In this document: positions 1-64,000 of the stretch, one piece after another
Layout: each line of letters begins with the position of its first letter
Position numbering within the stretch: position 1 is the first letter of the stretch
Assembly (NCBI GenBank): GCA_002011035.2
Contig: MTLY02000003.1
Coordinates: 241,194 to 305,193, forward strand
Origin: Candidatus Hecatella orcuttiae
Lineage (GTDB): Archaea > Thermoproteota > Bathyarchaeia > Hecatellales > Hecatellaceae
DNA: 64,000 bases
Reading direction: 5' to 3'
Made by a program: the position numbers and the translations under genes
The notes under the pieces: generated by a model
Told to the model about the DNA's origin: nothing
The model's database searches: none
What the model saw: the letters and a program-made list of their open reading frames with translations, nothing else

Positions 1-48
1 GAAGACTTCTCCTACCGGTACTTCACAGAATGGGTTAGGGAGGGCTGA
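1..48 (+). CDS. C-terminal end of an unidentified protein (partial)
   Basis: The window opens inside a reading frame. The first fifteen codons end in WVREG followed by TGA at 46-48, in frame 1. The residues are too few to name a family. The A-rich stretch that follows (50-95) and the operator-like repeats show that this gene ends a unit before the next promoter. It is called only because the frame is open from base 1 and its codons resemble those of its neighbours. Confidence 0.45.
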   Translation, partial: EDFSYRYFTEWVREG

Positions 49-115
49 GCAATAAAAAGAGAAAGAAAGAACCAAAGAAAGAGAAAAACAACCAACCCAG
101 CAATAGTTCCCAGCC

Positions 116-183
116 TTCACCACACTAGAATATTCAAAACGGGGTTGTGTATTTTTCACCACACTAGTAGTACTAGTGTGGTG
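116..183. promoter_or_regulatory. Operator-like repeats upstream of the zinc protein gene
   Basis: CACCACACTAGTA (157-169) is followed by one base and its exact reverse complement (171-183), a perfect 13-bp inverted repeat. A direct half copy, TTCACCACACTAG, lies at 116-128. Half-sites repeated both directly and inverted just upstream of a start are typical of a repressor operator. The regulator is not identified. The promoter itself is not clear, although AT-rich sequence at 190-212 could hold it. Confidence 0.55.
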
Positions 184-232
184 AACATTAGATACTTGTT
201 ATTGAATTATCTCGTACTTCTAGGTGGTTTTA

Positions 233-781
233 ATGCCGTACTTCTTCAATAAACCTCTTACCCGTGCTTTGATGTTGCTCGGCGCCAAACTGGGCGGGTT
301 GACATTGTGGGAACTGGTCCCCCTGGTCCTCAAGCAACGGCTGGTGCAGGAGGGGTTTCTCCTACCAGAAGAGGACTGTCTTCACGAAAACGTGTATGAA
401 ACCCAGCATAGTAGGGTGAAAAAAATCGTCTGCCTGGACTGCGCTCAGGAATTCGCCTCCGAGGCTGTTTGGCGTCAGGCTAAGGAGGAGGCTCGGGAGC
501 GTCTGCTGCCGCCCTTACCGGAGGACTTTCCCTTAACCAAAGGCCACAGGTGGGACATGAAAGCCAAACGGTGCACCGTCTGCGGCTTGGAGTGGGAAAA
601 CTACGACACTGCCGCTCCCAAGGAGGACCCTTACCGCTATGTATGCCCGCCCTGGCGCCGGGTCTTGGAGCGCATGGACGCCCGGAAGAGGGCTGAGAAG
701 GGGCGGTCGGAGCCGCAGGAGCCGAAGGTCAAAGTCTACGGTAAACCGCCTCCGGTGGACGAATTCTTGGAGGGCGAGTGA
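233..781 (+). CDS. Zinc-finger-like protein of unknown function
   Basis: About 182 residues. I start at ATG 233 because AGGTGG at 221-227 is a good ribosome-binding site; a GTG at 224 is the alternative. Two cysteine pairs are visible: CLDC near residue 68, with a preceding Cys/His cluster, and CTVC near residue 114. This suggests one or two zinc ribbons. The C-terminal third is rich in Lys, Arg, Pro and Glu. No family is recognised. It lies just downstream of the palindromic operator and seven bases before the next small gene, so the two are probably cotranscribed. Confidence 0.7.
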   Translation: MPYFFNKPLTRALMLLGAKLGGLTLWELVPLVLKQRLVQEGFLLPEEDCLHENVYETQHSRVKKIVCLDCAQEFASEAVWRQAKEEARERLLPPLPEDFPLTKGHRWDMKAKRCTVCGLEWENYDTAAPKEDPYRYVCPPWRRVLERMDARKRAEKGRSEPQEPKVKVYGKPPPVDEFLEGE

Positions 782-787
782 CCCCCT

Positions 788-958
788 ATGGCCCCGCTGA
801 CCGTGGCAGACCTGACCGTTCTCCCCTGGACCCGGGAAGCCAGAGACTACGTGGCCGGGAGAGGCTACACCCTCCAAGACTTCGCCTCCCCAAAGCTCGC
901 CCCCATCCTTCAGCGCGCAGCCCAGAAGGTCAGAGAAGCCTCCGACTTCAACAAGTAA
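788..958 (+). CDS. 56-residue protein resembling the N-terminus of archaeal primase large subunit
   Basis: Starts at ATG 788, seven bases after the previous stop. The pattern LPWTREARDYVAGRGYTL, then a short linker and LQRAAQKV, follows the N-terminal layout I recall for archaeal PriL (YPF, acidic helix, G-x-(T/S)-L, then A..RV). PriL is several hundred residues long, whereas this stops at 56. It could be a fragment left by decay, or a free-standing small protein with the same helical fold. The match is by eye only. Confidence 0.45.
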   Translation: MAPLTVADLTVLPWTREARDYVAGRGYTLQDFASPKLAPILQRAAQKVREASDFNK

Positions 959-997
959 CTCATTCGCTACTTGAAAAATCGGGTCCTTCTAGCCTGG

Positions 998-1135
998 TTA
1001 GGATTCAGTACTCTTTGTTAAGATTAGCCTGCTATCTTCTGCTAGGAAGACGAGTATATCTCCCTCTTTCAGAGCGAATCTTTCCCTGACCCTCTTTGGG
1101 AGGGTAAGTTGGAATTTGTAAGTGAGCTTGCTCAT
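998..1135 (-). CDS. AbrB/SpoVT-type regulator
   Basis: A 45-residue protein on the minus strand from ATG 1135 to TAA 998. The core has the swapped-hairpin AbrB pattern: LTYKFQLTLPKRVRERF, then LKEGDILVFL and a closing strand RLILTK. Such proteins dimerise to bind DNA and often serve as antitoxins or local repressors. The stop lies 40 bases from the end of the opposing 56-residue gene, so the two converge. GGGG directly precedes the start codon. Confidence 0.7.
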   Translation of the reverse strand: MSKLTYKFQLTLPKRVRERFALKEGDILVFLAEDSRLILTKSTES

Positions 1136-1261
1136 CCCCAAAATTTCTTTCCTTACATTCTTGGACAATAAGTGATCCCCTTGAGAAAAAGGAAACGAGG
1201 ATGAGAGTCATAAGATGAGCCAAGGAAAATACATAAATTCTTGGAAAGTAAGGAATGTAAT

Positions 1262-1672
1262 ATGAAAAACAAAGAAAGCAAGCCTCAATATTCAAAAATC
1301 TCGCTCAAAGTTATTAAGCGTCTGAGAAAGTTTGGCCACCCTAAAGCTGAACAGGTTCTAAAAGCTCTCGGATTTAAAATAACCTATGAAAAAGACATTA
1401 GCTCAAAACCTTACGACTTCATAGCGGAGAAAAATGGTGCAACCTACTATATCGACGCCAAAGTTCCATTGAAACGTTGTAGCATCAGCATCTCAGAACT
1501 AAAGGGGATGGACCAGATTAGCCGGCGGGGAATACCCCTCTATCTGTTCATACTGCCTGACAGCAGTTATTTACTTTTTAAACTTGAAGCCTCGACGAGT
1601 ATGGCCAAGGCGTCACGAAGTAAACAAAAAATAAATAAGTTTAACTCTTCAGCCTCGGCCGCCTCCGCTTGA
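1262..1672 (+). CDS. PD-(D/E)XK nuclease-like protein
   Basis: 136 residues from ATG 1262, with AAGGAATG just upstream; an in-frame TTG at 1241 is an alternative. The N-terminal half is basic and helical. The centre reads YDFIAEKNGATYYIDAKV, which is the D...DxK core of the restriction-endonuclease/Holliday-junction-resolvase fold, followed by SELKGM. The target is unknown. It is AT-richer than the genes to its right. Its 3' end overlaps the opposing zinc protein gene by 32 bases. Confidence 0.6.
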   Translation: MKNKESKPQYSKISLKVIKRLRKFGHPKAEQVLKALGFKITYEKDISSKPYDFIAEKNGATYYIDAKVPLKRCSISISELKGMDQISRRGIPLYLFILPDSSYLLFKLEASTSMAKASRSKQKINKFNSSASAASA

Positions 1673-1946
1673 CCTGCAAGACGCCCTGCACGTAGCCTGC
1701 TCCATGCACGTACTTGACCTTCCGACCCTCCCTTGCCCACGTCCGCCTGTCTATGCTGTCAATCTTCAGCCACCGCTCCGTGCACCGGCCGCACAGCCCC
1801 CGCTCCAGCAGCCCTCCGCACCGCCGGGCCAGCCTAGCCCACCAGTCGCCCCAGTGCCGCTCCTGCTTGTAGGCTACGCCGCAGACCTCGCAGACCAGCT
1901 GCACGACGACCGCTCCTCCGAATCCTGCCGTTGCCATGCCTGCCAT
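1641..1946 (-). CDS. Zinc-finger protein under the leftward mirrored promoter
   Basis: About 101 residues from ATG 1946; ATG 1937 is also possible. CEVC and CGRC, about 40 residues apart, form a likely treble-clef or zinc-ribbon site. A WGDWWARLARRCGG helix lies between them and the C-terminus is basic. The TATA element of the leftward promoter lies about 30 bases upstream of 1946, so the mRNA is nearly leaderless. The gene shares its promoter design with the long rightward train and may encode its regulator; that is inference. Confidence 0.6.
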   Translation of the reverse strand: MAGMATAGFGGAVVVQLVCEVCGVAYKQERHWGDWWARLARRCGGLLERGLCGRCTERWLKIDSIDRRTWAREGRKVKYVHGAGYVQGVLQVKRRRPRLKS

Positions 1947-1956
1947 CTCCGAATAA

Positions 1957-1980
1957 GGCTTTGCTGAGAACATATTTAAA
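1957..1980 (-). promoter_or_regulatory. Leftward copy of the mirrored promoter/operator
   Basis: Read on the minus strand this is TTTAAATATG followed by TTCTCAGCAAAGCC. It matches the rightward module at 2055-2078 at 22 of 24 positions. TTTAAATA is a typical archaeal TATA box, and TTCTCAGCAAA would lie around the transcription start. Confidence 0.7.
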
Positions 1981-2054
1981 CTTCCTACCACCTTAAGCCT
2001 TCTTTTTCAAAAACAGGCCTTAATAAAGGCCCTAGAGCCAAAAGAAACGGTATA

Positions 2055-2078
2055 TTTAAATATCTTCTCAGCAAAACC
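2055..2078 (+). promoter_or_regulatory. Rightward promoter of the long small-gene train
   Basis: TTTAAATATC followed by TTCTCAGCAAAACC mirrors the leftward module at 1957-1980. Transcription should begin near 2083, about 29 bases before the first GTG. Between the two modules lies a partial palindrome, GGCCTTAATAAAGGCC (2018-2033). The shared downstream half suggests that one factor controls both directions. Confidence 0.7.
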
Positions 2079-2111
2079 CTTTTTGAAGAAGGTCTCAAAG
2101 GGGGTGTTTTT

Positions 2112-2219
2112 GTGCGTTTCAAGGCGGCAGCGGAGCGGCTTTTCGAAGCCCTAGGCGGCGACGAGTGGGCCGCGGAGCAGGTGCGCATCTGGCTGGCCCT
2201 CAGGAACGGGCGGAACTAG
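2112..2219 (+). CDS. Small helical protein, first gene of the train
   Basis: 35 residues from GTG 2112 to TAG 2217-2219. GGGGTGTTTTT lies directly upstream, reminiscent of the junction motif of later genes but with the order reversed. The sequence (FKAAAERLFEALGGDEWAAE) predicts one or two amphipathic helices. Function is unknown. It is immediately followed by the structured RNA region. Confidence 0.5.
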   Translation: MRFKAAAERLFEALGGDEWAAEQVRIWLALRNGRN

Positions 2220-2740
2220 GCCGGGCAGCCCCCGGCTTAGCCGCAGTCCGGCGTGAAGAGGCCGGAGAAGGAATGACCACCCGGAGAAGCCTGACCGGCA
2301 GGGGGGCTCAGGTTCCGGGTGCAACCGTGCCCTTGAGAGGCACAGGCCGGGTGGGGCGACCCCCGGGGCTGAGCTGAAAAGGCTGTGAACCCGGGGGCGG
2401 AAGTACAGGGAACCTTGAAGCCTCCCCGGAGGCCCGAGGCCGGCGGTAGAGCCGACGGCCTGTGAGCGGCTGAGGGGAGGCTGGGTTAGAACCCTAGAGC
2501 CGCAGGCGGTGAGGACCGCCAAGCTCCGAGCCTGCGGTCGCGGGGGCTGCCCCGAAGGGCCCCTGCGGGTAACTCGAGCATGTCAATCCCCAACATGCTT
2601 AGCCCCGCGTCTGAGGCGGTGTCTCGTAGGCCCCAAGGGGGGCTAGCGAGGTCTGTCCCCGGGCAGGCTTGGGCGACCAAGCCAATAGCCCAGCCTCCCA
2701 GGCGACTGGGAGGCGTGTCCACGGCGGGGCGAGGGTTTGC
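2220..2740 (+). ncRNA. Large GC-rich structured RNA (unidentified class)
   Basis: About 520 bases with no convincing protein frame but a dense series of hairpins. Examples are TCCGGC/GCCGGA (2246-2265), GTGCC/GGCAC (2328-2343), CCCCCGGG/CCCGGGGG (2360-2397), GCGGCT/AGCCGC (2466-2502), GGCGGT-GAGG-ACCGCC (2505-2520), GCATGT/ACATGC (2578-2598), GCTTGG-GCGA-CCAAGC (2668-2683) and GCCTCCCAG-GCGA-CTGGGAGGC (2693-2714). The last two are capped by GCGA, a GNRA tetraloop, which is a mark of folded RNA. The lack of frames with archaeal codon bias supports RNA. A group II intron was considered: there is a GTGCG near 2112 and a domain-V-like hairpin at 2496-2540, but no reverse transcriptase. RNase P and SRP signatures were not found. 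Confidence 0.65.
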
Positions 2741-2956
2741 ATGGCCAAACCCCAACGTCACCCTGACTACCCGGATGCACAGGCCCTTGTCGGGGTGAAG
2801 GCCTTGCAGGTTGTTCGAGTAGTGGAGGAGCTGCAGCCCGACAGCTTCACGCCAGACTTCACCTGGTGCCGGGTGGAGGTGCAGCTTCCAGACGGCTCCA
2901 GGGCGGTTTGGACGTTGCTGCTGTCGCCGGCCGAGCTCCGAAAATACGGACGTTAG
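2741..2956 (+). CDS. Hypothetical 71-residue protein
   Basis: Starts at ATG 2741, right after the structured RNA, with GGGGCGAGGG about ten bases upstream. It is predicted to be a small alpha/beta protein with a strand-rich middle (WCRVEVQLPDG) and a basic C-terminus. No family is recognised. It lacks an exact copy of the junction motif, so its translation may depend on the RNA region upstream. Confidence 0.55.
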   Translation: MAKPQRHPDYPDAQALVGVKALQVVRVVEELQPDSFTPDFTWCRVEVQLPDGSRAVWTLLLSPAELRKYGR

Positions 2957-2997
2957 TCCAAACCCCTCCTTTTTTGGCTCAATTCTCGGGGACAGCC

Positions 2998-3249
2998 ATG
3001 GAAGCCTTCACGGTGCCCAAATTCGACCTGCACATCCACGGAGGCCTGGTCCTCCGGCTCCGCGGCGGAGTGACCTTCCAGCGGCAGGGCGGCGGGTCGG
3101 CCGTCCTCATCCGCAACCACGCCTACACGGCCAGGCTCATCCGCCTGGGCGACTGCCCTTATCCGCTGCTGGTGGACGAAGACGGCGTGGTGGGCGTCGT
3201 CCCCAGGCTGCCGGCTAAGATAAGGCGGTGGCTGGGGGCGTTCCACTAG
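2998..3249 (+). CDS. Hypothetical strand-rich protein
   Basis: 83 residues from ATG 2998, preceded by ATTCTCGGGGACAGCC, the junction motif with its usual leader. The sequence alternates short hydrophobic strands (LVLRLRGGVTF, SAVLIRN, ARLIRLG, PLLVDEDGVVGVV) and ends in a basic helix, which suggests a small beta-barrel. No family is recognised. Confidence 0.6.
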   Translation: MEAFTVPKFDLHIHGGLVLRLRGGVTFQRQGGGSAVLIRNHAYTARLIRLGDCPYPLLVDEDGVVGVVPRLPAKIRRWLGAFH

Positions 3250-3295
3250 GCCGACCCCGTGGGCCTCCCTTTTTCTGCCTCGGGGGGACCACCGC

Positions 3296-3430
3296 ATGGA
3301 GCGCTGTCCCAGGTGCGGCTACGCCTTCAACCCCAGGCCCAACTGGATGCTGACCGTCTGCCCGAAGTGCGGCGAAACCCTGGTGAGGGTTAAAGCCGGA
3401 GAAGACCGACTGGTGAAGGCTTTCGACTGA
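3296..3430 (+). CDS. Zinc-ribbon miniprotein
   Basis: 44 residues from ATG 3296, preceded by CTGCCTCGGGGGGACCACCGC. CPRCGY at residues 4-9 and CPKCGE at residues 22-27 form a four-cysteine zinc ribbon, followed by a strand and an acidic/basic tail. Such proteins usually bind nucleic acid or partner proteins. It is one of about nine similar miniproteins in this train. Confidence 0.7.
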   Translation: MERCPRCGYAFNPRPNWMLTVCPKCGETLVRVKAGEDRLVKAFD

Positions 3431-3456
3431 GCCCTTTTTTCGGGGAAGGGGTTAGC

Positions 3457-3582
3457 GTGGTTTCATGGGTTGAGGTGGACGACCTAGCCCAGGATGTGGC
3501 TGAGAAGGCCGGGGACGACCTGGCTTCGAGGGTGAAGGAGCTGGCGGTGCGGCTGGCCGAAGAGGGCCTGACTGCCGAGTAG
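3457..3582 (+). CDS. Short helical acidic protein
   Basis: 41 residues from GTG 3457, after TTTTTTCGGGGAAGGGG. It is mostly one long amphipathic helix (VAEKAGDDLASRVKELAVRL). No family is recognised. The next junction motif begins within ten bases of its stop. Confidence 0.5.
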   Translation: MVSWVEVDDLAQDVAEKAGDDLASRVKELAVRLAEEGLTAE

Positions 3583-3603
3583 GCCCCTTTTCGGGGATTT
3601 TCG

Positions 3604-4332
3604 ATGGCTAAGGCTAAGGGTAAAGTCGTCGAGCAGGTGCTCGTTCAGGCCGCCAAGCCCGGTCAAAGACGGCAGGTGGCCGAGGAGCTGAAGAAGGCGG
3701 AGGCGGAGGGCCGGCGGTTCCACGGCTTCAAAGCCGACCTCAGGTACACCAGCCCCGAGTTCACCGTCACAACGCCCATCCGCTACGAGAAGCTCACCGC
3801 CAAGGACGTGGAGGCCCGCATGAAGATCGTGCACCGCCACGTCAGCGGCGTCGAAGTCTCCCTCCGGCCGACACCCTACCACTGGGCGTACATGGACGCG
3901 GAGGGCCGGGAGTACCCGGAGGCCGAGGTCCGCCACTACCAGCTGCTCCCCGACGGCCGGGAGGTGGAGGTGCAACCGTTCCCCAGGACCAAGGTCTTGG
4001 AGGTCAAGAAGCTGCTGCCAGCCACCAGCCTCAGCGAGTTCCTCGTCGAAGGCCTCTACGAGGTCTGGTCCGACGCCCCAGGGCAGCTGCTGGAGTTCGC
4101 CGAATACCTCCAACGCAAGGACGCCATGGCCGTGAGCAAGCTGAGCTTCGGCCGGGGCTTCAAGGAAAGCTACGCCCTCATCTACCCCATCTTCCAGGAC
4201 GGCCGCTTCATCCTGGTGATGGCCCTGACCCAGAAGCGCGTCGAATACCGCCACTGGATGCCGGTGGAGGCTCAGGAGGCGAAGCCGAGGGAGGCTGTGC
4301 CCGTGGCCCAGTCGGTCTTGGAGGAAATCTAA
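3604..4332 (+). CDS. Ku-like DNA end-binding protein (putative)
   Basis: 242 residues from ATG 3604, preceded by TTTTCGGGGATTTTCG. The order of elements follows prokaryotic Ku: a DAEGREYPEAEV segment like the D-G-x-V of the Ku core, an RTKVLEVKKLLP segment, LSEFLVEGLYEVW, a helix with LLEFAEYL, then AVSKLSFGRGF and a closing pair of strands IYPIFQDGRFILVMAL. Ku homodimers encircle broken DNA ends and recruit a LigD-type ligase. An ATP-dependent ligase gene lies 3 kb downstream in the same train. The N-terminal 50 residues are basic and not part of the core. I recognise this by pattern only, so a remote relative is possible. Confidence 0.5.
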   Translation: MAKAKGKVVEQVLVQAAKPGQRRQVAEELKKAEAEGRRFHGFKADLRYTSPEFTVTTPIRYEKLTAKDVEARMKIVHRHVSGVEVSLRPTPYHWAYMDAEGREYPEAEVRHYQLLPDGREVEVQPFPRTKVLEVKKLLPATSLSEFLVEGLYEVWSDAPGQLLEFAEYLQRKDAMAVSKLSFGRGFKESYALIYPIFQDGRFILVMALTQKRVEYRHWMPVEAQEAKPREAVPVAQSVLEEI

Positions 4333-4356
4333 GCCTCCAACCTTTCGGGGACAGGG

Positions 4357-4548
4357 TTGTCCTTATGTGTGGGCGTGAAGAGGAATCCGACGCTTGCAGT
4401 GGCCGGTGAGGGCGTGGAAAAGATGAGCAGAGACGAGCTGCTGGAGCTGGCGGGCGAATACCTGGAAACGGTCTGCTTTCTCCCGGCGAGGGTTATCAGG
4501 CGTGGGAAGCGGGCTGTCATCGTCTTGGAGCCTGAAAGCTACCCGTAG
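4357..4548 (+). CDS. Hypothetical protein, paralogue of the one at 5522
   Basis: 63 residues. TTG 4357 is chosen because its distance from CTTTCGGGGACAGGG matches other genes. It is clearly paralogous to the product at 5522-5713: both share VGVKR-PTL-VAGEGV, a helix with L-EYLETV and a closing PARVI followed by VIVLEPESYP. One copy presumably arose by duplication within the train. Function is unknown. Confidence 0.65.
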   Translation: MSLCVGVKRNPTLAVAGEGVEKMSRDELLELAGEYLETVCFLPARVIRRGKRAVIVLEPESYP

Positions 4549-4584
4549 CCGCCCTTTTTCGGGGGGGCCTCATGGGATTCTGCT

Positions 4585-4707
4585 GTGAGCACCTCAAAGC
4601 CCAATCAGCCATGCTACCGGCTGATGTTCCTCTACTGGCTGTGCGAAGCCTGCTACAAGGCTCTCAAGGAAGGAAGCTTGGACGTGAAAATATACAGGCT
4701 GTCCTGA
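4585..4707 (+). CDS. Short cysteine-containing protein
   Basis: 40 residues from GTG 4585. The frame has strong G/C third-base preference and ends at TGA 4705-4707, just before the next junction motif. It contains CYRLMFLYWLCEACYKAL, an aromatic helix with four cysteines. An ATG at 4572, nearer the motif, opens a different frame that runs into the next gene and looks less protein-like. A lost base between the two is possible. Confidence 0.45.
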   Translation: MSTSKPNQPCYRLMFLYWLCEACYKALKEGSLDVKIYRLS

Positions 4708-4737
4708 GCTCCCAGGGGCTTTTCGGGGAGTCTGGAC

Positions 4738-4905
4738 GTGGCTGGGAAACGGAAGCTTAAGGAGTATGTAGTGGACCTCGAAAGCTTCACCGTGGAAGCC
4801 CGAGACCACGATGAAGCCGTGGAGGCAACGCAGCGAAAACTCAAGCAGATGATGGCGGAGGGAAAGGTTGGCATCGACGCCGTGGTGGAGCTGAGCGACG
4901 GATGA
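4738..4905 (+). CDS. Hypothetical small alpha/beta protein
   Basis: 55 residues from GTG 4738 after CTTTTCGGGGAGTCTGGAC. The order is strand (LKEYVVDLESFTVEA), acidic helix (EAVEATQRKLKQMM), strand (IDAVVEL). The layout resembles small domains of the DUF1653 or DNA-binding type, but no family can be named. Confidence 0.55.
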   Translation: MAGKRKLKEYVVDLESFTVEARDHDEAVEATQRKLKQMMAEGKVGIDAVVELSDG

Positions 4906-4935
4906 GGCGGACACGCCTATTTTTCGGGGAACGAA

Positions 4936-5466
4936 TTGGAAAAGCTCTTCACCGACCTAGCCTTCGCGCTATCCCCCACCATCATCACCCACCAAGGCGG
5001 TTGGGGAGACACCGTTCCAGAGTGGCTGGTCGCAGAGATAAAGCTACAGAGGCTCGCCGAGAACCTGAGGAGGCTGAAGGGTGAAGCCGTCGAGGAGGCC
5101 GGCGACGCCGAGGCTCTGGCCTACCTGTACACGGCCTTCCTGAGCGTGCCGCCCTCCGAGAAGTGGACGAGAATCTACTCCTACCTCCTCGGTAAGGTTG
5201 CCCGCGGCAGGCTCCGGGTTCCCTCAGAAATCGAGGTCAAGGAGCTCTCAGATTACGAGCAGGAGAAGCTCCGGGAGCTGAAGCGGTGGATTTACAGGAA
5301 GCGGGCTGAAAGGGAAAGGCAGCGGCGCGGAGAGGAAGGCCTCGGAGTGCTTCAGCCCCCAAACCGGGCTTCAGCCAGCCTCAGAGCCCGCAGGGCGTGG
5401 GTTAAAATCTACCGGAGGCGAGGCCAAGAGGATAAGGCCAAGGCTTTGGAGGAAGCCTTAGCCTAA
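4936..5466 (+). CDS. Helical protein with an AWVKI-type C-terminal tail
   Basis: 176 residues from TTG 4936, seven bases after TTTTTCGGGG. It is mostly helical, with a basic central region (RKRAERERQRRG). Its last 30 residues (RAWVKIYRRRGQEDKAKALEEAL) match the C-terminus of the PCNA-fusion protein at 15366-17243 (KAWVKIWLKRGRRDRAEQLADEL). This points to a shared interaction or targeting tail. Function is otherwise unknown. Confidence 0.65.
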   Translation: MEKLFTDLAFALSPTIITHQGGWGDTVPEWLVAEIKLQRLAENLRRLKGEAVEEAGDAEALAYLYTAFLSVPPSEKWTRIYSYLLGKVARGRLRVPSEIEVKELSDYEQEKLRELKRWIYRKRAERERQRRGEEGLGVLQPPNRASASLRARRAWVKIYRRRGQEDKAKALEEALA

Positions 5467-5521
5467 ATTTCGGGCAGCGGGCGGAAACCCCGTTTATCCC
5501 CGTTCTCGGGGGCAGACCGAC

Positions 5522-5713
5522 ATGGTTTTCCGCGTCGGCGTCAAGAGGAAGCCTACGCTTCTGGTGGCAGGCGAAGGCGTCGACAAGATGGGCAGCGCCG
5601 CCCTCATGGAGCTGGCCAGCGAGTACCTGGAAACAGTCCGCTTTGAGCCTGCCAGGGTCATAAAGCGCAGAGGCTGCGCCGTCATCGTCCTCGAGCCGGA
5701 AAGCTACCCTTAA
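5522..5713 (+). CDS. Hypothetical protein, paralogue of the one at 4357
   Basis: 63 residues from ATG 5522, after GTTCTCGGGGGCAGACCGAC. It matches the product at 4357-4548 over its whole length, including VGVKR, VAGEGV, the EYLETV helix and the ending VIVLEPESYP. No known family. Confidence 0.7.
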   Translation: MVFRVGVKRKPTLLVAGEGVDKMGSAALMELASEYLETVRFEPARVIKRRGCAVIVLEPESYP

Positions 5714-5752
5714 CCGAGGGGGTCTTTTTTCGGGGGAAGAGGGGGCCAGCCT

Positions 5753-5841
5753 TTGGGAAAATGCGTCGACTGCGGCAGAGAAACCGTGAGCCAGCCTGCC
5801 CGTCGTGCAGCACAACAGTCAACCTGGAAGAGGAGGAATAG
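5753..5841 (+). pseudogene. Zinc-ribbon miniprotein split by a frameshift
   Basis: From TTG 5753 the frame reads LGKCVDCGRETV, the first half of a zinc ribbon. The second half, ACPSCSTTVNLEEEE, lies one frame over and ends at TAG 5839-5841. Joining them with one frame change near 5775-5795 gives a normal 30-residue zinc ribbon. The junction motif TTTTTTCGGGGG precedes it. Either an indel or recoding would explain this. Confidence 0.5.
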
Positions 5842-5866
5842 TCGCCCTTATTTTCGGGGAGCAACC

Positions 5867-6181
5867 GTGGGCAGGAAGCGTTACGACTTTTTCAGGACGA
5901 GGTTCGTCGTCCAGCCCAAGAATTCGATTTTGTACGGGTCCGCCTCGAAGGTTAAAGCTCACCTCCTTGCACTCAACAGCATCTACGGTATCGGCGTCTC
6001 CGTCAAGGAGGTTCCAGGCGGAAACCTTGAAATCGTTACGAGGACTGGTCTGCCGGAGACGGCTAAAATGGACAGAAACTTCGTCCGCTACGTTCTGCAA
6101 CACCATGCATATATTGTGGAGGAGGTCTTCGAAGGGCGGAGGTTTCGAGGCAGGAGGGAAATATGGGAGCCCGCGGAGTAG
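5867..6181 (+). CDS. Hypothetical basic alpha/beta protein
   Basis: 104 residues from GTG 5867 after ATTTTCGGGGAGCAACC. It opens with a basic aromatic segment (RKRYDFFRTRFVV), then SKVKAHLLAL, strands around VSVKEVPGGNLEIV, and a basic C-terminus (EVFEGRRFRGRREIW). The composition suggests nucleic-acid binding. No family is recognised. Confidence 0.6.
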   Translation: MGRKRYDFFRTRFVVQPKNSILYGSASKVKAHLLALNSIYGIGVSVKEVPGGNLEIVTRTGLPETAKMDRNFVRYVLQHHAYIVEEVFEGRRFRGRREIWEPAE

Positions 6182-6210
6182 GCGAGAGCTCCCGTTTTTC
6201 GGGGAAGACC

Positions 6211-6381
6211 ATGCCTCTGGTAGCCGTGTTTGTGAAGGAGAAGACGACGCCTGGAACTGTCCGCTACCGGGAGGAGGCCGGCGAAAACCCGACGACTCTG
6301 CGAACGGTGTACATCGAAAAATGGGCCGTGCAGAAATACGGCCTCGGAGACCGGATAAAGGTAACCGTGGAGCCGGCGTAG
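6211..6381 (+). CDS. Small beta-rich protein
   Basis: 56 residues from ATG 6211, after TTTTTCGGGGAAGACC. The sequence (VAVFVKEKTTPGTVRYREE, LRTVYIEKWAV, DRIKVTVE) follows a layout I recall from small phage and bacterial proteins, in which a T-x-x-T-V-R-Y strand is followed by L-x-T-x-Y-I. I cannot attach a function. Confidence 0.6.
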   Translation: MPLVAVFVKEKTTPGTVRYREEAGENPTTLRTVYIEKWAVQKYGLGDRIKVTVEPA

Positions 6382-6408
6382 CCCCCCGGTGCTCTTTCGG
6401 GGTTCGAC

Positions 6409-6645
6409 GTGAGGAGGGCTAGAACCGTCAGGGGGCTCCTCCGACAGCTGAGCCGCTGCCCGGAGTGCAGGGGAAGCCCTGCTGTGTTCTTCGGCAACGG
6501 CCTCTCCATGTGCCAAGCCCACTGGGAAGCCTACGCGGAGGCCTTCGACTACGAGGACGGAAAATTCAAGCCCAGCGTTTTCGGGGGCGAGGATGGCGGA
6601 AAAGCGGCTGCTCAGGTCCTTCATAGCCGACCTCGAGCGGGTTAA
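6409..6645 (+). CDS. Zinc-finger-like protein whose frame runs through the next junction motif
   Basis: 78 residues from GTG 6409 after TCTTTCGGGGTTCGAC. CPEC followed later by C-x2-H suggests a single zinc site (residues 17-37). The frame passes through the next GTTTTCGGGG and overlaps the following gene by 53 bases, unlike its neighbours. The true stop may have been lost by an indel near 6570. Confidence 0.5.
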   Translation: MRRARTVRGLLRQLSRCPECRGSPAVFFGNGLSMCQAHWEAYAEAFDYEDGKFKPSVFGGEDGGKAAAQVLHSRPRAG

Positions 6646-6847
6646 AGACCTGCTCGAAGCCTACAACCTGGGCGAAGCCCGGCTGGCGGACGCCTGGGAC
6701 TTCATCAGCCTCAGGCTTGACCAGTACAGGCTCCTGCTCAACCCACCCAAGAAACACACCGCATACCGCCGCAAAATCTGCGGCGGAACCTTCACCACGG
6801 CGGACGGAAGGGAAGGATGCACATGGCCACGCACGGCTACTCCTTGA
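6593..6847 (+). CDS. Hypothetical helical protein
   Basis: 84 residues from ATG 6593, after GTTTTCGGGGGCGAGG. The first 55 residues form amphipathic helices (LLRSFIADLERVKDLLEAY, DAWDFISLRLDQYRLLL). The tail holds two cysteines. It overlaps the next small frame by 25 bases. No family is recognised. Confidence 0.55.
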   Translation: MAEKRLLRSFIADLERVKDLLEAYNLGEARLADAWDFISLRLDQYRLLLNPPKKHTAYRRKICGGTFTTADGREGCTWPRTATP

Positions 6848-6978
6848 AGGGGGCTGTGAAAAAGGGATACGCGGAGAAACTGAAGGAGCAAGTTTCCGCC
6901 CGGCCTTTCGGGGTTGATTGGCCGTACCCTAGTGCCCCGGACTACCGAGGTGGTTTAGATGTCTATGGGACCTCCTAA
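6823..6978 (+). CDS. Hypothetical 51-residue protein
   Basis: ATG 6823 to TAA 6978, overlapping the genes on both sides by about 20-25 bases. A junction motif, CCTTTCGGGGTTG (near 6904), lies inside its reading frame rather than before it. This makes the call less sure. Confidence 0.35.
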   Translation: MATHGYSLKGAVKKGYAEKLKEQVSARPFGVDWPYPSAPDYRGGLDVYGTS

Positions 6979-7192
6979 ATGTCCTGAATGCGGTGAACCC
7001 CTTAACGGAGTCTACTTTGATACCAGCGAATACTACGTCTTCGACCCGTCTGCCGGAACCTACCTTTCAGACGAAAAATCTGGCGAAGGCTACACAAAAT
7101 GTCCCAAATGCGACGCAGACCTTTTCGACCTATTCCCCAACGGCCCCATAAACTTCAAACCCAAACCCAGCACAAAGGGAGCGACCCGATGA
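6959..7192 (+). CDS. Zinc-ribbon protein
   Basis: 77 residues from ATG 6959, with GAGGTGG nine bases upstream, a canonical binding site rather than the close CGGGG leader. CPECGE at residues 8-13 and CPKCDAD near residue 48 form a split zinc ribbon around a tyrosine-rich strand segment. Codons are AT-richer than the neighbours. The stop overlaps ATGA at 7190. Confidence 0.65.
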   Translation: MSMGPPKCPECGEPLNGVYFDTSEYYVFDPSAGTYLSDEKSGEGYTKCPKCDADLFDLFPNGPINFKPKPSTKGATR

Positions 7193-7257
7193 TAACTCTA
7201 GGCTGTGCGACACTCTGGTGCACCATTCCTCTGGAGGTCATCCTTTCGGGGACAGCC

Positions 7258-8260
7258 GTGAGCATGGAAGTGGCTGAGCTTAAACCCAAACTGAAGGCTC
7301 TGCGAAGTCTCAGGGAAGTCCCGTTTACAGGCGACACGTGGCTTCAGGTGAAAGCCGACGGAGAGCTGGCCTTGGTGAAGTTTGAGGGCGGAGAGGCCGA
7401 GGCGGTGAACCGCTGGGGCACCGTCCACAGGGGGCTGCCCTGCCTCCGAGAGTTCGCCGAGGCCCTCAAGGCCAAGAGGCTTCGAAGCTTGGAGGCCTTG
7501 GCCGAGCTGTACGCGGAGGGCCTCCGCCTGCCGGAGTTCAGAAAGACCCTGACCCGGAAGCCCGAGGCGGTGAAGCTAGGCTTCTTCACCCTCCTGGCGG
7601 TCAACGGCGCCGGGGTCAAGAACGACTGGCCCTGGCAGATGGGGGAGGCTGGAGTCTTGGCTTGCAGCCAGCCGCCTGGCGGGGCCTCTGCCCTACCGGC
7701 GGGTGGTCGGCCTGCAGGAGGCGGAAGCCTTCTGGAAGGAGTGGGTGGAGGGCCGCGGCTACGAGGGCGTCGTAGCCCGGACGCCCCGGGGAGGCTTCAA
7801 AGTCAAGCCGGAGCTCACCGTGGACGCCGCGGTGGTGGGCGTCAAAAAGACCGAGCGGCTGAGGGTGGGAAGCGTGGTGACAAGCCTCCGCCTGGCCTTG
7901 ATGAGCCCGGAGGGCGACCTGGTCCATGTGGGCGATGTCTCCAGCGGCATCGACCCGGAGACCGGGCGGAGGCTCCACGCCTTGGTCAAGCACTTCGCGG
8001 TGGGCGAAGACCGGGAAGCCTACCACGTCAGGCCGGTGCTCGTAGCCGAGGTGAGGTGCTTCGACGTATACCCCGGCCTGCGGCAGGTCTGGCGCTGGGA
8101 CGGCCGCCGGTACGCAGCCCGGCAGCCCAGAAGCTTCTTCAGCCTCAAGTCTCCGGTGTTGGTCAGGTTCAGGGAGGACAAGCAGCTGAGGCCTGAAGAC
8201 CTAGCCTTGGAGCAGATTCCCGAAGCAGGCCCTTTCTCTTTCGGGGAGGGGGAACCGTGA
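7258..8260 (+). pseudogene. ATP-dependent DNA ligase, interrupted by one frameshift
   Basis: Starts at GTG 7258 or ATG 7264, after CCTTTCGGGGACAGCC. The first frame carries the nucleotidyl-lysine motif I (LQVKADGE) and a segment like FDLLxLNG (LGFFTLLAVNG). It continues one frame over, after a GGGGG run at 7641-7645, with motif IV (YEGVVAR), motif V (FKVKPE), then an OB-fold-like domain (VTSLRLALMSPEG, DVSSGID) ending at TGA 8258-8260. Joined, it is about 330 residues, the size of a LigD-type ligase domain. Motif I has Glu where Arg is usual. With the Ku-like gene at 3604 it would form an end-joining pair. Either the frameshift is an error, or the gene is decaying or recoded. Confidence 0.65.
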
Positions 8261-8379
8261 AGCTCTGCCCTCGCTGCTCCAACGCCATCCTGGACATGCG
8301 GCAGGAGCTAGACCCCATGGGGCGGCCTGTCCAGTTTTGGCACTGCTCCCGCTGCAACCACCGGTGGACGGAGACGTAA
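8257..8379 (+). CDS. Zinc-ribbon miniprotein
   Basis: 40 residues from GTG 8257, overlapping the ligase stop (GTGA). CPRCSN near the start and CSRCNH near the end, followed by RWTET, give a TFIIS-like zinc ribbon. Its junction motif, CTCTTTCGGGGAGG, lies inside the ligase C-terminus, so the two are probably translationally coupled. Confidence 0.65.
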   Translation: MKLCPRCSNAILDMRQELDPMGRPVQFWHCSRCNHRWTET

Positions 8380-8394
8380 GCTTCCAGTTTCGGG

Positions 8395-8525
8395 GAAACC
8401 GGGTCCCCTGTAAGTCCACGCCTACCCCGCTTCAACCAGCGACTAAGGTAGGCTGAAAAGTGGCGTGGGGTTTAGGGCGGTTTCAGCCCACCGGCCCCAA
8501 AGGCTGGCTCCATTTTTTTCGGGGA
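8395..8525 (+). ncRNA. Small structured noncoding unit between two junction motifs
   Basis: No reading frame fills this stretch although both sides carry the junction motif (8388 and 8514). It can fold two ways: CCACGCC (8416-8422) with GGCGTGG (8462-8468), or GCCTACC (8420-8426) with GGTAGGC (8447-8453) around an inner CGCT/AGCG hairpin. Overlapping alternatives of this kind suggest a switch. It ends in a GCC/GGC stem and a run of seven T at 8513-8519. Confidence 0.45.
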
Positions 8526-8529
8526 TTTT

Positions 8530-8748
8530 ATGCCCATCTTAGGCTCGGCTGACTGCTACGAGTGCGAGGGGGAGAAAACCGTCCGGCTGGTCGTCGACGG
8601 CCGAGGAGTCTGGAGCCGGTGCTTCCGGTGCGGCTTCACCGAGTGGGAGTGGGCCCTGGGCGACAACCCCGCCTACCTGGACTGCCTGGCGGAAAAATAC
8701 CGCGTCGACAAAGAAGCCATCGTAGACGCCCTCGAAGAGGCGGGGTGA
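8530..8748 (+). CDS. Zinc-finger protein, possible 5' part of a recoded gene
   Basis: 72 residues from ATG 8530 after TTTTTTTCGGGGATTTT. CYECEG (residues 9-14) and CFRCGF (31-36) form a zinc ribbon like those of phage primases, followed by acidic helices (DCLAEKYRVDKEAIVDALEEAG). It stops at TGA 8746-8748. Skipping the T of that TGA continues directly into the open frame starting GAC CCT at 8747, which has good codons but no start of its own. Confidence 0.65.
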   Translation: MPILGSADCYECEGEKTVRLVVDGRGVWSRCFRCGFTEWEWALGDNPAYLDCLAEKYRVDKEAIVDALEEAG

Positions 8749-9016
8749 CCCTGAAACAGTCAGCTATTTTGAGGTCGTCAACCCTAAGCTGGCGTCCTAT
8801 AAAATCTTCTTCCCCGCGGACATATCCTGCTGGACTTGGAGAGGCGGCGAGCCCTTCCCCGACTTCATCCACCGGGTTGTCGTCGTCGCCTCCAGAGGCT
8901 GCCATCAGTGGACTTTGGATGAACTGGAAAAGCTCAGCATGGAAGCTCCTGAAAGGGAGCGGCGACGGCGGGCTGCCAGACGGGCGGCCTTGAGGCGAAG
9001 GCTGAGGCCGACCTGA
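8747..9016 (+). CDS. Downstream frame likely expressed by +1 shift from the zinc protein
   Basis: An open frame of 89 codons ending at TGA 9014-9016. It is strongly protein-like (VSYFEVVNPKLASYKIFF, DFIHRVVVVASRG, WTLDELEKL, then a very basic tail). There is no ATG, GTG or TTG near its beginning and no junction motif before it. The frame-0 GTG at 8745 gives a poor product. A +1 shift at GGG-T-GAC would fuse it to the 72-residue zinc protein, giving about 161 residues. A one-base assembly error is the other explanation. Confidence 0.55.
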   Translation, partial: DPETVSYFEVVNPKLASYKIFFPADISCWTWRGGEPFPDFIHRVVVVASRGCHQWTLDELEKLSMEAPERERRRRAARRAALRRRLRPT

Positions 9017-9043
9017 CCCCGGTTTTTCCTTTCGGGGACCACC

Positions 9044-10167
9044 ATGGAAGGCCGAAGTTTAACCCCAAGCCAGCAAGCCTACCTGAAGAAGCTGGGTGTC
9101 TCCGACCCCGGCCGGTTGACCGCCGGGCAGAAGGCCTACCTCACCATCCTGGGCCGTAGGGAAGGCGTCGAGCCTCCCAAGCCCGTCAAAGCCTCAGCGT
9201 ACCAGCCTCTGGGCCCCGAGGAGCTGGCGGCCAGGGGTGTGGGAAGCCTCAGGTTCGACCGGGCCGCCGACCTGACCTGGGAGCGCTACGGCATCGTGGA
9301 GGTGCCCATAGCCTACGGAGGCCAGCCCTCCGGCTACAAGGCCGTCATCCGCAAAGGCCAGCTGGTTCAGATAGCCGGCCGGGGCTACCGCCTCCTGCCC
9401 AACGAGGAGGTTGTCCAGCTGGCGGACGAGACCGCTGAAGCCCTGGGGGCCAAGCCCTTCACCGAGTTCCGAGGCCGCTGGTTCGCCCCCATGGGCAACC
9501 ACGTCATCTACAACCGGGCTGAGACGCAGGTTCACGCCCTCTACGCCTTCGACGAGCCGGTGAAGGTGGAGGGCGTCGACACGGTGCACCTGGGCTTCGC
9601 CGTGCACAACAGCATAGACGGCAGCTGCGGCTTCGGTGTTGGCGCCTTCACGTTCCGACAGTCTTAACAGTCGCCCGGAAGTGGGTGGAAGTCTTAAAAA
9701 GGGCGGCTGTAAGACCGGAAAACGCCTGCGCCAACATGGTGCTGATGGGCCTCCGCGGCTACTCCATGCCCTTCGACGAGCGGCGGGTGCTGGCCTGGGT
9801 CTACCAGCGCCACACCTCCAGGCTCAGGGTGGACAGGCCCAGCCTCCAGGACACCATCCTCAGGGTGGTGGACCGGGGGCGGGAGGTCCTGGAAGCCTAC
9901 CGGCGGATGGCCCTCGAACGGCTCAGCGAACCCGTAGCCCGCCGGATAGCCGAGTCGGAGCTGCCCCTCCGGGTGCTGCCCGACTTCATCGAAGTCGAAA
10001 CCCTCGAAGACGGCCGCAGGGCGCTGAAGGGGTTCAGCCCCCAGGCAACCCTCTGGGACGCCTACAATTCCGTCAGCGCCGCCATCTGGCACAACGCCAA
10101 GTCGGACATCTCCACCAAGCTCGACCAGTTCAACGTCCTCCACGCAGCCCTGCCCCTGGCACGGTGA
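9044..10167 (+). pseudogene. DUF932-like phage/plasmid protein in two frames
   Basis: Starts at ATG 9044 after CCTTTCGGGGACCACC. The N-terminal 60 residues carry a twice-repeated SLTPSQQAYLKKLG / LTAGQKAYLTILG unit. The middle (GRGYRLLPNEEVVQLAD, HNSIDGSCGFGVGAFTF) and the C-terminal part (CANMVLMG, LWDAYNSVSAAIWH) follow the DUF932 order. The first frame stops at TAA 9665-9667; the second is open well before 9685 and ends at TGA 10165-10167. One -1 shift between about 9630 and 9660 joins them to roughly 370 residues. DUF932 proteins are common on phages and plasmids; their role is unclear. Confidence 0.6.
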
Positions 10168-10196
10168 ACCGTGCCGCCTGTTTCGGGGGAACCTGC

Positions 10197-10424
10197 GTGA
10201 GAAACCCGGCCTCGGTTGAGCCTACGCTTGACCACGTGCCCAATCCCTTCCAAATCCTCAACGCCTGGACCTATCTGCGAGCCGTGCAAAACGCCCATCG
10301 ACGCTTCCTCCTACGCCTCCTCAGCAGCCGGAGGCTCAGAAGCAGGGAGCTGGAGAGAGCGGTTCTGTGGGACGTCTACGAAGCCCTTAAAACCGAAATC
10401 GTGTTCGCCCTCCCTAAGCCTTAG
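10197..10424 (+). CDS. Hypothetical helical basic protein
   Basis: 75 residues from GTG 10197 after GTTTCGGGGGAACCTGC. It is helical throughout (QILNAWTYLRAVQNAHRRFLL, ELERAVLWDVYEALKTEIVFAL), with an arginine-rich middle. No family is recognised. Confidence 0.55.
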   Translation: MRNPASVEPTLDHVPNPFQILNAWTYLRAVQNAHRRFLLRLLSSRRLRSRELERAVLWDVYEALKTEIVFALPKP

Positions 10425-10447
10425 CCTCGCCGTTTCGGGGAGCGCCC

Positions 10448-10564
10448 ATGGTCACAGCCCGAACGGAGCTCTGCGACCTTCAAAAAATCTTCTGGGACAT
10501 CTACAACGTAACCAGGAAAGGAAGAGGACTGAAACCTCTGCCTTACCCCAAAAAGAGGACCTGA
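10448..10564 (+). CDS. Hypothetical 38-residue protein
   Basis: ATG 10448 follows CGTTTCGGGGAGCGCCC. One helix (ELCDLQKIFWDIYNV) and a basic proline-rich tail. It is kept because the junction motif, start and G/C-rich codons agree. Confidence 0.45.
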   Translation: MVTARTELCDLQKIFWDIYNVTRKGRGLKPLPYPKKRT

Positions 10565-10626
10565 CCTGCCCTGTGCGCTGAACCCTTTTTTTCGGGGGGA
10601 CGGATGCGTCCCCAGGAGGCTCGGTG

Positions 10627-10829
10627 ATGGCTCAGACGGATTTTCCCCAGGAACTCATCGAACCCATCAAGGCTTTAGCCAACCGAACACGCCGGAAGCC
10701 CGTAACTTCGGTATCGACGCCCCTGGAACGCCCCACGACTCTCATTATGCGCTGTCAAACTTTGGGCGCAGATTACTGAAAAGCCTCATCCAGATGCTGG
10801 AGCCTGAAACGGCGTCCGCGACGAGCTGA
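10627..10829 (+). pseudogene. Small protein gene with a probable frameshift
   Basis: ATG 10627 has AGGAGG ten bases upstream and follows a junction motif at 10590. The first frame begins with PQELIEPIKALA and then turns poor. From about 10683 a neighbouring frame is better (NTPEARNFGIDAPGTP, RRLLKSLIQMLEPETA), ending at TGA 10827-10829. One base gained or lost near 10680 would restore a single protein of about 66 residues. Confidence 0.4.
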
Positions 10830-10868
10830 AGCTCCTTTAGCCCTCGGCGTTTTTCGGGGAGAATCAAA

Positions 10869-11105
10869 ATGCAGGTTCAGGTTAAGACGCCTCCCGGCGT
10901 CGAGCTGAAAGACCGTCGGTCTTGCACCCGCTGCGCCCACCTCAACATCTGCGCCGTCTTCAGGGCCGTCGCCCCGCTGCTGGAAAGCTTCAAGGGCAAG
11001 GACGGACAGGGCAAGCCGCCCTTCGACGCCAGGAGGCTGGCGGAGGTCTGCGATGAGTATCTCCCCGGCTACCGGGTGATGGAGGAGCCGAAGATCGAGC
11101 CGTGA
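10869..11105 (+). CDS. Cysteine-cluster protein
   Basis: 78 residues from ATG 10869 after GTTTTTCGGGGAGAATCAAA. CTRCAHLNIC (residues 18-27) plus a later cysteine near CDEYLPGY is a layout seen in small zinc or iron-sulphur proteins. The rest is helical. Its stop overlaps GTGA at 11102. Confidence 0.6.
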   Translation: MQVQVKTPPGVELKDRRSCTRCAHLNICAVFRAVAPLLESFKGKDGQGKPPFDARRLAEVCDEYLPGYRVMEEPKIEP

Positions 11106-11128
11106 AGGCGGCCCTTTCGGGGATGACC

Positions 11129-11305
11129 GTGGCCGACACCATCACCGTCTACCATCCGAAGACAGGGAGGAGGCTGAGGCTGGAAAGAACGGGCTCAGAC
11201 CGGAAGCTGGGCATCTGCTACTACGCTGACAGGAAGCAGGGCGTCTACGTCGAAGACCGGTCTTCCTTTGACCAGGAAAACGAAATCGAAATCATCTTTC
11301 ACTAG
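11129..11305 (+). CDS. Hypothetical beta-rich protein
   Basis: 58 residues. I choose GTG 11129 because its spacing from CCTTTCGGGG (seven bases) matches other genes; ATG 11123 is directly against the motif. The product has strands ITVYHPKTGRRLRLER and LGICYYADRKQGVYV and an acidic end. No family is recognised. Confidence 0.55.
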   Translation: MADTITVYHPKTGRRLRLERTGSDRKLGICYYADRKQGVYVEDRSSFDQENEIEIIFH

Positions 11306-11329
11306 CCCCGCAATTTCCGGGGAACCGTC

Positions 11330-11611
11330 TTGAAATGTGCGGCTAAAAGCCTCGTCGAAGACAGGGGTCTGAGGCTGTGCCCGCACGGGCACTCCCTCGA
11401 AACCGTGGACAGGCCCTCCCGGCGGCTGTGCGGAGGCTGCGAGTTTCTGAAGCCCTCCAGGTTCGCCGTGGTCACCGAGGTTGGAGGGCGGAGGCTGACG
11501 GCGGCCTACTACGACAGCTTGGAGGAAGCGGAGAGGGCGGCTGCGGCCCTGACCGAGGGCAGCATGAGCAACCCTCGGGCTGGATGCGTCTACAGAGTGG
11601 AGGAAGCTTAG
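11330..11611 (+). CDS. Zinc-binding small protein
   Basis: 93 residues from TTG 11330 after AATTTCCGGGGAACCGTC, a one-base variant of the junction motif. C-x-H-x-H followed by CGGC gives a possible zinc site (residues 17-38). Next comes a strand-helix unit (FAVVTEVGGRRLTAAYYDSLEEAERAA-like) resembling small RNA-binding or ferredoxin-like folds. Function is unknown. Confidence 0.6.
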   Translation: MKCAAKSLVEDRGLRLCPHGHSLETVDRPSRRLCGGCEFLKPSRFAVVTEVGGRRLTAAYYDSLEEAERAAAALTEGSMSNPRAGCVYRVEEA

Positions 11612-11669
11612 GGAAGGCGGCCGCCTGACCTTTCGGGGTTAGGAAAGTTCCACACCGTCGGGGGTAGTC

Positions 11670-11849
11670 TTGAGCTTCAAAAAATATGAAGCCCAGTTCA
11701 CCGCTTTAGCTAAACTCTTCAGGTCCTACGCCGACAGAAGGCACGTCGAGAGGCTGAAAACTTCCATTCGGAAGAAAATAGCGTGTTCTCCGAAAGAGTA
11801 CGAACAGTTTGTGAGGAAAGCGAGTGAAAGTATCACAGAAACATCATAA
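11670..11849 (+). CDS. Hypothetical basic helical protein, last motif gene before the R-M cassette
   Basis: 59 residues from TTG 11670. The junction motif at 11632 lies farther away than usual (about 30 bases), and GGGGTAG sits five bases upstream. Basic helices (FTALAKLFRSYADRRHVERLK). It ends where the base composition changes abruptly to AT-rich cargo, so its 3' part may have been replaced. Confidence 0.5.
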   Translation: MSFKKYEAQFTALAKLFRSYADRRHVERLKTSIRKKIACSPKEYEQFVRKASESITETS

Positions 11850-11879
11850 ACTATATATCTAAGGATATTATATTATACT

Positions 11880-12062
11880 TTGAGAGGCTCAAGGGTATTG
11901 AAAAGAGTCTTAGTCTGCTTACCTGAGGGTGTTTGGGAAGTCATAGAAAAGGAGTTTAAAGGTAAGCTTGGAGGAAAAAGTTCTGAAATTTTAAGAAACA
12001 TAATAATGGCTTACCTTTCAGAAAAAGGTATTCTCGAGAAGGTTAGGGAGGTCAAAGCTTGA
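11880..12062 (+). CDS. Small ribbon-helix-helix-like regulator
   Basis: 60 residues from TTG 11880, or 54 from TTG 11898. A strand (KRVLVCLPEGVWEVI) is followed by two helices (SSEILRNIIMAYLSEKGIL), as in CopG/Arc DNA-binding proteins. A TATA box, CTATATATC, near 11852 places the transcript start close to 11880. It stands just before the methyltransferase and may act as the control protein of the R-M cassette. Confidence 0.55.
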   Translation: MRGSRVLKRVLVCLPEGVWEVIEKEFKGKLGGKSSEILRNIIMAYLSEKGILEKVREVKA

Positions 12063-12124
12063 GCAAGAGAAGAAACTCCCTTAGAGAGCTAGATTAAGAG
12101 AAATTGAATAATGGGGAAAATAGT

Positions 12125-13060
12125 ATGTGGAAAGTTTATCTTGCGGATTGTTTTGAATGGATGAAGAAATGTGAACCTAACGAGTTTATAGCCATAGTTA
12201 CTGATCCACCCTACAGTCTAGAAGAGTTTAAACGTGAAAACTTAGAGAAAATGAAACGTGGGAGCGGAGGGGTATGGCGTATACCACCTAAAATAGGGGG
12301 GGTTGAGAGGAATCCATTACCTCGCTTTACAGTTTTCTCGGCAGAACATCATAAAATTATGTTTAACTTCTTTCACAATTGGGCTAAACTGGCTTATAGG
12401 GTGCTTGTACCTGGCGGGCATCTTGTAATAGCCTCAACACCAATTTTTCTTCCTACGGTTGCACATGCCATCATAGAAGGGGGGTTTGAGCCTAGAGGCG
12501 TAATAGTCAGACTTGTTCAAACGTTAAGGGGAGGATTTAGACCCAAAAATGCAGAAGAAGAATTTAAGGAATTGTCTACGATACCTAGAGCACATTGGGA
12601 GCCTTGGGCGATATTCCGAAAACCTATCGAGAAAGGGTCAACAGTGGCGGAGAACTTGAAAAAATGGAAGTCCGGGGCCTTAAAAAGAGAACCCGACGGA
12701 AGACCGTTCCCTGACGTTATACCGAGTGAAAGAACCCCCAAAGAGGAGGAGGCTATAGCACCCCACCCTACACTTAAACCCCAAAGTTTTATGCGTAGAA
12801 TAATACGAGCAGTAGTGCCACTTAATGAAGGAAAAGTGCTTGATCCATTTTGTGGAGCTGGTTCAACCATAGCGGCTATCGAAGCCCTAGGTTTTGACGG
12901 TATTGGCATAGAGGTTAACCCTGAATATTATGAAATGGCCCTTAAAGCTATTCCTCAATTAGCGAGGGTAAATGTTGACCCATGGCTCTTTGAAAGGAGA
13001 ATAAATAAAGGGAGTAAAATGTTAGTGTTAACAGAATTTCTGTTAAAAGAAGGATGCTAA
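12125..13060 (+). CDS. Type II DNA methyltransferase (DPPY-type)
   Basis: About 311 residues from ATG 12125, with GGGG seven bases upstream. Motif IV TDPPYS is near residue 27, and the SAM-binding motif I region VLDPFCGAGSTIAAIEALG is near residue 240, followed by FDGIGIEVNPEYYEMA. This order (DPPY before the F-x-G-x-G loop) is that of beta-class amino-methyltransferases modifying adenine N6 or cytosine N4. The neighbouring nuclease converges on it and the 3' ends overlap by 18 bases. Codons are much AT-richer than the surrounding train, so the cassette was acquired separately. Confidence 0.85.
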   Translation: MWKVYLADCFEWMKKCEPNEFIAIVTDPPYSLEEFKRENLEKMKRGSGGVWRIPPKIGGVERNPLPRFTVFSAEHHKIMFNFFHNWAKLAYRVLVPGGHLVIASTPIFLPTVAHAIIEGGFEPRGVIVRLVQTLRGGFRPKNAEEEFKELSTIPRAHWEPWAIFRKPIEKGSTVAENLKKWKSGALKREPDGRPFPDVIPSERTPKEEEAIAPHPTLKPQSFMRRIIRAVVPLNEGKVLDPFCGAGSTIAAIEALGFDGIGIEVNPEYYEMALKAIPQLARVNVDPWLFERRINKGSKMLVLTEFLLKEGC

Positions 13061-13621
13061 GTTACTTTTCCCAAGATTACGTTCAAAGACTTTTTTCATC
13101 TTTTTATCCCAAGATTTTTTCTCAACAGAAGCCGTTATCGTCCTCTTGCTTTCATCGCTTCTTCCACGCCATATGAAGTCGTCTTCAGATAATTCTCCAA
13201 GCCAAACTACTCTAAAACTTGGTAGTCCTCTATCATCTGTGTCATATTCAGCTACAAGAAACCAACCGCTTGTAACGTTATGTCCTACAGTACTCCAAGG
13301 GCTTCTCATCGTAGCTTTAACTTCGATTCCTACGCCAGTAGTCGGATTCTTCAGGTCTGGAAAAGCCGTATTTGGAAGTTTTTTAAACCCGCTTAACCTA
13401 TCTAGCAACCTTGTCATAAAATCGCTAACTAAGCCACTATATTGATTATGTCTAATTAATTGAGCAAGAGGTGGAATGTCATGAGTTGCTGAGCCATCAT
13501 TTATTGCCTTAAATATTTTCTTAACTTCTAACAGTGTTTTCTCTAAATGTTCTATTGTAAGTCCTTTAGGCATAGGTACATCATAGAAAATGCCATCAAG
13601 CATTTCTGACCTCTTATTCAT
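13043..13621 (-). CDS. Type II restriction endonuclease (PD-(D/E)XK)
   Basis: 192 residues from ATG 13621 on the minus strand, with AAAGGAGATGATAA as a strong ribosome-binding site. The catalytic core is FPDLKNPTTGVGIEVKATM (about residues 86-105): PD, a linker, then E-x-K. A basic C-terminus follows. Placed tail to tail with the methyltransferase, it should cut the sequence which that enzyme protects. The specificity is unknown. Confidence 0.75.
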   Translation of the reverse strand: MNKRSEMLDGIFYDVPMPKGLTIEHLEKTLLEVKKIFKAINDGSATHDIPPLAQLIRHNQYSGLVSDFMTRLLDRLSGFKKLPNTAFPDLKNPTTGVGIEVKATMRSPWSTVGHNVTSGWFLVAEYDTDDRGLPSFRVVWLGELSEDDFIWRGRSDESKRTITASVEKKSWDKKMKKVFERNLGKSNLASFF

Positions 13622-13792
13622 TTATCATCTCCTTTAATTAATAACGGTAGCAAAATATTTAAGTCATCATGACAAAGTTCACAGAACCGCCTTAAAGAAT
13701 CTATAACTTCCTTTCGGGGATCGAGGAAAGTGCTGGAATGGGTGAAAGCTTAAACAGAGCGACCCAACCCTTTTTTCGGGGGATGAAACAGG

Positions 13793-14227
13793 TTGGTGCA
13801 TTTTCTGGAGAGAGATGAAAGCGAGGAGGTCCACAGCTACGACCTGCCGTTGGGCTACCAGTCCTTCAAAGACGCCAAGAGCCTGTATGTGAGGGAGAAG
13901 ATCAAAAAAGCCGAGTGGAAGGACCGCTGGTACATCGTCGACCTGCTGTGGCTTGAGGCCTGCGTCCTAGACCCCCCGCGCTCGTGGGCCTATGGCATGA
14001 AGTGCGACCACCTCATCCAGAGGTACTTCGACGACTGGCTGGCCATCCTCCAGGAGCTGAGACCCAAAGACTGGCGGAAGTTCGTGGAAGAAGAGAAAAA
14101 GTGGAACCCCCACCTCTTCGAGTCTGAGGAAGAGCGCAGGCGGAAGCTGGAACGGCAGCGCGAAGAAGAGCGGCGGGAGACTGAGAGAATCAAGCGGAGC
14201 TGGATAGAGCTCGGCGGTAGGGAATAA
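13793..14227 (+). CDS. Hypothetical protein with a charged C-terminal helix
   Basis: 144 residues from TTG 13793 after CTTTTTTCGGGGGATGAAACAGG. The first 100 residues are globular and aromatic-rich (WYIVDLLWLEACVLDPPRSWAYGM). The end is a long charged helix (EERRRKLERQREEERRETER). GC content and the junction motif return here after the AT-rich cassette. It converges with the minus-strand gene at 14190 and overlaps it by 38 bases. Confidence 0.65.
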   Translation: MVHFLERDESEEVHSYDLPLGYQSFKDAKSLYVREKIKKAEWKDRWYIVDLLWLEACVLDPPRSWAYGMKCDHLIQRYFDDWLAILQELRPKDWRKFVEEEKKWNPHLFESEEERRRKLERQREEERRETERIKRSWIELGGRE

Positions 14228-14729
14228 GCTCCCTGGGCACCGGACCCTCCCCCTCAGGAGGAGATATACTGGTTTCGCTCACCGGCTCCGTCCAGAAAGC
14301 CGGCACCTTTTCTCCCACCGCCGCCTCGTTGTATTCCCTCAGAGCCTTCTCCAGCTCCTTGCCTACGCCGTCGTTCGGATAGTCGTAGAAGACCACCGTT
14401 ATTACCGTGTTCCCTTCGACGTCGCGCCTCCACTTCCCTACGCTGTCCCACTGTGTGTAGGCCTTCAGGAACTCAAAGAGCTTCTCCTTATGCTTGGGAA
14501 CCACTACGGTAAGCCTTTCGGGCTTCGTTTTAAACTCGTCCTTTACGAAGAGGAAGCTGAAGATTTTTTTCCTAGCCTCCAAAGCCTTCGGGGAAAGCCT
14601 GTCGAAGGAAGGTGGGGCCGCAGCCTTCTTCAACAGCCCGTGCTTTACCAGAAACTTTCCCCCAGCCTTCCGCCGGGGCGCAAGCTCTCTGAAACTTTTT
14701 CTGAGCCGCTCGGAGAAGGTTCTGCCCAC
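14190..14729 (-). CDS. Hypothetical protein, only minus-strand gene within the GC-rich train
   Basis: 179 residues from GTG 14729. Basic N-terminus, a central alpha/beta region (RLTVVVPKHKEKLFEFLKAY, NTVITVVFYDYPNDGVGKELEKAL) and an acidic proline-rich tail. The strong G/C third-base signal is on this strand. It is divergent from the gene at 14762. No family is recognised. Its orientation suggests independent regulation or a local inversion. Confidence 0.6.
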   Translation of the reverse strand: MGRTFSERLRKSFRELAPRRKAGGKFLVKHGLLKKAAAPPSFDRLSPKALEARKKIFSFLFVKDEFKTKPERLTVVVPKHKEKLFEFLKAYTQWDSVGKWRRDVEGNTVITVVFYDYPNDGVGKELEKALREYNEAAVGEKVPAFWTEPVSETSISPPEGEGPVPRELIPYRRALSSSA

Positions 14730-14761
14730 GGCTGCTCACCTGAAAAATTCGGGGATGCGCC

Positions 14762-14962
14762 GTGTTCGAGGAGCTGGGCGACGAGGAGCTGAAGAGCCGC
14801 TACCTCAGCCTCTACGAGGCCGTGTTCGTGGTTGAGTGTTTCGGCAGCCACGACGTCTACGAGCTCATGGCTTTGGAGGACGAGCTGGCGAGGAGAGGCT
14901 ACAGGGTAAGGGAAAGCCTTCCGGAGGTCGTGAAGGTGGAGGAGGAAGAGGTTGAAGGTTGA
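14762..14962 (+). CDS. Hypothetical acidic helical protein
   Basis: 66 residues from GTG 14762 after AAATTCGGGGATGCGCC. Helical, with many acidic residues (ELGDEELKSRYLSLYEAV, ELMALEDELARRGY). It overlaps the next gene by eleven bases, so the two are coupled. Confidence 0.55.
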   Translation: MFEELGDEELKSRYLSLYEAVFVVECFGSHDVYELMALEDELARRGYRVRESLPEVVKVEEEEVEG

Positions 14963-15176
14963 AGAGGTGGGGAAAGGCGTTTACAGGGTTTTCCCCGACA
15001 AGGACGACTACCTGATAATCTACACCAGCCGCGGAGCCGTGGACATCGACCTCAAAACCCTCACCATCGACCTGAACCCGGACGCCACGGCCAGCTTCAA
15101 GGTTACCGGCTACGACAGGAAGCTGAGAGCCCTCACCCTTCACAAGCCCGAGCGGGCCTCTTTCGGGGTAGGGTGA
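14952..15176 (+). CDS. Hypothetical beta-rich protein
   Basis: 74 residues from TTG 14952. Alternating strands (GVYRVFPDKDDYLIIYT, AVDIDLKTLTIDL, ASFKVTGYDRKLRALTL) suggest a small barrel. Its last codons read through a junction motif (TCTTTCGGGGTAGGG), and the stop overlaps the next ATG (TGATG). Confidence 0.55.
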   Translation: MKVEEVGKGVYRVFPDKDDYLIIYTSRGAVDIDLKTLTIDLNPDATASFKVTGYDRKLRALTLHKPERASFGVG

Positions 15177-15328
15177 TGTGGGATAAGAGGATATGTGCCT
15201 CTTGCCTCAGAAGACGAGGCTGCGCTTTGAAGAACACGCCCCTAAGGATGGCGTGGGTATGCTTCGAGCAGGACCCTGACCAGCCGCCGCCCGATAAGCG
15301 AGCAGGGCTGCTGGAGGCGGATGTCTAA
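15176..15328 (+). CDS. Cysteine-rich miniprotein
   Basis: 50 residues from ATG 15176. C-x2-C, then C and a further C (ICASC, GCALKN, WVCFEQ) give four cysteines in 24 residues, a possible zinc site or small iron-sulphur protein. It overlaps the previous stop and ends just before the motif preceding the PCNA-fusion gene. Confidence 0.55.
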   Translation: MWDKRICASCLRRRGCALKNTPLRMAWVCFEQDPDQPPPDKRAGLLEADV

Positions 15329-15365
15329 GGCTCCCGGAGCTGAGGGCGGCTCTTCGGGGATACCC

Positions 15366-17243
15366 ATGGACAGCTCTAAGACAGACCAACCGACCAAGCA
15401 GGCTAAAGGGCGACTCCGAGTCGACGGCCCCTTCCTCAAAGGCCTCATCGCCTGGATGCAGCGGGTGGCCGGAGAGGCCACCATCACCCTCGACGCCGAA
15501 GGCCTCCGGTTCGCCTACATGGACCCCAGCCATGTGGCCATGGCCGCGGGCAGGCTGACGCCCCAGGCCTTCGCCGAATACGCGGTGGCCCAGGCCGGCT
15601 GCTTCGCCGTGGACCTGGCAGACCTGGCGAAGGCGCTCAAAGGCGTCAAGAAAGGCGTGGAGGTCGGCGTCTCCGTGGACGAGAAACATGTGGCGGTAAG
15701 CTTCGACGGCGAAACCGTCCGCCTGCCGGTGCTGCCGCCCAGCGACGAGGCAGACCCACCCGAGCCCAAGCTGGCCCACGAGGCTCGGCTGAGGCTGATG
15801 CGCGGAGCCCTGCTGGACGCGGTGCGGAAGGCGGGGCAGGTGAGCGACCAGCTGGTCCTGAAGGCCACGCCCAACGCCCTCCTGGTCAGGGCGTTCAGCG
15901 AAACAGGCGACTACGAGAAAACCCTAGACCGCCACGGCGCATACATGCTGGACTTCCACAGCCCCTCCAACCGAACCGTCAAAGCCCTCTACGGAGCCTC
16001 GTTCCTCGAAGACCTCCTCACCTTCCCCGCGGAGCTGGTCACCGTCGAATTCTCCACCGAAAAGCCCGTGGCCCTCACCTTCGAGGACTACGCCTGGACG
16101 GTTCGAGGGTGGCTGGCTCCGAGGATCGGAGGCGAATACGAGCCCCGGGTCACGGTCAGGCTCTTGGAGGGCCACCCGGGAGTCTACGACGAGGACGGCC
16201 AGTTCCACGGAGCCCAAGGCTTCAAGGCCGGTGAAATCGCCACCCTCCCCCGGTCTGCCGCGGCCAGGCTGCTGGAAGACGGCAGAGCCGCCCTGAAGCT
16301 GACCCCGGACCCGGCTGAGGGCGTGGAGCCCCTGCCCCTGGGGGCGGTGAAGCTGAAAAGGCGGAGCAAGGGCAAAGGGTGGCTGCTCAGCCGCAGCGGA
16401 GACACGGCCAAGGACGACGCCGAGCAGCTGGCAGGGAGGCTGCTGAAAGCCCTGGAGGCGGCGGAGGGGGACTACCCCGGCAGGCTGCTGGCCGCCGAGA
16501 AACCCTACACCGGGCAGGAGGCCACCCTCTACGTCATGGCGGAGCGCAGCCGGAAAAGCTACGCCCACGCCGGCCGCTACGGGCTGCCGGTGGTGAAGGT
16601 TCTGGAAGTCGCCGAGGAACCCTTCGGCGAGCACCCGTCCTACGGCTACACCGACTGGAAGCCGCTGGAGGCGGAAGGCGAAGAAGCTGAGCAGGCTGCC
16701 AAGGCCGCTGCCGCCGAGCAGGCGGAGGAGGCGGAGGCTGGCGAGGAAGAAGGCGGAGGCTGCGAGTGGAGCCGCAGCGAGGAGGCTGACCGATACAGGG
16801 AGGAAATGCGCCGTCTGGACGAGGAGCTGAGGAAACTCGGCCTCCTGGAGGAGCTGCGAGGCCTTGAAACCCTCAAAGTCAGAGAGCTGGCCGAGAGGGT
16901 GAAAGCCCAACCCGGCGAAGCCGTCCTCGCCACCCTAGACCGGGCCCTAGCCGTCCACGAGGAGTTCTACCGCAAACTCTACGCAGCCTACGGATGGAAA
17001 CTCGAAGACCTAAAGGAAGGACAGGCCCCCGAGGTCTCCGACATTTTAAAGATGAGGCGATGGCTCACGGGATTCCTGAAGCGGAAAGCCGAAAAACCCG
17101 AGCCCAAGCCCGAAGGCACAAGGCGGGCTAAGAAGGCGTGGGTGAAGATTTGGCTGAAGCGAGGCCGGAGGGACCGAGCCGAGCAGCTGGCCGACGAGCT
17201 GGGCATCAGCCTGGAGGCTGTGGAAAAGGAGCTGGAAGGCTAA
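15366..17243 (+). CDS. PCNA-like sliding clamp fused to a long C-terminal region
   Basis: 625 residues from ATG 15366, chosen because TCTTCGGGGATACCC directly precedes it. Residues 1-265 follow archaeal PCNA: GLRFAYMDPSHVAMA near residue 50, a DLADLAKALKGVKKG segment, an acidic interdomain region, and LAPRIGGEYEP where PCNA ends with LAPRIE. Normal PCNA is about 245 residues. Here 360 more follow: a basic segment with AGEIATLPRSAAARLLEDG, an Ala/Glu-rich linker (about 440-480), helices, and a tail KAWVKIWLKRGRRDRAEQ shared with the protein at 4936. PCNA tethers polymerases and nucleases to DNA, so the extension may bring an element-specific partner. Confidence 0.75.
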   Translation: MDSSKTDQPTKQAKGRLRVDGPFLKGLIAWMQRVAGEATITLDAEGLRFAYMDPSHVAMAAGRLTPQAFAEYAVAQAGCFAVDLADLAKALKGVKKGVEVGVSVDEKHVAVSFDGETVRLPVLPPSDEADPPEPKLAHEARLRLMRGALLDAVRKAGQVSDQLVLKATPNALLVRAFSETGDYEKTLDRHGAYMLDFHSPSNRTVKALYGASFLEDLLTFPAELVTVEFSTEKPVALTFEDYAWTVRGWLAPRIGGEYEPRVTVRLLEGHPGVYDEDGQFHGAQGFKAGEIATLPRSAAARLLEDGRAALKLTPDPAEGVEPLPLGAVKLKRRSKGKGWLLSRSGDTAKDDAEQLAGRLLKALEAAEGDYPGRLLAAEKPYTGQEATLYVMAERSRKSYAHAGRYGLPVVKVLEVAEEPFGEHPSYGYTDWKPLEAEGEEAEQAAKAAAAEQAEEAEAGEEEGGGCEWSRSEEADRYREEMRRLDEELRKLGLLEELRGLETLKVRELAERVKAQPGEAVLATLDRALAVHEEFYRKLYAAYGWKLEDLKEGQAPEVSDILKMRRWLTGFLKRKAEKPEPKPEGTRRAKKAWVKIWLKRGRRDRAEQLADELGISLEAVEKELEG

Positions 17244-17286
17244 CCCCAGCCTCCCCATTTTTCGGGGGACGTTTCGGGGATACACC

Positions 17287-17451
17287 GTGCAGTATCTCAG
17301 GCTCTATGCGGTGGTCAAGGACGCTCAGGTGGACGCTGAAGGGCAGGTGTGGCTGTGCCTAGCCCGCGTGCAGAGGGCTGTCGCCGAGCTCAACGTCAAA
17401 GCCCTCCGCGACATCCGAGGCAAACCCATAATTTTGACCGTGGATGTCTGA
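17287..17451 (+). CDS. Hypothetical 54-residue protein after a doubled junction motif
   Basis: GTG 17287 follows two motif copies in tandem, TTTTTCGGGGG then TTTCGGGG ten bases later. The product has a strand (LRLYAVVKDAQVDAEG), a helix (CLARVQRAVAELNVKAL) and a final strand. The doubled motif looks like the scar of a lost gene. Confidence 0.5.
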   Translation: MQYLRLYAVVKDAQVDAEGQVWLCLARVQRAVAELNVKALRDIRGKPIILTVDV

Positions 17452-17460
17452 CAGGTTTAT

Positions 17461-18075
17461 ATGCGAAAACAGGGGAAGTGTTCATGGATGACAGCCCGAA
17501 GGTTCAAACAGTCCCCGCTTGGGAGAAGCTTCAGAGACGTGGTCTCCGCCGCCTTGGAGCTCCTGGAGAGAAGCGGGCTGAGCTACGCCTTGACGGGGGG
17601 AGCTGCGCTGCCCTACTTTGGAAGGGCCAGGGCGACGGCGGACGTGGACCTGGTGGTGGAACACGACGAGGAGAAGCTGAGAAGATTCGTCGAGGAGCTG
17701 AACAGAGGCGGCTTCACCGTCCCTTGGGAGTGGGTGGAGCGGTCCTTGGAGGAGAAAACCCACTTCACCGTCCAGGACACGCTCTCCCCCTACCGGCTGG
17801 ACGTCAAAGTCCTGCAGCCGGGAGAGGGTTTGGGGCGGACCGTGGAGGCGGTGGTGGACGGCAGGCCGATGCGCCTCACCGCCCCGGAGGAGCTGGTCGC
17901 CCTCAAGCTCCGCCTCGGCAGCGACCTAGACCTGGAGGACGCCCGGAGCATCGTAGCCCGGCAGGGAAGCCGCCTCGACGTGCAGTATCTGCTCAGAAAG
18001 GCGGAGGAGCAGGGAGTCAGGGAAAAGGCCGTTAAGCTTCTCGAAGAGGAGGGAGTTGAAGTTGGAGAGGCGTGA
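17461..18075 (+). CDS. Nucleotidyltransferase-fold protein (toxin-type)
   Basis: Up to 204 residues from ATG 17461. YALTGGAALPYFGRARATADVDLVVE (about residues 42-67) is the GG...DxD signature of MNT/AbiEii-type nucleotidyltransferases, and EELVALKLRLGSDLDLEDAR matches their C-terminal region. A TATA-like GGTTTATATG just before 17461 suggests its own promoter. If so, ATG 17484 (another frame) or GTG 17544 may be the real start. It overlaps the next gene by 20 bases, a pairing typical of toxin-antitoxin loci. Confidence 0.65.
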   Translation: MRKQGKCSWMTARRFKQSPLGRSFRDVVSAALELLERSGLSYALTGGAALPYFGRARATADVDLVVEHDEEKLRRFVEELNRGGFTVPWEWVERSLEEKTHFTVQDTLSPYRLDVKVLQPGEGLGRTVEAVVDGRPMRLTAPEELVALKLRLGSDLDLEDARSIVARQGSRLDVQYLLRKAEEQGVREKAVKLLEEEGVEVGEA

Positions 18076-18331
18076 AGAGAGACGGCGGGCCGCCAAGGCC
18101 TCCGCGGAGGCTCTGAAAGGCTACGACCCGCTCCAAGTGGTCAGCGACCTCAGCGACTACGCCCTCAGCCTCGCCGAGGCCGGGATAAGGCAGCAGAACC
18201 CTAACATGTCCGAAGAGCAGGTCAGGGAGGAGCTCCGCCGCCTGGCCGAGTGGAGCAGCCCCTCAGCCTGGCGGGGAAAGGCAGGGCAAGCCCGCCGCGG
18301 GGGCCAGTTTTCTTTCGGGGACCAGCCGTGA
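18056..18331 (+). CDS. Helical partner of the nucleotidyltransferase
   Basis: 91 residues from TTG 18056. The core, LSDYALSLAEAGIRQQNP followed by SEEQVREELRRLAEW, resembles small helical proteins often encoded next to archaeal and cyanobacterial nucleotidyltransferases. An antitoxin or partner role is likely by context. The last residues are encoded through a junction motif. Confidence 0.6.
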   Translation: MKLERREERRRAAKASAEALKGYDPLQVVSDLSDYALSLAEAGIRQQNPNMSEEQVREELRRLAEWSSPSAWRGKAGQARRGGQFSFGDQP

Positions 18332-18645
18332 AGTTCAGCGTCCGCCTTTTTTTCCACCTCCGCTCCCCGGACCCTTACCTCGACGCGAAAAGGGCAGCTC
18401 AGGCCGCCGCAGCCCGGCATGGAGCCGTCTTCGAAGGCGTGGACGACACCCTCAACGGCCTCTACGCCTCCCTGGAGCCGGGGGCCAAAGAGGTCATGGC
18501 CGCCTTCACCGTTGAACAGCCCACGGTGGAGGAAGCCCGCGAAGCGGCTGAGAGGCTTTACCGCCGCCTCCAAGGCCGACTGCGCCTGGGGTTCATGGAG
18601 CTGCCCAACCCGGAGGACAGGGTGGTTGTGGAGCGGAGTAAATGA
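18328..18645 (+). CDS. Hypothetical alpha/beta protein
   Basis: 105 residues from GTG 18328 after TCTTTCGGGGACCAGCC. Strand (VKFSVRLFFHL), two helices rich in Ala and Glu, and a closing strand (RLGFMEL). No family is recognised. It is the last gene in the first stretch with a clear motif. Confidence 0.6.
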   Translation: MKFSVRLFFHLRSPDPYLDAKRAAQAAAARHGAVFEGVDDTLNGLYASLEPGAKEVMAAFTVEQPTVEEAREAAERLYRRLQGRLRLGFMELPNPEDRVVVERSK

Positions 18646-18669
18646 AGTGCGCCTTGTTTTTTCTTCGGT

Positions 18670-18870
18670 ATGGCGTTGTTCGGCGTAGGTGTTGCCACGA
18701 TAGTTTACTTGCTGGGGGCTGGACTGGGCCATGTACTACTCACTGGCACCTCCAGCCAACCTAATAACCCCAATCAGCACAGCCATGTAAAAACCATGGA
18801 AACTTTTGCGTCCCGAGGTGAAACCGCCTCTATCCTTCAGCGAGCCAAAACAGTTTTCAGGGGGCAGTAA
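18670..18870 (+). CDS. Small single-span membrane protein
   Basis: 66 residues from ATG 18670. The first 26 residues (ALFGVGVATIVYLLGAGLGH) form one hydrophobic segment; the rest is polar. TTTTTTCTTCGGT precedes the start, a degenerate junction motif. Function is unknown. Confidence 0.5.
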   Translation: MALFGVGVATIVYLLGAGLGHVLLTGTSSQPNNPNQHSHVKTMETFASRGETASILQRAKTVFRGQ

Positions 18871-18951
18871 TCACAGTAAGTGTTGCTACAGTTGAATGTC
18901 GGAGTCACTAAGTTGCCTTTTCCAGAAGGTTTTTAAAAAGCCACATATACA

Positions 18952-19209
18952 ATGAAAAACCGGAAGGTGGTGGGTGTGAGTGAAGAAAATAATGCAAAAA
19001 ATTTGGCCCGTCGATATTTTGAAAACAAATTCGGAACAAGGATAGTAAAATTAACAATCGGCGAAGCTGTCAAGGGAGCCGAATCTGAACCAGATGTATG
19101 GTATGTCAACTTTGAGTTAGAGGTTACGGGGGAAAACCCGGTGGCCGGCGCCGTCCCAGTGAACGTAAGAATGGGCACCATAAAAGAGCCATCAGAAGGA
19201 TGGTTCTAG
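18952..19209 (+). CDS. Hypothetical protein with its own promoter
   Basis: 85 residues from ATG 18952. AGGTTTTTAAAAAGCC about 25-30 bases upstream is a good archaeal TATA/BRE, so the gene is leaderless. An N-terminal basic helix is followed by strands (TRIVKLTIGEAV, WYVNFELEVTG, VPVNVRMG). AT-rich codons mark it as cargo. No family is recognised. Confidence 0.6.
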   Translation: MKNRKVVGVSEENNAKNLARRYFENKFGTRIVKLTIGEAVKGAESEPDVWYVNFELEVTGENPVAGAVPVNVRMGTIKEPSEGWF

Positions 19210-19313
19210 CGGTGAAAAAAGCTGGAAAGTGGTAGAATGCAACAGTATAATCTCGCTGCCATATTAAGAAATCGTTAGGAGCGGAGAGAAAAACGAAGAT
19301 AAAGTCTCTCTAT

Positions 19314-20327
19314 ATGCCTGATACATGTCTTCAGGGTGACGAATTTCCAGCACATATAATCTGGGATAAGTTAGACAAAGTTGAGATATCCATCAGATAC
19401 CCAGAAACAATAGAGGTCAAGGCGATTTATAATGTTCCAACAGATGGGATTGAAATCTCTGATGAGCGTTCTATTAAAATCACCGATTTCGAAGTAAACG
19501 GATATTTAGGAATCCTCTTCTGTTCTAGAATATTAGTCGACTTCAGAAAGCGTGAACGCGTACAATTCGAAATTTTAGATCTGCGAAACTCTTCTATAGA
19601 ACGATTCACGAGAGAAATTGATCTATTTAGGCCAGCCCTAAAACTTGAAAGCGTCCCCCCTAGACTCAACATAAAATATGATTCTTCTACCCGCTCCTAT
19701 AAGATTGGTGACAAGATTCGCATAAGGAATCTAGGTGATGGAACTGCGCTTATTAGTGTTGGAGTAGGTGAGGGGGACTTCCAAAGACATTATCCCCAAG
19801 GAATTGACGATTTTGCAAAGGCATTTGTGTGCGACTTGGAAATCAAATTAAACGTTATCAGGTCCGAATATCCCGAACACTCTTCGCTAATTGACAAATT
19901 CTTGTCTTTATTGAAACAGCCTATTACTCTTGACGGTAAAACGAAAGCAATAATTCAATCAGTTTTTAATGGTCTCGCAAGGGCGTTCGAGGAAAGCGAA
20001 GGCTTTTATAACAACTTCGTCTCAGCGGTTGCGATTTCATATCTAAAGAATATCCAATTGATAACTGAGCTGAAAACCTTCATGGAGTATTTAAATTCAA
20101 TAGGTGAGGGAAGAATCATTCTCGTAAATTCGGTGGATGTACTGAAAGCCAAAAGAACTTCAGGACGAATGCATCTAGTCATTCAAATTACTGATCTCGC
20201 CTACAATGACTATCCCCCTATTGAACTCCCTTCTATCCCGGTAACATGCGAAGGTAGTGATGAAGTGCCGATTCACATGCTATTTGATTGGAAAGCGGGT
20301 CCCTTAAGGAGGGAAGAAGATGGTTGA
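19314..20327 (+). CDS. Uncharacterised protein, first of an overlapping pair
   Basis: 337 residues from ATG 19314. The N-terminal 130 residues are strand-rich (VEISIRYPETIEVKAIYNV, RVQFEIL). Next comes a Tyr/Lys/Ile-rich segment (YKIGDKIRIRNLGDGTALISVGV), resembling an immunoglobulin-like domain, then a helical part and a final strand pair. No catalytic motif or membrane segment is visible. It overlaps the next gene by eight bases, so the two are cotranslated. It sits in AT-rich cargo between the train and a defence island, which suggests but does not show a defence role. Confidence 0.6.
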   Translation: MPDTCLQGDEFPAHIIWDKLDKVEISIRYPETIEVKAIYNVPTDGIEISDERSIKITDFEVNGYLGILFCSRILVDFRKRERVQFEILDLRNSSIERFTREIDLFRPALKLESVPPRLNIKYDSSTRSYKIGDKIRIRNLGDGTALISVGVGEGDFQRHYPQGIDDFAKAFVCDLEIKLNVIRSEYPEHSSLIDKFLSLLKQPITLDGKTKAIIQSVFNGLARAFEESEGFYNNFVSAVAISYLKNIQLITELKTFMEYLNSIGEGRIILVNSVDVLKAKRTSGRMHLVIQITDLAYNDYPPIELPSIPVTCEGSDEVPIHMLFDWKAGPLRREEDG

Positions 20328-21294
20328 AATTGGTGAAATTGGAGCAATTATTGGAACATGTTCTGCTCTAGCGGAAAAAGGCGTTGGGGAAATAATCAAG
20401 ACTGCGTCGAAAATATACGAAACAATTAAAGGCTCCTACAAAGTCCTAAACCAAGAGATCGTGGTGCTCTGCCCTGAATCAGTCCAACACTTTTCTATCG
20501 CTTTCGAGGCCACAGGTGGATTCTTGAGTCAAAAGATTAAGTTTCCTTTTGGGAAACCACTTAGGGTGAGGCTTAGACCCTTGAGGTCATTGCAAGACCT
20601 ATCCGAGGCAATCTTTCTTACTGAAGAAGGTTTTGAGATTAATACTCGGGGCATGCAAGCGGAGGACACTTTTCTATTAGATGTTGATTATAGGATTACA
20701 GACCCAAAATTCGTAGATGCTCTTGTCCAAAGAAATCACGCAAGAGAGTTACCGAAAGACAGAGAGAGCGAATACTGGATGCATGCTCAATTGAAACATC
20801 CTAAAGTCTTTCAGACAAAGTATGGTCGATTAGATCTCCGCGACGTAGATTTTAGCGTTAACGTTGGGATTAGTGAAGACATAAAAATGTCCATCCCTTC
20901 TGCGTTTAGAAGAGAACTAGAAGCTGGTGTGAAGCTTCTTATGGAACGGGACCCGCATAGGAAGTATATGCTCGGAAGAGAACATGTAAAGGCTATGAGA
21001 GCACGAGGCAAAGGAAAAAGTGTAATCGAACTTCTCGGAGATCTTCAAGATCTTTTCTTTCCAAGAACTTTCCGCAAGTTTGTTGAGGTGAAAAAAGACT
21101 TCCGTTATTCTGAGTGCCACAGGGGGAGCGATTTCTATGAGACAGTACCTTTTCCAACATGGCCGAAGACTATGAAAGTCATATCTAGAACTGATCTTGG
21201 ACTTGAACGATACGCCGCAGAAGGAATTCTCGTGTATAAAAAGGCAGACTTTCTTGAACAGGTAAGCAAAATACTTGGCGTGAAGCTGAAGTAA
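20320..21294 (+). CDS. Uncharacterised protein, second of the pair
   Basis: 324 residues from ATG 20320. The N-terminus (GAIIGTCSALAEKGVGEIIKTASKIYETI) is an amphipathic, Gly/Ala-rich helix that could insert in or lie on a membrane. The body is mixed alpha/beta with acidic segments and a conserved-looking C-terminal part (RTDLGLERYAAEGILVYKKADF). Nothing known is recognised. Its overlap with the upstream gene implies a complex. Confidence 0.6.
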   Translation: MVEIGEIGAIIGTCSALAEKGVGEIIKTASKIYETIKGSYKVLNQEIVVLCPESVQHFSIAFEATGGFLSQKIKFPFGKPLRVRLRPLRSLQDLSEAIFLTEEGFEINTRGMQAEDTFLLDVDYRITDPKFVDALVQRNHARELPKDRESEYWMHAQLKHPKVFQTKYGRLDLRDVDFSVNVGISEDIKMSIPSAFRRELEAGVKLLMERDPHRKYMLGREHVKAMRARGKGKSVIELLGDLQDLFFPRTFRKFVEVKKDFRYSECHRGSDFYETVPFPTWPKTMKVISRTDLGLERYAAEGILVYKKADFLEQVSKILGVKLK

Positions 21295-21424
21295 TCAAAA
21301 CACCAATAGTAGTTATTATGTTTTAACGTTTTTATAATAGTTTTGACTAGCTGAGGGGACTTTAAAGTCGGAGCATAGATAAAGGGATAAAAGAATTAGA
21401 GATTACTTTGGTTCCGCTTTTCCT

Positions 21425-21514
21425 TCATATTTTTTGCGTAAGTTTCTCATATTCTTCGCTAACCCATCTGCTGTCTTCCTCGAAATCTTTGAGTATGCCT
21501 AGTTTTCGGTGCAC
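21425..21514 (-). pseudogene. Fragment of a small acidic protein
   Basis: On the minus strand GTG 21514 opens a 29-codon frame, LGILKDFEEDSRWVSEEYEKLTQK, that breaks at a run of six A. One A fewer would extend it by YEGKAEPK to TAA near 21411. The sequence resembles the N-terminus of small archaeal DUF5678-type proteins (EDSRW-x-x-E-x-Y-x-K-L). It is probably decayed. Confidence 0.3.
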
Positions 21515-21637
21515 TCCAGCCCCATGTCTGAGGTGGTTGGGGGTGCTCCTCGAACCTTGTAGGGGCCTCGGCGGAAAAGAGCCGGCGGCTTCTTAGAGCC
21601 ACCATATTTAAGGGCGCTGATTCTTTCGGGGATTACC

Positions 21638-22402
21638 GTGGAAAGCGCCTTAGGCTTGCTGTCGAAGATTTTTCTAGCGGTGCCCCTGTTGGCTGCGAAG
21701 CGCATGTACCATGAGGCCCGGGACACCTGGAATCCGTATGTCGGCTGCCTGCACGACTGCCTCTACTGCAAGAAATCCTTCCAACGCCAAGTGGCCAGGG
21801 TCGGCCGCATCTTCGGCTGCGAGGGCTGCATCCGCTACCAGCCCCACTTCCACCCTGAGAGGCTGAGCCGCCGGCTGCCCAGGACAGGCCCCGGGCAGTT
21901 TATCTTCGCCTGCGACTGCGGAGACTGGACGTTCGCCCGCCCCGAGTGGAGGGCCGCCGTCCTCCGCCGCATAGCCGAGCTTCCCGACCGTACTTTTCTC
22001 ATCCAGTCCAAGAATCCCGCCTGCTTCCAGAAGGACAGCTTCCCCCCCAACGTCATCCTGGGAACGACCATCGAAACCAACCGGGACGAGCTGGGCAGGG
22101 CGATCTCCAAGGCCCCGCCTCCCTCAGCCCGCTACGCCGCGATGGCCACCCTCCGGTGGCCGAGGAAGATGGTCACCGTGGAGCCCATCATGGACTTCGA
22201 CCCCGACACCCTCCTGCGGTGGGTGAAGGACATCAGCCCCCTCTGCGTCTACGTGGGCTACGACAGCCGCCTCACCGGGCTGCCGGAGCCGCCCCGGGCA
22301 AAGACCGAAGCCTTCATGGCGGCCGTGGAGGAAGCGGGCATCCCGGTGAGGCGGAAGCTCATCAGAGAAGCCCAACCCAGCCGCCCCGGGTTGCGAGGCT
22401 AG
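21638..22402 (+). CDS. DUF5131/Gp37-like radical-SAM family protein
   Basis: 254 residues from GTG 21638 after GATTCTTTCGGGGATTACC. WNPYVGCLHDCLYCKK holds the C-x3-C-x2-C that binds a 4Fe-4S cluster in radical-SAM enzymes. The WNP-x-x-GC-x-x-xC-x-YC context is that of DUF5131, found in phages, plasmids and bacteria. IQSKNP, ILGTTIETN and VTVEPIMDF follow at the usual spacing. The reaction is not known for the family. Its return of high GC and the junction motif shows that the train continues past the 19-21 kb cargo. Confidence 0.75.
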   Translation: MESALGLLSKIFLAVPLLAAKRMYHEARDTWNPYVGCLHDCLYCKKSFQRQVARVGRIFGCEGCIRYQPHFHPERLSRRLPRTGPGQFIFACDCGDWTFARPEWRAAVLRRIAELPDRTFLIQSKNPACFQKDSFPPNVILGTTIETNRDELGRAISKAPPPSARYAAMATLRWPRKMVTVEPIMDFDPDTLLRWVKDISPLCVYVGYDSRLTGLPEPPRAKTEAFMAAVEEAGIPVRRKLIREAQPSRPGLRG

Positions 22403-22429
22403 GGTCGCTTCTTTTTTCGGGGGAGCGGT

Positions 22430-22543
22430 TTGGCTAAGCTGTTCTTGGTCACGGAGGACAAGGAGCAGACATGGTTTCTGGTCGAAGCTGACTCTGTGGC
22501 CAGCTCTCTAAGGTGGCTGAAGGGAAGGCTTACCGATGCGTAA
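22430..22543 (+). CDS. Hypothetical 37-residue protein
   Basis: TTG 22430 after TTTTTTCGGGGGAGCGGT. Strand-strand-helix (KLFLVTEDKEQTWFLVEADS, SSLRWLKGRL). It is the last clear motif-bearing gene before the defence island. Confidence 0.5.
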   Translation: MAKLFLVTEDKEQTWFLVEADSVASSLRWLKGRLTDA

Positions 22544-22548
22544 AGTCT

Positions 22549-22686
22549 TTACATCAGTGGCAATCTTAACAGTCTTTTTTTAACATGGGGGTCTTCTTTA
22601 GCATCGATCACCATAAAAGCTAGGGAAATTGCAATTTCAGTGACTTCTTCTTCGGTTAGCTTTAAATTTTTCTCGTTTCCCAACAA
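22549..22686 (-). CDS. Small acidic protein ending the NurA-HerA-Mre11-Rad50 operon
   Basis: 45 residues from TTG 22686, 18 bases after the Rad50 stop, with AGGGGAT as ribosome-binding site. Helical (LTEEEVTEIAISLAFMVIDAKEDPH-type), ending with basic residues. Too short to classify; position implies cotranscription with the operon. Confidence 0.45.
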   Translation of the reverse strand: MLGNEKNLKLTEEEVTEIAISLAFMVIDAKEDPHVKKRLLRLPLM

Positions 22687-22704
22687 GATAAATCCCCTAG
22701 GATT

Positions 22705-25263
22705 TTAATTAGCTTGATTTAGGGTTATTGCAGGTGTGAAGGTTATATTACTGTTGCCGCCTTCGCTTTTCACTAGAATTCGATGGACTTTACTTGCGTC
22801 GATTCCTTCCAGTTGCGTATGAGTTATTAAAAAGATCTGTCTAAATGACTGATCCTGGATGAGGCTATTCATTACGCTTGGACGGCGCATGTAATCCAAG
22901 CTGGCGAGTGGTTCATCCATAATGAGGCAGTTGATTATCGGTGCTCTCAGTTTTTCTGTTTTGAATGGTCTAACTCTAGCCATCAGTCGGGAGATGGCCA
23001 TTCGGAGGGCCAGGCCTAGTGCGACCTTATCGCCGCCACTCAGGTTTCCTCGAAACTTCTGAAAACCATCCATTAGGTCATTTAAAGTTAGGTCTACACC
23101 TATAGTTTCACGTCCACCCCTGACTACATGGGATGTTGAGTATATCTCTTGAACCTGATATCTGCCCGTCGTGAAAGCGAAAAGATAATTGTTGGTAGCA
23201 TCTTTTAAAGCGCTGAAGAGGCGTGTCTGAATAATGTACTCTGATATGAAGCCGCCGACGGTTGTCCGAAGGTATCTAACATGTTTAAGTCTTTCTTCTT
23301 TCTTTTTCTTCTCCTTCTCTTTTTGGTTCAGCTGACTGATGGTCTCTTTTAAATATTTTAGCTCTTCCATCTGCTTTTTGACTTCCGCTTTAAGCTCTTT
23401 AACTCTCTCCGCATTATTCTGATAGTCTCTTTCTAATGCAATCCTTAAGTCTCTGAGGCTTTCAAGACTGTCTACTGCAAAGTCCTTTAATATCACCTCA
23501 ACACTTGCGTATTTCAAGTCAGCCAGAATATTGTCAAGTTTTGATGTAGCTTCTTTCTTCGCTCTAATTAATTTGTTCCTTTTTCCCAGGTCTCCTTTGA
23601 TTTCAGTGGCCGCCTTCTCTATCGCTTTTTGCTCTTTACCTATCTTCTTAGGAATCTCTTTCAAATCTCCCTCAAGTCGTTTTATTTCACTTTCGAGTAG
23701 AGCTCTCACTGAAATTAGTTCATCAATATTCTGGATCTGATAAGTCTCCAAAAATTTCTCTAAGGATGGAAATCCGATGGATCCAAGTTTGTGTGTGAAG
23801 GAATTATTTTCTTTTATTAACCTATTACATATCCCTTCGAGTCTCCTAAAGATTGAGAACAGATCGCGTAATGCTTTGCATTCTTTGTTTAGGTCTTTAA
23901 GTTTCTTATCTGACCGTACTTTCTTTTCCGACATCTCGGCAACCGTTTGTTCAATACCTTTGAGCCGCTTTTCCAGCCTAGAGAGGATGTATTTCCTTTC
24001 ATCATCTGAGACCACCGGTCTAAGACATGAGGGGCACTCGCCTTCTTTTTCAAGCCTCTCTGCACTTAATTCTTTAAATTTGACCTCTGCCTTGAGGAGA
24101 GCCATGTTATCTTTAAGCTTCTCTAGTTCTTTCTCAACTTCTTCCAGTTGGGCTTCTCTTTCCTGAAGCTGTTTCTCTACCGTTGGAGTCTCGTCTTTAA
24201 CCCTGTGTGGGTGTTCCTCAGGCTTAAAATTTAGTGCTAAGTTCTCGTCTTTTACAAGTTCCTTTATCTGGCTCTGAAGCTCAACAATCTTTTCATGATG
24301 CCTATTGATCTCCTTTATTTTATCTAGGGTCGGTATGTTCCCTAATTTTTCCGTGGCTCTTCGTAAATCCGCTTCTGCTTTTTCTTTATTTTCTTGTAGA
24401 GTTCTTAGCTCTTTTTCATGCTCGGCTTTTTCATCGGTGGATCGTCTGATCTTCTCCTCTAAATGTCCTAGTTCCTTCTCAGCTTGAGCGACATTATCCA
24501 ATAGCTCTTTGATACTAGATATGGTGTCTTTTTCTGGAATTCTTTTAAGCTCAACCTCAATCTCGCGTTGGCTCTTTTCCAGCCGCTTCTTGTGTTCCTC
24601 AAGTTCAGATATCTTCTCTTCAAGTCGTTCCTTATCCCTTTCTTTATCGGGTAGCTTTGCCGTTTCTCGTTCGATCTCATGGATCTCCCTCTCTAAAGCT
24701 TTTTCATCCTGCAGAAGTATATCGGAGTGTATCTGATCCAATTCGTCGAGGTTGAACAATGTGCTGATAATACTTCGGAGCAGTGTAGGTGGTGCGGTAG
24801 CTAGGGAATCAACTTCCCCCTGTCGGATGAAGACAGTGTGCAATGCGTTCTCTCTCGATATGCCCATTAATTCTTCAAGCTTAGATTCTACACGTCCGCT
24901 ACCCTCTTCCATTACTACGAATTTATCGCCAGAACGTCTGCTCAAAACCGCATCAGCACCTGTCTTTCCCCGCATGTATCTTCTGATAACCTGATATTCC
25001 TCACCACCCACTTCAAATTCTAATGTTACCTTACATTCAGAGTGTTTCTTTTTCACAAGCTGGTCTTGTTTCTCAACCGGAACCGCAAGTGTTCCCCATA
25101 GAGCCCATAAAATTGCCTCTATTAGACTGGTCTTGCCGCTCGAGTTTAAGCCTTCAACAACGAAGAGACCTTCAGGAAGACTCTGAGCGAAATCCCCAGA
25201 AGGTAGCTCAATCTTATCGAAAGGCTTAAACCGTTCGGCGATAAGCCTTAAAACCTTCATCAC
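22705..25263 (-). CDS. rad50: Rad50/SbcC-type SMC ATPase
   Basis: 852 residues. Walker A GLNSSGKTS near residue 38, a long coiled coil broken at about residue 410 by CPSC (the zinc hook that joins two molecules), then the signature NLSGGDKVALGLALRMA and Walker B CLIMDEPLASLD near the C-terminus. Rad50 works with the Mre11 nuclease to hold, open and trim DNA ends. The genes overlap by 38 bases. Its clustering with NurA and HerA is the archaeal end-resection set, but here it stands opposite a helicase and a methyltransferase inside a mobile element. It may be a second copy specialised for defence or for element maintenance. Confidence 0.93.
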   Translation of the reverse strand: MMKVLRLIAERFKPFDKIELPSGDFAQSLPEGLFVVEGLNSSGKTSLIEAILWALWGTLAVPVEKQDQLVKKKHSECKVTLEFEVGGEEYQVIRRYMRGKTGADAVLSRRSGDKFVVMEEGSGRVESKLEELMGISRENALHTVFIRQGEVDSLATAPPTLLRSIISTLFNLDELDQIHSDILLQDEKALEREIHEIERETAKLPDKERDKERLEEKISELEEHKKRLEKSQREIEVELKRIPEKDTISSIKELLDNVAQAEKELGHLEEKIRRSTDEKAEHEKELRTLQENKEKAEADLRRATEKLGNIPTLDKIKEINRHHEKIVELQSQIKELVKDENLALNFKPEEHPHRVKDETPTVEKQLQEREAQLEEVEKELEKLKDNMALLKAEVKFKELSAERLEKEGECPSCLRPVVSDDERKYILSRLEKRLKGIEQTVAEMSEKKVRSDKKLKDLNKECKALRDLFSIFRRLEGICNRLIKENNSFTHKLGSIGFPSLEKFLETYQIQNIDELISVRALLESEIKRLEGDLKEIPKKIGKEQKAIEKAATEIKGDLGKRNKLIRAKKEATSKLDNILADLKYASVEVILKDFAVDSLESLRDLRIALERDYQNNAERVKELKAEVKKQMEELKYLKETISQLNQKEKEKKKKEERLKHVRYLRTTVGGFISEYIIQTRLFSALKDATNNYLFAFTTGRYQVQEIYSTSHVVRGGRETIGVDLTLNDLMDGFQKFRGNLSGGDKVALGLALRMAISRLMARVRPFKTEKLRAPIINCLIMDEPLASLDYMRRPSVMNSLIQDQSFRQIFLITHTQLEGIDASKVHRILVKSEGGNSNITFTPAITLNQAN

Positions 25264-26515
25264 TTTTCCTCCATTTTTTCATTGCCTCGACGAAGAGTTC
25301 AGTCAGCAGATTTAGGTTGTACTCCTTGGGAATGAGGTTCTTTTTCCTCTTTTCTTCTATGTAGTTTTTGAAGTCCTTCGCGGGATCTTCTATCAGATAC
25401 TCTATGTCCACATAACTGATGCTGGGTGGTAAGGTTGAAGCCTTTATGGGTGGTCGGCCAATTTTTAGTTGAATTATATTCAGGTTCCTGTCTGAAAGCC
25501 CTTTATTATATGCATAGTCGATTGCCTCAGAAATTTGGGTCACATTTCTACCAGATATTTCCCCTTCTAATGCTATCCTTACCCGCGCGGCCGTTTCGTA
25601 ATCGTACGGTTTTCTAAAGCCCAGATTATCCAGTAGGTTAAAGATTCTCTTTACGATATCATGGGAAGAATCGTCAAGCTGAACTTGAACCGTTTCATTT
25701 ACCATAGGTCTTGGCAGAGTTAAATGGACTTGTCTAATATCCGGTGCTTTATCCTTGTCTGCTTGAACGATGAGAAAACCTTTCTTATGGTCTTTCTCGT
25801 CGAATTTCCATCTCTCCGTCGAGCCAGAAAACCATGCCTTTTCTGTGACGCGACGCATACAGTGTTCATGTCCAAGGGCAATATAGTCGAATTCCATATT
25901 TAGAATAGTTTGGTCAAGAGTTCCATCAATTGGAGAGCCGTGGGCTATCGCTATATTAATTTTGTCTTTGTCTAGTTTTATGCTCTTGAGCCACTGCTGG
26001 TACTCTTCATACAAACCTATGGTTTCAAGAGTTGATGGTTCAATGTATGGAAACGCATAAACTCTAACTTCATCTTTTATATCAGCATATAATGGTTGCT
26101 TTTCACGGAATGTCTCTCTGAAACTCCAGTAAGTAAAAGCTCGTGTGTTATCGAAGGCGATAGCATACTCGTCCAATGTAGAATGCTTATATTCGACGTA
26201 ACGACCATGATTTCCGTCGATGATTACAATGGGTATGTTTGCTGATTGGAGGTCTCTAAATGCTTTTGCAACAATTTTTCTAGCCATCTCTGGCGGAGGA
26301 TAGGGATTGTATGACCATGGAGAATCGAATAAGTCTCCAGAGTGAATAACGAGGTCAATCTCATCTTTCCGGTCAACAATCTCTTTTACAGTCATTTCCA
26401 ATGCCTTGTAGAAGTCGTCCTCAACAGGACGAACTTCTTGCCCTATTGTTCCAGGTCTCACATCATCGGGTCTATGGCCCAGATGGGTATCGGAAACATG
26501 AGCTATGACTACCAA
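25226..26515 (-). CDS. mre11: Mre11-type nuclease
   Basis: 429 residues. Calcineurin-like phosphodiesterase motifs appear in order: DTHLGH (residues 9-14), SGDLFDS (about 61), DGNHGR (about 105), HGSPIDG and ALGHEH (about 215). These bind the two metal ions for exo- and endonuclease activity. The C-terminal region would contact Rad50. It lies between herA and rad50 in one operon, 21 bases after herA. Confidence 0.93.
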   Translation of the reverse strand: MVVIAHVSDTHLGHRPDDVRPGTIGQEVRPVEDDFYKALEMTVKEIVDRKDEIDLVIHSGDLFDSPWSYNPYPPPEMARKIVAKAFRDLQSANIPIVIIDGNHGRYVEYKHSTLDEYAIAFDNTRAFTYWSFRETFREKQPLYADIKDEVRVYAFPYIEPSTLETIGLYEEYQQWLKSIKLDKDKINIAIAHGSPIDGTLDQTILNMEFDYIALGHEHCMRRVTEKAWFSGSTERWKFDEKDHKKGFLIVQADKDKAPDIRQVHLTLPRPMVNETVQVQLDDSSHDIVKRIFNLLDNLGFRKPYDYETAARVRIALEGEISGRNVTQISEAIDYAYNKGLSDRNLNIIQLKIGRPPIKASTLPPSISYVDIEYLIEDPAKDFKNYIEEKRKKNLIPKEYNLNLLTELFVEAMKKWRKSDEGFKAYRRTV

Positions 26516-26536
26516 AATTTATACCTCCCTAATTAG

Positions 26537-28306
26537 TTATAACACGGTTTTTGACCTTACCGGAGTTCCAGCCTTTGTCTGATACAGGGTCCTAGTCTTT
26601 TCATAGAGCGAGTCGAAAAGGGGTGTATAGATGACTAGTGGAGTATCTCGGTAACTTGCTGTTAGAATGATTTCACCTTTACCCAGAACTTTAAATTCGT
26701 TTTCAAAGCCGGTAATATCTTTGCTTGCATTAGAGATTGCTGCCCTTATCTCGTCTGCACTTGTTAAAGACATATTGAACTGTGTATTAATGCAGGATAA
26801 GATAATGTTATCCAGGGCTGTAACCTGCTGACTAATAACCGCCAAACCTAGCCGAAACTTTCGGCCCTGTCGGGCTATATCCTTGTATATGTTTTCAAAC
26901 CTCATTATACGAGGTGTCAGAACCGATGGGGCTTCTTCTACCGTTATCAGAATGGGAGGCAACTCGTCTATTCTCCTCATTTCTTGTTCATCTTTGGAGT
27001 AATATTTCTTGGCTATGGACTGCCCTTTATTTCCGACAAAGTGTTCCCTAAACGTTCGTGGAATTCTTCTCTTCAGAATTTGGGCTTTAAATTCGCTCCA
27101 ATTTGTTGACGATTTGACAGCCTTTCTTAATTCAAAAATGGTCCTTGCGATTACTGTTGTGGAGAGGAATTGTTCTAAATCCGAAAGGAGGCTGGTGTTG
27201 AATATAAGAATTCTGCCCTGCTCCAAGGCTTCAATTATCTTTATTAAAGTTGATTGTTCTGGGTTATCTACAAAGATGGCTGAACGTCTCACGAATTCCA
27301 GCCGCCTTTCTACGGCATTTATTGTTACATCAGGATATCGACCGCTAAAGTCTTCACCTATTTGGGTAATCCAATTTTCGTGGAAGTGTGCATACAGAGC
27401 GTTCATGTAACTGACCATTTGGTCGCTGACTTCCATGATTGAGGTGATGTCCAGCGGTAATATTTCTTGGTAGGCAATTCTTACATCTAATGACAACCTT
27501 CGAACGGCCTCAGCTGCCGTTTCACGGTGGGGTGTAAGGTAATAAAAGTCTTTGAAGAGTTCTCTTTTCGCTTCATCAGGCATTGAGTCTACAATAGACT
27601 GTATCCCATATTTTCTGATTCCCAAAGCAAACTCATCGTGGGGGTCTATGGCCAGCATTGAAGCTCTCTTACTATCACCACTCTGCCAAGACTTGAAGTT
27701 AAAGTCTACCACCGATTTTAGGAAAACTAGGAGGAAATTTGACTTTCCAGCGCCCGTAGTTCCAAAGATCCCTATATGTGTTGAGATGTGTTCTAACGGC
27801 AGATTTACTCTGACATTTAACACCTCTTCGCCTGCTAACAGGCTTCCTACAAAGATCTCTCCTTTCAGTTGACTGGATAGGATCTGTTCGATGGGTCTGT
27901 CACTTTTGTTAGGAATAGGCCGATAAATTATGGCAAAGTGTTCTGGAAGACGCCTAGGCATTTTAAAGTCCCATGAATGAGAACCTTCACCGCCAGCTTC
28001 AGCATATCCGAGTAGTTTCCCTGTAAGGTAAAGAAGTTTCTCTTTCTCAGCGCTGGCTAGATAGGCATCTCCCTCTACCACAAGAGTATCTGCGACCTTG
28101 CTTAACTCCCTTATCCGTCTTAGAATATTTATACAATCCATAGCGCGAAACAGAAAGATTCTCTTTCGACCTCCTCGTGTTGAGGGGATGAGGAACAATT
28201 CGCCTACGGCAACATCTTCATTTTTGGCTGATAAAGCCAATTCTGTGACTGAGCTCTCTGCTAATCTACCAAATCCTTCTGCCCATTTATCTATATCAAA
28301 ACTCAT
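26537..28306 (-). CDS. herA: HerA hexameric DNA translocase
   Basis: 589 residues. IGIFGTTGAGKSNF (about residues 176-190) is the Walker A of the FtsK/HerA class, preceded by a HAS-type N-terminal barrel. ITVEEAPSVLTPR is the Walker B, followed by RQGRKFRLGLAVISQQ. HerA rings pump DNA into the NurA nuclease. It begins two bases after nurA ends, as in most archaeal pairs. Confidence 0.92.
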   Translation of the reverse strand: MSFDIDKWAEGFGRLAESSVTELALSAKNEDVAVGELFLIPSTRGGRKRIFLFRAMDCINILRRIRELSKVADTLVVEGDAYLASAEKEKLLYLTGKLLGYAEAGGEGSHSWDFKMPRRLPEHFAIIYRPIPNKSDRPIEQILSSQLKGEIFVGSLLAGEEVLNVRVNLPLEHISTHIGIFGTTGAGKSNFLLVFLKSVVDFNFKSWQSGDSKRASMLAIDPHDEFALGIRKYGIQSIVDSMPDEAKRELFKDFYYLTPHRETAAEAVRRLSLDVRIAYQEILPLDITSIMEVSDQMVSYMNALYAHFHENWITQIGEDFSGRYPDVTINAVERRLEFVRRSAIFVDNPEQSTLIKIIEALEQGRILIFNTSLLSDLEQFLSTTVIARTIFELRKAVKSSTNWSEFKAQILKRRIPRTFREHFVGNKGQSIAKKYYSKDEQEMRRIDELPPILITVEEAPSVLTPRIMRFENIYKDIARQGRKFRLGLAVISQQVTALDNIILSCINTQFNMSLTSADEIRAAISNASKDITGFENEFKVLGKGEIILTASYRDTPLVIYTPLFDSLYEKTRTLYQTKAGTPVRSKTVL

Positions 28307-28308
28307 TT

Positions 28309-29577
28309 TTATTCAAGTCCTATTCTTCGTCTAGGATTTAAGAGGGATTCCTCAGAAAAACCCTCTTCTTTACCTATTTCGATAACTCTCTCATAGAATA
28401 GATCTCTGTCCTCTCTAGTTAGGCTGCAGGATAGATGTGCAAAAGCTGGAGGACAAGGATAACCATACCATCTTGCGTCATGGGACATGAAGTCTATCTC
28501 TCGGAAAATATTGATTTCATTCATTCGCATCTTTTCCGCGTTATTATCATAAATCTTTGACTCCCACCACCTACGGTCAAAGTCCACCCTAAACGCGGGC
28601 ATTGAGCTGGTGAAGCTGAAAAGATACGTTACACCTAATTCGGGGGGTATGCGTCGCTTCCGACATATTTTCAACTTTCCACCAGGGTCATCATTTCCGG
28701 GAATCCTACAAAACCAGTGAGCGTCGGGTCCATACTTCCTTCTCGCAAGTTGGATTATTTTCTCACCACCTGGGATCGTATGAGACTTACTGAGAGCCAT
28801 AACAATTACGCCTTCTTTTCGAGCCCTGAAGCACAAATCCCTCAACATATAATCATGGAGAAGGTGAGGGTAATCATATCTGGCCGGGAAGAGAAGAGTA
28901 AGAGTTGTGTCCAGTATCACGTATTTTAGGTTAAGGTTCGAGTCTAACGCCCTCTTTGCCATCGAAATTTCCGCAGACCACCTAAGCATGTCAAGTATTC
29001 TCTCAGGAAGATGAACTGGTGGACTGATAACGAAGTCGCTTATGTCTGATTTTCCATATTTCCTTAAAATTTTGTCAACCGAATCTAACTTACCCTTTGT
29101 ATAGTCGATGAAGTATGGGACCAACAAGTTATTCAAGTCATTGATCAGATAGACACGTTTCACATAATCAACAAAGTTTTGCCATAGAACATCCTCATCA
29201 AAAGACGACCAGAAGGCCACGGTTAACCTTCCACCATCAGGAATATACCCTTGGTTCCTTAACTCTTTCAGCTCCATTATTCGACCATCATTTGTTCCCG
29301 TATTGTGAACCGTTAACCCCACAGTTATTAGATACAGGAAGACATCCTCATATTGAACTACTGGAGCCATACCACTTCCATCAACAGCCCCTATCAGAAA
29401 ATCATTTTCAAATTTGTACCCTGATGGAAAGGGCTTAAAACTAACTAAAAGCTCTTCAATCCTCTGAAGATCGCTGTCAAATAGATTTGCCTGAGCTATG
29501 TCACGATTCTTAATTTGGCGATAAGCAGACCGAACTTCATTTTCAAAGTCGGACGCGAAAGCCCGATCTGAAATCAT
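28309..29577 (-). CDS. nurA: NurA 5'-3' nuclease
   Basis: 422 residues from ATG 29577. GAVDGSG (Asp near residue 66) is the first metal-binding motif of NurA, and YVILDTTLTLLFP carries the second acidic site. NurA forms a dimer that docks on HerA and degrades DNA ends. It is the first gene of the leftward operon, divergent from the regulator at 29668. Confidence 0.9.
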   Translation of the reverse strand: MISDRAFASDFENEVRSAYRQIKNRDIAQANLFDSDLQRIEELLVSFKPFPSGYKFENDFLIGAVDGSGMAPVVQYEDVFLYLITVGLTVHNTGTNDGRIMELKELRNQGYIPDGGRLTVAFWSSFDEDVLWQNFVDYVKRVYLINDLNNLLVPYFIDYTKGKLDSVDKILRKYGKSDISDFVISPPVHLPERILDMLRWSAEISMAKRALDSNLNLKYVILDTTLTLLFPARYDYPHLLHDYMLRDLCFRARKEGVIVMALSKSHTIPGGEKIIQLARRKYGPDAHWFCRIPGNDDPGGKLKICRKRRIPPELGVTYLFSFTSSMPAFRVDFDRRWWESKIYDNNAEKMRMNEINIFREIDFMSHDARWYGYPCPPAFAHLSCSLTREDRDLFYERVIEIGKEEGFSEESLLNPRRRIGLE

Positions 29578-29605
29578 TAAAGGAACCCTTCTTCTAAGGC
29601 TTGAC

Positions 29606-29671
29606 CCATAGATATATTAAGTTTTGATGATATTTATAATTAAAGGTACCATAGATTGGTGCTATCTATGG
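29606..29671. promoter_or_regulatory. Divergent promoter with three CCATAGAT operator half-sites
   Basis: CCATAGAT occurs at 29606-29613 and 29649-29656, and its reverse complement ATCTATGG at 29664-29671. The last two form an 8-bp inverted repeat with a 7-base spacer that covers the regulator's ATG. AT-rich TATA-like sequences lie between (29611-29642). This fits a repressor that shuts both the nurA operon and its own helicase operon. Confidence 0.65.
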
Positions 29672-29871
29672 TTAGCAAATACGAAAAAATAATCTATGAG
29701 ATGCTTAGCTCAGAGCCAATAACCCCTAATGAAATTGCCCAAAAACTAAAAATAACGTATAAGACTGCTCAGAGAGCACTATTACATCTAGCGCTTACAA
29801 AGGAAGATATTGGATACAGAAACTCGGGGCGCATACACATTTTCTGGAAGAAAGACTTAGCAGAAGACTAA
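29668..29871 (+). CDS. Winged-helix DNA-binding regulator
   Basis: 67 residues from ATG 29668; TTG 29656 is a weaker alternative. SSEPITPNEIAQKLKITYKTAQRALLHLAL is a helix-turn-helix, followed by a wing (DIGYRNSGRIHIFWKK). Its start lies inside the inverted repeat, implying autoregulation. It is 24 bases upstream of the helicase gene and divergent from nurA, so it likely controls the whole island. Confidence 0.8.
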   Translation: MVSKYEKIIYEMLSSEPITPNEIAQKLKITYKTAQRALLHLALTKEDIGYRNSGRIHIFWKKDLAED

Positions 29872-29895
29872 ATTGAAGGTGAGGTTGAGCCCATC

Positions 29896-32800
29896 TTGGA
29901 AATTTTAGATAGACTTAAGAACAACATTTTTGAAGATGCATTATCATTTGACCTTCGTACCCAGGCAGAGTATTTATCTCTTACTCGAGATGTTGATTAT
30001 CCTTTCTCGGCGTTAACCTCAAAGGCAAAACTATTGCCTCATCAAGTTGGAGTTGCCCATAAGGTCTTGAGCAGTATCAGGTCCGGCAGCCTATTGGCGG
30101 ATGAAGTAGGGCTTGGAAAAACGATCGAGGCCGGCATGATTCTTAAGGAGTACTTATGTCGAAAGCAGATTAAGAAGATTCTAATACTAACTCCGGCGTC
30201 ACTCACAACTCAGTGGCGTGACGAATTGAAATCGAAATTTGACGAAGGTTTCGTCATATATGATCAAGAAACGAGGAAAAATCTAGAGAGACGGCATGAA
30301 AACATTTGGAAAGCATATGACAAGGTTATTTGCTCAATAGATACAGCTAAACAACAACGTTACCGGAAGGATATAGTAACCGTCAACTGGGATATTATAA
30401 TAGTTGATGAGGCTCATAAATTAAAGAACAGGAAAACCGAGAACTATAAGCTCTTAGAGGACTTACCTAAAAACCGCGTCTTTTTTCTGACCGCAACTCC
30501 GCTTCAAAATAAGCTAGAAGAGTTATATAATCTAATTAGCCTAATAGATGAGAAACTACTTGGAACGTATGACTCTTTCTCGATGAGATTTGTTGACGAT
30601 ACAAAAGGCTTGGTTCCTAATAATTTTGATGATTTGAAGCAACGTCTCCAAAAAGTAATGATTAGAAACAGGAGAAAAGATGTTTTTGGTGTAAGGTTCA
30701 CGCAACGTTTTGGTGAAACAATTCCGTTTGAGTTGACTCCGGAAGAAAGAAGGCTGTACGACGAAGTGACAAAGTATGTCAAACAAGAATACTTGAAGGC
30801 TATGGAGCAGAACAAAGCTGGAAGAGGGTTTCTGCTCATTATCATGCAAAGAATGGTCTGTAGTAGTAGCTTCGCCATAAGAGATTCGTTAGGGCGTCGA
30901 ATTCAACGTCTGGTAAAGATCTCTAAAGAGTATGACATAGTGCCTAAGCAACCTTCTCTGACGAGCATCAGCCACCCATATTTTGAGGCTTTAGGCGTAA
31001 ATCATACTGCCACTAAAGATGAGATAAAAGCTGCTTATCGAACTTTGGCAAAGGAATACCATCCAGATATTTCGCCGCTACCTAAAGATGTTGCAGAGGA
31101 AAAGTTTAAGGAAATATCAGAGGCCTATGAGACGCTGACCGACGACAACAAAAGGAAGCGACTTATTGAGGAGCATGAGGATGCCGATATAAGTGATATC
31201 GCAAAAAATTTCACTCTGCTTCAGATGGAGCTAGAAAAACTTAATCAACTTTATGAATTAGCAAGCAAAATCACCAAGAACAGCAAAGGCGAAAAACTTA
31301 TTGAGGCCCTCGAAGCGTTGAAGCGAGAAGAGCCAAACGAGAAAGTTCTTATATATACCGAATTCAGGTCAACACAAAGGTACCTTTATGAGCTTTTGAC
31401 CTCAAAAGGCTATGAAGTCGCAATATTCAACGGCTCAATGAGTGTAGAAGAAAAGGATGAAGCAGTTAAGCAATGGCGTGAGAACAAACAGATAATGGTC
31501 TCAACTGAATGTGGAGGAGAAGGAAGGAACTTTCAGTTCTGCCACATAATGTTTAACTACGACCTTCCTTGGAATCCTATGAGAGTGGAACAGAGGATAG
31601 GTAGAATTCATCGGATAGGACAGGAGAAGAATGTGAAAATATTCAACTTCTCAACTAAAGAAACCATCGAAGAGTATGTGTTAGAATTACTCGAGACAAA
31701 GATTCAACTGTTCAAGGAAGTTATCGGTGAGCTTGATCTAATACTAGGCGATATAGTCGAGGATGCCAATCTTGAGAGGGTGATAATGGAAATCTTAGTT
31801 AAGGCTAAGACTTCCCAAGAGTTGAAGGAGAACTTCGAAGAGCTTGGCAGAAAGATACAGATAGCAAGAGAAGAGTTTAAGAAGGGTCTTAAAGACCTCG
31901 ATGAAAGGGTTTATGCCGGGTTTGACCTCTCAGTTTATCGCCGAGTGATGGGAACTGAGCTTGAAAATCTAGTAATGAAAGAGAGAATAGTCATAAAACG
32001 TTTTTTCCTAAACTATTTAAAGAGTAAAAATTTAGACTTTAGATATCTAGAGCCGGAAGAAGCAGTTATATTCCAGATACCAGAGGAGTTTAAAAATATT
32101 ATAAGTGATTTTGCGCAGAAGCAACGTCAATTTTACCTTAGAGAGCGAGATAGATTTTATGAATTGCTGGAAAAACCGCTTGAAATAGCTAAAGATATTC
32201 ATGGGTTTATAGAGGATTGCGTGTGTAAGCTATGTAGTGGTCATACGATAAAATCCTGTTTCAATTGTTCAATTCATACGTATTTAGAGAATGTTGCCTT
32301 CCATGCGAATGCAGGATTTACTTCTATTCTGAAAAATGACCTTGACTATGTAACTTCTAATCGCTTTCGAGAGGATGTAGAAGGAAGAATTCTCAGAGGC
32401 AAGATCAAGGCTAGAGCTACATTTTCACCTGAAGTTGCACAGCAAGAAAACATTGAGTTGATCACTATTGGAAACAGGTTAGTCGAAAATGCGATTGAGG
32501 AATGCAAAAAGAAAGGACTGACCACCAAAAAACTGATAGACCTAAGCAAACATACGCTTAGAGGGTTTGAAAAATACAGTGGATTAAGAGGAATATTATT
32601 TAATTTTAAGGTTTCTTTCGAATCCTTCGATAAGAAAGAAGAGTTAATTCCAATTGTGATCGATTTAGACCATATGAAATATGAAGAAGAACTCTCAGGT
32701 GAGGTTAATTGGCTTTATAGCACCGAGCTTTTAGACCAAATTGCCATTAAATCAGATGAAGTCGACGAGGCCTATCAATTGGCGGTAAACGAGTTAAACA

Positions 32801-33171
32801 CTAAGGTAAAAACTGAACTCGAAAAGATAAGAGGGAAGAATAAGATGTATTTCGAGGATGAGCTAAACAAGATTGAAACATACTACGACGATATTAGACA
32901 CACCATGATTTTGAAGGAACGTGAATTGGAGGATAAATACGTAGACCTGATAGGCAGAATAAGGAACAGCCGTGAATTTGAAGCCAGAGAAAAATACAGA
33001 GAAGAACAGAGGAAAATTGAGATTCAACTAACGAAGTTGAGAAACGAAAATAACAGATTCTGGGAGGAGATGGTTAATAAAAGAGCTAAAGAGCTGAAAA
33101 AGCTTGAAGAACAAAATACAATAAAAACTAAGATAGAATTAATTAATTCAGCCCTCATTAAAATCAGTTGA
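29896..33171 (+). CDS. SNF2/RapA-type helicase with a DnaJ domain inserted between its lobes
   Basis: 1091 residues from TTG 29896. Lobe 1 has motif [15 protein letters not shown] (about 69), motif [14 protein letters not shown] (about 170) and motif [12 protein letters not shown] (about 198). At residues 355-430 comes a complete J domain: [21 protein letters not shown], then YHPDIS (the HPD motif) and [15 protein letters not shown]. Lobe 2 resumes near 465 and ends with IGRIHRIGQ. Near residue 774 CVCKLC and CFNC form a likely zinc site, followed by coiled coil. SNF2 enzymes translocate on duplex DNA, and those of the DISARM DrmD type act in phage defence. J domains recruit and activate Hsp70. 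The next gene is a nuclease-methyltransferase. Confidence 0.9.
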
Positions 33172-33184
33172 GGGTCCCCGACTG

Positions 33185-36100
33185 ATGCGGAAGGAACAGG
33201 CTGAAGAAAAAATCCGCGAGTTGGTTGAGAGATATGACTCAATAATTAGAGAAGGAAAGAAAAGTTCTTTCAGCGAGCAGGATGTTAATAGGGTTTTCAT
33301 AATTCCATTTATCAGAGCCTTAGGCTGGGATACTGACAATATTGATGAAGTGAAGGAGCAACGAAGAACGTTAACAGGTCCAGCTGATTACTCGCTTAAT
33401 GTGGAGAAGAGACCCAAGATAGTTCTGGAGTTAAAGAAATTCGTGGAAGATCTTGATACCCGACGGGTCATAAAGGGAGGCAGGGAGGAAAGCTACCCTG
33501 AACAGGCTATGCGGTATGCTTGCTATTTAAAAACAGATTGGGTTGTCCTAACCAATTTCGAGGAAATACGACTTTACTACGCTTGGGAGATAAAGCCCGA
33601 AGACGGCTTGATCTTTAAACTGAAATATCATGAGTATTTAGATAATTTTAATAGATGGCTGTGGCTGCTTTCCAAAGAAAGTGTTACTTTAGGTGTTCTT
33701 GACCAATACCAAAAGAGAAGGATACGGAAAGATATAGATGTAGAAGTTCTTGAAGACCTGCTTGACTGCAGGAGATATCTTATAGACAACATCAGCAAAA
33801 ATAACCCAGCTTTAACGAGAGAGAACCTTAAGGACAGCGTTCAGCGAATCCTCAATAGGCTTGTCGTTATTCGTGTTGCTGAGGATAGGAACATTATAGG
33901 TGCAGACAGCTTATGGAAGGAGCTTGATGCGTGGAAAACTAGAGGGCTTCCTACATCTTTCATGCGAAGCTTAAAAGGCCTCTTCCGAGACTTCGACGAC
34001 ATCTACAACAGCAAACTGTTTGAAAAACACGAATGCGAAGACTTGAAGATAGACAATGAAACACTAGAAAAAGTCATTGAAATACTTTATAAATACAATT
34101 TTGACTTGATTTCTGCTGATGTGTTAGGGGCGATCTATGAAGACTATATTGGGCACATACTTCAAGAGGCAGAAAAAGGCATAGACATCGTGGAAAGCCG
34201 TGAAACAAGAAAAAAGGCCGGGATCTTTTATACTCCGACACATGTTGTTGAATACATTAGGAGAGCTATTAAAAGGCAAAAATCCTGAGGAAGTTTCTAA
34301 GATAAAAGTTTTAGACCCGGCATGCGGCTCGGGATCATTCTTAATTAAAGCTTTTGACGCTCTGAAAGAATATTACGATTGGTATAATAAAACTATTGAG
34401 AAAAAAGCCTTAGGCTCAATCGCTGAATATGGCAACCTGATTCAAGATGTAGAAAAGAGAATTGTTATTGAAAATCTTTTTGGTGTTGATCTAGACCCCC
34501 AGGCTGCAGAGATAGCAGCAGTAAACCTTATGTTAAAGGCACTAAAAAAGGGTGAAAGGTTGCCATTGATTCTTGGAGACAACATAAAATGCGGCAATTC
34601 TCTAATATCGGGATCAGAAAAGCTAAGAGAATACTTCGGAGATGATTGGAGTTTAGAGAGGCCTTTTAATTGGGAGAAAGAATATGTTGAAGTGTTTAAA
34701 GAGGGGGGTTTTGATGTAGTTGTTGGCAATCCACCTCATGGAGCCAAACTTTCACAACAAGAGAGGGATTTCTTCTTTGACGTTTATCAAGTAGCAAAAG
34801 GTTACAAGAATTCAGCTTCTCTGTTCATTGAACGCGCCACTCAGTTGCTAAAACCTCTAGGGACAATGGGACTTGTTATCCCTAAATCGTTAACGTTCTC
34901 GGAAAAATGGAAGGCGACGAGAGAATTTATTCTCCAAAACCTCAGATTGATCGAGATCGTTGATATCAGTAAAGCCTTTCCGGGTGTTCTTCTTGAACAA
35001 ATAATAATCATTTGCCGAAAGGATCCAATGCAAAGCTCTAGTTATAAGGGAACAAGCTTAACATGGGAAAGAATCCTTGAAACTTATACAATACCTCTCT
35101 CCCTATGCAAAGAACTAGATATTTTTCCTATACATGTCGACCAGCACTCTCTCACTATATATAAAAAGGTTATGAAGAAATCTTTCCAACTCAAGGAAAT
35201 ATCCAAAACTTTCAGAGGACTACCGGTACAAAGTAAAGCTACAATCATTCAGGGAGAGAACTCAGAACCTCTGTTGAGAGGTGATGATATCAAGCGATAC
35301 TATCACGCAACTCCACAAACATTCATCGACCGAGATGCCTTAAAAGAGGATAGCAAGAAAATAACTGATATGAGAAAGCCGAAGATTATTTCCCAAAGAA
35401 TCATTGCCCATGTCTTAAAGCCTAAGGATAGAATTATAATAATGTCAACTATAGATGAAGAAGGTTTACTCAATGTTGATACTGTTGAAAATACGATTTT
35501 GACGGATCCTCAATATGACCTCAAATATATCCTCGCATTCTTAAACTCAAAACTTGTTTCTTGGTTCACGTACACGTTCATATTTAACAAGGCGGTTAGA
35601 ACGATGGACTTCGATGATTACTATGTAGGAAAGATACCAATCTATCCGGCCACACCTGATCAGCAGAAACTAATAACAGAAGTAGTCCAAAAAATGTTAA
35701 CACTCACCTCACGCATTAAGGAAATAGATACAGACTTCCAGAAGCGCGTTAACAGTATACCACGGGAGAAAGATACCACTTTCAAAGATTACTATCTAAA
35801 ATATAGTAGTGACAGAACGCCTCTAATACCATCTAATGTGAAAGGACAAATTAAGTCTCTTAAAGTTGAAGAACAGGGGCACCAGTTAGTCATAAAAGTT
35901 GACTACATAGAGAAGGACGGGAACAGGGAAAAGCAACACAGTGATGTAGAAGTTTTTAGATGCGAAATCGAGAATGAGCCGATTAGAAAATTCCTTTTCT
36001 ATTCTGTCTCAAATTATGGAAAAACTCTTGGGAGTGGAAACATCTGGTACAAGATTCAGAACATTCCCCTGGCTAAATTCCACAAAAATGAGGGGCAAAA

Positions 36101-36299
36101 TGAAAAAGTTGTGGTTAAACTTATTAATGATTACTTGAGAGCAATTAATAACCGAAGACTGTTGCAACAAGAAATTCAAGCCACGGATAAAATACTAGAT
36201 GAAAAAATCTATAAACTCTACGATCTAAATCAGGATGAAATATCCTTAATAGAGAGTTCTATACAGCGATATTTTGTTGAGGAATCCTTTTACATCTAA
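33185..36299 (+). pseudogene. Type IIG-like nuclease-methyltransferase, split by a frameshift
   Basis: The first frame starts at ATG 33185. GPADYSL followed by PKIVLELKKF (about residues 65-85) is a PD-(D/E)XK/HSDR_N-type nuclease core. A helical domain leads to GIFYTPTHVVEYI, the usual entry into gamma-class adenine methyltransferases. That frame stops at 34288. One frame over, LGELLKGKNP then VLDPACGSGSFLIKAFD (motif I) and VVGNPPHG (motif IV, NPP-x) continue to TAA 36299, with a specificity-domain-like C-terminal half. Joined, it is about 1030 residues, normal for the family. One indel near 34245-34265 explains the split. Whether it is a sequencing error, decay or phase variation cannot be told here. 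Confidence 0.8.
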
Positions 36300-36456
36300 A
36301 GAATTACCCTACCAAACTAAGGCTTTCATCACTTTCCATGGGAAGATGCATGTTTAAAGACTTATCATGGTGGCTGCCATGGATGTTGATTACTTCATTG
36401 AGTATTATTAGGTTAATGCATAATTCGTTTTTCTTCCTTTTATTCTTTGGCGTCTG

Positions 36457-37318
36457 ATGAGTCGTCTCCTAACCCTTAGGCGTCTCTCCGCAAAGGTCGA
36501 TTTGGCTTCTCTGGCTGGGGTTGAGGTTTCCTACTCCGGGCTTGGGCCTAGGCATTACCCTGTGAGGGCTAGTTCCTTGCTTTGGTTTTGATGCACCTTC
36601 TGGCTGTGCCTTCGGAGACCATGCTGGCCGGGTATCTCTCGGCTCACAGGGATGTGGCTGAGGCCTGCGGCTTCAACCGAAACCCTAAGAGCCATAGGGG
36701 GGCTCCCAGCCAGTCGGCTCTGAACAGGTTCAAGCACAGGGTCGGAGTTGAAGGCTTCCAAAGTGTCTTCGAGGAGCTGGCCCAAGGCCTCATGAAGGCT
36801 GGTGTGGCCAAGGGCCGATGGGTTGCCGTGGACTCCTCGGCTGTGAAGGCCTACTTCCGCGGCGACCCAGATGCGCGGTGGGGCTATACAGATGTGGATA
36901 AGCCCTTCTTCGGCTATAAGCTCCATATCCTCATCGACGTTAAGACCGAGCTGCCCGTAGCCTTCAGAATCACCCCGGGCAACGTCCACGACAGTCAAGA
37001 GTACCTAAACCTCTTGGAGGATGCGGAGGAGGCCGACCCTGAGCATGCTTACGGGGATGCTGCCTACGACTCCGAAGCCCTCAGGGAGACATCCAGAAGC
37101 CTCTACAACCTAGAGCTCCACACACCCAGAAACCCGAGACGTAAGGGTGGAAGGCCCGAAACAGCAAGACCCTGAAGCGCATGCTGTCAGCAGTGGAACG
37201 GAGCTTCTCCCGGCTGAAGCTCTTCCGCCTCAAAGACCTCAAGGTGAAGGGCTTCACATCCACAGCCATCCACATCCTCCTCGCCCTAGTAACCATGCCC
37301 CAGACCTGGCTAAGCTGA
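36457..37318 (+). pseudogene. IS4/IS5-type DDE transposase, frameshifted
   Basis: A transposase spread over three frames. ATG 36457 leads to LSAKVDLASLAGVEVSY and breaks at a TTTT run near 36586. The main part from 36582 has VAVDSSAVKAYF (first Asp) and AYGDAAYDSEAL (second Asp). A second break near 37145 leads to SAVERSFSRLKLFRLK (the Glu), ending at TGA 37316-37318. GC-rich codons contrast with the AT-rich island on its left. Terminal inverted repeats could not be made out. Confidence 0.75.
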
Positions 37319-37440
37319 AGGGGAGGGAAAACTATTACAGGCTCAGAGTCGGCGACGTCAGGGTCGTGTTCAAGATAGACAAGCCTGCAAAGACCATATA
37401 CGTCGAAAAGATAGGCTACAGAGAAGCAGTCTACAGATAA
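37312..37440 (+). pseudogene. RelE/ParE toxin C-terminal remnant
   Basis: An open frame starting at the transposase end reads NYYRLRVGDVRVVFKID, then TIYVEKIGYREAVYR and TAA. This is the C-terminal half of RelE-superfamily mRNA interferases, including the R-x-x-x-GD-x-R-V strand and the final Y-R residues. The N-terminal half is absent, so the transposon probably inserted into or deleted part of the toxin gene. No antitoxin was found. Confidence 0.65.
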
Positions 37441-37467
37441 CGTTGCAGCATCGTCGAAGCCGGAAGG

Positions 37468-37584
37468 CTACCTTTTCTTCGGCCTCAGCCTGACCTCGTC
37501 GCCCGCACGCTCAAACTCCAATTCTTTGTCGACTAGGTCGCTTACGTCGAAATCTGCGGGGAACTCATTATCCATTACCTGCAT
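37468..37584 (-). CDS. Small acidic protein, second of two
   Basis: 38 residues from ATG 37584, overlapping the previous small gene by 17 bases. Acidic first half, basic end (RLRPKKR). The strong binding site AGGAGGAGA lies inside the upstream gene. It may be the frameshifted second half of one protein. Confidence 0.4.
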   Translation of the reverse strand: MQVMDNEFPADFDVSDLVDKELEFERAGDEVRLRPKKR

Positions 37585-37681
37585 AAAATCTCCTCCTAAT
37601 CTTTAAAATCATTCCATCGCCCAGCTCATTCCACGGTTCCGTTACAACCTCAAAATCAAGCTCAGTTTCAAAAGCACTCAT
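37568..37681 (-). CDS. Small protein with a W-N-x-L-x-DG-x-x-L-K motif
   Basis: 37 residues from ATG 37681, with GAGGAGGAAAA as a good ribosome-binding site. FEVVTEPWNELGDGMILKIR follows a pattern common in short archaeal and bacterial proteins (W-N-x-Y-x-L-x-DG-x-x-L-x-x-R). The function of these is not known to me. Confidence 0.5.
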   Translation of the reverse strand: MSAFETELDFEVVTEPWNELGDGMILKIRRRFYAGNG

Positions 37682-37805
37682 TTTTCCTCCTCGCCTTGAC
37701 GTATTAAAGCCCCTTTTATCTAGAACGTTTTTAGCTAAAAAACTCTACGACTACGTCTCACAAGGTGACTGGTAAATAGTTTTTCAGAGTAGATGGCATT
37801 TTACA

Positions 37806-37835
37806 GGCGGCTGGATTTGAACCCTCAATTTACCC
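37806..37835 (-). other. tRNA 3'-end-like sequence next to the integrase (possible att site)
   Basis: On the minus strand GAGGGTTCAAATCCAGCCGC resembles the T-arm and acceptor end of a tRNA (GGTTCAAATCC box), but the T stem pairs poorly and no 5' half is present. It lies 70 bases beyond the integrase stop. A related sequence (CGGCTGG-ATTT-AAC core) lies at 40276. Such scars are usual where archaeal tyrosine recombinases integrate at tRNA genes. Confidence 0.4.
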
Positions 37836-37903
37836 TCTCAGCCCCAGTACCACTTCGCTGGGCGTCGGGGTTGCAAAGCGGCGTGCTGGCACTCCAAACC
37901 CCG

Positions 37904-38836
37904 TCACCTAACAGGGCGTTCAGGTCCGTAAGGGGATAGGTAGGGCTCTGCTTTCAGGTAGGCCCGTTCCAGCTCCGGCCGCGGCGGAATGAAGTAGGCG
38001 ACCCTCAGCCGGCCTAGGCTGTGGCCCATCATGTATTCGACCACGGCCTCGTTGACTCCCGCCAGCTTGGCCATGGTGTTGAACCACTTCCGGAGTGAGT
38101 GGCAGGTTATCTGACCGTCGACTCCGGCTTCGGCGGCCAGCCCTGTGACCAGCCGGCGGGCTGTGCGGTCGCTGATGGGGAAGACCCTCTCTTCTGCGCT
38201 CGGTTTCCCGTCCTCTTGGAAGTAGGCTTGGAGGGCGCTGCAGGCGTCCCGGCCTAGGAAGGTTTCAAACCACCCTTGGGTTTTCTGCCTCCGCAGCCGC
38301 AGGTAGACAGGCCGTTTTCCAGCCTCCAGCTCGGTTTTGACGGCGCCGTAGGTGAGGGCCAGCAGGTCCGCCTCGGAGAGGCCGCTCTGAGCCTGGCAGA
38401 GCACGTAGGCCCGCCCGCGGGGGTCCGCCAGGTCGCACATGGCCCTGAGCTCCTCCCGGCTGGGCACCCGGCTGGCGGTCTCCGTCCAGCTCTGCGGAGC
38501 CTTCACCTTGAGGGGGAGGTAGTTGGCCGTGAAGAAGCTGCGCACCGCGGCGTGGGCGAACGCGGCGGAGCTCCGGCGGAGGCCCTCCCTGCGCTGGAGG
38601 TGGTTGAACCAGGCTGTGAGCCGCTCCTCCATCCTCCGCCGGACGGCCTCATCCTTCGCCTCCAGCTCCCGGCGCCGCCGCTCCACCAGCTCATCGGGGG
38701 ACATTTTGACGAACCCGCAGAACCTTCGCAGCCAGAGCCCGTAGGCCCGCCGGGTGTTGGGGCTGCCGGAGTGTTCCCCGGCCAGCCTCTCGAACCACCG
38801 CTCCACCGCTTCGCCGCCCGGCTCCTGAGGGCCCAC
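37904..38836 (-). CDS. Tyrosine recombinase (integrase)
   Basis: 310 residues from ATG 38836. An N-terminal SAM-like core-binding domain (SPNTRRAYGLWLRRFCGF) is followed by the catalytic domain: Arg region near LCQAQSGLSEADLLALTYG, CHSLRKWFNTMAKLAG (H-x-x-R), GHSLGRLRVAYF with the H and the Tyr nucleophile. The first catalytic Arg is not obvious in the usual SGLR box (SGLSEAD), which is odd. High-GC codons match the small-gene train, so it likely belongs to that element. The tRNA-like scar is beside its 3' end. Confidence 0.85.
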   Translation of the reverse strand: MGPQEPGGEAVERWFERLAGEHSGSPNTRRAYGLWLRRFCGFVKMSPDELVERRRRELEAKDEAVRRRMEERLTAWFNHLQRREGLRRSSAAFAHAAVRSFFTANYLPLKVKAPQSWTETASRVPSREELRAMCDLADPRGRAYVLCQAQSGLSEADLLALTYGAVKTELEAGKRPVYLRLRRQKTQGWFETFLGRDACSALQAYFQEDGKPSAEERVFPISDRTARRLVTGLAAEAGVDGQITCHSLRKWFNTMAKLAGVNEAVVEYMMGHSLGRLRVAYFIPPRPELERAYLKAEPYLSPYGPERPVR

Positions 38837-38898
38837 TTAACCCACCTGAGAGAAAAATTGTCCGATTTTCTTACGCAGCCCTTTTTTTGTGGGTGGAA

Positions 38899-39090
38899 GT
38901 GTTGCGCAGAAGATTCGCCGTGGAAAGGGGGCGCAGGTTCAGGGAGCCTGTGCGAAGAATTCCGCCGCGCCAGTTGACGCCCTCCATCAGGAAGATGCTG
39001 GTGGGCGACGCTAGGGACGCAGCCGTCTTTCGCGTTGTCCACGAAGGTTTGAAGCACGGCGCAGACATCACCCCCTGCTCTTTTATGTAG
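38899..39090 (+). CDS. Hypothetical basic protein
   Basis: 63 residues from GTG 38899; an upstream in-frame GTG at 38887 is the alternative. Very Arg-rich N-terminus (LRRRFAVERGRRFREPVRRI), then a helical end. CTTTTTTTGTGGGTGG precedes it, possibly a degraded junction motif. Confidence 0.45.
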   Translation: MLRRRFAVERGRRFREPVRRIPPRQLTPSIRKMLVGDARDAAVFRVVHEGLKHGADITPCSFM

Positions 39091-39118
39091 GCCTTCAATT
39101 CGCGTTCCACTTTTTCGG

Positions 39119-39301
39119 GTGAAGGCCGCAGGTGTGACACCCACCGAGGAGCAGGTGAAGGAAATCCTGGATGAAGTGACATACGGCGCCGATGTCCACG
39201 GCTTGGTCGAATCGGTGCTTGAGCAAGCCCTCAAAGCAGATTTGGGAGAGAAAATCAGCAGAAAAGTCGAAGTCGACGTTAAAATCGAAAGACAGGGCTG
39301 A
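39119..39301 (+). CDS. Hypothetical acidic helical protein
   Basis: 60 residues from GTG 39119, directly after CTTTTTCGG, a degenerate junction motif. TPTEEQVKEILDEVTYG, then a helix with VESVLEQALKADLG and a strand tail (KVEVDVKIERQ). No family is recognised. Confidence 0.5.
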   Translation: MKAAGVTPTEEQVKEILDEVTYGADVHGLVESVLEQALKADLGEKISRKVEVDVKIERQG

Positions 39302-39608
39302 ATCCGCCGGGCTGCCTTTATTTTTCAGCGGAAATTCAAATTTTAAAAAAAATTGTAGGATAACCCACATTTTTTGACCGATTACAATAAATAATCGGAC
39401 ACCCCGTTTTTAGGCCTGTTTTGGGCTTTTTTCTGCCTGCTGAGGCTGTTTCAGGGCTTTTCCCCGAGGCCCCTCAGGCCGGCCTCTGTGGGATAGGAGG
39501 GGGTATAGTTCTATAAAATTATAAAATCATATTAGCTTATCAAGGACGACCCCCCGGGCCAGACTTGTCGTACAGTCACACTGTCACACATTTTTCGGTT
39601 GAAGGGCC
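39302..39608. other. Intergenic region with repeats and a promoter, possible origin
   Basis: No gene. It holds AT-rich tracts (39350-39365, 39505-39540), a short inverted repeat CGATTA-7 bases-TAATCG near 39379-39397, a TATA-like TATAAAATTATAAAATC near 39512-39528, and TTTTTCGGTT just before the next start. The mix of AT-rich DNA and inverted repeats beside an integrase could be a regulatory region or replication origin, but no initiator gene is adjacent. Confidence 0.35.
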
Positions 39609-40055
39609 ATGGGAGACTACACCAAGATGACTCTATACCTTGGAAAGGCGGAAGTAGGGGAAAAACTCGAAGCAGCCGTGAAGGCGCTGGGCTACCGGAG
39701 CATCAGCCACTGGGCCTCGGAGCAGGCCAGGAGGGCCATAGCCGAAGCCGAAGGCAGCCGGGGTCAGGGTCACCCCCGCCCCTCCGGCCGAGACAGGGAG
39801 GCCCTCCTAGCCGAGCTGGTCTCCGTCCGCGAAAGGGCGCAGCGGCTGAGGGCCAAGCTGGGCGGGGAGCTGCCCGCCCTCAGAAAACTCTACGCCCAGC
39901 TGGGCGGCGACGAGAAGGAGCTGAGCAACCTGGACGAGGCCCTGCCCCGGGTCTACGCCCACTACCGGGGGCCGCTGGAGAAGGCCGTGGTCTTCGAGCA
40001 GTACGCCCGGCTGAGCAGGCGGGTCTTCGAGCTGCGGCGGCAGCTGGGAATATAG
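39609..40055 (+). CDS. DNA-binding-like protein with coiled coil
   Basis: 148 residues from ATG 39609 after TTTTTCGGTTGAAGGGCC. The N-terminal 45 residues (MTLYLGKAEVGEKLEAAVKALGYRSISHWASEQARRAI) have a strand-helix-helix layout as in ribbon-helix-helix or plasmid CopG-like proteins. The rest is a long coiled coil (LLAELVSVRERAQRLRAKL). A plasmid partition or copy-control role is possible. Confidence 0.55.
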   Translation: MGDYTKMTLYLGKAEVGEKLEAAVKALGYRSISHWASEQARRAIAEAEGSRGQGHPRPSGRDREALLAELVSVRERAQRLRAKLGGELPALRKLYAQLGGDEKELSNLDEALPRVYAHYRGPLEKAVVFEQYARLSRRVFELRRQLGI

Positions 40056-40084
40056 CCCGCCCGCTTTTTTCTCCCGAGAAAACC

Positions 40085-40267
40085 TTGGCCGGCAGGACGC
40101 CCAAGCCGTTGCTCCGCATCTGGCTGGCCTTCACCACGGCCGGCGGAGAGCTCAGACGCTGGAGCCTCCTCGTCTTCAGGGCCCCGCCCAGCACCCTGAG
40201 GTCTGAGACTCGCCAAGCGTCAGCCTGTTCGACAGTCGAAAAGGCCATAAAGGGTAGAGGAGAGTGA
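40085..40267 (+). CDS. Hypothetical 60-residue protein at the element's right edge
   Basis: TTG 40085 follows GCTTTTTTCTCCCGAG, a degraded junction motif. LLRIWLAFTTAGGELRRWSLLVF is a hydrophobic/basic segment; the tail is polar. It is the last GC-rich frame before the tRNA-like scar and the chromosomal genes. Confidence 0.4.
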   Translation: MAGRTPKPLLRIWLAFTTAGGELRRWSLLVFRAPPSTLRSETRQASACSTVEKAIKGRGE

Positions 40268-40275
40268 AACTGTTA

Positions 40276-40315
40276 CCCGGCTGGGATTTTAACAAAAAGT
40301 CAGAAGCCCGGCCAG
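40276..40315 (-). other. Second tRNA-like scar (possible element end)
   Basis: On the minus strand, GGGCTTCTGAC followed by GTTAAAATCCCAGCCGGG resembles an anticodon arm and T-arm/acceptor of a tRNA, though the stems are degraded. It shares the CGGCTGG-ATTT-AAC core with the scar at 37806. Genes with chromosomal character begin 250 bases to the right. Confidence 0.35.
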
Positions 40316-40538
40316 GGCGCCAAATCATTTCTCCCTAATTTAGTCCCTCCGACTGTAGCAGACTGGCGGCTCATAGTTGGCAAGAGATAAAAGAAAAAGA
40401 TAGGGTTAAGTATGCGCAGGAAGTGAGTATGTTAATGAGTGTTAAATATTCTTGAAAGAAAAATCTAGCGTTACAAAAGTGGATGGGTGTGGAGGTAGAC
40501 GGAGGGAGTTTGAACAGCCGTAAAAGGAGAGATAATGT

Positions 40539-41570
40539 ATGACGTCAGACAGATTGACACAGATGGCGGAGCTGCATGGGTGTAACTGTAAACTTGGAGA
40601 GCGGGACTTGAAGTCCTTGCTTGAAGCCTCTGGGATGTTCGTCCCCGAGTCAGGAAGCCTTCTCTTGGGGCCTGGTGACGATGCGGGGTCTATACGGGTT
40701 CGCGGCGATCTCGCCTATGTGACCCACTTGGACTTTTTCACTCCCATTGTGGATGACCCTTACCTCTACGGGAAGATTGCCGCCTGCAATGCGGCCAGTG
40801 ATGTTTATGTGAAGGGTGCTGTTCAAAACGTCGGGCTGCTGGTTATAATGGGGTTCCCCTTGGAGGTTTCCAGAGAAACCATGCAAAAGGCCCTTGGGGG
40901 AATACGGGATTTCTGCTCGGAGACAGGCGCCCAAATATTGGGGGGTCATACCATAATAAATCCCTGGCCTCTCCTAGGAGCTGCTGTTACGGCGACGGCT
41001 TCCCCCAGTCAGATAATCCGTAACTCCACCGCTAAACCGGGAGACCTTCTCTTCCTGACTAAGCCCCTCGGCACCCAGCCGGCTATGGGGGCTGTGAGGA
41101 GTCTGGCGCAGATGAAGGAAGAAATAACCTCCGTCTTGTCGGAGGATGAGGTTTTAGCCGTGGGAGACTTCGCAGCGGAGCTCATGTCCACTCCCAATAA
41201 GGGAGCGGCGGAGGCCATGCTGGAAGTGGGGGTTAACGCAGCGACGGATATCACTGGCTTCGGCCTTTTAGGCCAAGCAAAGACCATGGCGAAACGGAGT
41301 GGGGTGGACATTCTGATCAGCCGAATACCGGTCATCAAAGGAACGTTAGAGCTCTCTCGGCTCTTCGGCTACGGTTTAGAAAAAGGAGAGGCGGCGGAAA
41401 CTTCGGGAGGGGTTTTGGTTTCTGTTTCACGAAGTCGGAGAGAGCTGTTCGTTCGCAGTCTTGAAAAGCGGGGTATCCCCGCCTACCAAGTCGGCGTGGT
41501 TGAAGAGGGGAAAGGCACGGCGGCCGTAGAAAAGGATATTGAATTAATCGAGGTCCCTCCCCCTCGCTGA
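40539..41570 (+). CDS. selD: Selenide, water dikinase (selenophosphate synthase)
   Basis: 343 residues from ATG 40539, with GGAGAG upstream. HGCNCKLG at residues 13-20 matches the catalytic GC-x-CK loop (Cys rather than selenocysteine). GPGDDAG, NAASDVYVKGA, GGHT and TDITGFGLLG are the further ATP- and metal-binding motifs of the PurM/SelD fold. It makes selenophosphate from ATP and selenide for selenocysteine or 2-selenouridine. No other selenium gene is in the window. Confidence 0.93.
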   Translation: MTSDRLTQMAELHGCNCKLGERDLKSLLEASGMFVPESGSLLLGPGDDAGSIRVRGDLAYVTHLDFFTPIVDDPYLYGKIAACNAASDVYVKGAVQNVGLLVIMGFPLEVSRETMQKALGGIRDFCSETGAQILGGHTIINPWPLLGAAVTATASPSQIIRNSTAKPGDLLFLTKPLGTQPAMGAVRSLAQMKEEITSVLSEDEVLAVGDFAAELMSTPNKGAAEAMLEVGVNAATDITGFGLLGQAKTMAKRSGVDILISRIPVIKGTLELSRLFGYGLEKGEAAETSGGVLVSVSRSRRELFVRSLEKRGIPAYQVGVVEEGKGTAAVEKDIELIEVPPPR

Positions 41571-41595
41571 GGGGTCTGAAAACATATTGGATGTG

Positions 41596-42300
41596 TTATC
41601 TTTTCCCGCCAGTAGCCGGTTTCCGCTTCAGCGTGCTTGAATCCCTAGATGATTCTGGGGCGGCGTTTCCCTTTTTCTTGGCCTCCATAAGGAAGGAGAG
41701 AAAGTAGAGTTTACGGCCGGAGACGTTTTCCACGAAGGATTCTTCCCGGGTTTCCAGTATTCGGAAGTGCTTGGAGAAGTATCCTCTGATGTCGCTTACC
41801 TTAAAGTGGTTCCAAGCCGGGCCGTTCCGCCAGCTGAAACAAGTCATGAAATATCGGCCCCCCTCCGCGAGCACCCGGTGGAGACCTTTGATGAACCTCT
41901 CTCTACGCTGAGGTCTGATGTGGTGGAAGCACCCTCGGTCGAAGATGAAGGTGAAGAAACCGTCTGGGTACTTTAGGTTCGCAGCGTCCCCGGCGGTAAG
42001 ATGGCAGACAGCTCCCTTCTTTCTACATCTCTGTTTCGCCATGTCGACGGCGGTGGGGGAGATGTCTATTCCGTAGACTTCGAAGCCTTGGACTGCTAAG
42101 TATATGGTTTGGGTTCCTAAGCCGGAGCAAATGTCGAGGACGCGTCCTCTGGCTATTTTTCCCTTTTCCACAAGCTCTACTAGATTGCTGTCTGGCTTGC
42201 CGGTTTCCCAAGGCAGCCTGTCGGGGGCGTATTTTCTGTAGAAGCTCTCCCACCCCCACTTGACATCCTCAGAAGAGCCGCTCATGACGGTCACATCCAT
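41596..42300 (-). CDS. Class I SAM-dependent methyltransferase (TPMT/TehB-like)
   Basis: 234 residues from ATG 42300. WGWESFYRKYAPDRLPWETGKPDSNL is the N-terminal lid of the thiopurine/tellurite-type methyltransferases. VLDICSGLGTQTIYLAVQGFEVYGIDIS is the SAM-binding motif I, and FTFIFDRGCFHHI is motif IV. Small thiol or metalloid substrates are usual for such enzymes. Placement by selD, tail to tail, makes a selenium substrate conceivable, but that is inference. Confidence 0.8.
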   Translation of the reverse strand: MDVTVMSGSSEDVKWGWESFYRKYAPDRLPWETGKPDSNLVELVEKGKIARGRVLDICSGLGTQTIYLAVQGFEVYGIDISPTAVDMAKQRCRKKGAVCHLTAGDAANLKYPDGFFTFIFDRGCFHHIRPQRRERFIKGLHRVLAEGGRYFMTCFSWRNGPAWNHFKVSDIRGYFSKHFRILETREESFVENVSGRKLYFLSFLMEAKKKGNAAPESSRDSSTLKRKPATGGKR

Positions 42301-42428
42301 TTCAAGGTTTTTGGGAGGTATACGGGATTTCTTTTAAAAGTTTCCGCTTCGGCTTCTCTGCGGCGTGGAGGCTCTGTTGAAGGTAGGTTAATATCGGATG
42401 CAGGGAATAGCCTTGTTGGGATGGTTTT

Positions 42429-42788
42429 ATGGAAGCTGTTTGGGAGAAGCCTGTGATAGTGTTCTTCAGGGAGAAACTCAGCAAGCCTGAAACTGAGCCC
42501 TTCGCCGTGGTTAAAGCTCGAAGGCTGACGGTGAATCGAAGCGATAAAACCGGCGCGTACAAGGGGAAGATAACCGATTTCTTCACCTACATGGGTGATG
42601 TGGACGTTATCTCGCCGGCTAAGAGCCCCTATGTGCTGTGCTGGATGGATGACAGGGAAGACGACTTCGGGAAGGCTTGGAGGCGCTTAACCGGAGTGAC
42701 TTTCCCCCGGGGGTTGAGCTTCAAGGTTAAAGCTGGCAAACGCACCTATCAAGCAGCGTTTGAGGCTAAACATGCAAAACTGGAGTAG
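42429..42788 (+). CDS. Conserved hypothetical protein
   Basis: 119 residues from ATG 42429. Strands and short helices (PVIVFFREKLSKPETEPFAVVKARRLTV-like order), with a polar C-terminus. No signal or membrane segment. The codon use is chromosomal. Not recognised. Confidence 0.65.
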   Translation: MEAVWEKPVIVFFREKLSKPETEPFAVVKARRLTVNRSDKTGAYKGKITDFFTYMGDVDVISPAKSPYVLCWMDDREDDFGKAWRRLTGVTFPRGLSFKVKAGKRTYQAAFEAKHAKLE

Positions 42789-42885
42789 ACTCCCAGTCAT
42801 CGGCCAAGTAGGCAGCCGGTTTAGAGCTCCCGGCTGTGCTCTGCATGTTTTCTAGCATTCATCTGGTTTAGAGAGGTAGGCTAAC

Positions 42886-44964
42886 TTGTCCTCTGAGAGA
42901 GGGGAAGATGACGGGAAAAGGACTCCCAATGCCTTGATAAGGGAGAAGAGCCCCTACCTGCTCCAGCATGCTTACAACCCTGTAAACTGGCAAGCGTGGA
43001 ATGAGGGGGCTTTAAAACGCGCCAAGCTGGAGGATAAACCCATCTTCTTAAGCATCGGCTACTCCGCATGCCACTGGTGTCATGTCATGGAGAGGGAGTC
43101 CTTTGAAAACCTGGAAACAGCCAGAATCCTCAACGAAAACTTCGTCAGCATAAAGGTAGACCGAGAAGAGCGGCCAGATTTGGACGAAGTCTACATGAAG
43201 GCTGTTCAGCTGATGACAGGCTCCGGAGGTTGGCCTCTCAATGTCTTCCTCACACCAGACCTGAAGCCCATCTTCGGCGGAACCTACTTCCCCCCGGAGC
43301 CGAGGCATGGTTTACCCCCCTTCAAGGAGGTGCTTCTGAGCGTGGCGAGGCTTTGGCGGGTGCAACGGTCGCAGATTGAAAGCCGCGCGGAGCGGATGTT
43401 TCAAGCTTTGCAGGGATTGTATCTGCAAAAACCGGGGAAGGAGACACCTTCCGAGGGCCTTCTAGACGGCGCCTACGAGCAGCTGGTACTTCAATACGAT
43501 TCAACCTACGGAGGGTTCAGCCGGGCTCCCAAGTTTCCCATGCCCAGCCATCTTTCCTTTCTCCTCCGATACCACTTCAGAAGACGGGAAAGCCTAGCCT
43601 TGAGCATGGCGGCCAAGACCCTCAGAGCCATGGCGAGGGGCGGCATCTACGACCAACTGGCAGGAGGCTTCCACCGCTACTCCACCGACCGGTTTTGGCT
43701 GCCCCACTTCGAAAAAATGCTCTATGACAACGCCCTGTTGGCGAAGGTCTACTTGGAGGTCTTCCAAGCCACCGGCGAGGCCTTCTTCGCCCAAGTCGCC
43801 CGGGAGACGCTGGAGTGGGTGCTGCGGGAAATGACCAGCCCTCAGGGAGGCTTCTATTCCGCCATAGACGCTGACACCGAGGGCGTAGAAGGCGCCTTCT
43901 ACCTGTGGACTGTGGAAGAAATGAAGGCGGTGCTAGGTGAGCGGGAGGGAGAAGCAGCTTGCCGCTATTACGGCGTCACCCAGCATGGAAACTTTGAAGG
44001 CAAAAACATCCTCTACTTGGCCGGCCGAGCTGACGATGAGGAAACCTCCGAGGAGATGCATAAGATTCGGTTGAAGCTTCTGGAAGCCAGAAACCGGCGG
44101 ACCCGTCCGGCTGTGGACGACAAGGTCATCACCGGGTGGAACGGCCTCATGATAGCCGCCATGGCTTACGGGTACCAAGTGCTCCGGGAGCAGCGTTTCC
44201 TCCAAGCCTCTGCCTCCGCTGCAGATTTCATCTTAAATAACCTCCAAAAACAGGGACGGCTGCGGAGGCGTTACTGCGCCGGTGAAGCGGCTGTGGAGGG
44301 AATGCTGGAGGATTACGCCTGCCTCATCCTCGGGCTGCTTGACCTTTACGAGGCTGACTTCAACCCTCGATGGCTTCGAGAAGCCCTCAGGCTCAACGAG
44401 GTCATGGTGGAGGTTTTCTCAGACCGGGGAGGGGGAGGATTCTTCCTGAGAAGCGAGGAGAATGTAGGGTTGAAGCTGCCGGTGAAGGACGCCTACGACG
44501 GCCCCATGCCCTCCGGTAACTCCTTGGCCGCCTCAAACCTTCTAAGACTTGCTGCCTTGACGGGGAGGGAGGACCTTCGAACCCTAGCCGGAAACGTGTT
44601 CAAGGCCTTCTCCACGCAGCTGGAAGAAAACCCCACAGCGCACACGCAAATGCTCTGCGCCCTAGACTTCTACTTAAGCAACCCTATGCAGATCGTGCTC
44701 GTAAGTCCCCGCGGCGCAACCGGGGGTGAAGAATTCGCCGCGGAGATCAGCCGCCACTACCTGCCCCACAAGGTTGTAGTCTCCGTTCCTGAAGAAGATG
44801 CCGGCCGGGAGCTTGTGGAAATGATTCCTCTCCTAGAGAGCAAGAGGTCTCTTTCCGGAAAGCCCACCGTCTACATCTGCGAGGCCTTCACCTGCCGGGT
44901 TCCCGTCACCGACTTAGAGGCCTTGCGCCGGGAAATGGCCTCCTTGGCTGCGGGGGCTAGATGA
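42886..44964 (+). CDS. DUF255 thioredoxin-fold protein (YyaL/SSP411 family)
   Basis: 692 residues from TTG 42886. [17 protein letters not shown] and [19 protein letters not shown] (C-x-x-C thioredoxin-like site near residue 62) open the protein; [16 protein letters not shown] and [12 protein letters not shown] follow. The rest is an alpha/alpha toroid ([19 protein letters not shown] region) as in spermatogenesis-associated protein 20 homologues. The biochemical role of the family is unsettled. The length is typical. The 3' end overlaps the opposing SDR gene by eight bases. Confidence 0.9.
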
Positions 44965-45748
44965 GGCTTTTGATGAATCCGCCGTCCACTTGGATCACAG
45001 CCCCGGTTACGTAGCTGGCTCTTTCCGAGGCTAGGAAGACGACCACGTCGGCTATTTCTCGAGGCTGCGCCATCCGCCCCAGGGGGATGCCTGCCTCCCA
45101 GCCTCGGAGAACCTCCTTGTAGGGTCTACCTGTTTCCTCGGCTTGCGCCTTGGCCAGCTGCTGAACTCTTTCCGTCAGTGTCCACCCCGGGCAGACACTG
45201 TTCACCGTGATGCCGTAGGGAGCCAGCTCGTTGGAGAGGGTTTTGGTCAAGCCGAGGATCCCTGCCCTGACCGCGTTGGACGTGACCAGCCGCTCGGCAG
45301 GCTGCTTGGCGGCGAAGGAAGCCATGTTGACGATCCGCCCCCATCGCTGCTTCTGCATGCGAGGAATCACCTTATGGCAGATGTGGACGACGCTCATCAG
45401 CAAGGAGTTCACAGCGTTTCTCCAAGCTGTTTCCGTGGTTTCTGAAAACGTGGAGGGAGGAGGCCCCCCGGTGTTGTTGACCAAGATGTCCACGCTGCCG
45501 AATTTCTTCACCGTCTCAGCCACCAGCCTTTCTATGTCGCCGCGGTTATTCAGATCGGCCTGAACCGCCAAAACCGAGGCCTCAGCGGCGGAGCGAAGCT
45601 CCTCGGCGGCCTCCCTCAGCTGAGCCTCGTTTCTAGCGCAGATGGAAACATTCACTCCTTCTTGGGCTAGGCCTAGGGCTATGGCTTTTCCGATGCCTCT
45701 GCTGGACCCTGTCACTAGAGCTGTGCGCCCTTTCAATCCCAGCTCCAA
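44957..45748 (-). CDS. Short-chain dehydrogenase/reductase-like protein
   Basis: 263 residues. [15 protein letters not shown] is the NAD(P)-binding T-G-x3-G-x-G, and [12 protein letters not shown] is the NNAG-type motif. The catalytic Y-x3-K is replaced: after [11 protein letters not shown] comes [10 protein letters not shown], so Tyr and Lys are Ser and Arg. A known SDR subgroup has this SNA-x-RAG pattern, and its chemistry is unclear. C-terminal [12 protein letters not shown] is normal. Confidence 0.85.
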
Positions 45749-45761
45749 AACCTCAGCCTCC

Positions 45762-46001
45762 TCACATGCGGTGGACGTGTCTGACTTTCCCCAGCCCCGC
45801 GGGCTCCATGTTGAAGATGATGGTTTTCAGGTAGGTCATTTCTTCAATGCTGTAGCCTATGCCTTCTCTCCCCACTCCTAAGTCTTTCCACTTCACCCCG
45901 CTGAATATCCTGAGCAGGGAAATGCCTTCGGCGCCCCGTTTCAGCAAGGGGTCGGGGAAGCTGTCTAGGCTGATGTTTAGATCGAATTTTTCAGAACCCA
46001 A
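45762..46001 (-). CDS. Conserved hypothetical small protein
   Basis: 79 residues from TTG 46001, with a strong GGAGGAGG binding site. Sequence ([31 protein letters not shown]) suggests a soluble alpha/beta protein. It lies 13 bases upstream of the SDR gene and is probably cotranscribed with it. Confidence 0.6.
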
Positions 46002-46133
46002 CTAAACCTCCTCCTTGTAAGAGATCTGAAAAGGCGGGAAGTTTATATGTAGATCTAGGGTCAGCTGTCTTTCCATGCTTCCGGCGGTGGGAACACTCCA
46101 GAGATTTTCACCTATTCTGAGGGATGATCCAGC

Positions 46134-46826
46134 CTAAAGGCCTGAGGCCAGTTCTAAGAGGGCGATGACGGCTACACCTAGGATCACCATCAAGACCACC
46201 TGAACGTTGAGAACCCTGTGAGCCTCGGGTAGAAGCTCCCCTGCGCCAATATAAAGGAACTCTCCCGCCACGAAGGCGATGATAAGCCCGTAAACCTCCT
46301 CGGGAAGGAGAACCGAAAGGGAGGCGCCCGCTGGGTAGAGCATCGCCGCGACGCCTAGGACAGTGAGAATTTTCACCGAACTGTAGCCTTCGCTCTTCAT
46401 GACCACGGTGGTGGTTAAGCCTTGGGGCACCTCGTGGACCACCACAGCCAAGGCTATGAACAGCCCTAAGAGGGGGTTGGTGAAAAAACCCACGGCTATG
46501 GCTACCCCGTCGACGAGGTTGTCTAGGGTGATTCCCAGCAGCGCCGGCAGTCCTATGCGCTCGATTCTGCATTCTTTTTCTCCGCAGGTGTGGATGGTGA
46601 CGGCCATTTCGATGAGGTAGAAGGAGAAGAAGCCCAGCCCTATGATAAGCCAGTTACCGGCGGGGTTGGCGGCGGGGATCATCTCGAAGAGGGCTGTGCC
46701 TATGACGATGCCTGAAGCAAAGCCGACCACGTACCTGAGGTTGAACTTCACCCTCGGATGGAGGGGGAGAAGCCCGCTGAGAATGGTGGCGGCGCCGGCG
46801 ATGCCTGCGTAGACAAGATACAGCAT
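46134..46826 (-). CDS. ZIP-family metal transporter
   Basis: 230 residues and about eight membrane segments. LDNLVDGVAIAVGF and VVVHEVPQGLTT (H-E in a membrane helix) are the metal-binding helices 4 and 5 of ZIP proteins, and LYIGAGELLPEAH closes the fold. These import zinc or other divalent metals into the cytosol. It lies nine bases downstream of a CDF-type exporter gene that is now rearranged. Confidence 0.85.
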   Translation of the reverse strand: MLYLVYAGIAGAATILSGLLPLHPRVKFNLRYVVGFASGIVIGTALFEMIPAANPAGNWLIIGLGFFSFYLIEMAVTIHTCGEKECRIERIGLPALLGITLDNLVDGVAIAVGFFTNPLLGLFIALAVVVHEVPQGLTTTVVMKSEGYSSVKILTVLGVAAMLYPAGASLSVLLPEEVYGLIIAFVAGEFLYIGAGELLPEAHRVLNVQVVLMVILGVAVIALLELASGL

Positions 46827-46835
46827 GGTTTTCCC

Positions 46836-47754
46836 TCACTCGGCTTTTCCGTGCACCTCGCCCAGTTCCTTGTACTCTTCGCTTTCCATCTGCAGGGTGG
46901 TATGCCTGATCCTGTATTTTTTCTCCATCTCCGCCTTGATGCTGTTCATAATCTGCTCGCTGTCTTTCAGGTGCCGCTTATCGACGACGATGTGGGCGGT
47001 CAGGTAGTGCATGTAGGAGGTGATGCTCCAGACGTGGAGGTTGTGCACGTCTCTGACCCCCGCAATCCCCTTTATGGTTCGGTCGATTTCCTTCAGGTTC
47101 ATTTTCCGGGGAGCCCCTTCGAGGAGAATGTGGACGACCTCCCTCATCATCCGCCCGGTGTTGAAGATGATGATGAAGGCGATGGCGACGCTGAGAAGGG
47201 GGTCAGCGTAATACCAGCCGGTGAAATACATGAGAATCCCCGCAGCCACCACCCCCACGGAGGACAGGGCGTCGCCCAGCACGTGGAGGAAAGCTGCCTT
47301 AACGTTCAAGCTCATCATACATGGCATATGCTCACCGACCTCTTGGCTTTGGTCCTCTGCCTTCTAGCCGGGAAGATGGCCCTCAAGCCACCCACTTGGG
47401 ATAAGACCTTCGGATACTACCGGGTGGAAATCCTATCCGCCTTAGCCAACGGCATCACCCTCATCCTCGTAACCTTCTACATCTTCTACGAGGCCTACCG
47501 CCGGTTTGTGTCTCCCGTCGAAGTTCGCACCGTTGAGATGATCATCGTCGCCGTAATCGGCTTGACGGCGAACCTCGTGTCCATGACGCGTCGCTGAGCA
47601 GGGCGAGGCTGCCAGATATTATTCCGCCGAAGATTTCAACCGCCATGATTCCCGCGGTTACGCCGATGGCGATCTGCAGGCTTTTCTGCTCAGTCCGCTT
47701 TTCTCTGCTGGGGTTGCCCATGTGTACACCGCATTTTCCGTTGAGCTTCAACAT
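46836..47754 (-). pseudogene. CDF cation-efflux protein gene with an inverted internal segment
   Basis: The N-terminus (IAIGVTAGIMAVEIFGGIISGSLALLSDA) is on the minus strand down to about 47586. The next part (HMLTDLLALVLCLLAG, TFGYYRVEILSALANG, VEMIIVAVIGLTANL) lies on the plus strand at 47325-47580. The C-terminal part (LNVKAAFLHVLGDALSSVG to the cytosolic domain) returns to the minus strand from 47327 to 46836. Flipping 47325-47580 restores the H-x3-D metal site of helix 2. The flipped piece is bounded by CATGG (47320-47324) and CCATG (47581-47585). The far junction is still out of frame by one, so some sequence is also missing. As written the gene is inactive. Confidence 0.85.
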
Positions 47755-47793
47755 TCACCTAAATCAGGCTGCTGATTCTCTAGACGTAACGGC

Positions 47794-48195
47794 TCAAAAG
47801 AATTTTGCAGGCGGCGATATGGGCGGGTGGAGGAAAGGTATCCCTATCAGGGCGAAGGCGAAGGCTAAGGCCACCATGATCACCACCAGCATAAAGACAG
47901 CCAGAAGCGCTATGCCGAAAGCCCCCAGCCAGCCTGTCTGAAAAAACGACCTGATGAGCGCCAGCCAGATGATGAAGACCAAGAACCCTCCGATGATGGG
48001 GGTGAAAAGCGCTGCTAAGAGAACAGAGAAGAGGCTGATGACCACGACGCCGACAAGGGTTAAGGCAAGAGCCTGAGGATAGGTCGCCCTGCTGCCCGCG
48101 ACAACCCGGGCTGCAAAGAAGACGGAAAGAGCAGTGATCAACCATACAGCCACGCTTATGATGAGGAAGCCGGCTAGGTTGATGAGCGGCAGCAT
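47794..48195 (-). CDS. Integral membrane protein
   Basis: 133 residues with four hydrophobic segments (LAGFLIISVAVWLITALSVFF, LALTLVGVVVISLFSVLLAAL and others) and little else. No signature motif. It might assemble with the nearby metal transporters, but that is speculation. Confidence 0.65.
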   Translation of the reverse strand: MLPLINLAGFLIISVAVWLITALSVFFAARVVAGSRATYPQALALTLVGVVVISLFSVLLAALFTPIIGGFLVFIIWLALIRSFFQTGWLGAFGIALLAVFMLVVIMVALAFAFALIGIPFLHPPISPPAKFF

Positions 48196-48293
48196 ACAAT
48201 GGACTAAGATAGAACGGAGTAATTATATCTTTGGAAAGACCTCGCTCCCCCGAGGCTAAACTATAAATGCTCCCTGAACAACGCATCAAAGTC

Positions 48294-48713
48294 ATGGGCT
48301 CCATCAAGTACTACGCCGCGCCGGATGTGAGAGAACTTTTCGAGAACATCGTAACCAAGCTAGGCTTCAGCCATGTGGACTGTGGCAAAATCAGCTTCTT
48401 CCGGAGTCAAGGCTCGAAAAGCCGGTACACCGTCGCCCGAGTCTACGGGCTTCCGAGAATTTGGCAGCAGGCCTTAGGCCTTGAACCGCACTACGTGCTG
48501 GAGGTAATCTCAGAAAGATACGACAGACTAACCGAGGAGGAAAAAGAGAAAACCCTCATCCATGAGGCTCTCCATATTCCCAGAGGCTTTCAAGGTGGTT
48601 TCAGGCATCACAAGGGAAACATCGACAAAAGAAAGATTGACAGACTTCACAAGGCCTACAGGAAATGCTTTGCAGCCTCAGCCTCGCAGAGTATATCCGT
48701 TACTAAACATTAA
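48294..48713 (+). CDS. Putative metallopeptidase (HExxH)
   Basis: 139 residues from ATG 48294, chosen because the TATA-like AAACTATAAATG near 48260 would give a nearly leaderless mRNA. HEALHIPRGFQGGFRHHK carries the H-E-x-x-H zinc site with a downstream His pair, the pattern of small archaeal putative metallopeptidases. A basic C-terminus follows. No signal peptide, so it is likely cytosolic. Confidence 0.75.
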   Translation: MGSIKYYAAPDVRELFENIVTKLGFSHVDCGKISFFRSQGSKSRYTVARVYGLPRIWQQALGLEPHYVLEVISERYDRLTEEEKEKTLIHEALHIPRGFQGGFRHHKGNIDKRKIDRLHKAYRKCFAASASQSISVTKH

Positions 48714-48746
48714 ATAAGCCTCTCTAACTGCTGGTTTGAAACAGCC

Positions 48747-49883
48747 ATGAAAAAAGAGTGGGTTATTCTCTTCGTTTCCTTTTTCACCGCCTTCTCCTAC
48801 CTTTTCGCTCTTCAGTCCTACCCACCCATAATCCCCCAGGTGATGGAAGAGTTTGCGCTGTCGTACACCGCGGCCAGCTTGCTGATGTCCTTGGTGACCT
48901 TGGCAGGAATCTTCCTGTCGCTGCCCGCTTGGGTTTTTATCTTCAAATGGGGGCTTAAAAAAGTCGGCGCTCTAAGTCTCGCCCTCTGCACGTTGGGGGG
49001 TCTTGTCACTTTTCTCAGCGGCTCCTTTCTCATGCTGGGGTTGGGGCGGGCTATCTTGGGTGTGGGCGGCGCTTTGATCAACATCATCAGCTTCGCCATG
49101 GTGCCTCTTTGGTTTCCTAGGAAACATAGGGGAAAAGCCATGGGCATCAAAGGACTGGATATGCCTGTGGCCACCGTGGTCGCTTTGAACTTCCTTCCTC
49201 TGGTGGCGGCAAGCTACGGCTGGAGAGCCAGTTTCGCAGCCTCCACCCTTCTCCTCCTAGCGTCCACGGCGGTCTTCATTCTTCTGTTCGAGGATAGGCC
49301 GCTGGGAAACTCGGCGGCCAAGATGTTCGAGGGCCTCTGGAACAGGCAGATGTGGCTTTTGGGGGCAGTCTGGTGTTTCGTCAACATGGGGACCATAGCC
49401 TATTCTACTTGGGCTGGAACCTTTTTCCTCCAGCTTAAAGGTGTCCCCGCCCACTTGGCTTTTTTCATGGCGGGCATTTTGATGCTGACTGCTCTACCGT
49501 TAAATCCCGTGGTTGGAACCCTATCCGACAGGTTGGGGAAGAGAAAAATATTCATCACTCTCTCGATGGCTCTCATGGGAGTTTCCTTCACGCTCATCGC
49601 CTTCCTCTCCCTTCCTCTGCTCTTTTCAGCAGTAGTCTTGCTGGGATTTTCCGCCTTCTACGCTCCAGTCATCTTCGCTTCGACCTCCGAGCTTCTTCCA
49701 GAGGAGAAAGCAGGATTAGGCTTCAGCATCCTGTTCACCTGCGGTTTTGCGGGGACCTTCCTTGGCCCTTTCTTAGTGGGATATATTCAAGACGCATTCC
49801 CTGGAGGTACTCCCAGCTTCTTAGCCATGGCCGTTTTCTCCGTTTCAGCATTGATGTGCAGTAGGCTTCTGAAGGTGCGTTGA
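48747..49883 (+). CDS. MFS transporter
   Basis: 378 residues, about twelve membrane segments. Early QSYPPIIPQVMEEFALSYTAASLL, a loop near GRAILGVGGALINI, PRKHRGKAMGIKGLDMP and the mid-protein GTLSDRLGKRK (motif A of the second half) place it in the major facilitator superfamily, in the CynX/nitrate-type branch. The substrate is not evident. Confidence 0.85.
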   Translation: MKKEWVILFVSFFTAFSYLFALQSYPPIIPQVMEEFALSYTAASLLMSLVTLAGIFLSLPAWVFIFKWGLKKVGALSLALCTLGGLVTFLSGSFLMLGLGRAILGVGGALINIISFAMVPLWFPRKHRGKAMGIKGLDMPVATVVALNFLPLVAASYGWRASFAASTLLLLASTAVFILLFEDRPLGNSAAKMFEGLWNRQMWLLGAVWCFVNMGTIAYSTWAGTFFLQLKGVPAHLAFFMAGILMLTALPLNPVVGTLSDRLGKRKIFITLSMALMGVSFTLIAFLSLPLLFSAVVLLGFSAFYAPVIFASTSELLPEEKAGLGFSILFTCGFAGTFLGPFLVGYIQDAFPGGTPSFLAMAVFSVSALMCSRLLKVR

Positions 49884-49995
49884 AAATCTCTTCCCTTTGC
49901 TTGGCTTCATATTTAACCCTCTCAGCCTTCACGTTATGTCAGTGGCGAAAAATTCTAGGCTGACGGTGACGCGGATTTAAGGTGTGGAGTTATAA

Positions 49996-50889
49996 ATGGA
50001 CTCAGCCGGACTGCCTCGTTTCCCTGCTTTCAAGCCTTTGGAGCTGAGCGATCGGGCGATGGTGGAGAAGGCCTTCCGGGAAAACCAGCCTCAGATTTCC
50101 GAGCACACTTTCACCAACCTTTTCGTTTGGCGGGGATCTAAAGAGGTTTTCCTCTCCCAGCTTGACGACTTTCTCCTCGTCCGGAGAAAACATCGGGGAA
50201 AATATTTTTTATTCCCTCCCATCGGGTGGAGAAGTCTTTCCAGCGTGGTAGAGGAGTTGAAATCTCTGGCCGGGGGTGAAACCCTAGAATTCTACGGCCT
50301 AACCTCGGCTCAGGCGGAGGAGCTCAGGCGGAAGGGCTTCCAGATCACGTCAAGCCGCGCCGATTGGGACTACGTCTACCTAGTCAGCGACCTAGTCAAC
50401 TTGCCCGGCCCGAGGTTTTACAGTAAACGGAAGGAAATCCAGAAATGCCTTTCGAACCACAAGTGCGAATACAAGGCCCTCACGTCAGAGATTCTCAGCG
50501 ACTGCCTCAGCCTTCAAACCCGATGGTGCAATGTGAAGCACTGCGAAGCGGAGCCGGGGCTTACGGGGGAAAACTAAGCCATCCGAGAAGTTTTCACCCA
50601 TTACGGGGAGTTGAATGTTTTCGGGGGAGCCATCTACGTCGACGGCTGCTTAGAGGCTTTTGCCCTCGGGGAAAAACTGAACGAGAACACTGCGGTGGTG
50701 CACTTTGAGAAAGCCAACCCTGAGATAAGAGGCCTCTACCAGCTGATAAACCAGTGGTTCTGCAAGAACGTCCTCCAAGGTTTCACCTACGTAAACCGGG
50801 AGCAAGACCTGGGCAGCGAAGGTCTCAGGAGGGCGAAGATAAGCTATCGCCCTCACCACATGGTGGAAAAATTTTTCGCAACAGGATAA
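49996..50889 (+). pseudogene. DUF2156-family protein with an in-frame stop
   Basis: ATG 49996 opens the typical start (FPAFKPLELSDRAMVEKAF, ISEHTFTNLFVWR). The frame meets TAA at 50575-50577 after LTGEN, then continues in the same frame with AIREVFTHYGELNVFGGAIYVDG and ends VEKFF with TAA 50887-50889. Without that one codon the 298-residue protein is normal for DUF2156, a GNAT-like fold related to the aminoacyl-phosphatid transferase domain. A single substitution (for example GAA or AAA to TAA) suffices. Confidence 0.75.
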
Positions 50890-51030
50890 AAGACGGCTAG
50901 AGAATGTTACTAGTTTTGAAATGTTTTACAACCACGAAATGGCCGTAAAGGTTTCTTGAACGATAAGTTTAAATGCGAAGTTTGTTGGTATTTTGCTGTC
51001 GCAAATTTTCCCTTGAGGAGATCATATGAC

Positions 51031-51300
51031 TTGAGAAAGCTTGGGAAGACTTTACATGTTTCTCAAGCTACAGGGAATGTGATCGTTAAAGCCTCAGTTA
51101 ACCCTAAGATTGGAGAAAAAGTTTTCGACGGAGACCTTAAACTGGTGGGCTCCGTCTTCGACGTCTTCGGACCTGTGACGTCGCCCTACGTTTCCGTCAA
51201 ACCCGTTCAACCTCTCCCCAAGGGATATGAAAAAACTCTCTTTTTAAGCGACCAAAAGAAGGAGCGAAAAAGGAAAGGGGAGCGGTTGAAATCTGTCTAA
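51031..51300 (+). CDS. gar1: H/ACA RNP subunit Gar1
   Basis: 89 residues. I start at TTG 51031, eight bases after GAGGAGAT; the TATA-like AAGTTTAAATG near 50965 would place the mRNA start upstream. LRKLGKTLHVSQATGNVIVKA and LKLVGSVFDVFGPVTSPYVSV are the two halves of the Gar1 beta-barrel. The end is basic. Gar1 joins Cbf5, Nop10 and L7Ae to guide pseudouridylation. It overlaps the TFB gene, a gene order common in archaea. Confidence 0.88.
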   Translation: MRKLGKTLHVSQATGNVIVKASVNPKIGEKVFDGDLKLVGSVFDVFGPVTSPYVSVKPVQPLPKGYEKTLFLSDQKKERKRKGERLKSV

Positions 51301-52219
51301 AAAAGTTTTAGTTAAAAACAGAGTTTGCCCGGAGTGCGGGGACCCTAGGCTGATGAGCGACTACGACCAAGGTGAACTGGTCTGCATGAGCTGCGGCTAC
51401 GTCCTCGACGACAAAATCGCCGACACAGGCCCGGAGTGGAGGGCCTTCGACGATGAGCAAAAAGCCAAAAGGACCAGGGTGGGGGCTCCGCTTACCTACA
51501 CGATCCACGACAAGGGGCTTTCCACTCTCATCGACTGGCATAACAAGGATACTTCCGGCCGGGACCTCTCCCCGGTGCAGATGAGCCAGGTTTTCACGTT
51601 GAGGAAATGGCAGCGGAGGACTAGGGTGGCGGATGCCTCAGAGAGAAACCTCGCCTTCGCCCTTTCCGAGATGAGTAAGATTTCCTCATCCCTCAACCTC
51701 CCCAAGAGTATTCTGGAAACAGCCGCGGTCTTCTACCGGAAGGCTGTGAGGAGGAGGCTTATCAGGGGCAGGTCTATTCAGGGTGTAGCCGCTGCCACCA
51801 TCTACATGTCCTGCCGGAAATGCAACATCCCCCGGACGCTGGATGAGATCGCCCAAGCTACCCCTGTGGGGAAGAAGGAGATCGGCCGCTGCTATCGGTT
51901 TTTAGCCAAGGAGCTGGATGAGTTCATTCCGCCCATCTTCCCGTCCAAATACGTGTCCAAGATCTCCAACCAGCTCTCCATCATGGGGAAGGCCGAGCTT
52001 GTAGCCGCCACCATCCTAGAAATCGCCAGCAGCCTCCGCCTGACCAGTGGAAGGGGCCCCACCGGCGTGGCGGCCGCCGCGGCGTACATAGCCTCGGTGC
52101 TCGCTGGGAACAGGAAGACTCAGAGGGAGGTGGCCTTGGTGGCCAATGTCACCGAGGTCACCATCAGAAACCGGTATAAGGAGCTCATGGACCGCATTCA
52201 GATAAAAGTTAAGCTTTAA
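51293..52219 (+). CDS. tfb: Transcription initiation factor TFB
   Basis: 309 residues if started at CTG 51293. The zinc ribbon needs CPECGD, which lies upstream of the first ATG (51353), and no ATG, GTG or TTG is available in frame before it. CTG 51293, with GGAG about nine bases upstream, is therefore the likely start. CMSCGYVLDD completes the ribbon. The B-finger region (GPEWRAFDDEQKAKRTRVG) and two cyclin repeats (AAATIYMSCRKC, then RGPTGVAAAAAYIASVL) follow. TFB recruits RNA polymerase to TBP-bound promoters. Confidence 0.9.
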   Translation: MSKKVLVKNRVCPECGDPRLMSDYDQGELVCMSCGYVLDDKIADTGPEWRAFDDEQKAKRTRVGAPLTYTIHDKGLSTLIDWHNKDTSGRDLSPVQMSQVFTLRKWQRRTRVADASERNLAFALSEMSKISSSLNLPKSILETAAVFYRKAVRRRLIRGRSIQGVAAATIYMSCRKCNIPRTLDEIAQATPVGKKEIGRCYRFLAKELDEFIPPIFPSKYVSKISNQLSIMGKAELVAATILEIASSLRLTSGRGPTGVAAAAAYIASVLAGNRKTQREVALVANVTEVTIRNRYKELMDRIQIKVKL

Positions 52220-52352
52220 GAAAAATTTTCCCTCAGCCCTGTTTTCGGAGGCTGAAAAGTTTTCACTCTCCCGTATCCAACGGGATAACTTTACTGCCTA
52301 CCCTTCTCTAATAGATGGGGTGAAAGAAATTCACCCCGTCGCCTAGACGTGG

Positions 52353-53543
52353 GTGCGGCTGGATAGGAGAAGGTGCGCTGGTGTGGAGAGACGCACGCTC
52401 TTGGGGTTGAATTTCAACGTTTTCCTTCTAGGTTTAGTAAGCTTCCTCACCGACGTCAGCAGCGAAATGGTCATGCCCATTCTGCCTCTTTTCATCGTCT
52501 CCCTCGGCGGCGCCGGGCTGGCCGTAGGCCTGATAGCCGGGCTGAGTGAGAGCGCCTCCAGCGTCCTCCGGGTTTTCTCAGGCTACTGGTCTGACCGGTA
52601 TGGGCGGAGAAAGCCCTTTGTGGCCTCTGGCTACGCGGCTTCCGCGGCGGCTAAGCTTTTCTTCCCCCTCTCCACAACTTGGGCTCACATCCTAGTCCTC
52701 CGGCCTTTGGAGAGGGTGGGTAAGGGGTTGAGGACGGCTCCCCGAGACGCCATCATCGCTGAGTCCCTAGCCTCCGGGGTGAGGGGGCGGGGTTTCGGTG
52801 TTCACAGGGCCATGGACACTTCCGGGGCTATCCTAGGCTCGGTTTCAGCCTTCCTCCTCTACTGGTTTTGGGGCTGGGAGCTGAGGCCGATTCTTTGGGC
52901 CGCGGCCTTGGTGGCCTTCTCCTCCTTGGTTCCCCTCTACTTTGTGGGGGAGAGGAGGTTTAAGCCTCAGGCTAAGACCTTTAAGCTCAGCCTAGCCGGG
53001 CTGCCGGGGAACTTGAAGCTCTTCGTCGCCGCGGCCACAGTCTTCGCCATGGGAAATCTCAGCTATATGTTCCTCATTCTGAGAGCTCAGGAGCTCTTCG
53101 CGGGGAGAGCCGCTGTGGCCGTGCCGCTGCTGCTCTACGTCCTCCTCAACGTGGTCTTCGCCACCCTAGCTGTTCCCTTCGGGGTGCTCTCTGACAGGAT
53201 AGGGCGGAAAGGGGTGCTGTTCGCCGGGTACGTCCTCTTCGCCTCCGTCTGCTTGGGTTTCGCCGCCCTCAGCTCCCTGCCCGCCTACGTCGCCCTGTTT
53301 GTCCTCTACGGGGCGGTCTACGCCTTGGTGGAGGGAAACCAGAGGGCCTTCGTGGCGGACTTCGACGTGAAGGAGCTGAGGGGCACAGCCCTCGGGGTTT
53401 TCCACACCTCGGTAGGCCTCGCTGCCCTTCCAGCTAACTTCCTTGCAGGAGCGCTCTGGCAGTATGTCAGCCCAGCGGCAGCCTTCGCCTACGCAGCTGC
53501 CCTTTCCATGGCTGCGGCTCTGCTTCTGTTGAGGGTGAAGTAG
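52353..53543 (+). CDS. MFS transporter (DHA-type)
   Basis: About 390 residues; the start may be GTG 52353 or GTG 52383. GLVSFLTDVSSEMVMPILPLF and SGYWSDRYGRRKPFVASGY are hallmarks of the prokaryotic MFS group with a conserved D-V-S-S-E-M in helix 1. LERVGKGLRTAPRDAIIAES follows in loop 4-5. These are probable drug or metabolite exporters. Confidence 0.87.
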   Translation: MRLDRRRCAGVERRTLLGLNFNVFLLGLVSFLTDVSSEMVMPILPLFIVSLGGAGLAVGLIAGLSESASSVLRVFSGYWSDRYGRRKPFVASGYAASAAAKLFFPLSTTWAHILVLRPLERVGKGLRTAPRDAIIAESLASGVRGRGFGVHRAMDTSGAILGSVSAFLLYWFWGWELRPILWAAALVAFSSLVPLYFVGERRFKPQAKTFKLSLAGLPGNLKLFVAAATVFAMGNLSYMFLILRAQELFAGRAAVAVPLLLYVLLNVVFATLAVPFGVLSDRIGRKGVLFAGYVLFASVCLGFAALSSLPAYVALFVLYGAVYALVEGNQRAFVADFDVKELRGTALGVFHTSVGLAALPANFLAGALWQYVSPAAAFAYAAALSMAAALLLLRVK

Positions 53544-53567
53544 GCTTGTTTCCTCAAACTTCTGGGG

Positions 53568-54881
53568 CTAGGGCTCGGTGAGCCTCGAGGGTAGAATGTC
53601 CCGTTTCACGATGTCTTCGTAGGTCTCCCGTCTTTGGATAAGCTCCACGCCATGCTCGCTGAGAAGCAGGGTCGGCGGCCGGGGGTAGGCGTTGAAGGTG
53701 GAAGCGGCCACTTGGCAGTAGGCTCCCACGTCTAGGAAGGCTATGATGTCGCCTTCCTCCACCCGGGGCACCCTGCGGTTTTTGGCGAGGATGTCCCCTG
53801 CGAAGCACAGAGGCCCGGAGAAGTGGACGGCTTCCTCCTCCGCCCTGTCCGCCTTGTTGGCGACGGCAGCCTCATAGTGCCGGTTGAATTCTGTGAAGAT
53901 GCCGGGGAGCAGGTTGGTGGAGGCGTCGACGGAGGCAAACTTGCCGGCGGGGGTGTCCTTCACGTTTCCCACTCGGGCTAGGAGAACCTCCGAGTCGCCT
54001 ACCAGACACCTCCCCGGCTCGAGGATGAGCAGAGGCTCCCCCAGCCGGCTGAGCCTAGGCCTCAACGCCCCCACCAAGGCCTCGGCTATGGCCTCCGGAG
54101 CTAGGGCAGGGTCCTCCGGCTTGTAGGGGATGCCGTAGCCGCCTCCGAAGTCAAGGCATGTGGGGGTGAAGCCCAGCTTTTCTTTCAGGAGTTCCACAAA
54201 GTCCAGAACCCTCTCCACAGCCTCGGTGAAGGGTTCGGTGGAGAGAATCTGGGAGCCGATGTGGAAGTGAACTCCCACGGTTTCCACGTTCTTCATCCTC
54301 AGAGCGGCTTCGTAGACTCGGAAGGCGGCTCCGCTGGGAATGTCCACCCCGAACTTGCTTTCTTTTACAGCCGTAGCAATGTAGGGGTGAGTCGGCACCT
54401 GGATGGAGGGGTTCACCCTCACCATTATCTTCGGGGTTTTACCCAAGCTTCCCGCTGCCTCATCTAGCTTTCTGAGCTCCGAAAGAGAGTCGACAACGAT
54501 GAAGCCCACGCCAGCCTTGAGGCTTTGGGTGAAATCCTCCCCGGTTTTGTTGTTGCCTGTGAGAACCAGCTTCTCCGGAGGGATGCCGGCTGAGAGGGCG
54601 ATGCGGACCTCACCTCCCGGCAGAACCTCGGCTCCCGCGCCCTCCTGCGCCAGTATCCTCACCACTGCTAGGGTGAAGTTGGCCTTGACCGCGTAGGCTA
54701 TGAGCACCTTTTCGTAGCGGCCGCGGAAAGCGCTGTGAAGCTGCCGGTACTTTTCGCGGATGCGGGCTTCTGAGACCACGTAGAGGGGTGTGCCGTAGCT
54801 GTCAGCTAACTCCACCAAGTCGTAGCCGTCCAGTGTCAGCCGGCCTTCTGGGTTGACGGCGAAATGTTCATGCTTAACCAT
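53568..54881 (-). CDS. lysA: Diaminopimelate decarboxylase
   Basis: 437 residues from ATG 54881. AYAVKAN carries the PLP lysine (near residue 67), VGVHFHIGSQ and FGGGYGIPY bind the phosphate, EPGRCLVGD follows, and CFAGDILAKNR carries the dimer-interface cysteine. It forms lysine from meso-diaminopimelate, the last step of the DAP pathway. No other lysine gene is adjacent. The length is normal. Confidence 0.93.
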   Translation of the reverse strand: MVKHEHFAVNPEGRLTLDGYDLVELADSYGTPLYVVSEARIREKYRQLHSAFRGRYEKVLIAYAVKANFTLAVVRILAQEGAGAEVLPGGEVRIALSAGIPPEKLVLTGNNKTGEDFTQSLKAGVGFIVVDSLSELRKLDEAAGSLGKTPKIMVRVNPSIQVPTHPYIATAVKESKFGVDIPSGAAFRVYEAALRMKNVETVGVHFHIGSQILSTEPFTEAVERVLDFVELLKEKLGFTPTCLDFGGGYGIPYKPEDPALAPEAIAEALVGALRPRLSRLGEPLLILEPGRCLVGDSEVLLARVGNVKDTPAGKFASVDASTNLLPGIFTEFNRHYEAAVANKADRAEEEAVHFSGPLCFAGDILAKNRRVPRVEEGDIIAFLDVGAYCQVAASTFNAYPRPPTLLLSEHGVELIQRRETYEDIVKRDILPSRLTEP

Positions 54882-55119
54882 TTCTCTTTTCCTCTCACCT
54901 ACGCTGAGCTGTCACCATTTTTTGATGGCGGCCCTCAGAAAAAGCAGCGCAGCACGCTGCCTTGCCGAGGTTTGCGAGCGGAGGGGGTCTTAATCTAACC
55001 TCTTAGATGTAAATATATAAAAAGTTAGTTTAGACAAAATTCTAGCCGCGGACCGGGTCCAAAGAAGAGGTTTTCCCACTTTAGAGGCGACAAGCCATAT
55101 ATGGGGGGTCCGCCTTAAC

Positions 55120-55370
55120 TATAGCTAGGCCGCCGGGGAAGCCCGGCTTCTTACCGGCTTGGTGGGGGAAGCCTTGCCAAGCCAGGTAAGAGTCGATATC
55201 GCAGCATACCTCGAACGGCTTCGCTCAGGGGACTGGGCTTGAAACCCTGAGTGAAACCCGCCCTAGTATGCTGCGAAGACGGAGGATACCGCCGGCAACG
55301 AGCGAAAATTGGGCGGTAGCCGGTGGGAATCACCAGCTGGGACCCAGAGGCGGTCGAACCTAATTTTTCC
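55120..55370 (+). ncRNA. Free-standing structured RNA with promoter and T-run terminator
   Basis: No gene fits. CATATATGG near 55094 could be a TATA box about 25 bases before a 5' end near 55120, and AATTTTTCCC near 55361-55370 could end it. Stems: GGCCGCC near the 5' end with GGCGGTC near the 3' end; TCTTACC-GGCTTGG with CCAAGCC-A-GGTAAGA (about 14 pairs); CGCAGCATAC with GTATGCTGCG (10 perfect pairs) enclosing CTCAGGG/CCCTGAG; ACCGCC/GGCGGT; GGTG/CACC. The length and closing helix recall SRP RNA, but the conserved helix-8 loop was not found. The class is unknown. Confidence 0.6.
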
Positions 55371-55425
55371 CTAGGAACTGAAAGGTTGAGTTTCACGGTT
55401 TCTAAAAATTTCCCATGTCAGTCTT

Positions 55426-56109
55426 TTAGATCGTTATGCCCTTATCGGTGATTTTGAACGGCACCCACGATGTGCTGTGTTTGACGCCTTTCATGGAGTA
55501 GACGCGGAGGTATCTTTTCAACTCTCCTCCCTTTTCATCCATTTTCATCTCTAAAACCCCGTCGAAGATGAAGCGGAGGAAATTCATGAAATGCTCGTCG
55601 TGGATGCCGCTTTCGAGAGTGAAGAGGCCTGAACCCTTACTCTGCTTTATCCTAGCCAAGAGGATGGGCAGAAACTTCTGGCCTGTCCCAGGCCCCGCCT
55701 CCATAGCCAACGTGGAAACAGAGTCAAAAACAACTCTGAAGCCAAGCCAGTTTTTTCTGGCTTCCTCAAACGTTATGCTTAACTGAGAAGGGCTGGCAAG
55801 CGTGTCCACGAAATACTTGCAGGCGCATTCAAAACCAAACCGCTTAGTGTAACAGTCCACATGTCTCAATCTGTCAGCCGCTAGGTAAGGTTCAACGTCG
55901 AAGCCCATGAAATTCATGCTCGCCTTGAACGTTTCCGGGCTTTCATCGGTTAAAACGCAGAGAACTTGTTCCCCTCTTTTCAGACTGTTCCGGATGAAAT
56001 GTTTGGTGAAGATGCTTTTCCCAACTCCCGGCGGGCCGACGAGAAGAAGCACTCCGCTGGGAATAGGGCCTTCCACTAATTTACGGGCTCCGGGAAAAAC
56101 TTCTGACAT
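55426..56109 (-). CDS. RecA-superfamily ATPase (KaiC/GvpD-like)
   Basis: 227 residues from ATG 56109. LLLVGPPGVGKSIFTKHF is the Walker A, RVVFDSVSTLAME the Walker B region. A single KaiC-like domain of this size is common in archaeal signalling clusters. It lies 14 bases downstream of a V4R membrane protein, suggesting a sensing pair. Confidence 0.82.
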   Translation of the reverse strand: MSEVFPGARKLVEGPIPSGVLLLVGPPGVGKSIFTKHFIRNSLKRGEQVLCVLTDESPETFKASMNFMGFDVEPYLAADRLRHVDCYTKRFGFECACKYFVDTLASPSQLSITFEEARKNWLGFRVVFDSVSTLAMEAGPGTGQKFLPILLARIKQSKGSGLFTLESGIHDEHFMNFLRFIFDGVLEMKMDEKGGELKRYLRVYSMKGVKHSTSWVPFKITDKGITI

Positions 56110-56123
56110 GCGGCCCCTCCTGT

Positions 56124-56927
56124 CTACATGGGTTTTGGCTTTTCGAAGAAGTTTATCTGAAATTCGCAGTAGGGGTCGCCTTTGGCTTCGCAGAGGCTTT
56201 CTTTCCCATGGCAGACCATGTCAGGTTCTAGATGTTGAAGCAATCCGGCCCAAAAACCGCGTTGGAAGTCGCAAGCAGGCTCCGTGGACTTTCGCTCGAC
56301 GCTTTCAAAACTGCCACGGAGGCGGATGACAGCTTTTTTCTTAGGTTCGAAGGAGGCTGTCTCAATTTTATTTGCCCATCCCGAACTTGTGGTGGCTTCC
56401 ACCACCTTGTTGAACAACTCCTTTCCTGCGAAGCCTTTCTCCGCCACCTTTTTGGCGAAGATGCCTCCCGCCTCCTTCCCCGCTCGGTAGAGCATGAGGG
56501 AAACTGCCCTCGGCTGGTACATTCGCTCAAGCCCTTCCCGAAGTCCGCGGAATATTCCCAAATCCAGACTGATATGCCTGAAGGCCCTGCTCAACGATGA
56601 ACGCTCCCGCCATAGCATGGCAATCAAGCTTAGGGCGATCACCGTCAAGAGTATTTTGGGGCCAATCCATATTTTCAAAACTCCCGGATACCATCGGGCT
56701 GGGAGAACCGCAGCCTGACCCGGATTGGTTGCCACGGTTAAGAAAAAATAGATTTCCTGCACCGTCAGAAAAAGGGATGCCATAACCATGAAAAGAAAGG
56801 GGCTTCTCAATTCCCCAGTGGAAACTTTAAACTGTTTGACGAAGTATCCGAATAAACCAGCCCACAAGCAAATGTTCAAAATGTAAACCGCTAAAACAAA
56901 AAACCAATAACTCAATCTACTGACCAA
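56124..56927 (-). CDS. Membrane protein with a V4R domain
   Basis: 267 residues. Three membrane helices in the first 105 residues (YWFFVLAVYILNICLWAGLFGYF, FLFMVMASLFLTVQEIYFFLTVA, ILLTVIALSLIAML). Then a 4-vinyl-reductase (V4R) domain ending CDFQRGFWAGLL, with CHGKESLCEAKGDPYCEF, its Cys-rich signature. V4R domains bind small molecules. With the adjacent RecA-like ATPase this may be a membrane sensor. Confidence 0.78.
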   Translation of the reverse strand: MVSRLSYWFFVLAVYILNICLWAGLFGYFVKQFKVSTGELRSPFLFMVMASLFLTVQEIYFFLTVATNPGQAAVLPARWYPGVLKIWIGPKILLTVIALSLIAMLWRERSSLSRAFRHISLDLGIFRGLREGLERMYQPRAVSLMLYRAGKEAGGIFAKKVAEKGFAGKELFNKVVEATTSSGWANKIETASFEPKKKAVIRLRGSFESVERKSTEPACDFQRGFWAGLLQHLEPDMVCHGKESLCEAKGDPYCEFQINFFEKPKPM

Positions 56928-57079
56928 TAATCTTTTCCTAGAAAGAAATTTAAACTTTGCCTAAAAAACAGATTACGGCGCCTCACGCCTACACTCCTTC
57001 CAGTTGAAAGGTTTTAGCGCGGGAGCGTCAAAACTAAAAAGGTTGAACCTAAAACCTGTTTAGGGAGGGCCGTCCCCTC

Positions 57080-57100
57080 GGGGCCGTGGGCTAGCCTGGT
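57080..57100 (+). other. tRNA 5'-half-like remnant beside a second integrase
   Basis: GGGGCCG-TGGGCTAGCCTGG matches the acceptor strand, positions 8-9 and D-arm of archaeal tRNAs such as tRNA-Pro, but the sequence then leaves the tRNA pattern and no anticodon or T-arm follows. The integrase gene starts 70 bases to the right. This looks like the left junction of an element integrated within a tRNA gene. Confidence 0.45.
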
Positions 57101-57169
57101 TTAACTTACGATGTTACCGTAGCATAAACTTTATTAGAGAGGTTTGCGAAGAGTATTTTTTGAGGAGAA

Positions 57170-58492
57170 GTGTCCAGGGTAAGAGATTCTAAGGGGCGTT
57201 TTCTGAGGCAGGAGCACAGCTATTCCGCGTTGATGGGCTACCCTCAGGTGCGAAATTGGATAGACAATTACAGGAGCAAGGAGACCCGGGAAGCCTACAT
57301 GCGCTGTTTGGAGACGGTGGTCAAGGAGACGGGGCTGTCCCCTGGCAGGTTGGTTAAGCTTCCAGTAGACAGGGCTAGGCACGCGGTCATGGGGGTGGTT
57401 CGGAAGCTTGTGCAGGATGGTAAGCTTACCATGGCCAAGCAGATTCAGATAGCCTTGAAGGGTTTCTTTGAGGCCAACGACAAGGAGCTTAAATTCAAGA
57501 GGGCGGAGCAGGTGAAGAGGGTTTCCAAGAAAGTTCATGCCCAAATCACCCCCACCCAGGAGGAAATCTACCGGATGGTCGACGCCCTGCCGGAGAAGAG
57601 GAACAAGGCCATTATACTGTGTCTTTTCCAGAGCGGTGTCCGGGTGGGCTGCCTCTGCCGGTGGACCTATGGACTGGTCAAAGACCAACTTTACCCTGAA
57701 ATAAAGGTCCCCACGGTCTTGAAGATCACCAACGAAATCGACACCAAACTAAGCGGCTACGGGCTCCCCTACTATTACACTTTCCTCCAAGCTGAAGCAG
57801 CCCAAGCCTTGAGAGACTACTTGGATGAGCGAAAAGCCAAGGAGGGAGAGCTTAAGCCGGAGGACCCTGTTTTCGCCCCCCTGACAAGCAAGGCTACCAA
57901 GGAGGGCATCGACGAGGTTAGAGTTTTAGAAGTGGTGAAGAGGGCGGCGAAAAGCATAGGCCTAGACCCCCGAGGCGTTTGGACCCACACCCTCCGAAAA
58001 AGCTTCAGGAAGGTCCTCTACGCCGCCAACATCGAAGACGACATGGCTGAAGCCCTGATGGGCCACAAGCTCCGGGGGTCGAAGGAAAGCTACTTCGACA
58101 AGAAAGACCTGAGAGAGATTGCGGCCAACTACATGAGGGCTAACTTTTCAAGGGCCACCGTGCAGGTTACAGAGGAAGCATGGAAGGAAATCCGACGTCA
58201 ACAGCTACGCCGCGACATGAAGGAGCTTTACGGCGTCGACTTAGAGGAGCTTCTACGCCCCAAGATTGCGAAGATGAAAAGGCCGCTCACCATAGACGAG
58301 GAACTGGAGACCCTTGAATCCAAAGTTCGAGAGCTGTGGGGTATGAAACTGGCCAAGAAGCAAGAACCCAACGGCAGCGGCTTGGAACACCGCATAGTCC
58401 GCGAGGTGGAACTAGTCGACCTCCTGAACCAAGGCTGGGAAATGGTTAAGGAGCTAAGAGACGGCAGGATCCTAGTGAGAAAATCCGCCTAA
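57170..58492 (+). CDS. Tyrosine recombinase (integrase) of the second element
   Basis: 440 residues from GTG 57170. N-terminal arm/core-binding domain (YRSKETREAYMRCLETVVKE-like order), then the catalytic domain: CLFQSGVRVGCLCRW (first Arg), WTHTLRKSFRKVLYAA (H-x-x-R), MGHKLRGSKESYF (H and the Tyr). The last 110 residues are charged and helical. This is unlike the 310-residue integrase at 37904, so two separate elements are present. Confidence 0.87.
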   Translation: MSRVRDSKGRFLRQEHSYSALMGYPQVRNWIDNYRSKETREAYMRCLETVVKETGLSPGRLVKLPVDRARHAVMGVVRKLVQDGKLTMAKQIQIALKGFFEANDKELKFKRAEQVKRVSKKVHAQITPTQEEIYRMVDALPEKRNKAIILCLFQSGVRVGCLCRWTYGLVKDQLYPEIKVPTVLKITNEIDTKLSGYGLPYYYTFLQAEAAQALRDYLDERKAKEGELKPEDPVFAPLTSKATKEGIDEVRVLEVVKRAAKSIGLDPRGVWTHTLRKSFRKVLYAANIEDDMAEALMGHKLRGSKESYFDKKDLREIAANYMRANFSRATVQVTEEAWKEIRRQQLRRDMKELYGVDLEELLRPKIAKMKRPLTIDEELETLESKVRELWGMKLAKKQEPNGSGLEHRIVREVELVDLLNQGWEMVKELRDGRILVRKSA

Positions 58493-58776
58493 TATTTAGG
58501 AGGGACTTTTCCCCCAACGATGGTCTCTATCTCTCTTTTCCGTTCTTTATTGAGCAGAAACATGTCCTCATGGGGCTTCTTGTACCTTTGAAGTAAACCC
58601 TCCTTAGCGAGTTTTTCCACCTCATCCTTATACCAGCTGGTAGGGTAACATTTAGGCAAACCTTTCGGAATGTCGGTTTCCGCTATGTAGTTTCTACCCC
58701 AATTCCTACCCATGACCAGCTTCTCGATGATGAGCCTTCTGATCTCCTTTCGTTCATCCTCGGAGGGTTTTCTCAT
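58489..58776 (-). CDS. Winged-helix-like small protein
   Basis: 95 residues from ATG 58776; longer starts would run into the promoter. RKEIRRLIIEKLVMG, SWYKDEVEKLAKEGLL and a wing-like strand pair suggest a DNA-binding fold. It is divergent from the regulator at 58868; AT-rich repeats with TTTAAAG lie between. Its stop overlaps the integrase end. Confidence 0.55.
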   Translation of the reverse strand: MRKPSEDERKEIRRLIIEKLVMGRNWGRNYIAETDIPKGLPKCYPTSWYKDEVEKLAKEGLLQRYKKPHEDMFLLNKERKREIETIVGGKVPPKY

Positions 58777-58867
58777 AAAGTACTTTACCTTAAAGTAATA
58801 TTTAAAGGTATTTTCAGTAATGCTTATATAGCCAACCACCAACTAACTAACATGAAGGTACCCGGCT

Positions 58868-59176
58868 ATGGAAAGGAAACCTGTGATAGAAGGAACGTTC
58901 AGCCGCCTCTTCGAAACACCCTTAGGCCGGGTGCTGGACGTGCTCATTCTCCACCGCGGCTACGACCTCTCCCTCAAAGAATTAGCCAACTATGCGGGCA
59001 TTTCCCCGAAAACTCTCTGGAAGACCATGGCCAAACTCGAAAGCCTAGGCATCGTCAAACATACCCGCCGAATCGGCAACGCGAAAATGATCACCTTTAA
59101 CCAAGACTCTAACCCCCTAGGAGAACATCTTATCGCCCTAGAATATAGTATACCCCTCAAAGAAATGGAAAGTTAA
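58868..59176 (+). CDS. Winged-helix transcription regulator
   Basis: 102 residues from ATG 58868. LSLKELANYAGISPKTLWKTMAKLESLGIVKHTRRIG is a clear helix-turn-helix plus wing of the MarR/ArsR type. TATA-like GCTTATATAGCC lies 35-45 bases upstream. Divergent from the small gene at 58489, it probably controls integrase or excision functions of this element. Confidence 0.75.
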   Translation: MERKPVIEGTFSRLFETPLGRVLDVLILHRGYDLSLKELANYAGISPKTLWKTMAKLESLGIVKHTRRIGNAKMITFNQDSNPLGEHLIALEYSIPLKEMES

Positions 59177-59407
59177 ACCTTCTCCGATACGCAAGTTATA
59201 AAGCTGAATCTGCATTTCCCCGGAGCCTTCAAGCATATCACCTACTCCCCGGAATGGAAAAAGCCGGCGTTCACCAGCTAGTGCCTATCAATCCCCCAAA
59301 TACCCTCTGTTAGGCACTGGAAAACCCCTACGTGGTGACTGTGGAGGTCTGAAACGGTGAAACCCATAAAATCAAGGAAATGTAGGAAACTAAACTAGAT
59401 GGTTCGC

Positions 59408-59821
59408 TTACCTCAATTGTTTGATGGCTTTATCTATGATTTCAATTGCTTCTTTGAACCTTTTCTTGTTGAAATCCAACATGGATATGCCCATCGGGGG
59501 GTCTGGACTATGAGAAAGTCCATGAATTGTCTCATCGTACGTATTCCTAATGATTCTATAAGTCTTTGCATCTAACTTCCGAACAAGGTCCGGTGTCAAA
59601 TATGAATAGATCTCCCTATGATAGTTGCGACCGCCGGTAAACCCGCTTTCTAAGTCTGAGGCTATGTCGCTTCTAATAATCTCAAGTTCTTCCCTTATAC
59701 GTCGCTTTAATTCGGTTTTTTCATATTTTTGTACCCAAGAATAATGAGCTATGGAAGCCAAAAATCCGATAACTATGCCTAGACTTATCGAAAGGAGAGA
59801 TGCCCAAAGAATTTCCATCAA
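59408..59821 (-). CDS. Hypothetical protein with one N-terminal membrane helix
   Basis: 137 residues from ATG 59821 or the next ATG. One hydrophobic segment (ILWASLLSISLGIVIGFLASIAH), then basic and acidic helices facing the cytosol (RIREELEIIRSDIASDL). No motif recognised. Confidence 0.6.
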   Translation of the reverse strand: MMEILWASLLSISLGIVIGFLASIAHYSWVQKYEKTELKRRIREELEIIRSDIASDLESGFTGGRNYHREIYSYLTPDLVRKLDAKTYRIIRNTYDETIHGLSHSPDPPMGISMLDFNKKRFKEAIEIIDKAIKQLR

Positions 59822-59919
59822 TTTAGGTTACCAACTATATATAGTGCTCTATCTTGTTTAGGCTTTTTTCATGTCTTTACGTTTATTAAAGGGTTTTTCC
59901 TTAAACTTCTCGAGAAAAA

Positions 59920-60048
59920 ATGGAAAAACCTGATAGATGCCCAAAATGCGGAAAAGTCCGTAAAGGATACGTATTCCCTGCTGGACCTCAACCACCCCAA
60001 AACGTCGAATATTGCGATTGCGAACCCGAGCCACCCTATGCTAAGTAG
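59920..60048 (+). CDS. Cysteine-pair small protein
   Basis: 42 residues from ATG 59920. CPKCGK and, 20 residues later, YCDCEPEPP form a small zinc-ribbon-like site. An AT-rich leader precedes it. Small zinc proteins of this form are frequent on archaeal plasmids and viruses. Confidence 0.5.
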   Translation: MEKPDRCPKCGKVRKGYVFPAGPQPPQNVEYCDCEPEPPYAK

Positions 60049-60171
60049 GCTTTCTCAAAAGTTGTGTCCATCCTTGTTCAATGCTGACCAAATTTTTGGA
60101 CCGCATTCAAAGCAAAGGATGTTGAGAGGGGACCCTAGCCAAAAATTTGGCGAGGGTAAAGCTGTTGAGGT

Positions 60172-60330
60172 TTAGAGTTTTTTAACCAGCATATCCCCGT
60201 CGGTAACGGTTACACCCAACAAGTCGCCTTCTTTTATCTCTAGGGCCTCCACCACTTCTTTTGGGATGGTCATTCGTAGGCTGTTCCCTATTCTTGTAAC
60301 CTTGACCTTTAACATTATTGGCATGCTCAT
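60172..60330 (-). CDS. AbrB/SpoVT-type regulator
   Basis: 52 residues from ATG 60330. VKVTRIGNSLRMTIPKEVVEAL, then IKEGDLLGVTV and a final strand MLVKKL are the complete swapped-hairpin motif. TATA-like sequences with repeated TATAAGT/TTATACTTA lie upstream (60332-60365), suggesting autoregulation and control of the divergent genes. Confidence 0.82.
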   Translation of the reverse strand: MSMPIMLKVKVTRIGNSLRMTIPKEVVEALEIKEGDLLGVTVTDGDMLVKKL

Positions 60331-60438
60331 AAGTTATACAAGGGTTATACTTAAATATAAGTGTATCCCTAATTATAATTGCGGATATACTCCGTATAAC
60401 AAGAGAGATGGGTAAAAGTATGGGGGTGAGAAAAAGGG

Positions 60439-60693
60439 TTGCCTAAGAAAAACTATGTGCAAAGAAAATTCCTGAACCCAATTGACCTGCACGTCTCCGT
60501 TCCCGGAGGCCTCTGGGAGGAACTCAAACGCCTGTTCTACGACCCCAGCTTCCACGTGGATGACAGCCATTTCTTAACGAGGATTCTGGAGGAATACCGC
60601 GACTACAAGTGGCCAAGAAAAGCCCTCTTAAATTTGGTTGAGTTGCACCGTGAAGAACTTGGCAAAGAAAAGGGGGTGAGCAAAGGGCCTTGA
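60439..60693 (+). CDS. Ribbon-helix-helix-like small protein
   Basis: 84 residues from TTG 60439, with GGGGGTGAGAAA upstream. A strand (IDLHVSVPGGLWEELKRL) then helices (SHFLTRILEEYRDYKW) fit the RHH fold. It overlaps the next gene by four bases. Confidence 0.55.
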   Translation: MPKKNYVQRKFLNPIDLHVSVPGGLWEELKRLFYDPSFHVDDSHFLTRILEEYRDYKWPRKALLNLVELHREELGKEKGVSKGP

Positions 60694-60863
60694 ACGACTA
60701 TGTATTAGGCGCTCTAGAAACCTTGGCTTGGGTTCGAAAACAGATAGAAGCTGGGAGGAAGCCCGCGGAGCTTAAAGCCGAAATCAACAGCCTTCTCAAA
60801 GAGATCCTAGACAACGCGGCATTGCACGCTCTAGGCAAGGTTAAAGCCCAAGCCACCATCTAA
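60690..60863 (+). CDS. Hypothetical helical protein
   Basis: 57 residues from TTG 60690 in the TTGA overlap with the previous stop. Entirely helical (GALETLAWVRKQIEAGRK, ELKAEINSLLKEILDNAAL). Coupled to the upstream RHH-like gene, so they may act together. Confidence 0.5.
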   Translation: MNDYVLGALETLAWVRKQIEAGRKPAELKAEINSLLKEILDNAALHALGKVKAQATI

Positions 60864-61187
60864 AACCTCCCTCTACCCTATTTTTTTAGAAAATTTATGT
60901 CTAAAATTTTAGTCAAATACTCGAGAAAATTTTAAAATTTTCGATCAGAAGTTTAAAATCGATGAAGTTCCCTATCTTTACTAACTACGTAATGAGGGTG
61001 ATCGCGGACTTGTACTCCGGTTGGATCGGGCATGGGCGGCCCAATAATTTCATTCCGCGATCCGTATGAGTGAAAGGACTGTCCTCCGAAAGCTTTTTTC
61101 CTTTGTTCACTCGAGCTTAAGGACTTTTCAAAATCCCAAACTTTTAGAGGGGGGTCGAGACGGCTGAACAGAAAAGATTGTGCATCT
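60864..61187. other. AT-rich intergenic region, possible origin
   Basis: No convincing gene. It contains CTATTTTTTTAG (a possible terminator near 60880), then AAAATTTTAAAATTTT and TTAAAATCGAT (60926-60963), a dense run of short palindromes. The replication and recombination genes begin just to the right. This is where an origin of the second element could lie; only its composition and position support that. Confidence 0.3.
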
Positions 61188-61457
61188 TTGATTTTAGAAG
61201 TACTCAAAAAGGCTGAGAGGCCGCTAGACGTAAAGAAAATTCAAGAACTAGCCGGCATCGCCCATTGGTCAGTTGCCTTGAACCACTTATTACAGTTGCT
61301 AATTGAGGGCCAAATAGCCGGCTTCAAGACCAGCAAATCATGGATATTCTTTCTCCCGGAGAACCTTCCTAAAACTCTTCTTGAGGAGAAACTCCAACCC
61401 AAAAACACGCTTGGGGGGACTGTATACGGCTTGAGAGAGGTGAAAGGTGAATCATGA
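61188..61457 (+). CDS. Winged-helix-like protein
   Basis: 89 residues from TTG 61188; the frame is open further upstream, so the start is unsure. LDVKKIQELAGIAHWSVALNHLLQLLIEG is a helix-turn-helix-like region. The stop overlaps the next ATG by four bases, the first of a tightly coupled set of four genes. Confidence 0.55.
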   Translation: MILEVLKKAERPLDVKKIQELAGIAHWSVALNHLLQLLIEGQIAGFKTSKSWIFFLPENLPKTLLEEKLQPKNTLGGTVYGLREVKGES

Positions 61458-62335
61458 GCGAAAAGACCCCCACACCCTCTCCACGAGAGGATGTTTTCGC
61501 CATCATGGAGAGGAAGGACGAGGACCAGATTATTGCGGAACTGAAGGGGGCCTACCTGGATGAATTCGTCTACTCGTTCGAGCATGGTGATCGTCGTGTA
61601 GTTGGGCTTTCATGGTCAGGGGTAAAGGAGATAGCGTGGCGGCTGGGTTCAATCAGCGTAGACGACCTAACCGTTGAGGATAAGGGTGATTTTTGGCTAG
61701 CCAAATGCTCTGCGACTGACCACGTGAGAGGGAACCGGCGTTGGGGAGCCGCGGTCCAACCCAAAAAAATCGGCGACAAAGAAGACGTGTTTGCCCTCCC
61801 TAAGGCTGTTTCCAAAGCTCAACGAAATGCTATCAGAGCGGTCATCCCCGAGGCTATGATTAAGACATTCATAGACCGGTTTCTCGAAGAGAGCCGAACC
61901 AAGCAACCATCTCCTACCCCTTCCGCAGAGGTTAAAACCGCCGCTGAAAAATCGTTGGCAGCCAATAATTTGGGCGAAATAACAGAGCTTAAAGCAAATG
62001 ATGTTCCGCTGGCCATCTTAACCGTTAAACATGATGAAGCTTTCCTTACGCCTCAGCAGAAGTTTCATCTTTCCACGCCTCCTTGGGGCTCGTTTTTTGT
62101 AGCTAAGGTTTTGGAAGCTATGGTGGCGAAAGATGCCGAATTGGCGATGAAGGGGGAGATAGGACCGACCGATTTGTTCAGCTATAACATCGATGAAGAG
62201 GGGGGAATTCTGCGAGAGGTGTATGTGCGAAACTGGAGAACAAAGGAAAGGCTTTCTCAGATTAAGAACGCAGCACGATGGACCCTAAGTAAAATGCTGG
62301 AGCGGAGTAAAACGCCGCAGGCTGGGGGCTCCTAG
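61454..62335 (+). CDS. Putative single-strand annealing/recombination protein
   Basis: 293 residues from ATG 61454. The middle part, DVFALPKAVSKAQRNAIRAVIPEAMI, resembles the A-x-x-K-A-x-RNA-x-R-x-x-IPE box I associate with phage Rad52/Sak-type annealing proteins; GDRRVVGLSWSGVKEIA before it fits the same class. The C-terminal third is variable. Overlap with the upstream gene, and the TopoVI-like gene two bases downstream, point to replication or recombination. Confidence 0.45.
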   Translation: MSEKTPTPSPREDVFAIMERKDEDQIIAELKGAYLDEFVYSFEHGDRRVVGLSWSGVKEIAWRLGSISVDDLTVEDKGDFWLAKCSATDHVRGNRRWGAAVQPKKIGDKEDVFALPKAVSKAQRNAIRAVIPEAMIKTFIDRFLEESRTKQPSPTPSAEVKTAAEKSLAANNLGEITELKANDVPLAILTVKHDEAFLTPQQKFHLSTPPWGSFFVAKVLEAMVAKDAELAMKGEIGPTDLFSYNIDEEGGILREVYVRNWRTKERLSQIKNAARWTLSKMLERSKTPQAGGS

Positions 62336-62336
62336 C

Positions 62337-63224
62337 ATGGAGTATGAGAGCATCGTAAGTTGGACGCGGGGTATCATAAGCCAGTATTCCATGGCCCTCA
62401 CTTTGCGGCAGATCTACTACCGGTTGATTAGCCAACATCCCAGCATCCCCAACACGAAGAGCACCTATAACATGCTCAGCAAAATCTTGGTTAAAGCCAG
62501 GGAGCGGGGCGACATTCCTGAAGACGTCATCGAGGATCGGAGCAGGGAAACGATAGGCGGCGAAGGGTGGACATGGGACAGCCCCGACGACTTTCTTGAA
62601 TACGTTATGGAGGATTTCTCCTCCAAGTGGATGAGCTACAGTCGAAGCCTATGGGCTAGTCAACCTTGCTATGTGGAAGTTTGGGTGGAGAAAGACGCTC
62701 TTTCCCGGATAATCAGCGACGCTGTGGACGGTTTTAGGGTTAGAACTGCACCGAGCCGGGGCTATTCAAGCTTCACCTACGTGAGGGATGCGGTGAAACG
62801 GTTTGAAGGCTTACCCAACCGGTGGGTCGTAATATTGCATTTCTCGGACCATGACCCCAGCGGCTTGGATATGACAAGGGACCTTCAGGAGCGCTTTGAC
62901 AGGTACGGTAACGGCCTCGAAATCCACGTGGAAAGGGTGGCCCTAACCTATGAACAAGTTCAAAAATACGGTTTGCCGCCAAACCCCACCAAGCGGGCGG
63001 ACACCCGAAGCAAGGGCTACATCAGCCGATATGGGGATGGGTGCTGGGAGCTTGACGCCATAGAGCCTGACGAGCTTCAGCGGATGGTTAGAGCATCGGT
63101 GGCGAAGCACATCGTTCCCGAAGTTTGGAAGGGAGCTGTGGATAGGGAGGAGCAGGAGCGGGAACGTTTGAGGGTGAAATTTGAGGAATTCACCCGGCTT
63201 TTGAAGGGGAACGACCATGACTAG
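62337..63224 (+). CDS. TopoVI-A/Spo11-like protein (mini-A type)
   Basis: 295 residues from ATG 62337. LTLRQIYYRLI near residue 22 matches the winged-helix segment that holds the DNA-cleaving Tyr in TopoVI-A and Spo11. The Toprim domain follows: VEVWVEKDALSRII (the Glu) and VILHFSDHDPSGLDMTRD (the D-x-D). No B subunit (GHKL ATPase) is seen. Stand-alone A-like proteins, called mini-A, are known on archaeal and bacterial mobile elements, with unknown partner and role. Confidence 0.75.
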   Translation: MEYESIVSWTRGIISQYSMALTLRQIYYRLISQHPSIPNTKSTYNMLSKILVKARERGDIPEDVIEDRSRETIGGEGWTWDSPDDFLEYVMEDFSSKWMSYSRSLWASQPCYVEVWVEKDALSRIISDAVDGFRVRTAPSRGYSSFTYVRDAVKRFEGLPNRWVVILHFSDHDPSGLDMTRDLQERFDRYGNGLEIHVERVALTYEQVQKYGLPPNPTKRADTRSKGYISRYGDGCWELDAIEPDELQRMVRASVAKHIVPEVWKGAVDREEQERERLRVKFEEFTRLLKGNDHD

Positions 63225-64000
63225 TTTTTACTATGACCATTTTATCCCCTACGTTCAAAATAAGGTGAAGTGGGATGATCCCCTAGTTGACACCATCGCC
63301 AGGGTGGGTTTCTCCGCCTTCACCGACAATCCTTTAAACCTGTTTTTGAAGGGCCCCTCCAGTATTGGCAAGTCATATATTGTGAAGCATACCTTAGCTG
63401 CTTTCCCAAAGAAATGTAAATGGAACTTAGGGGGGATAAGTCCCAAGGCTCTAATCCACGACCCAAGGGCTGTTTTGGTCGATGAGGAGGGCAACATCCT
63501 CGAGCCCCCCACTGTTTCCAAGAAAGATGGCCCTGAAGCTTGGGAGGAATATAAAAGCAAGTTAAAACGCAGCCGGTATCTGATAGATCTTAAAAATGTT
63601 ATTCTAACTTTCCTTGAAAGCCCAAGCGAAGACACCTTCAACATGCTGAGGCCTATCCTAAGCCATGATGAAGTGGAAATAGAATACCGCATAGCCCCAA
63701 GAGGGCAAAGTGAGACTCATACCAAGAATATTGTGGTGAAAAACTGGCCTGCCATGATCTGTGCTACGACAGACAAGGATTATTTAGAGGACTTGGCCAC
63801 CCGGAGCATAACCGTAACCCCGAATGAATCCATTGAAAAATTCGCCGAAGCGCATAAAGTCACCGCGAAAAAGTATAGCATGCCCTCTTTACCCCAAGAG
63901 GACCTAGAATTTAAAGCTATCCGGGACTGGATAGCTCAAAAAATAGGTTCCGGCGTAAATGTTGTTTCCCCTCAGGCTGAAATGGTGGCTGTGTGGTTTC
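63217..64000 (+). CDS. P-loop ATPase, truncated by the window end
   Basis: ATG 63217 overlaps the mini-A stop by eight bases. LFLKGPSSIGKSYIVKH is the Walker A. VILTFLESPSEDTFNMLRPIL gives an acidic Walker-B-like position, and WPAMICATTDKDYLEDLATRS resembles the sensor region of superfamily-3 or AAA+ viral helicases. At least 261 residues are present and the frame is open at 64000. It is probably the replicative helicase or loader of the second element. Confidence 0.7.
   Translation, partial: MTSFYYDHFIPYVQNKVKWDDPLVDTIARVGFSAFTDNPLNLFLKGPSSIGKSYIVKHTLAAFPKKCKWNLGGISPKALIHDPRAVLVDEEGNILEPPTVSKKDGPEAWEEYKSKLKRSRYLIDLKNVILTFLESPSEDTFNMLRPILSHDEVEIEYRIAPRGQSETHTKNIVVKNWPAMICATTDKDYLEDLATRSITVTPNESIEKFAEAHKVTAKKYSMPSLPQEDLEFKAIRDWIAQKIGSGVNVVSPQAEMVAVWF

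Follow-up and report, generated by a model that had tools for sequence, protein, structure and literature searches.

The window analysed here is a stretch of 64,000 nucleotides from the Bathyarchaeia archaeon Candidatus Hecatella orcuttiae (contig MTLY02000003.1, positions 241,194 to 305,193 of the forward strand; a 731-kb contig of a 1.75-Mb genome), and coordinates without a further label are positions in this window. In it, an integrated archaeal mobile element carries a row (train) of about 20 kb of small genes, all features of which are given on the forward strand.

A large non-coding stretch at the head of a leader-tagged gene train

The train starts at a TATA-box-like promoter at 2051-2063 (TATATTTAAATAT), from which a start of transcription at about 2082-2090 was inferred. 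A divergent copy of the same block (TTTGCTGAGAA.ATATTTAAA) lies at about 1960-1980, so that the divergent promoters within 1950-2080 share this block in inverted orientation, possibly as an operator pair. The promoter is followed by a 35-aa ORF (2112-2219), and the next credible ORF, of 71 aa, covers 2741-2956 and has no Pfam or PHROG match. The stretch 2220-2740 is thus intergenic, and the ORFs found on both of its strands were regarded as chance ORFs. We refer to this stretch as RNA A. Downstream of it, between 2986 and 22422, lies an array of leaders in which a CCYTTTTTTCGGGGA-type motif (a pyrimidine run plus UUCGGGG) precedes about 35 genes, with about 35 occurrences between 2986 and 22417. 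Of the 21 forward-strand TTTTCGGGG in the whole genome, 15 lie within 19 kb of this train.

The train and its surroundings show further features. A 62-nt insert (9660-9721) splits a gene (9044-10167) that is one ORF in two relatives. Removing it restores FTFRHACANMV in frame (353 aa), and the insert folds with a 3-nt bulge, a short helix and a long stem at the junctions, like an archaeal bulge-helix-bulge intron in a protein gene. A second ORF-less cassette lies between two leaders at 8396-8518 and contains self-complementary segments (CCACGCC/GGCGTGG and CCTACC/GGTAGG). An ATP-dependent DNA ligase C-terminal domain (Pfam) at 7258-8260 is in a different frame from the upstream ORF, suggesting a possible frameshift. 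The 176-aa protein (4936-5466) and the PCNA-like protein (15366-17243) end in similar motifs (RRAWVKIYRRRGQ and KKAWVKIWLKRGR, respectively). Upstream of the window (locus L020, 11800-18100), type III-like CRISPR genes were found together with an array with the repeat GTTTCAATGACTCAAAAGAAGAGGAGACTACAGAAAC.

Predicted structure of RNA A

The preliminary description, made from the sequence alone, had proposed a large structured RNA with at least nine strong hairpins, two of them capped by GCGA tetraloops, in about 520 bases without coding signal. This observation largely holds. The minimum free energy of 2220-2740 is -299.7 kcal/mol against a mean of -266.7 (sd 7.55) for dinucleotide shuffles (z -4.37, 0/100 shuffles as low). 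Most 521-nt windows of the train score between +1.3 and -2.4. However, the next window (2741-3261), which is coding, scores -5.1 with 20 shuffles and the window at 9501 scores -3.5, so the energy of RNA A alone is suggestive but not unique and does not prove an RNA. About eight to nine local hairpins of high probability were predicted. Both GCGA-capped hairpins were confirmed, at 2666-2683 (7 bp) and at 2693-2714 (9 bp, the last before the closing strand), and none of 500 shuffles contained as many (expected 0.016).

The predicted fold, which rests on a single sequence without covariation, consists of a 5′ domain, a hairpin and a 3′ domain. The 5′ domain (2223-2552) is closed by GGGCAGCCCCCG/CGGGGGCUGCCC (12 bp, p 0.95) and by GCCGCAG/CUGCGGU (7 bp, p 0.93). 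The hairpin at 2576-2600 (GAGCAUGU-CAAUCCCCA-ACAUGCUU) exposes UCCCC in its loop (2587-2591, unpaired probability 1.0), which is complementary to the GGGGA of most leaders. The 3′ domain (2602-2730), which contains both GCGA-capped hairpins, is closed by GCCCCGC/GCGGGGC (p 0.69).

RNA A matches no known family and has no detectable sequence relative

When searching Rfam, no match to RNA A was found at the gathering threshold or at E<=10 with permissive filters, including the models of group I and group II introns, archaeal RNase P, GOLLD, ROOL and OLE. No tRNAs were found nearby. The preliminary description had also noted that a hairpin near 2496-2540 recalls domain V of group II introns. This was not borne out. 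Domain V has 34 nt with an AGC/CGC triad, a 2-nt bulge and a GNRA loop, whereas the candidate has a bulge of 9 nt and a GAGG loop and is not formed in the minimum-energy fold. In addition, no intron-encoded protein is present and the stretch lies between two complete ORFs, not inside a gene.

BLAST searches of RNA A against phages, plasmids and 256 genomes of the same class gave only chance matches of 20-25 nt. A single-sequence CM (R2) found no relative in the 256 class genomes, and two such models (R1 and R2) found none in the loci collected or in the candidate elements; the RNAs B, C2 and D2 described below lay in the searched loci and were not hit. Scans of IMG/VR with train proteins, with a leader pattern and with a piece of RNA B returned only distant tailed-virus contigs or nothing, without the RNA. 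As the IMG/VR sequences and the genomes searched are partly fragments, this absence of relatives of RNA A is weak evidence.

Structured regions head leader arrays in three related elements

The preliminary description did not connect the RNA with the TTTTCGGGG leader, which turned out to be the useful clue. We then followed the train instead, and its proteins led to other archaeal contigs. The protein encoded at 3604-4332 is shared with genomes G191 (1.4e-18) and G139 (3e-8), and the protein at 9044-10164 with genome G470 (7.8e-12). Three of these elements carry leader arrays of the same type, each with 640-700 nt of predicted structured, non-coding sequence at the head of the train. In element B (locus L070, contig C16 of G470), the leaders read TTTTTTTATTTCGGGG and are preceded at 7835-8535 by a 700-nt region with z -16.4 (RNA B), which has 68% GC over 7892-8535 in an AT-rich element. 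In element C (locus L016 of G191), the leaders read CCCTTTTTCT..YGGGGTG and the 700-nt region C2 (13545-12847, minus strand) has z -8.7. In element D (locus L019 of G139), the leaders read CTCCTTTTTCTG..YGGGGTG and the 643-nt region D2 (11901-11259, minus strand) has z -3.1. L016 and L019 have a further structured region upstream (C1, and D1 with z -3.8), before homologous genes. In a fourth candidate, element E (locus L017), several genes are preceded by another leader, GATTTCTCTATGGGATG, as if each element had its own tag, but the candidate RNA region is not convincingly structured (z -1.1).

G470 belongs to the same phylum as the host of the window but, by its kinship label, not to its class. 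RNA B, like RNA A, has no match in Rfam. A CRISPR array (locus L083, contig C114 of G491) in a genome of the same genus as G470 holds a spacer 88% identical over 42 nt to RNA B, which indicates that the element is foreign to that lineage and that this very region is targeted.

C2 and D2 are homologous and covary

C2 and D2 match by BLAST in collinear pieces (70% over 104 nt, E 6e-4; 90% over 20 nt) and sit next to homologous proteins (39% identity, E 5e-31). Their alignment folds to -87.2 kcal/mol against -54.0 +/- 6.1 for shuffled columns (z -5.5, 0/200), and 22 of 86 pairs differ on both sides. Sliding the partners drops the pairing from 100% to 35-51%. The structure was derived from the alignment it was scored on, so these counts lean towards it. 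A 3′ hairpin keeps the loop CCACCCCCAA invariant while its stem differs between C2 and D2.

On the other hand, A and B have no significant BLAST match to C2, D2 or each other, no match between A and B, C2 or D2 goes beyond 12-14 nt, and A and B are linked by position, shared element genes and leader type only. RNA A thus shares with C2 and D2 the position at the head of a leader-tagged train in a related element, but not sequence. In A, B and C2 the 3′ domain is predicted to be closed by CCCCG/CGGGG (GCCCCGC/GCGGGGC, ACCCCGA/UCGGGGU and CCCCCGAUU/AAUCGGGGG, respectively), with a GCGA-capped hairpin towards the closing strand, and in B the closing strand is the first gene's leader itself. This may be homology or chance among GC-rich folds.

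Complementarity between exposed C-rich stretches and the leaders

The leaders differ between the elements after GGGG: A follows in 22 of 34 leaders of the window, UG in 20 of 23 leaders of elements C and D, and U in 6 of 11 leaders of element B. Exposed C-rich stretches matching these were found in the predicted folds, namely UCCCC in A, CACCCC in C2, CACCCCAA in D2 and ACCCCCCCGA in B. For C and D the complementarity (CACCCC against GGGGUG) is good and is the best accessible complement to any leader tried. For RNA A it is weak, as UCCCC against GGGGA covers only 5 nt and is no better than chance matches elsewhere in the leader. We also considered CCCCGAA at 2550 as the stretch of RNA A that pairs with the leader, but it occurs in 13% of shuffles of A and is mostly paired in the fold, and it was dropped as main evidence. 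In C2/D2, the invariant CCCCCAA can equally pair with the invariant UUGGCGGGG inside the same RNA, so an intramolecular pseudoknot is a live rival to pairing with the leader.

A role of the leader as a Shine-Dalgarno sequence is doubtful, since in L070 the GGGG lies 0-2 nt from several start codons. Some L070 leaders have a TATA box about 25 nt upstream, so the motif could also be an initiator.

Discussion

The interpretation in the preliminary description is partly supported: a large structured RNA of unknown class inside the train is supported by the absence of an Rfam match and by the large structured regions at the head of three other leader-tagged trains, and the comparison with GOLLD and ROOL is a fair analogy of size and context, whereas membership of either family and the group II hint are not supported. 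That the RNA is real is likely. We suggest that it is made from the train's own promoter and belongs to a so far undescribed type of element-encoded RNAs of about 500-700 nt at the head of gene trains whose genes all carry the same short leader. In the leading but unproven explanation, the RNA would control expression of the whole train by base-pairing, in which a C-rich hairpin loop or linker pairs with the GGGG(A/UG/U) of the leaders, in cis with the first gene or in trans with the others. The analysis, which is computational throughout, itself showed the position of RNA A, the absence of known families, the fold energy, the recurrence in four elements and the covariation of C2/D2. Transcription, the pairing and the direction of the effect (most likely activation or protection of element mRNAs) are inferred from sequence. 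A more far-reaching and doubtful possibility is that the RNA serves as a private anti-leader, which recognises one short leader before every element gene and so switches or licenses expression of the whole train in trans, independently of the host's Shine-Dalgarno system, with leader and loop evolving together.

Less likely, the RNA could be a purely cis-acting leader RNA of the operon, a riboregulator or a processive antiterminator like HK022 put or the EAR element, which are also structured RNAs at the head of long operons. It would fold as the polymerase leaves the promoter and let it pass the oligo-U tracts that precede each gene, the GGGG being incidental. RNA A sits just after the promoter and a 35-aa ORF, before more than 35 genes each preceded by a run of U, which terminates transcription in archaea, and the same head position holds in B, C and D. 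However, RNA A lies after the first gene, genes precede the RNA in L016 and L019, no known antiterminator family matches, put and EAR are much smaller, RNA A is archaeal, and the invariant C-rich loop of C2/D2 is not explained.

Also unlikely is a structural or scaffold RNA like GOLLD or ROOL, placed early in the element but unrelated to the leaders, forming an RNA-only assembly or binding ribosomes or proteins. GOLLD and ROOL are large phage-encoded RNAs of unknown function that form cages (PMC12286853), and their size (500-800 nt), multi-branched fold, GNRA loops and location in mobile elements are similar. However, they are found in bacterial hosts and tRNA islands, whereas RNA A is linked to a leader-tagged gene train in archaea, has no tRNAs nearby and does not match the GOLLD, ROOL or OLE models. 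This reading also does not explain why leader arrays and head RNAs occur together.

That 2220-2740 is merely a GC-rich spacer with chance hairpins is improbable: RNA A alone has no relatives and its z is matched by a neighbouring coding window, but the excess of GCGA hairpins and the much stronger RNAs at the same position in three related elements argue against it. A degenerate or unusual self-splicing intron or other known ribozyme, suggested by the GNRA loops and the domain V likeness, is largely refuted by the evidence given above.

Searches of the open-licence literature found no description of such an RNA or leader, and in a survey of Bathyarchaeia viruses (PMC10848311) the words noncoding RNA, intergenic and promoter do not occur. 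Large ornate RNAs of mobile elements are known mainly from bacteria, and almost none has a function. Here such RNAs recur at the head of gene trains that share one leader, in archaeal elements from two or more classes, which gives a concrete and testable idea of what a large RNA of this type might do, namely pair with the leader. If right, it would be an element-wide expression system run by an RNA.

Follow-up and report, generated by a model that had tools for sequence, protein, structure and literature searches.

A PCNA sliding clamp with a GINS B-domain-like extension in an integrated element of a Bathyarchaeia archaeon

Described relatives of the fusion

Archaeal proteins that join PCNA to other sequence are already on record. 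VP1 of Haloarcula californiae icosahedral virus 1 (HCIV-1, Sphaerolipoviridae), reported in 2016, is a 1608-aa virion protein with two PCNA domains (PMC4958249), which corrects a preliminary description of the present locus that knew of no such fusion in archaea. In our analysis VP1 (L067 3472-8298) has a partial PCNA N-domain (residues 7-90), a full PCNA (364-603) and a helix-hairpin-helix domain near the C-terminus, with no detectable GINS-like module. Extended PCNAs of 400-500 aa occur in several eukaryotic viruses (giant viruses). GINS B domains are known from GINS, with a related domain in archaeal primase, and the published topology of GINS B and the C-terminal domain of PriS (PriS-CTD) is b-b-b-b-a-b (b, strand; a, helix) (PMC2861644). 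The small subunit of PolD (DP1) binds GINS15, which also binds GAN and inhibits the DP1 exonuclease (PMC6741145).

The protein described here is encoded in the 64,000-nucleotide stretch of DNA that we analysed (the window). Like VP1, it is an archaeal mobile-element protein that combines PCNA sequence with a long further polypeptide; VP1 differs in being a virion protein with a helix-hairpin-helix domain and one partial plus one full PCNA domain. It resembles archaeal PCNAs, those of the host family most closely, in having a full-length clamp with conserved motifs, but adds a 34-aa leader and a 370-aa C-terminal extension and lies on a long branch, at about 35% identity to the host PCNA. The first added part shares its predicted strand and helix order, as well as profile and fold matches, with GINS B and PriS-CTD, but is joined to a clamp, not to a primase or a GINS A domain, and has lost the YGPF motif. 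A GINS B module has likewise been grafted, here internally, into a 539-aa element protein from a virus-like contig of Bathyarchaeia (L059 13624-15243, G547:C100; Gins51_C, E 3.7e-15), which has no clamp domain.

No other clamp joined to a GINS B-like module turned up in the phages, plasmids, IMG/VR, GTDB contigs, 398 phylum genomes and 257 class genomes that we searched, and no report of one was found in the literature searched. Searches with tblastn for relatives of the extension, including the virus and plasmid comparison proposed in the preliminary description, returned none from phages, plasmids, IMG/VR, GTDB contigs or the 398 phylum genomes, their reach being limited by the fast divergence of the extension. 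The whole fusion gave no tblastn match to 50,697 phage records, HCIV-1 included. Genomes with frames of 600 codons had raised the suspicion of a PCNA-PriL fusion; in G533, the inspected case for which no stop had been reported, there are two separate ORFs.

The fused clamp and its added module

A single open frame on the forward strand (15321-17243) encodes 640 aa from its first ATG, or 665 codons from stop to stop. A complete PCNA clamp (residues 35-270) is followed in the same frame by approximately 370 further residues, and the protein can be divided as follows:

15321-15422, forward strand: N-terminal leader, residues 1-34, of low complexity (pLDDT <50 for residues 1-26)
15423-16130, forward strand: PCNA sliding clamp, residues 35-270 (Pfam, PDB phmmer and NCBIfam matches; AF2 pLDDT about 80-95 over most of its length)
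16140-16295, forward strand: GINS B-domain-like module, residues 274-325 (hhalign, Gins51_C and AF2 fold match)
16299-16676, forward strand: middle region, residues 327-452, modelled with low confidence (pLDDT <50)
16680-17093, forward strand: Ala/Glu-rich linker helix, then a helical region, together residues 454-591 (helices moderately confident in AF2)
17121-17240, forward strand: C-terminal three-helix tail, residues 601-640 (pLDDT ≥90)

PCNA is fused in frame to a long extension, as the preliminary description had proposed; Pfam, PDB and NCBIfam matches identify the clamp, after which no stop follows for another 370 codons. The start given there, 15366, is an ATG of this frame but the second one (residue 16); the first lies at 15321 and overlaps the stop codon of a small upstream ORF (15173-15328), in the manner of coupled genes. 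GC contents at codon positions 1/2/3 are 0.71/0.45/0.87 in the clamp vs. 0.73/0.45/0.82 in the extension, and do not change abruptly where the two meet; shuffling the extension sequence leaves the frame open in only 0.05% of cases. Inspection of the sequence near the junction and the beginning of the module revealed no ATG or GTG, and the clamp ORF has no homopolymers of 6 or more. The architecture is known from one copy in one assembly, and no relative independently confirms the fusion.

The first 265 residues, whose failure to match PCNA profiles would have spoken against a clamp, do match them: Pfam PCNA_N aligns with residues 36-124 (E 9e-7, above cutoff), and NCBIfam archaeal clamp models cover residues 33-270 with a best E of 2.8e-31 that is nevertheless below their own curated cutoffs. 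Archaeal PCNA structures align with residues 41-254 (PDB sequence search, E 3e-16), two PCNA-fold domains extend over about 240 residues, and the AF2 fold also matches viral PCNAs. In an alignment with PCNAs of related genomes the invariant residues, MDPS-VAM included, are retained through LAPR, which bears out the earlier view that the clamp is complete to that point. The four DNA-facing inner helices have 9 Lys/Arg and 5 Asp/Glu in the element clamp vs. 7 and 8 in the host clamp; by these residue counts their positive charge is retained, as in a working clamp. The element clamp presumably forms a trimer and is loaded onto DNA.

The host genome (a 1.75-Mb assembly in three contigs) has a single chromosomal PCNA gene, adjoining that for the primase large subunit, and encodes PolD DP1. 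In a tree of 31 clamps the element clamp groups with PCNAs of the host family (class Bathyarchaeia) with support of 98/100, a placement that carries some risk from its long branch; the family-specific motifs SETG, ALYG and STxKPV agree with the grouping. Tree and motifs together show a clamp of apparent host-lineage PCNA origin.

With the Pfam model Gins51_C the match has an E of 0.018 when the full protein is scanned and of 0.0016 when the module is scanned by itself; neither passes the curated cutoff. Across the whole host genome the module is the only match apart from the true Gins51. Aligned by hhalign to a profile built from 19 Bathyarchaeia Gins51 proteins, the whole extension gives P 1.2e-4 and the module P 1.1e-5, with 47 columns aligned and 30% identity to the host Gins51; the module's score of 35.6 compares with a mean of 11.3 and a maximum of 23.1 for 200 shuffles. 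When every ORF in the window and at 14 other loci was compared with the Gins51 profile, one virus-like protein alone scored above the module. An AlphaFold model of the module, built from its sequence alone, has a pLDDT of 68; its nine best PDB matches are all GINS or CMG chains, headed by the isolated Gins51 C domains 5ghs and 5ghr (best E 5.7e-3, TM to target 0.60-0.73), and in the full AF2 model the predicted strand and helix order is the b-b-b-b-a-b of the published topology. The predicted fold is thus established as GINS-B-like, and GINS B domain is the likely family name. The "GEI-x-x-LP" segment that had been picked out by eye is real and forms part of this module.

The YGP[FY] motif between strands 3 and 4, which we treat as a common and not a defining feature of the GINS B/PriS-CTD fold, is absent from the module (HGAQGF stands in its place), while YGPF is shared by PriS-CTD, GINS B and the further copies in the comparison. 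As far as the residues can tell, the core is retained and the binding surface may not be. The Gins51 profile aligns at B-domain positions alone (132-178 of 191), the helical GINS A domain being absent, so the fusion is not a GINS protein. In Bathyarchaeia, Gins51_C also matches secreted peptide-binding proteins, in their C-terminal part and in some of them in tandem; because these secreted proteins carry the same Pfam family, the fold is portable and by itself no proof of a replication partner. Those Bathyarchaeia proteins that adjoin ABC transporter genes (L043-L047) carry a Gins51_C-like module, single or doubled, close to the C-terminus; its use outside the cell is unexpected.

The middle region has no relatives in Pfam, PHROG or tblastn searches. 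The "AWVKI" tail noticed earlier is real, and 27 of its residues (601-627) recur at the end of the protein encoded at 4936-5466. The tail-to-tail score of 75 compares with a shuffle mean of 23 and is reached by 0 of 2000 shuffles. Homology of the whole C-terminal half to that protein was rejected, as beyond the tail the two show no similarity: hhalign gives 0.3%, and once the tails are removed 526 of 2000 shuffles reach the score. A check for PIP-box-like motifs, another suggestion of the preliminary description, turned up no strict PIP box in the extension; its single loose match, KAWVKIWL, is of a type that 13% of shuffled extensions would be expected to contain.

The integrated element

The clamp gene sits in an integrated mobile element, an island of approximately 52.5 kb bounded by an 18-bp direct repeat and integrated at a tRNA gene. 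The left copy of the repeat is the 3' end of the tRNA gene and lies 12.2 kb before the window (L075 7740-7828), where the integrase gene overlaps the tRNA. To the left of the island, chromosomal genes resemble by eye those for RNA polymerase and elongation factors; to its right lies a chromosomal AIR-synthase-like gene. The element features used here are:

3604-4332, forward strand: gene for a 242-aa element protein
4936-5466, forward strand: gene for a 176-aa element protein ending in the shared tail (RAWVKIYRRRG..), of a family found in other Bathyarchaeia elements and viral contigs
7099-8260, forward strand: ATP-dependent DNA ligase gene broken by one frameshift (first frame with a KADGE motif, second with a DNA_ligase_A_C match of E 9e-8)
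9044-10167: DUF932-like gene split by one frameshift
3432, 3584, 4552, 6191, 10583, 13768 and 17253, forward strand: copies of CCC-T(4-7)-CGGG, a GC hairpin with a T loop
40307-40324, no strand assigned: right attachment repeat, CCCGGCCAGGGCGCCAAA

The stretch from 2 to 18 kb is GC-rich (0.57-0.65), except for a restriction-modification insert at 12-14 kb. All 7 copies of the intergenic motif CCC-T(4-7)-CGGG are on the forward strand within this GC-rich core, between 3.4 and 17.3 kb, and elsewhere in 124 kb there is one looser match alone. The nameable neighbours of the fusion are the DNA ligase and restriction-modification genes. With frameshifts in two neighbouring genes, the element may be in decay; the region around the clamp gene may otherwise contain sequencing errors.

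For the 242-aa protein, tblastn finds a relative (32% over 188 aa, E 4.5e-15) in the Bathyarchaeota contig CALEIY010000045.1, and relatives of the 176-aa protein occur in IMG/VR contigs. The order of these two genes and the ligase is conserved in CALEIY010000045.1, where the ligase is confirmed, which points to a related family of elements; no clamp is present in 25 kb of that contig. In the CALEIY010000045.1 element (L064 12612-19280) at least 5 different proteins, including the ligase, an AAA ATPase with a zinc finger and a VWA protein, share a VIGFYKDEKKRTRPITK-like peptide at or near the N-terminus. Two identities suggested by eye were rejected: the Ku model has no match to ORF 3604-4332, and a supposed PolB fragment left of the window has no PDB match.

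The island also holds, by eye, a Rad51-like gene, a ligase C-terminal fragment and type III CRISPR-Cas-like genes with an array. A defence-like block at 22705-36299 of the window contains SMC/Rad50-like, Mre11-like, HerA and NurA-like genes, followed by genes for an SNF2/DrmD-like helicase that has a DnaJ domain and for a IIG-type REase-methylase that is split. PIP-box-like C-termini were seen on a putative restriction enzyme encoded beside a DNA methylase gene (13043-13621, reverse strand; KSNLASFF) and on a small virus protein (L059 4143-4586, reverse strand; QKSLSNFF), and these ends could recruit host PCNA.

Possible roles of the fusion

In PCNA the C-terminus is on the docking face for polymerases and other partners. 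We tentatively favour, at a little short of an even chance, a captured host clamp equipped with a putative docking module for a partner of the GINS B domain (PolD or GAN/Cdc45). A mobile element at a tRNA gene of a Bathyarchaeia archaeon would have captured a host-lineage PCNA and extended its C-terminus, the first added part being the GINS B-domain-like module. A trimer would then place three modules at the partner-docking face, because the C-terminus is on that face. The module would bind what the Gins51 B domain binds, most likely the host PolD small subunit or GAN/Cdc45; this is proposed because Gins51 binds both DP1 and GAN, and the host has DP1. Isolated Gins51 C domain structures are available as 5ghr, 5ghs and 7e15, which we take to be complexes with GAN and DP1. 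A host polymerase or helicase module might thus be tethered to the element's own clamp without GINS, and the helical region, with the tail common to a second element protein, may bring in an element-encoded factor. The identity of the partner, the role suggested for the tail and any benefit to replication are our inferences. The fuller version, a self-recruiting clamp in which PolD (or GAN/Cdc45) is tethered directly to the ring, GINS is bypassed and the host replisome is turned to the element, seems somewhat unlikely. The earlier idea of a clamp carrying its own partner fits an extension that opens with the fold of a replication-fork protein; the takeover of replication forks proposed along with it is conjectural.

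An ordinary element PCNA, with an extension that arose by chance fusion to a neighbouring gene and serves as a passive or self-binding appendage (for solubility or trimer stability), would account for a long middle part that is predicted to be unstructured and a whole extension for which no relative was found. We consider it unlikely, as a folded GINS-B-like module and a confidently predicted tail common to a second element protein suggest selected modules, and coding bias is equally strong in extension and clamp.

A host-takeover decoy, in which the clamp would mix or compete with host PCNA while the module sequesters PolD or GAN and slows host replication, has a poorer chance. Mixing is conceivable given the host-family origin of the clamp, and inhibition of the DP1 exonuclease by GINS15 (PMC6741145) could be read in the same sense; however, at about 35% identity and on a long branch mixed rings are doubtful, and the inner positive charge is retained as in a working clamp.

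By analogy with HCIV-1 VP1 (PMC4958249), the clamp might instead be the DNA-encircling or DNA-binding part of a large structural or injected protein, its extension used for assembly and not for replication. The IMG/VR relatives of gene 4936-5466 and the use of the module fold in non-replication proteins would suit such a virion or packaging role, but VP1 is without a detectable GINS module, a scan covering part of the element genes picked out none for a capsid, portal or tail, and the nameable neighbours have other functions (DNA ligase, restriction-modification), which makes the idea very improbable.

Least probable of all is an assembly artefact or recent mutation whereby an indel error joined the clamp to a downstream gene, since, for all that the ligase and DUF932-like genes are each broken by a single frameshift and the gene is present in one assembly only, the module has no ATG or GTG at its beginning, the coding signal is unbroken and homopolymers of 6 or more do not occur in the ORF.

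The occurrence of B modules both on this clamp and on the virus-like L059 protein suggests that elements reuse the domain as a portable fork-docking tag. If binding of PolD or GAN proves true, the fusion would offer a direct test of what the mobile B domain of GINS itself does at the fork, and would represent a simple, one-protein route by which an element recruits the host polymerase.
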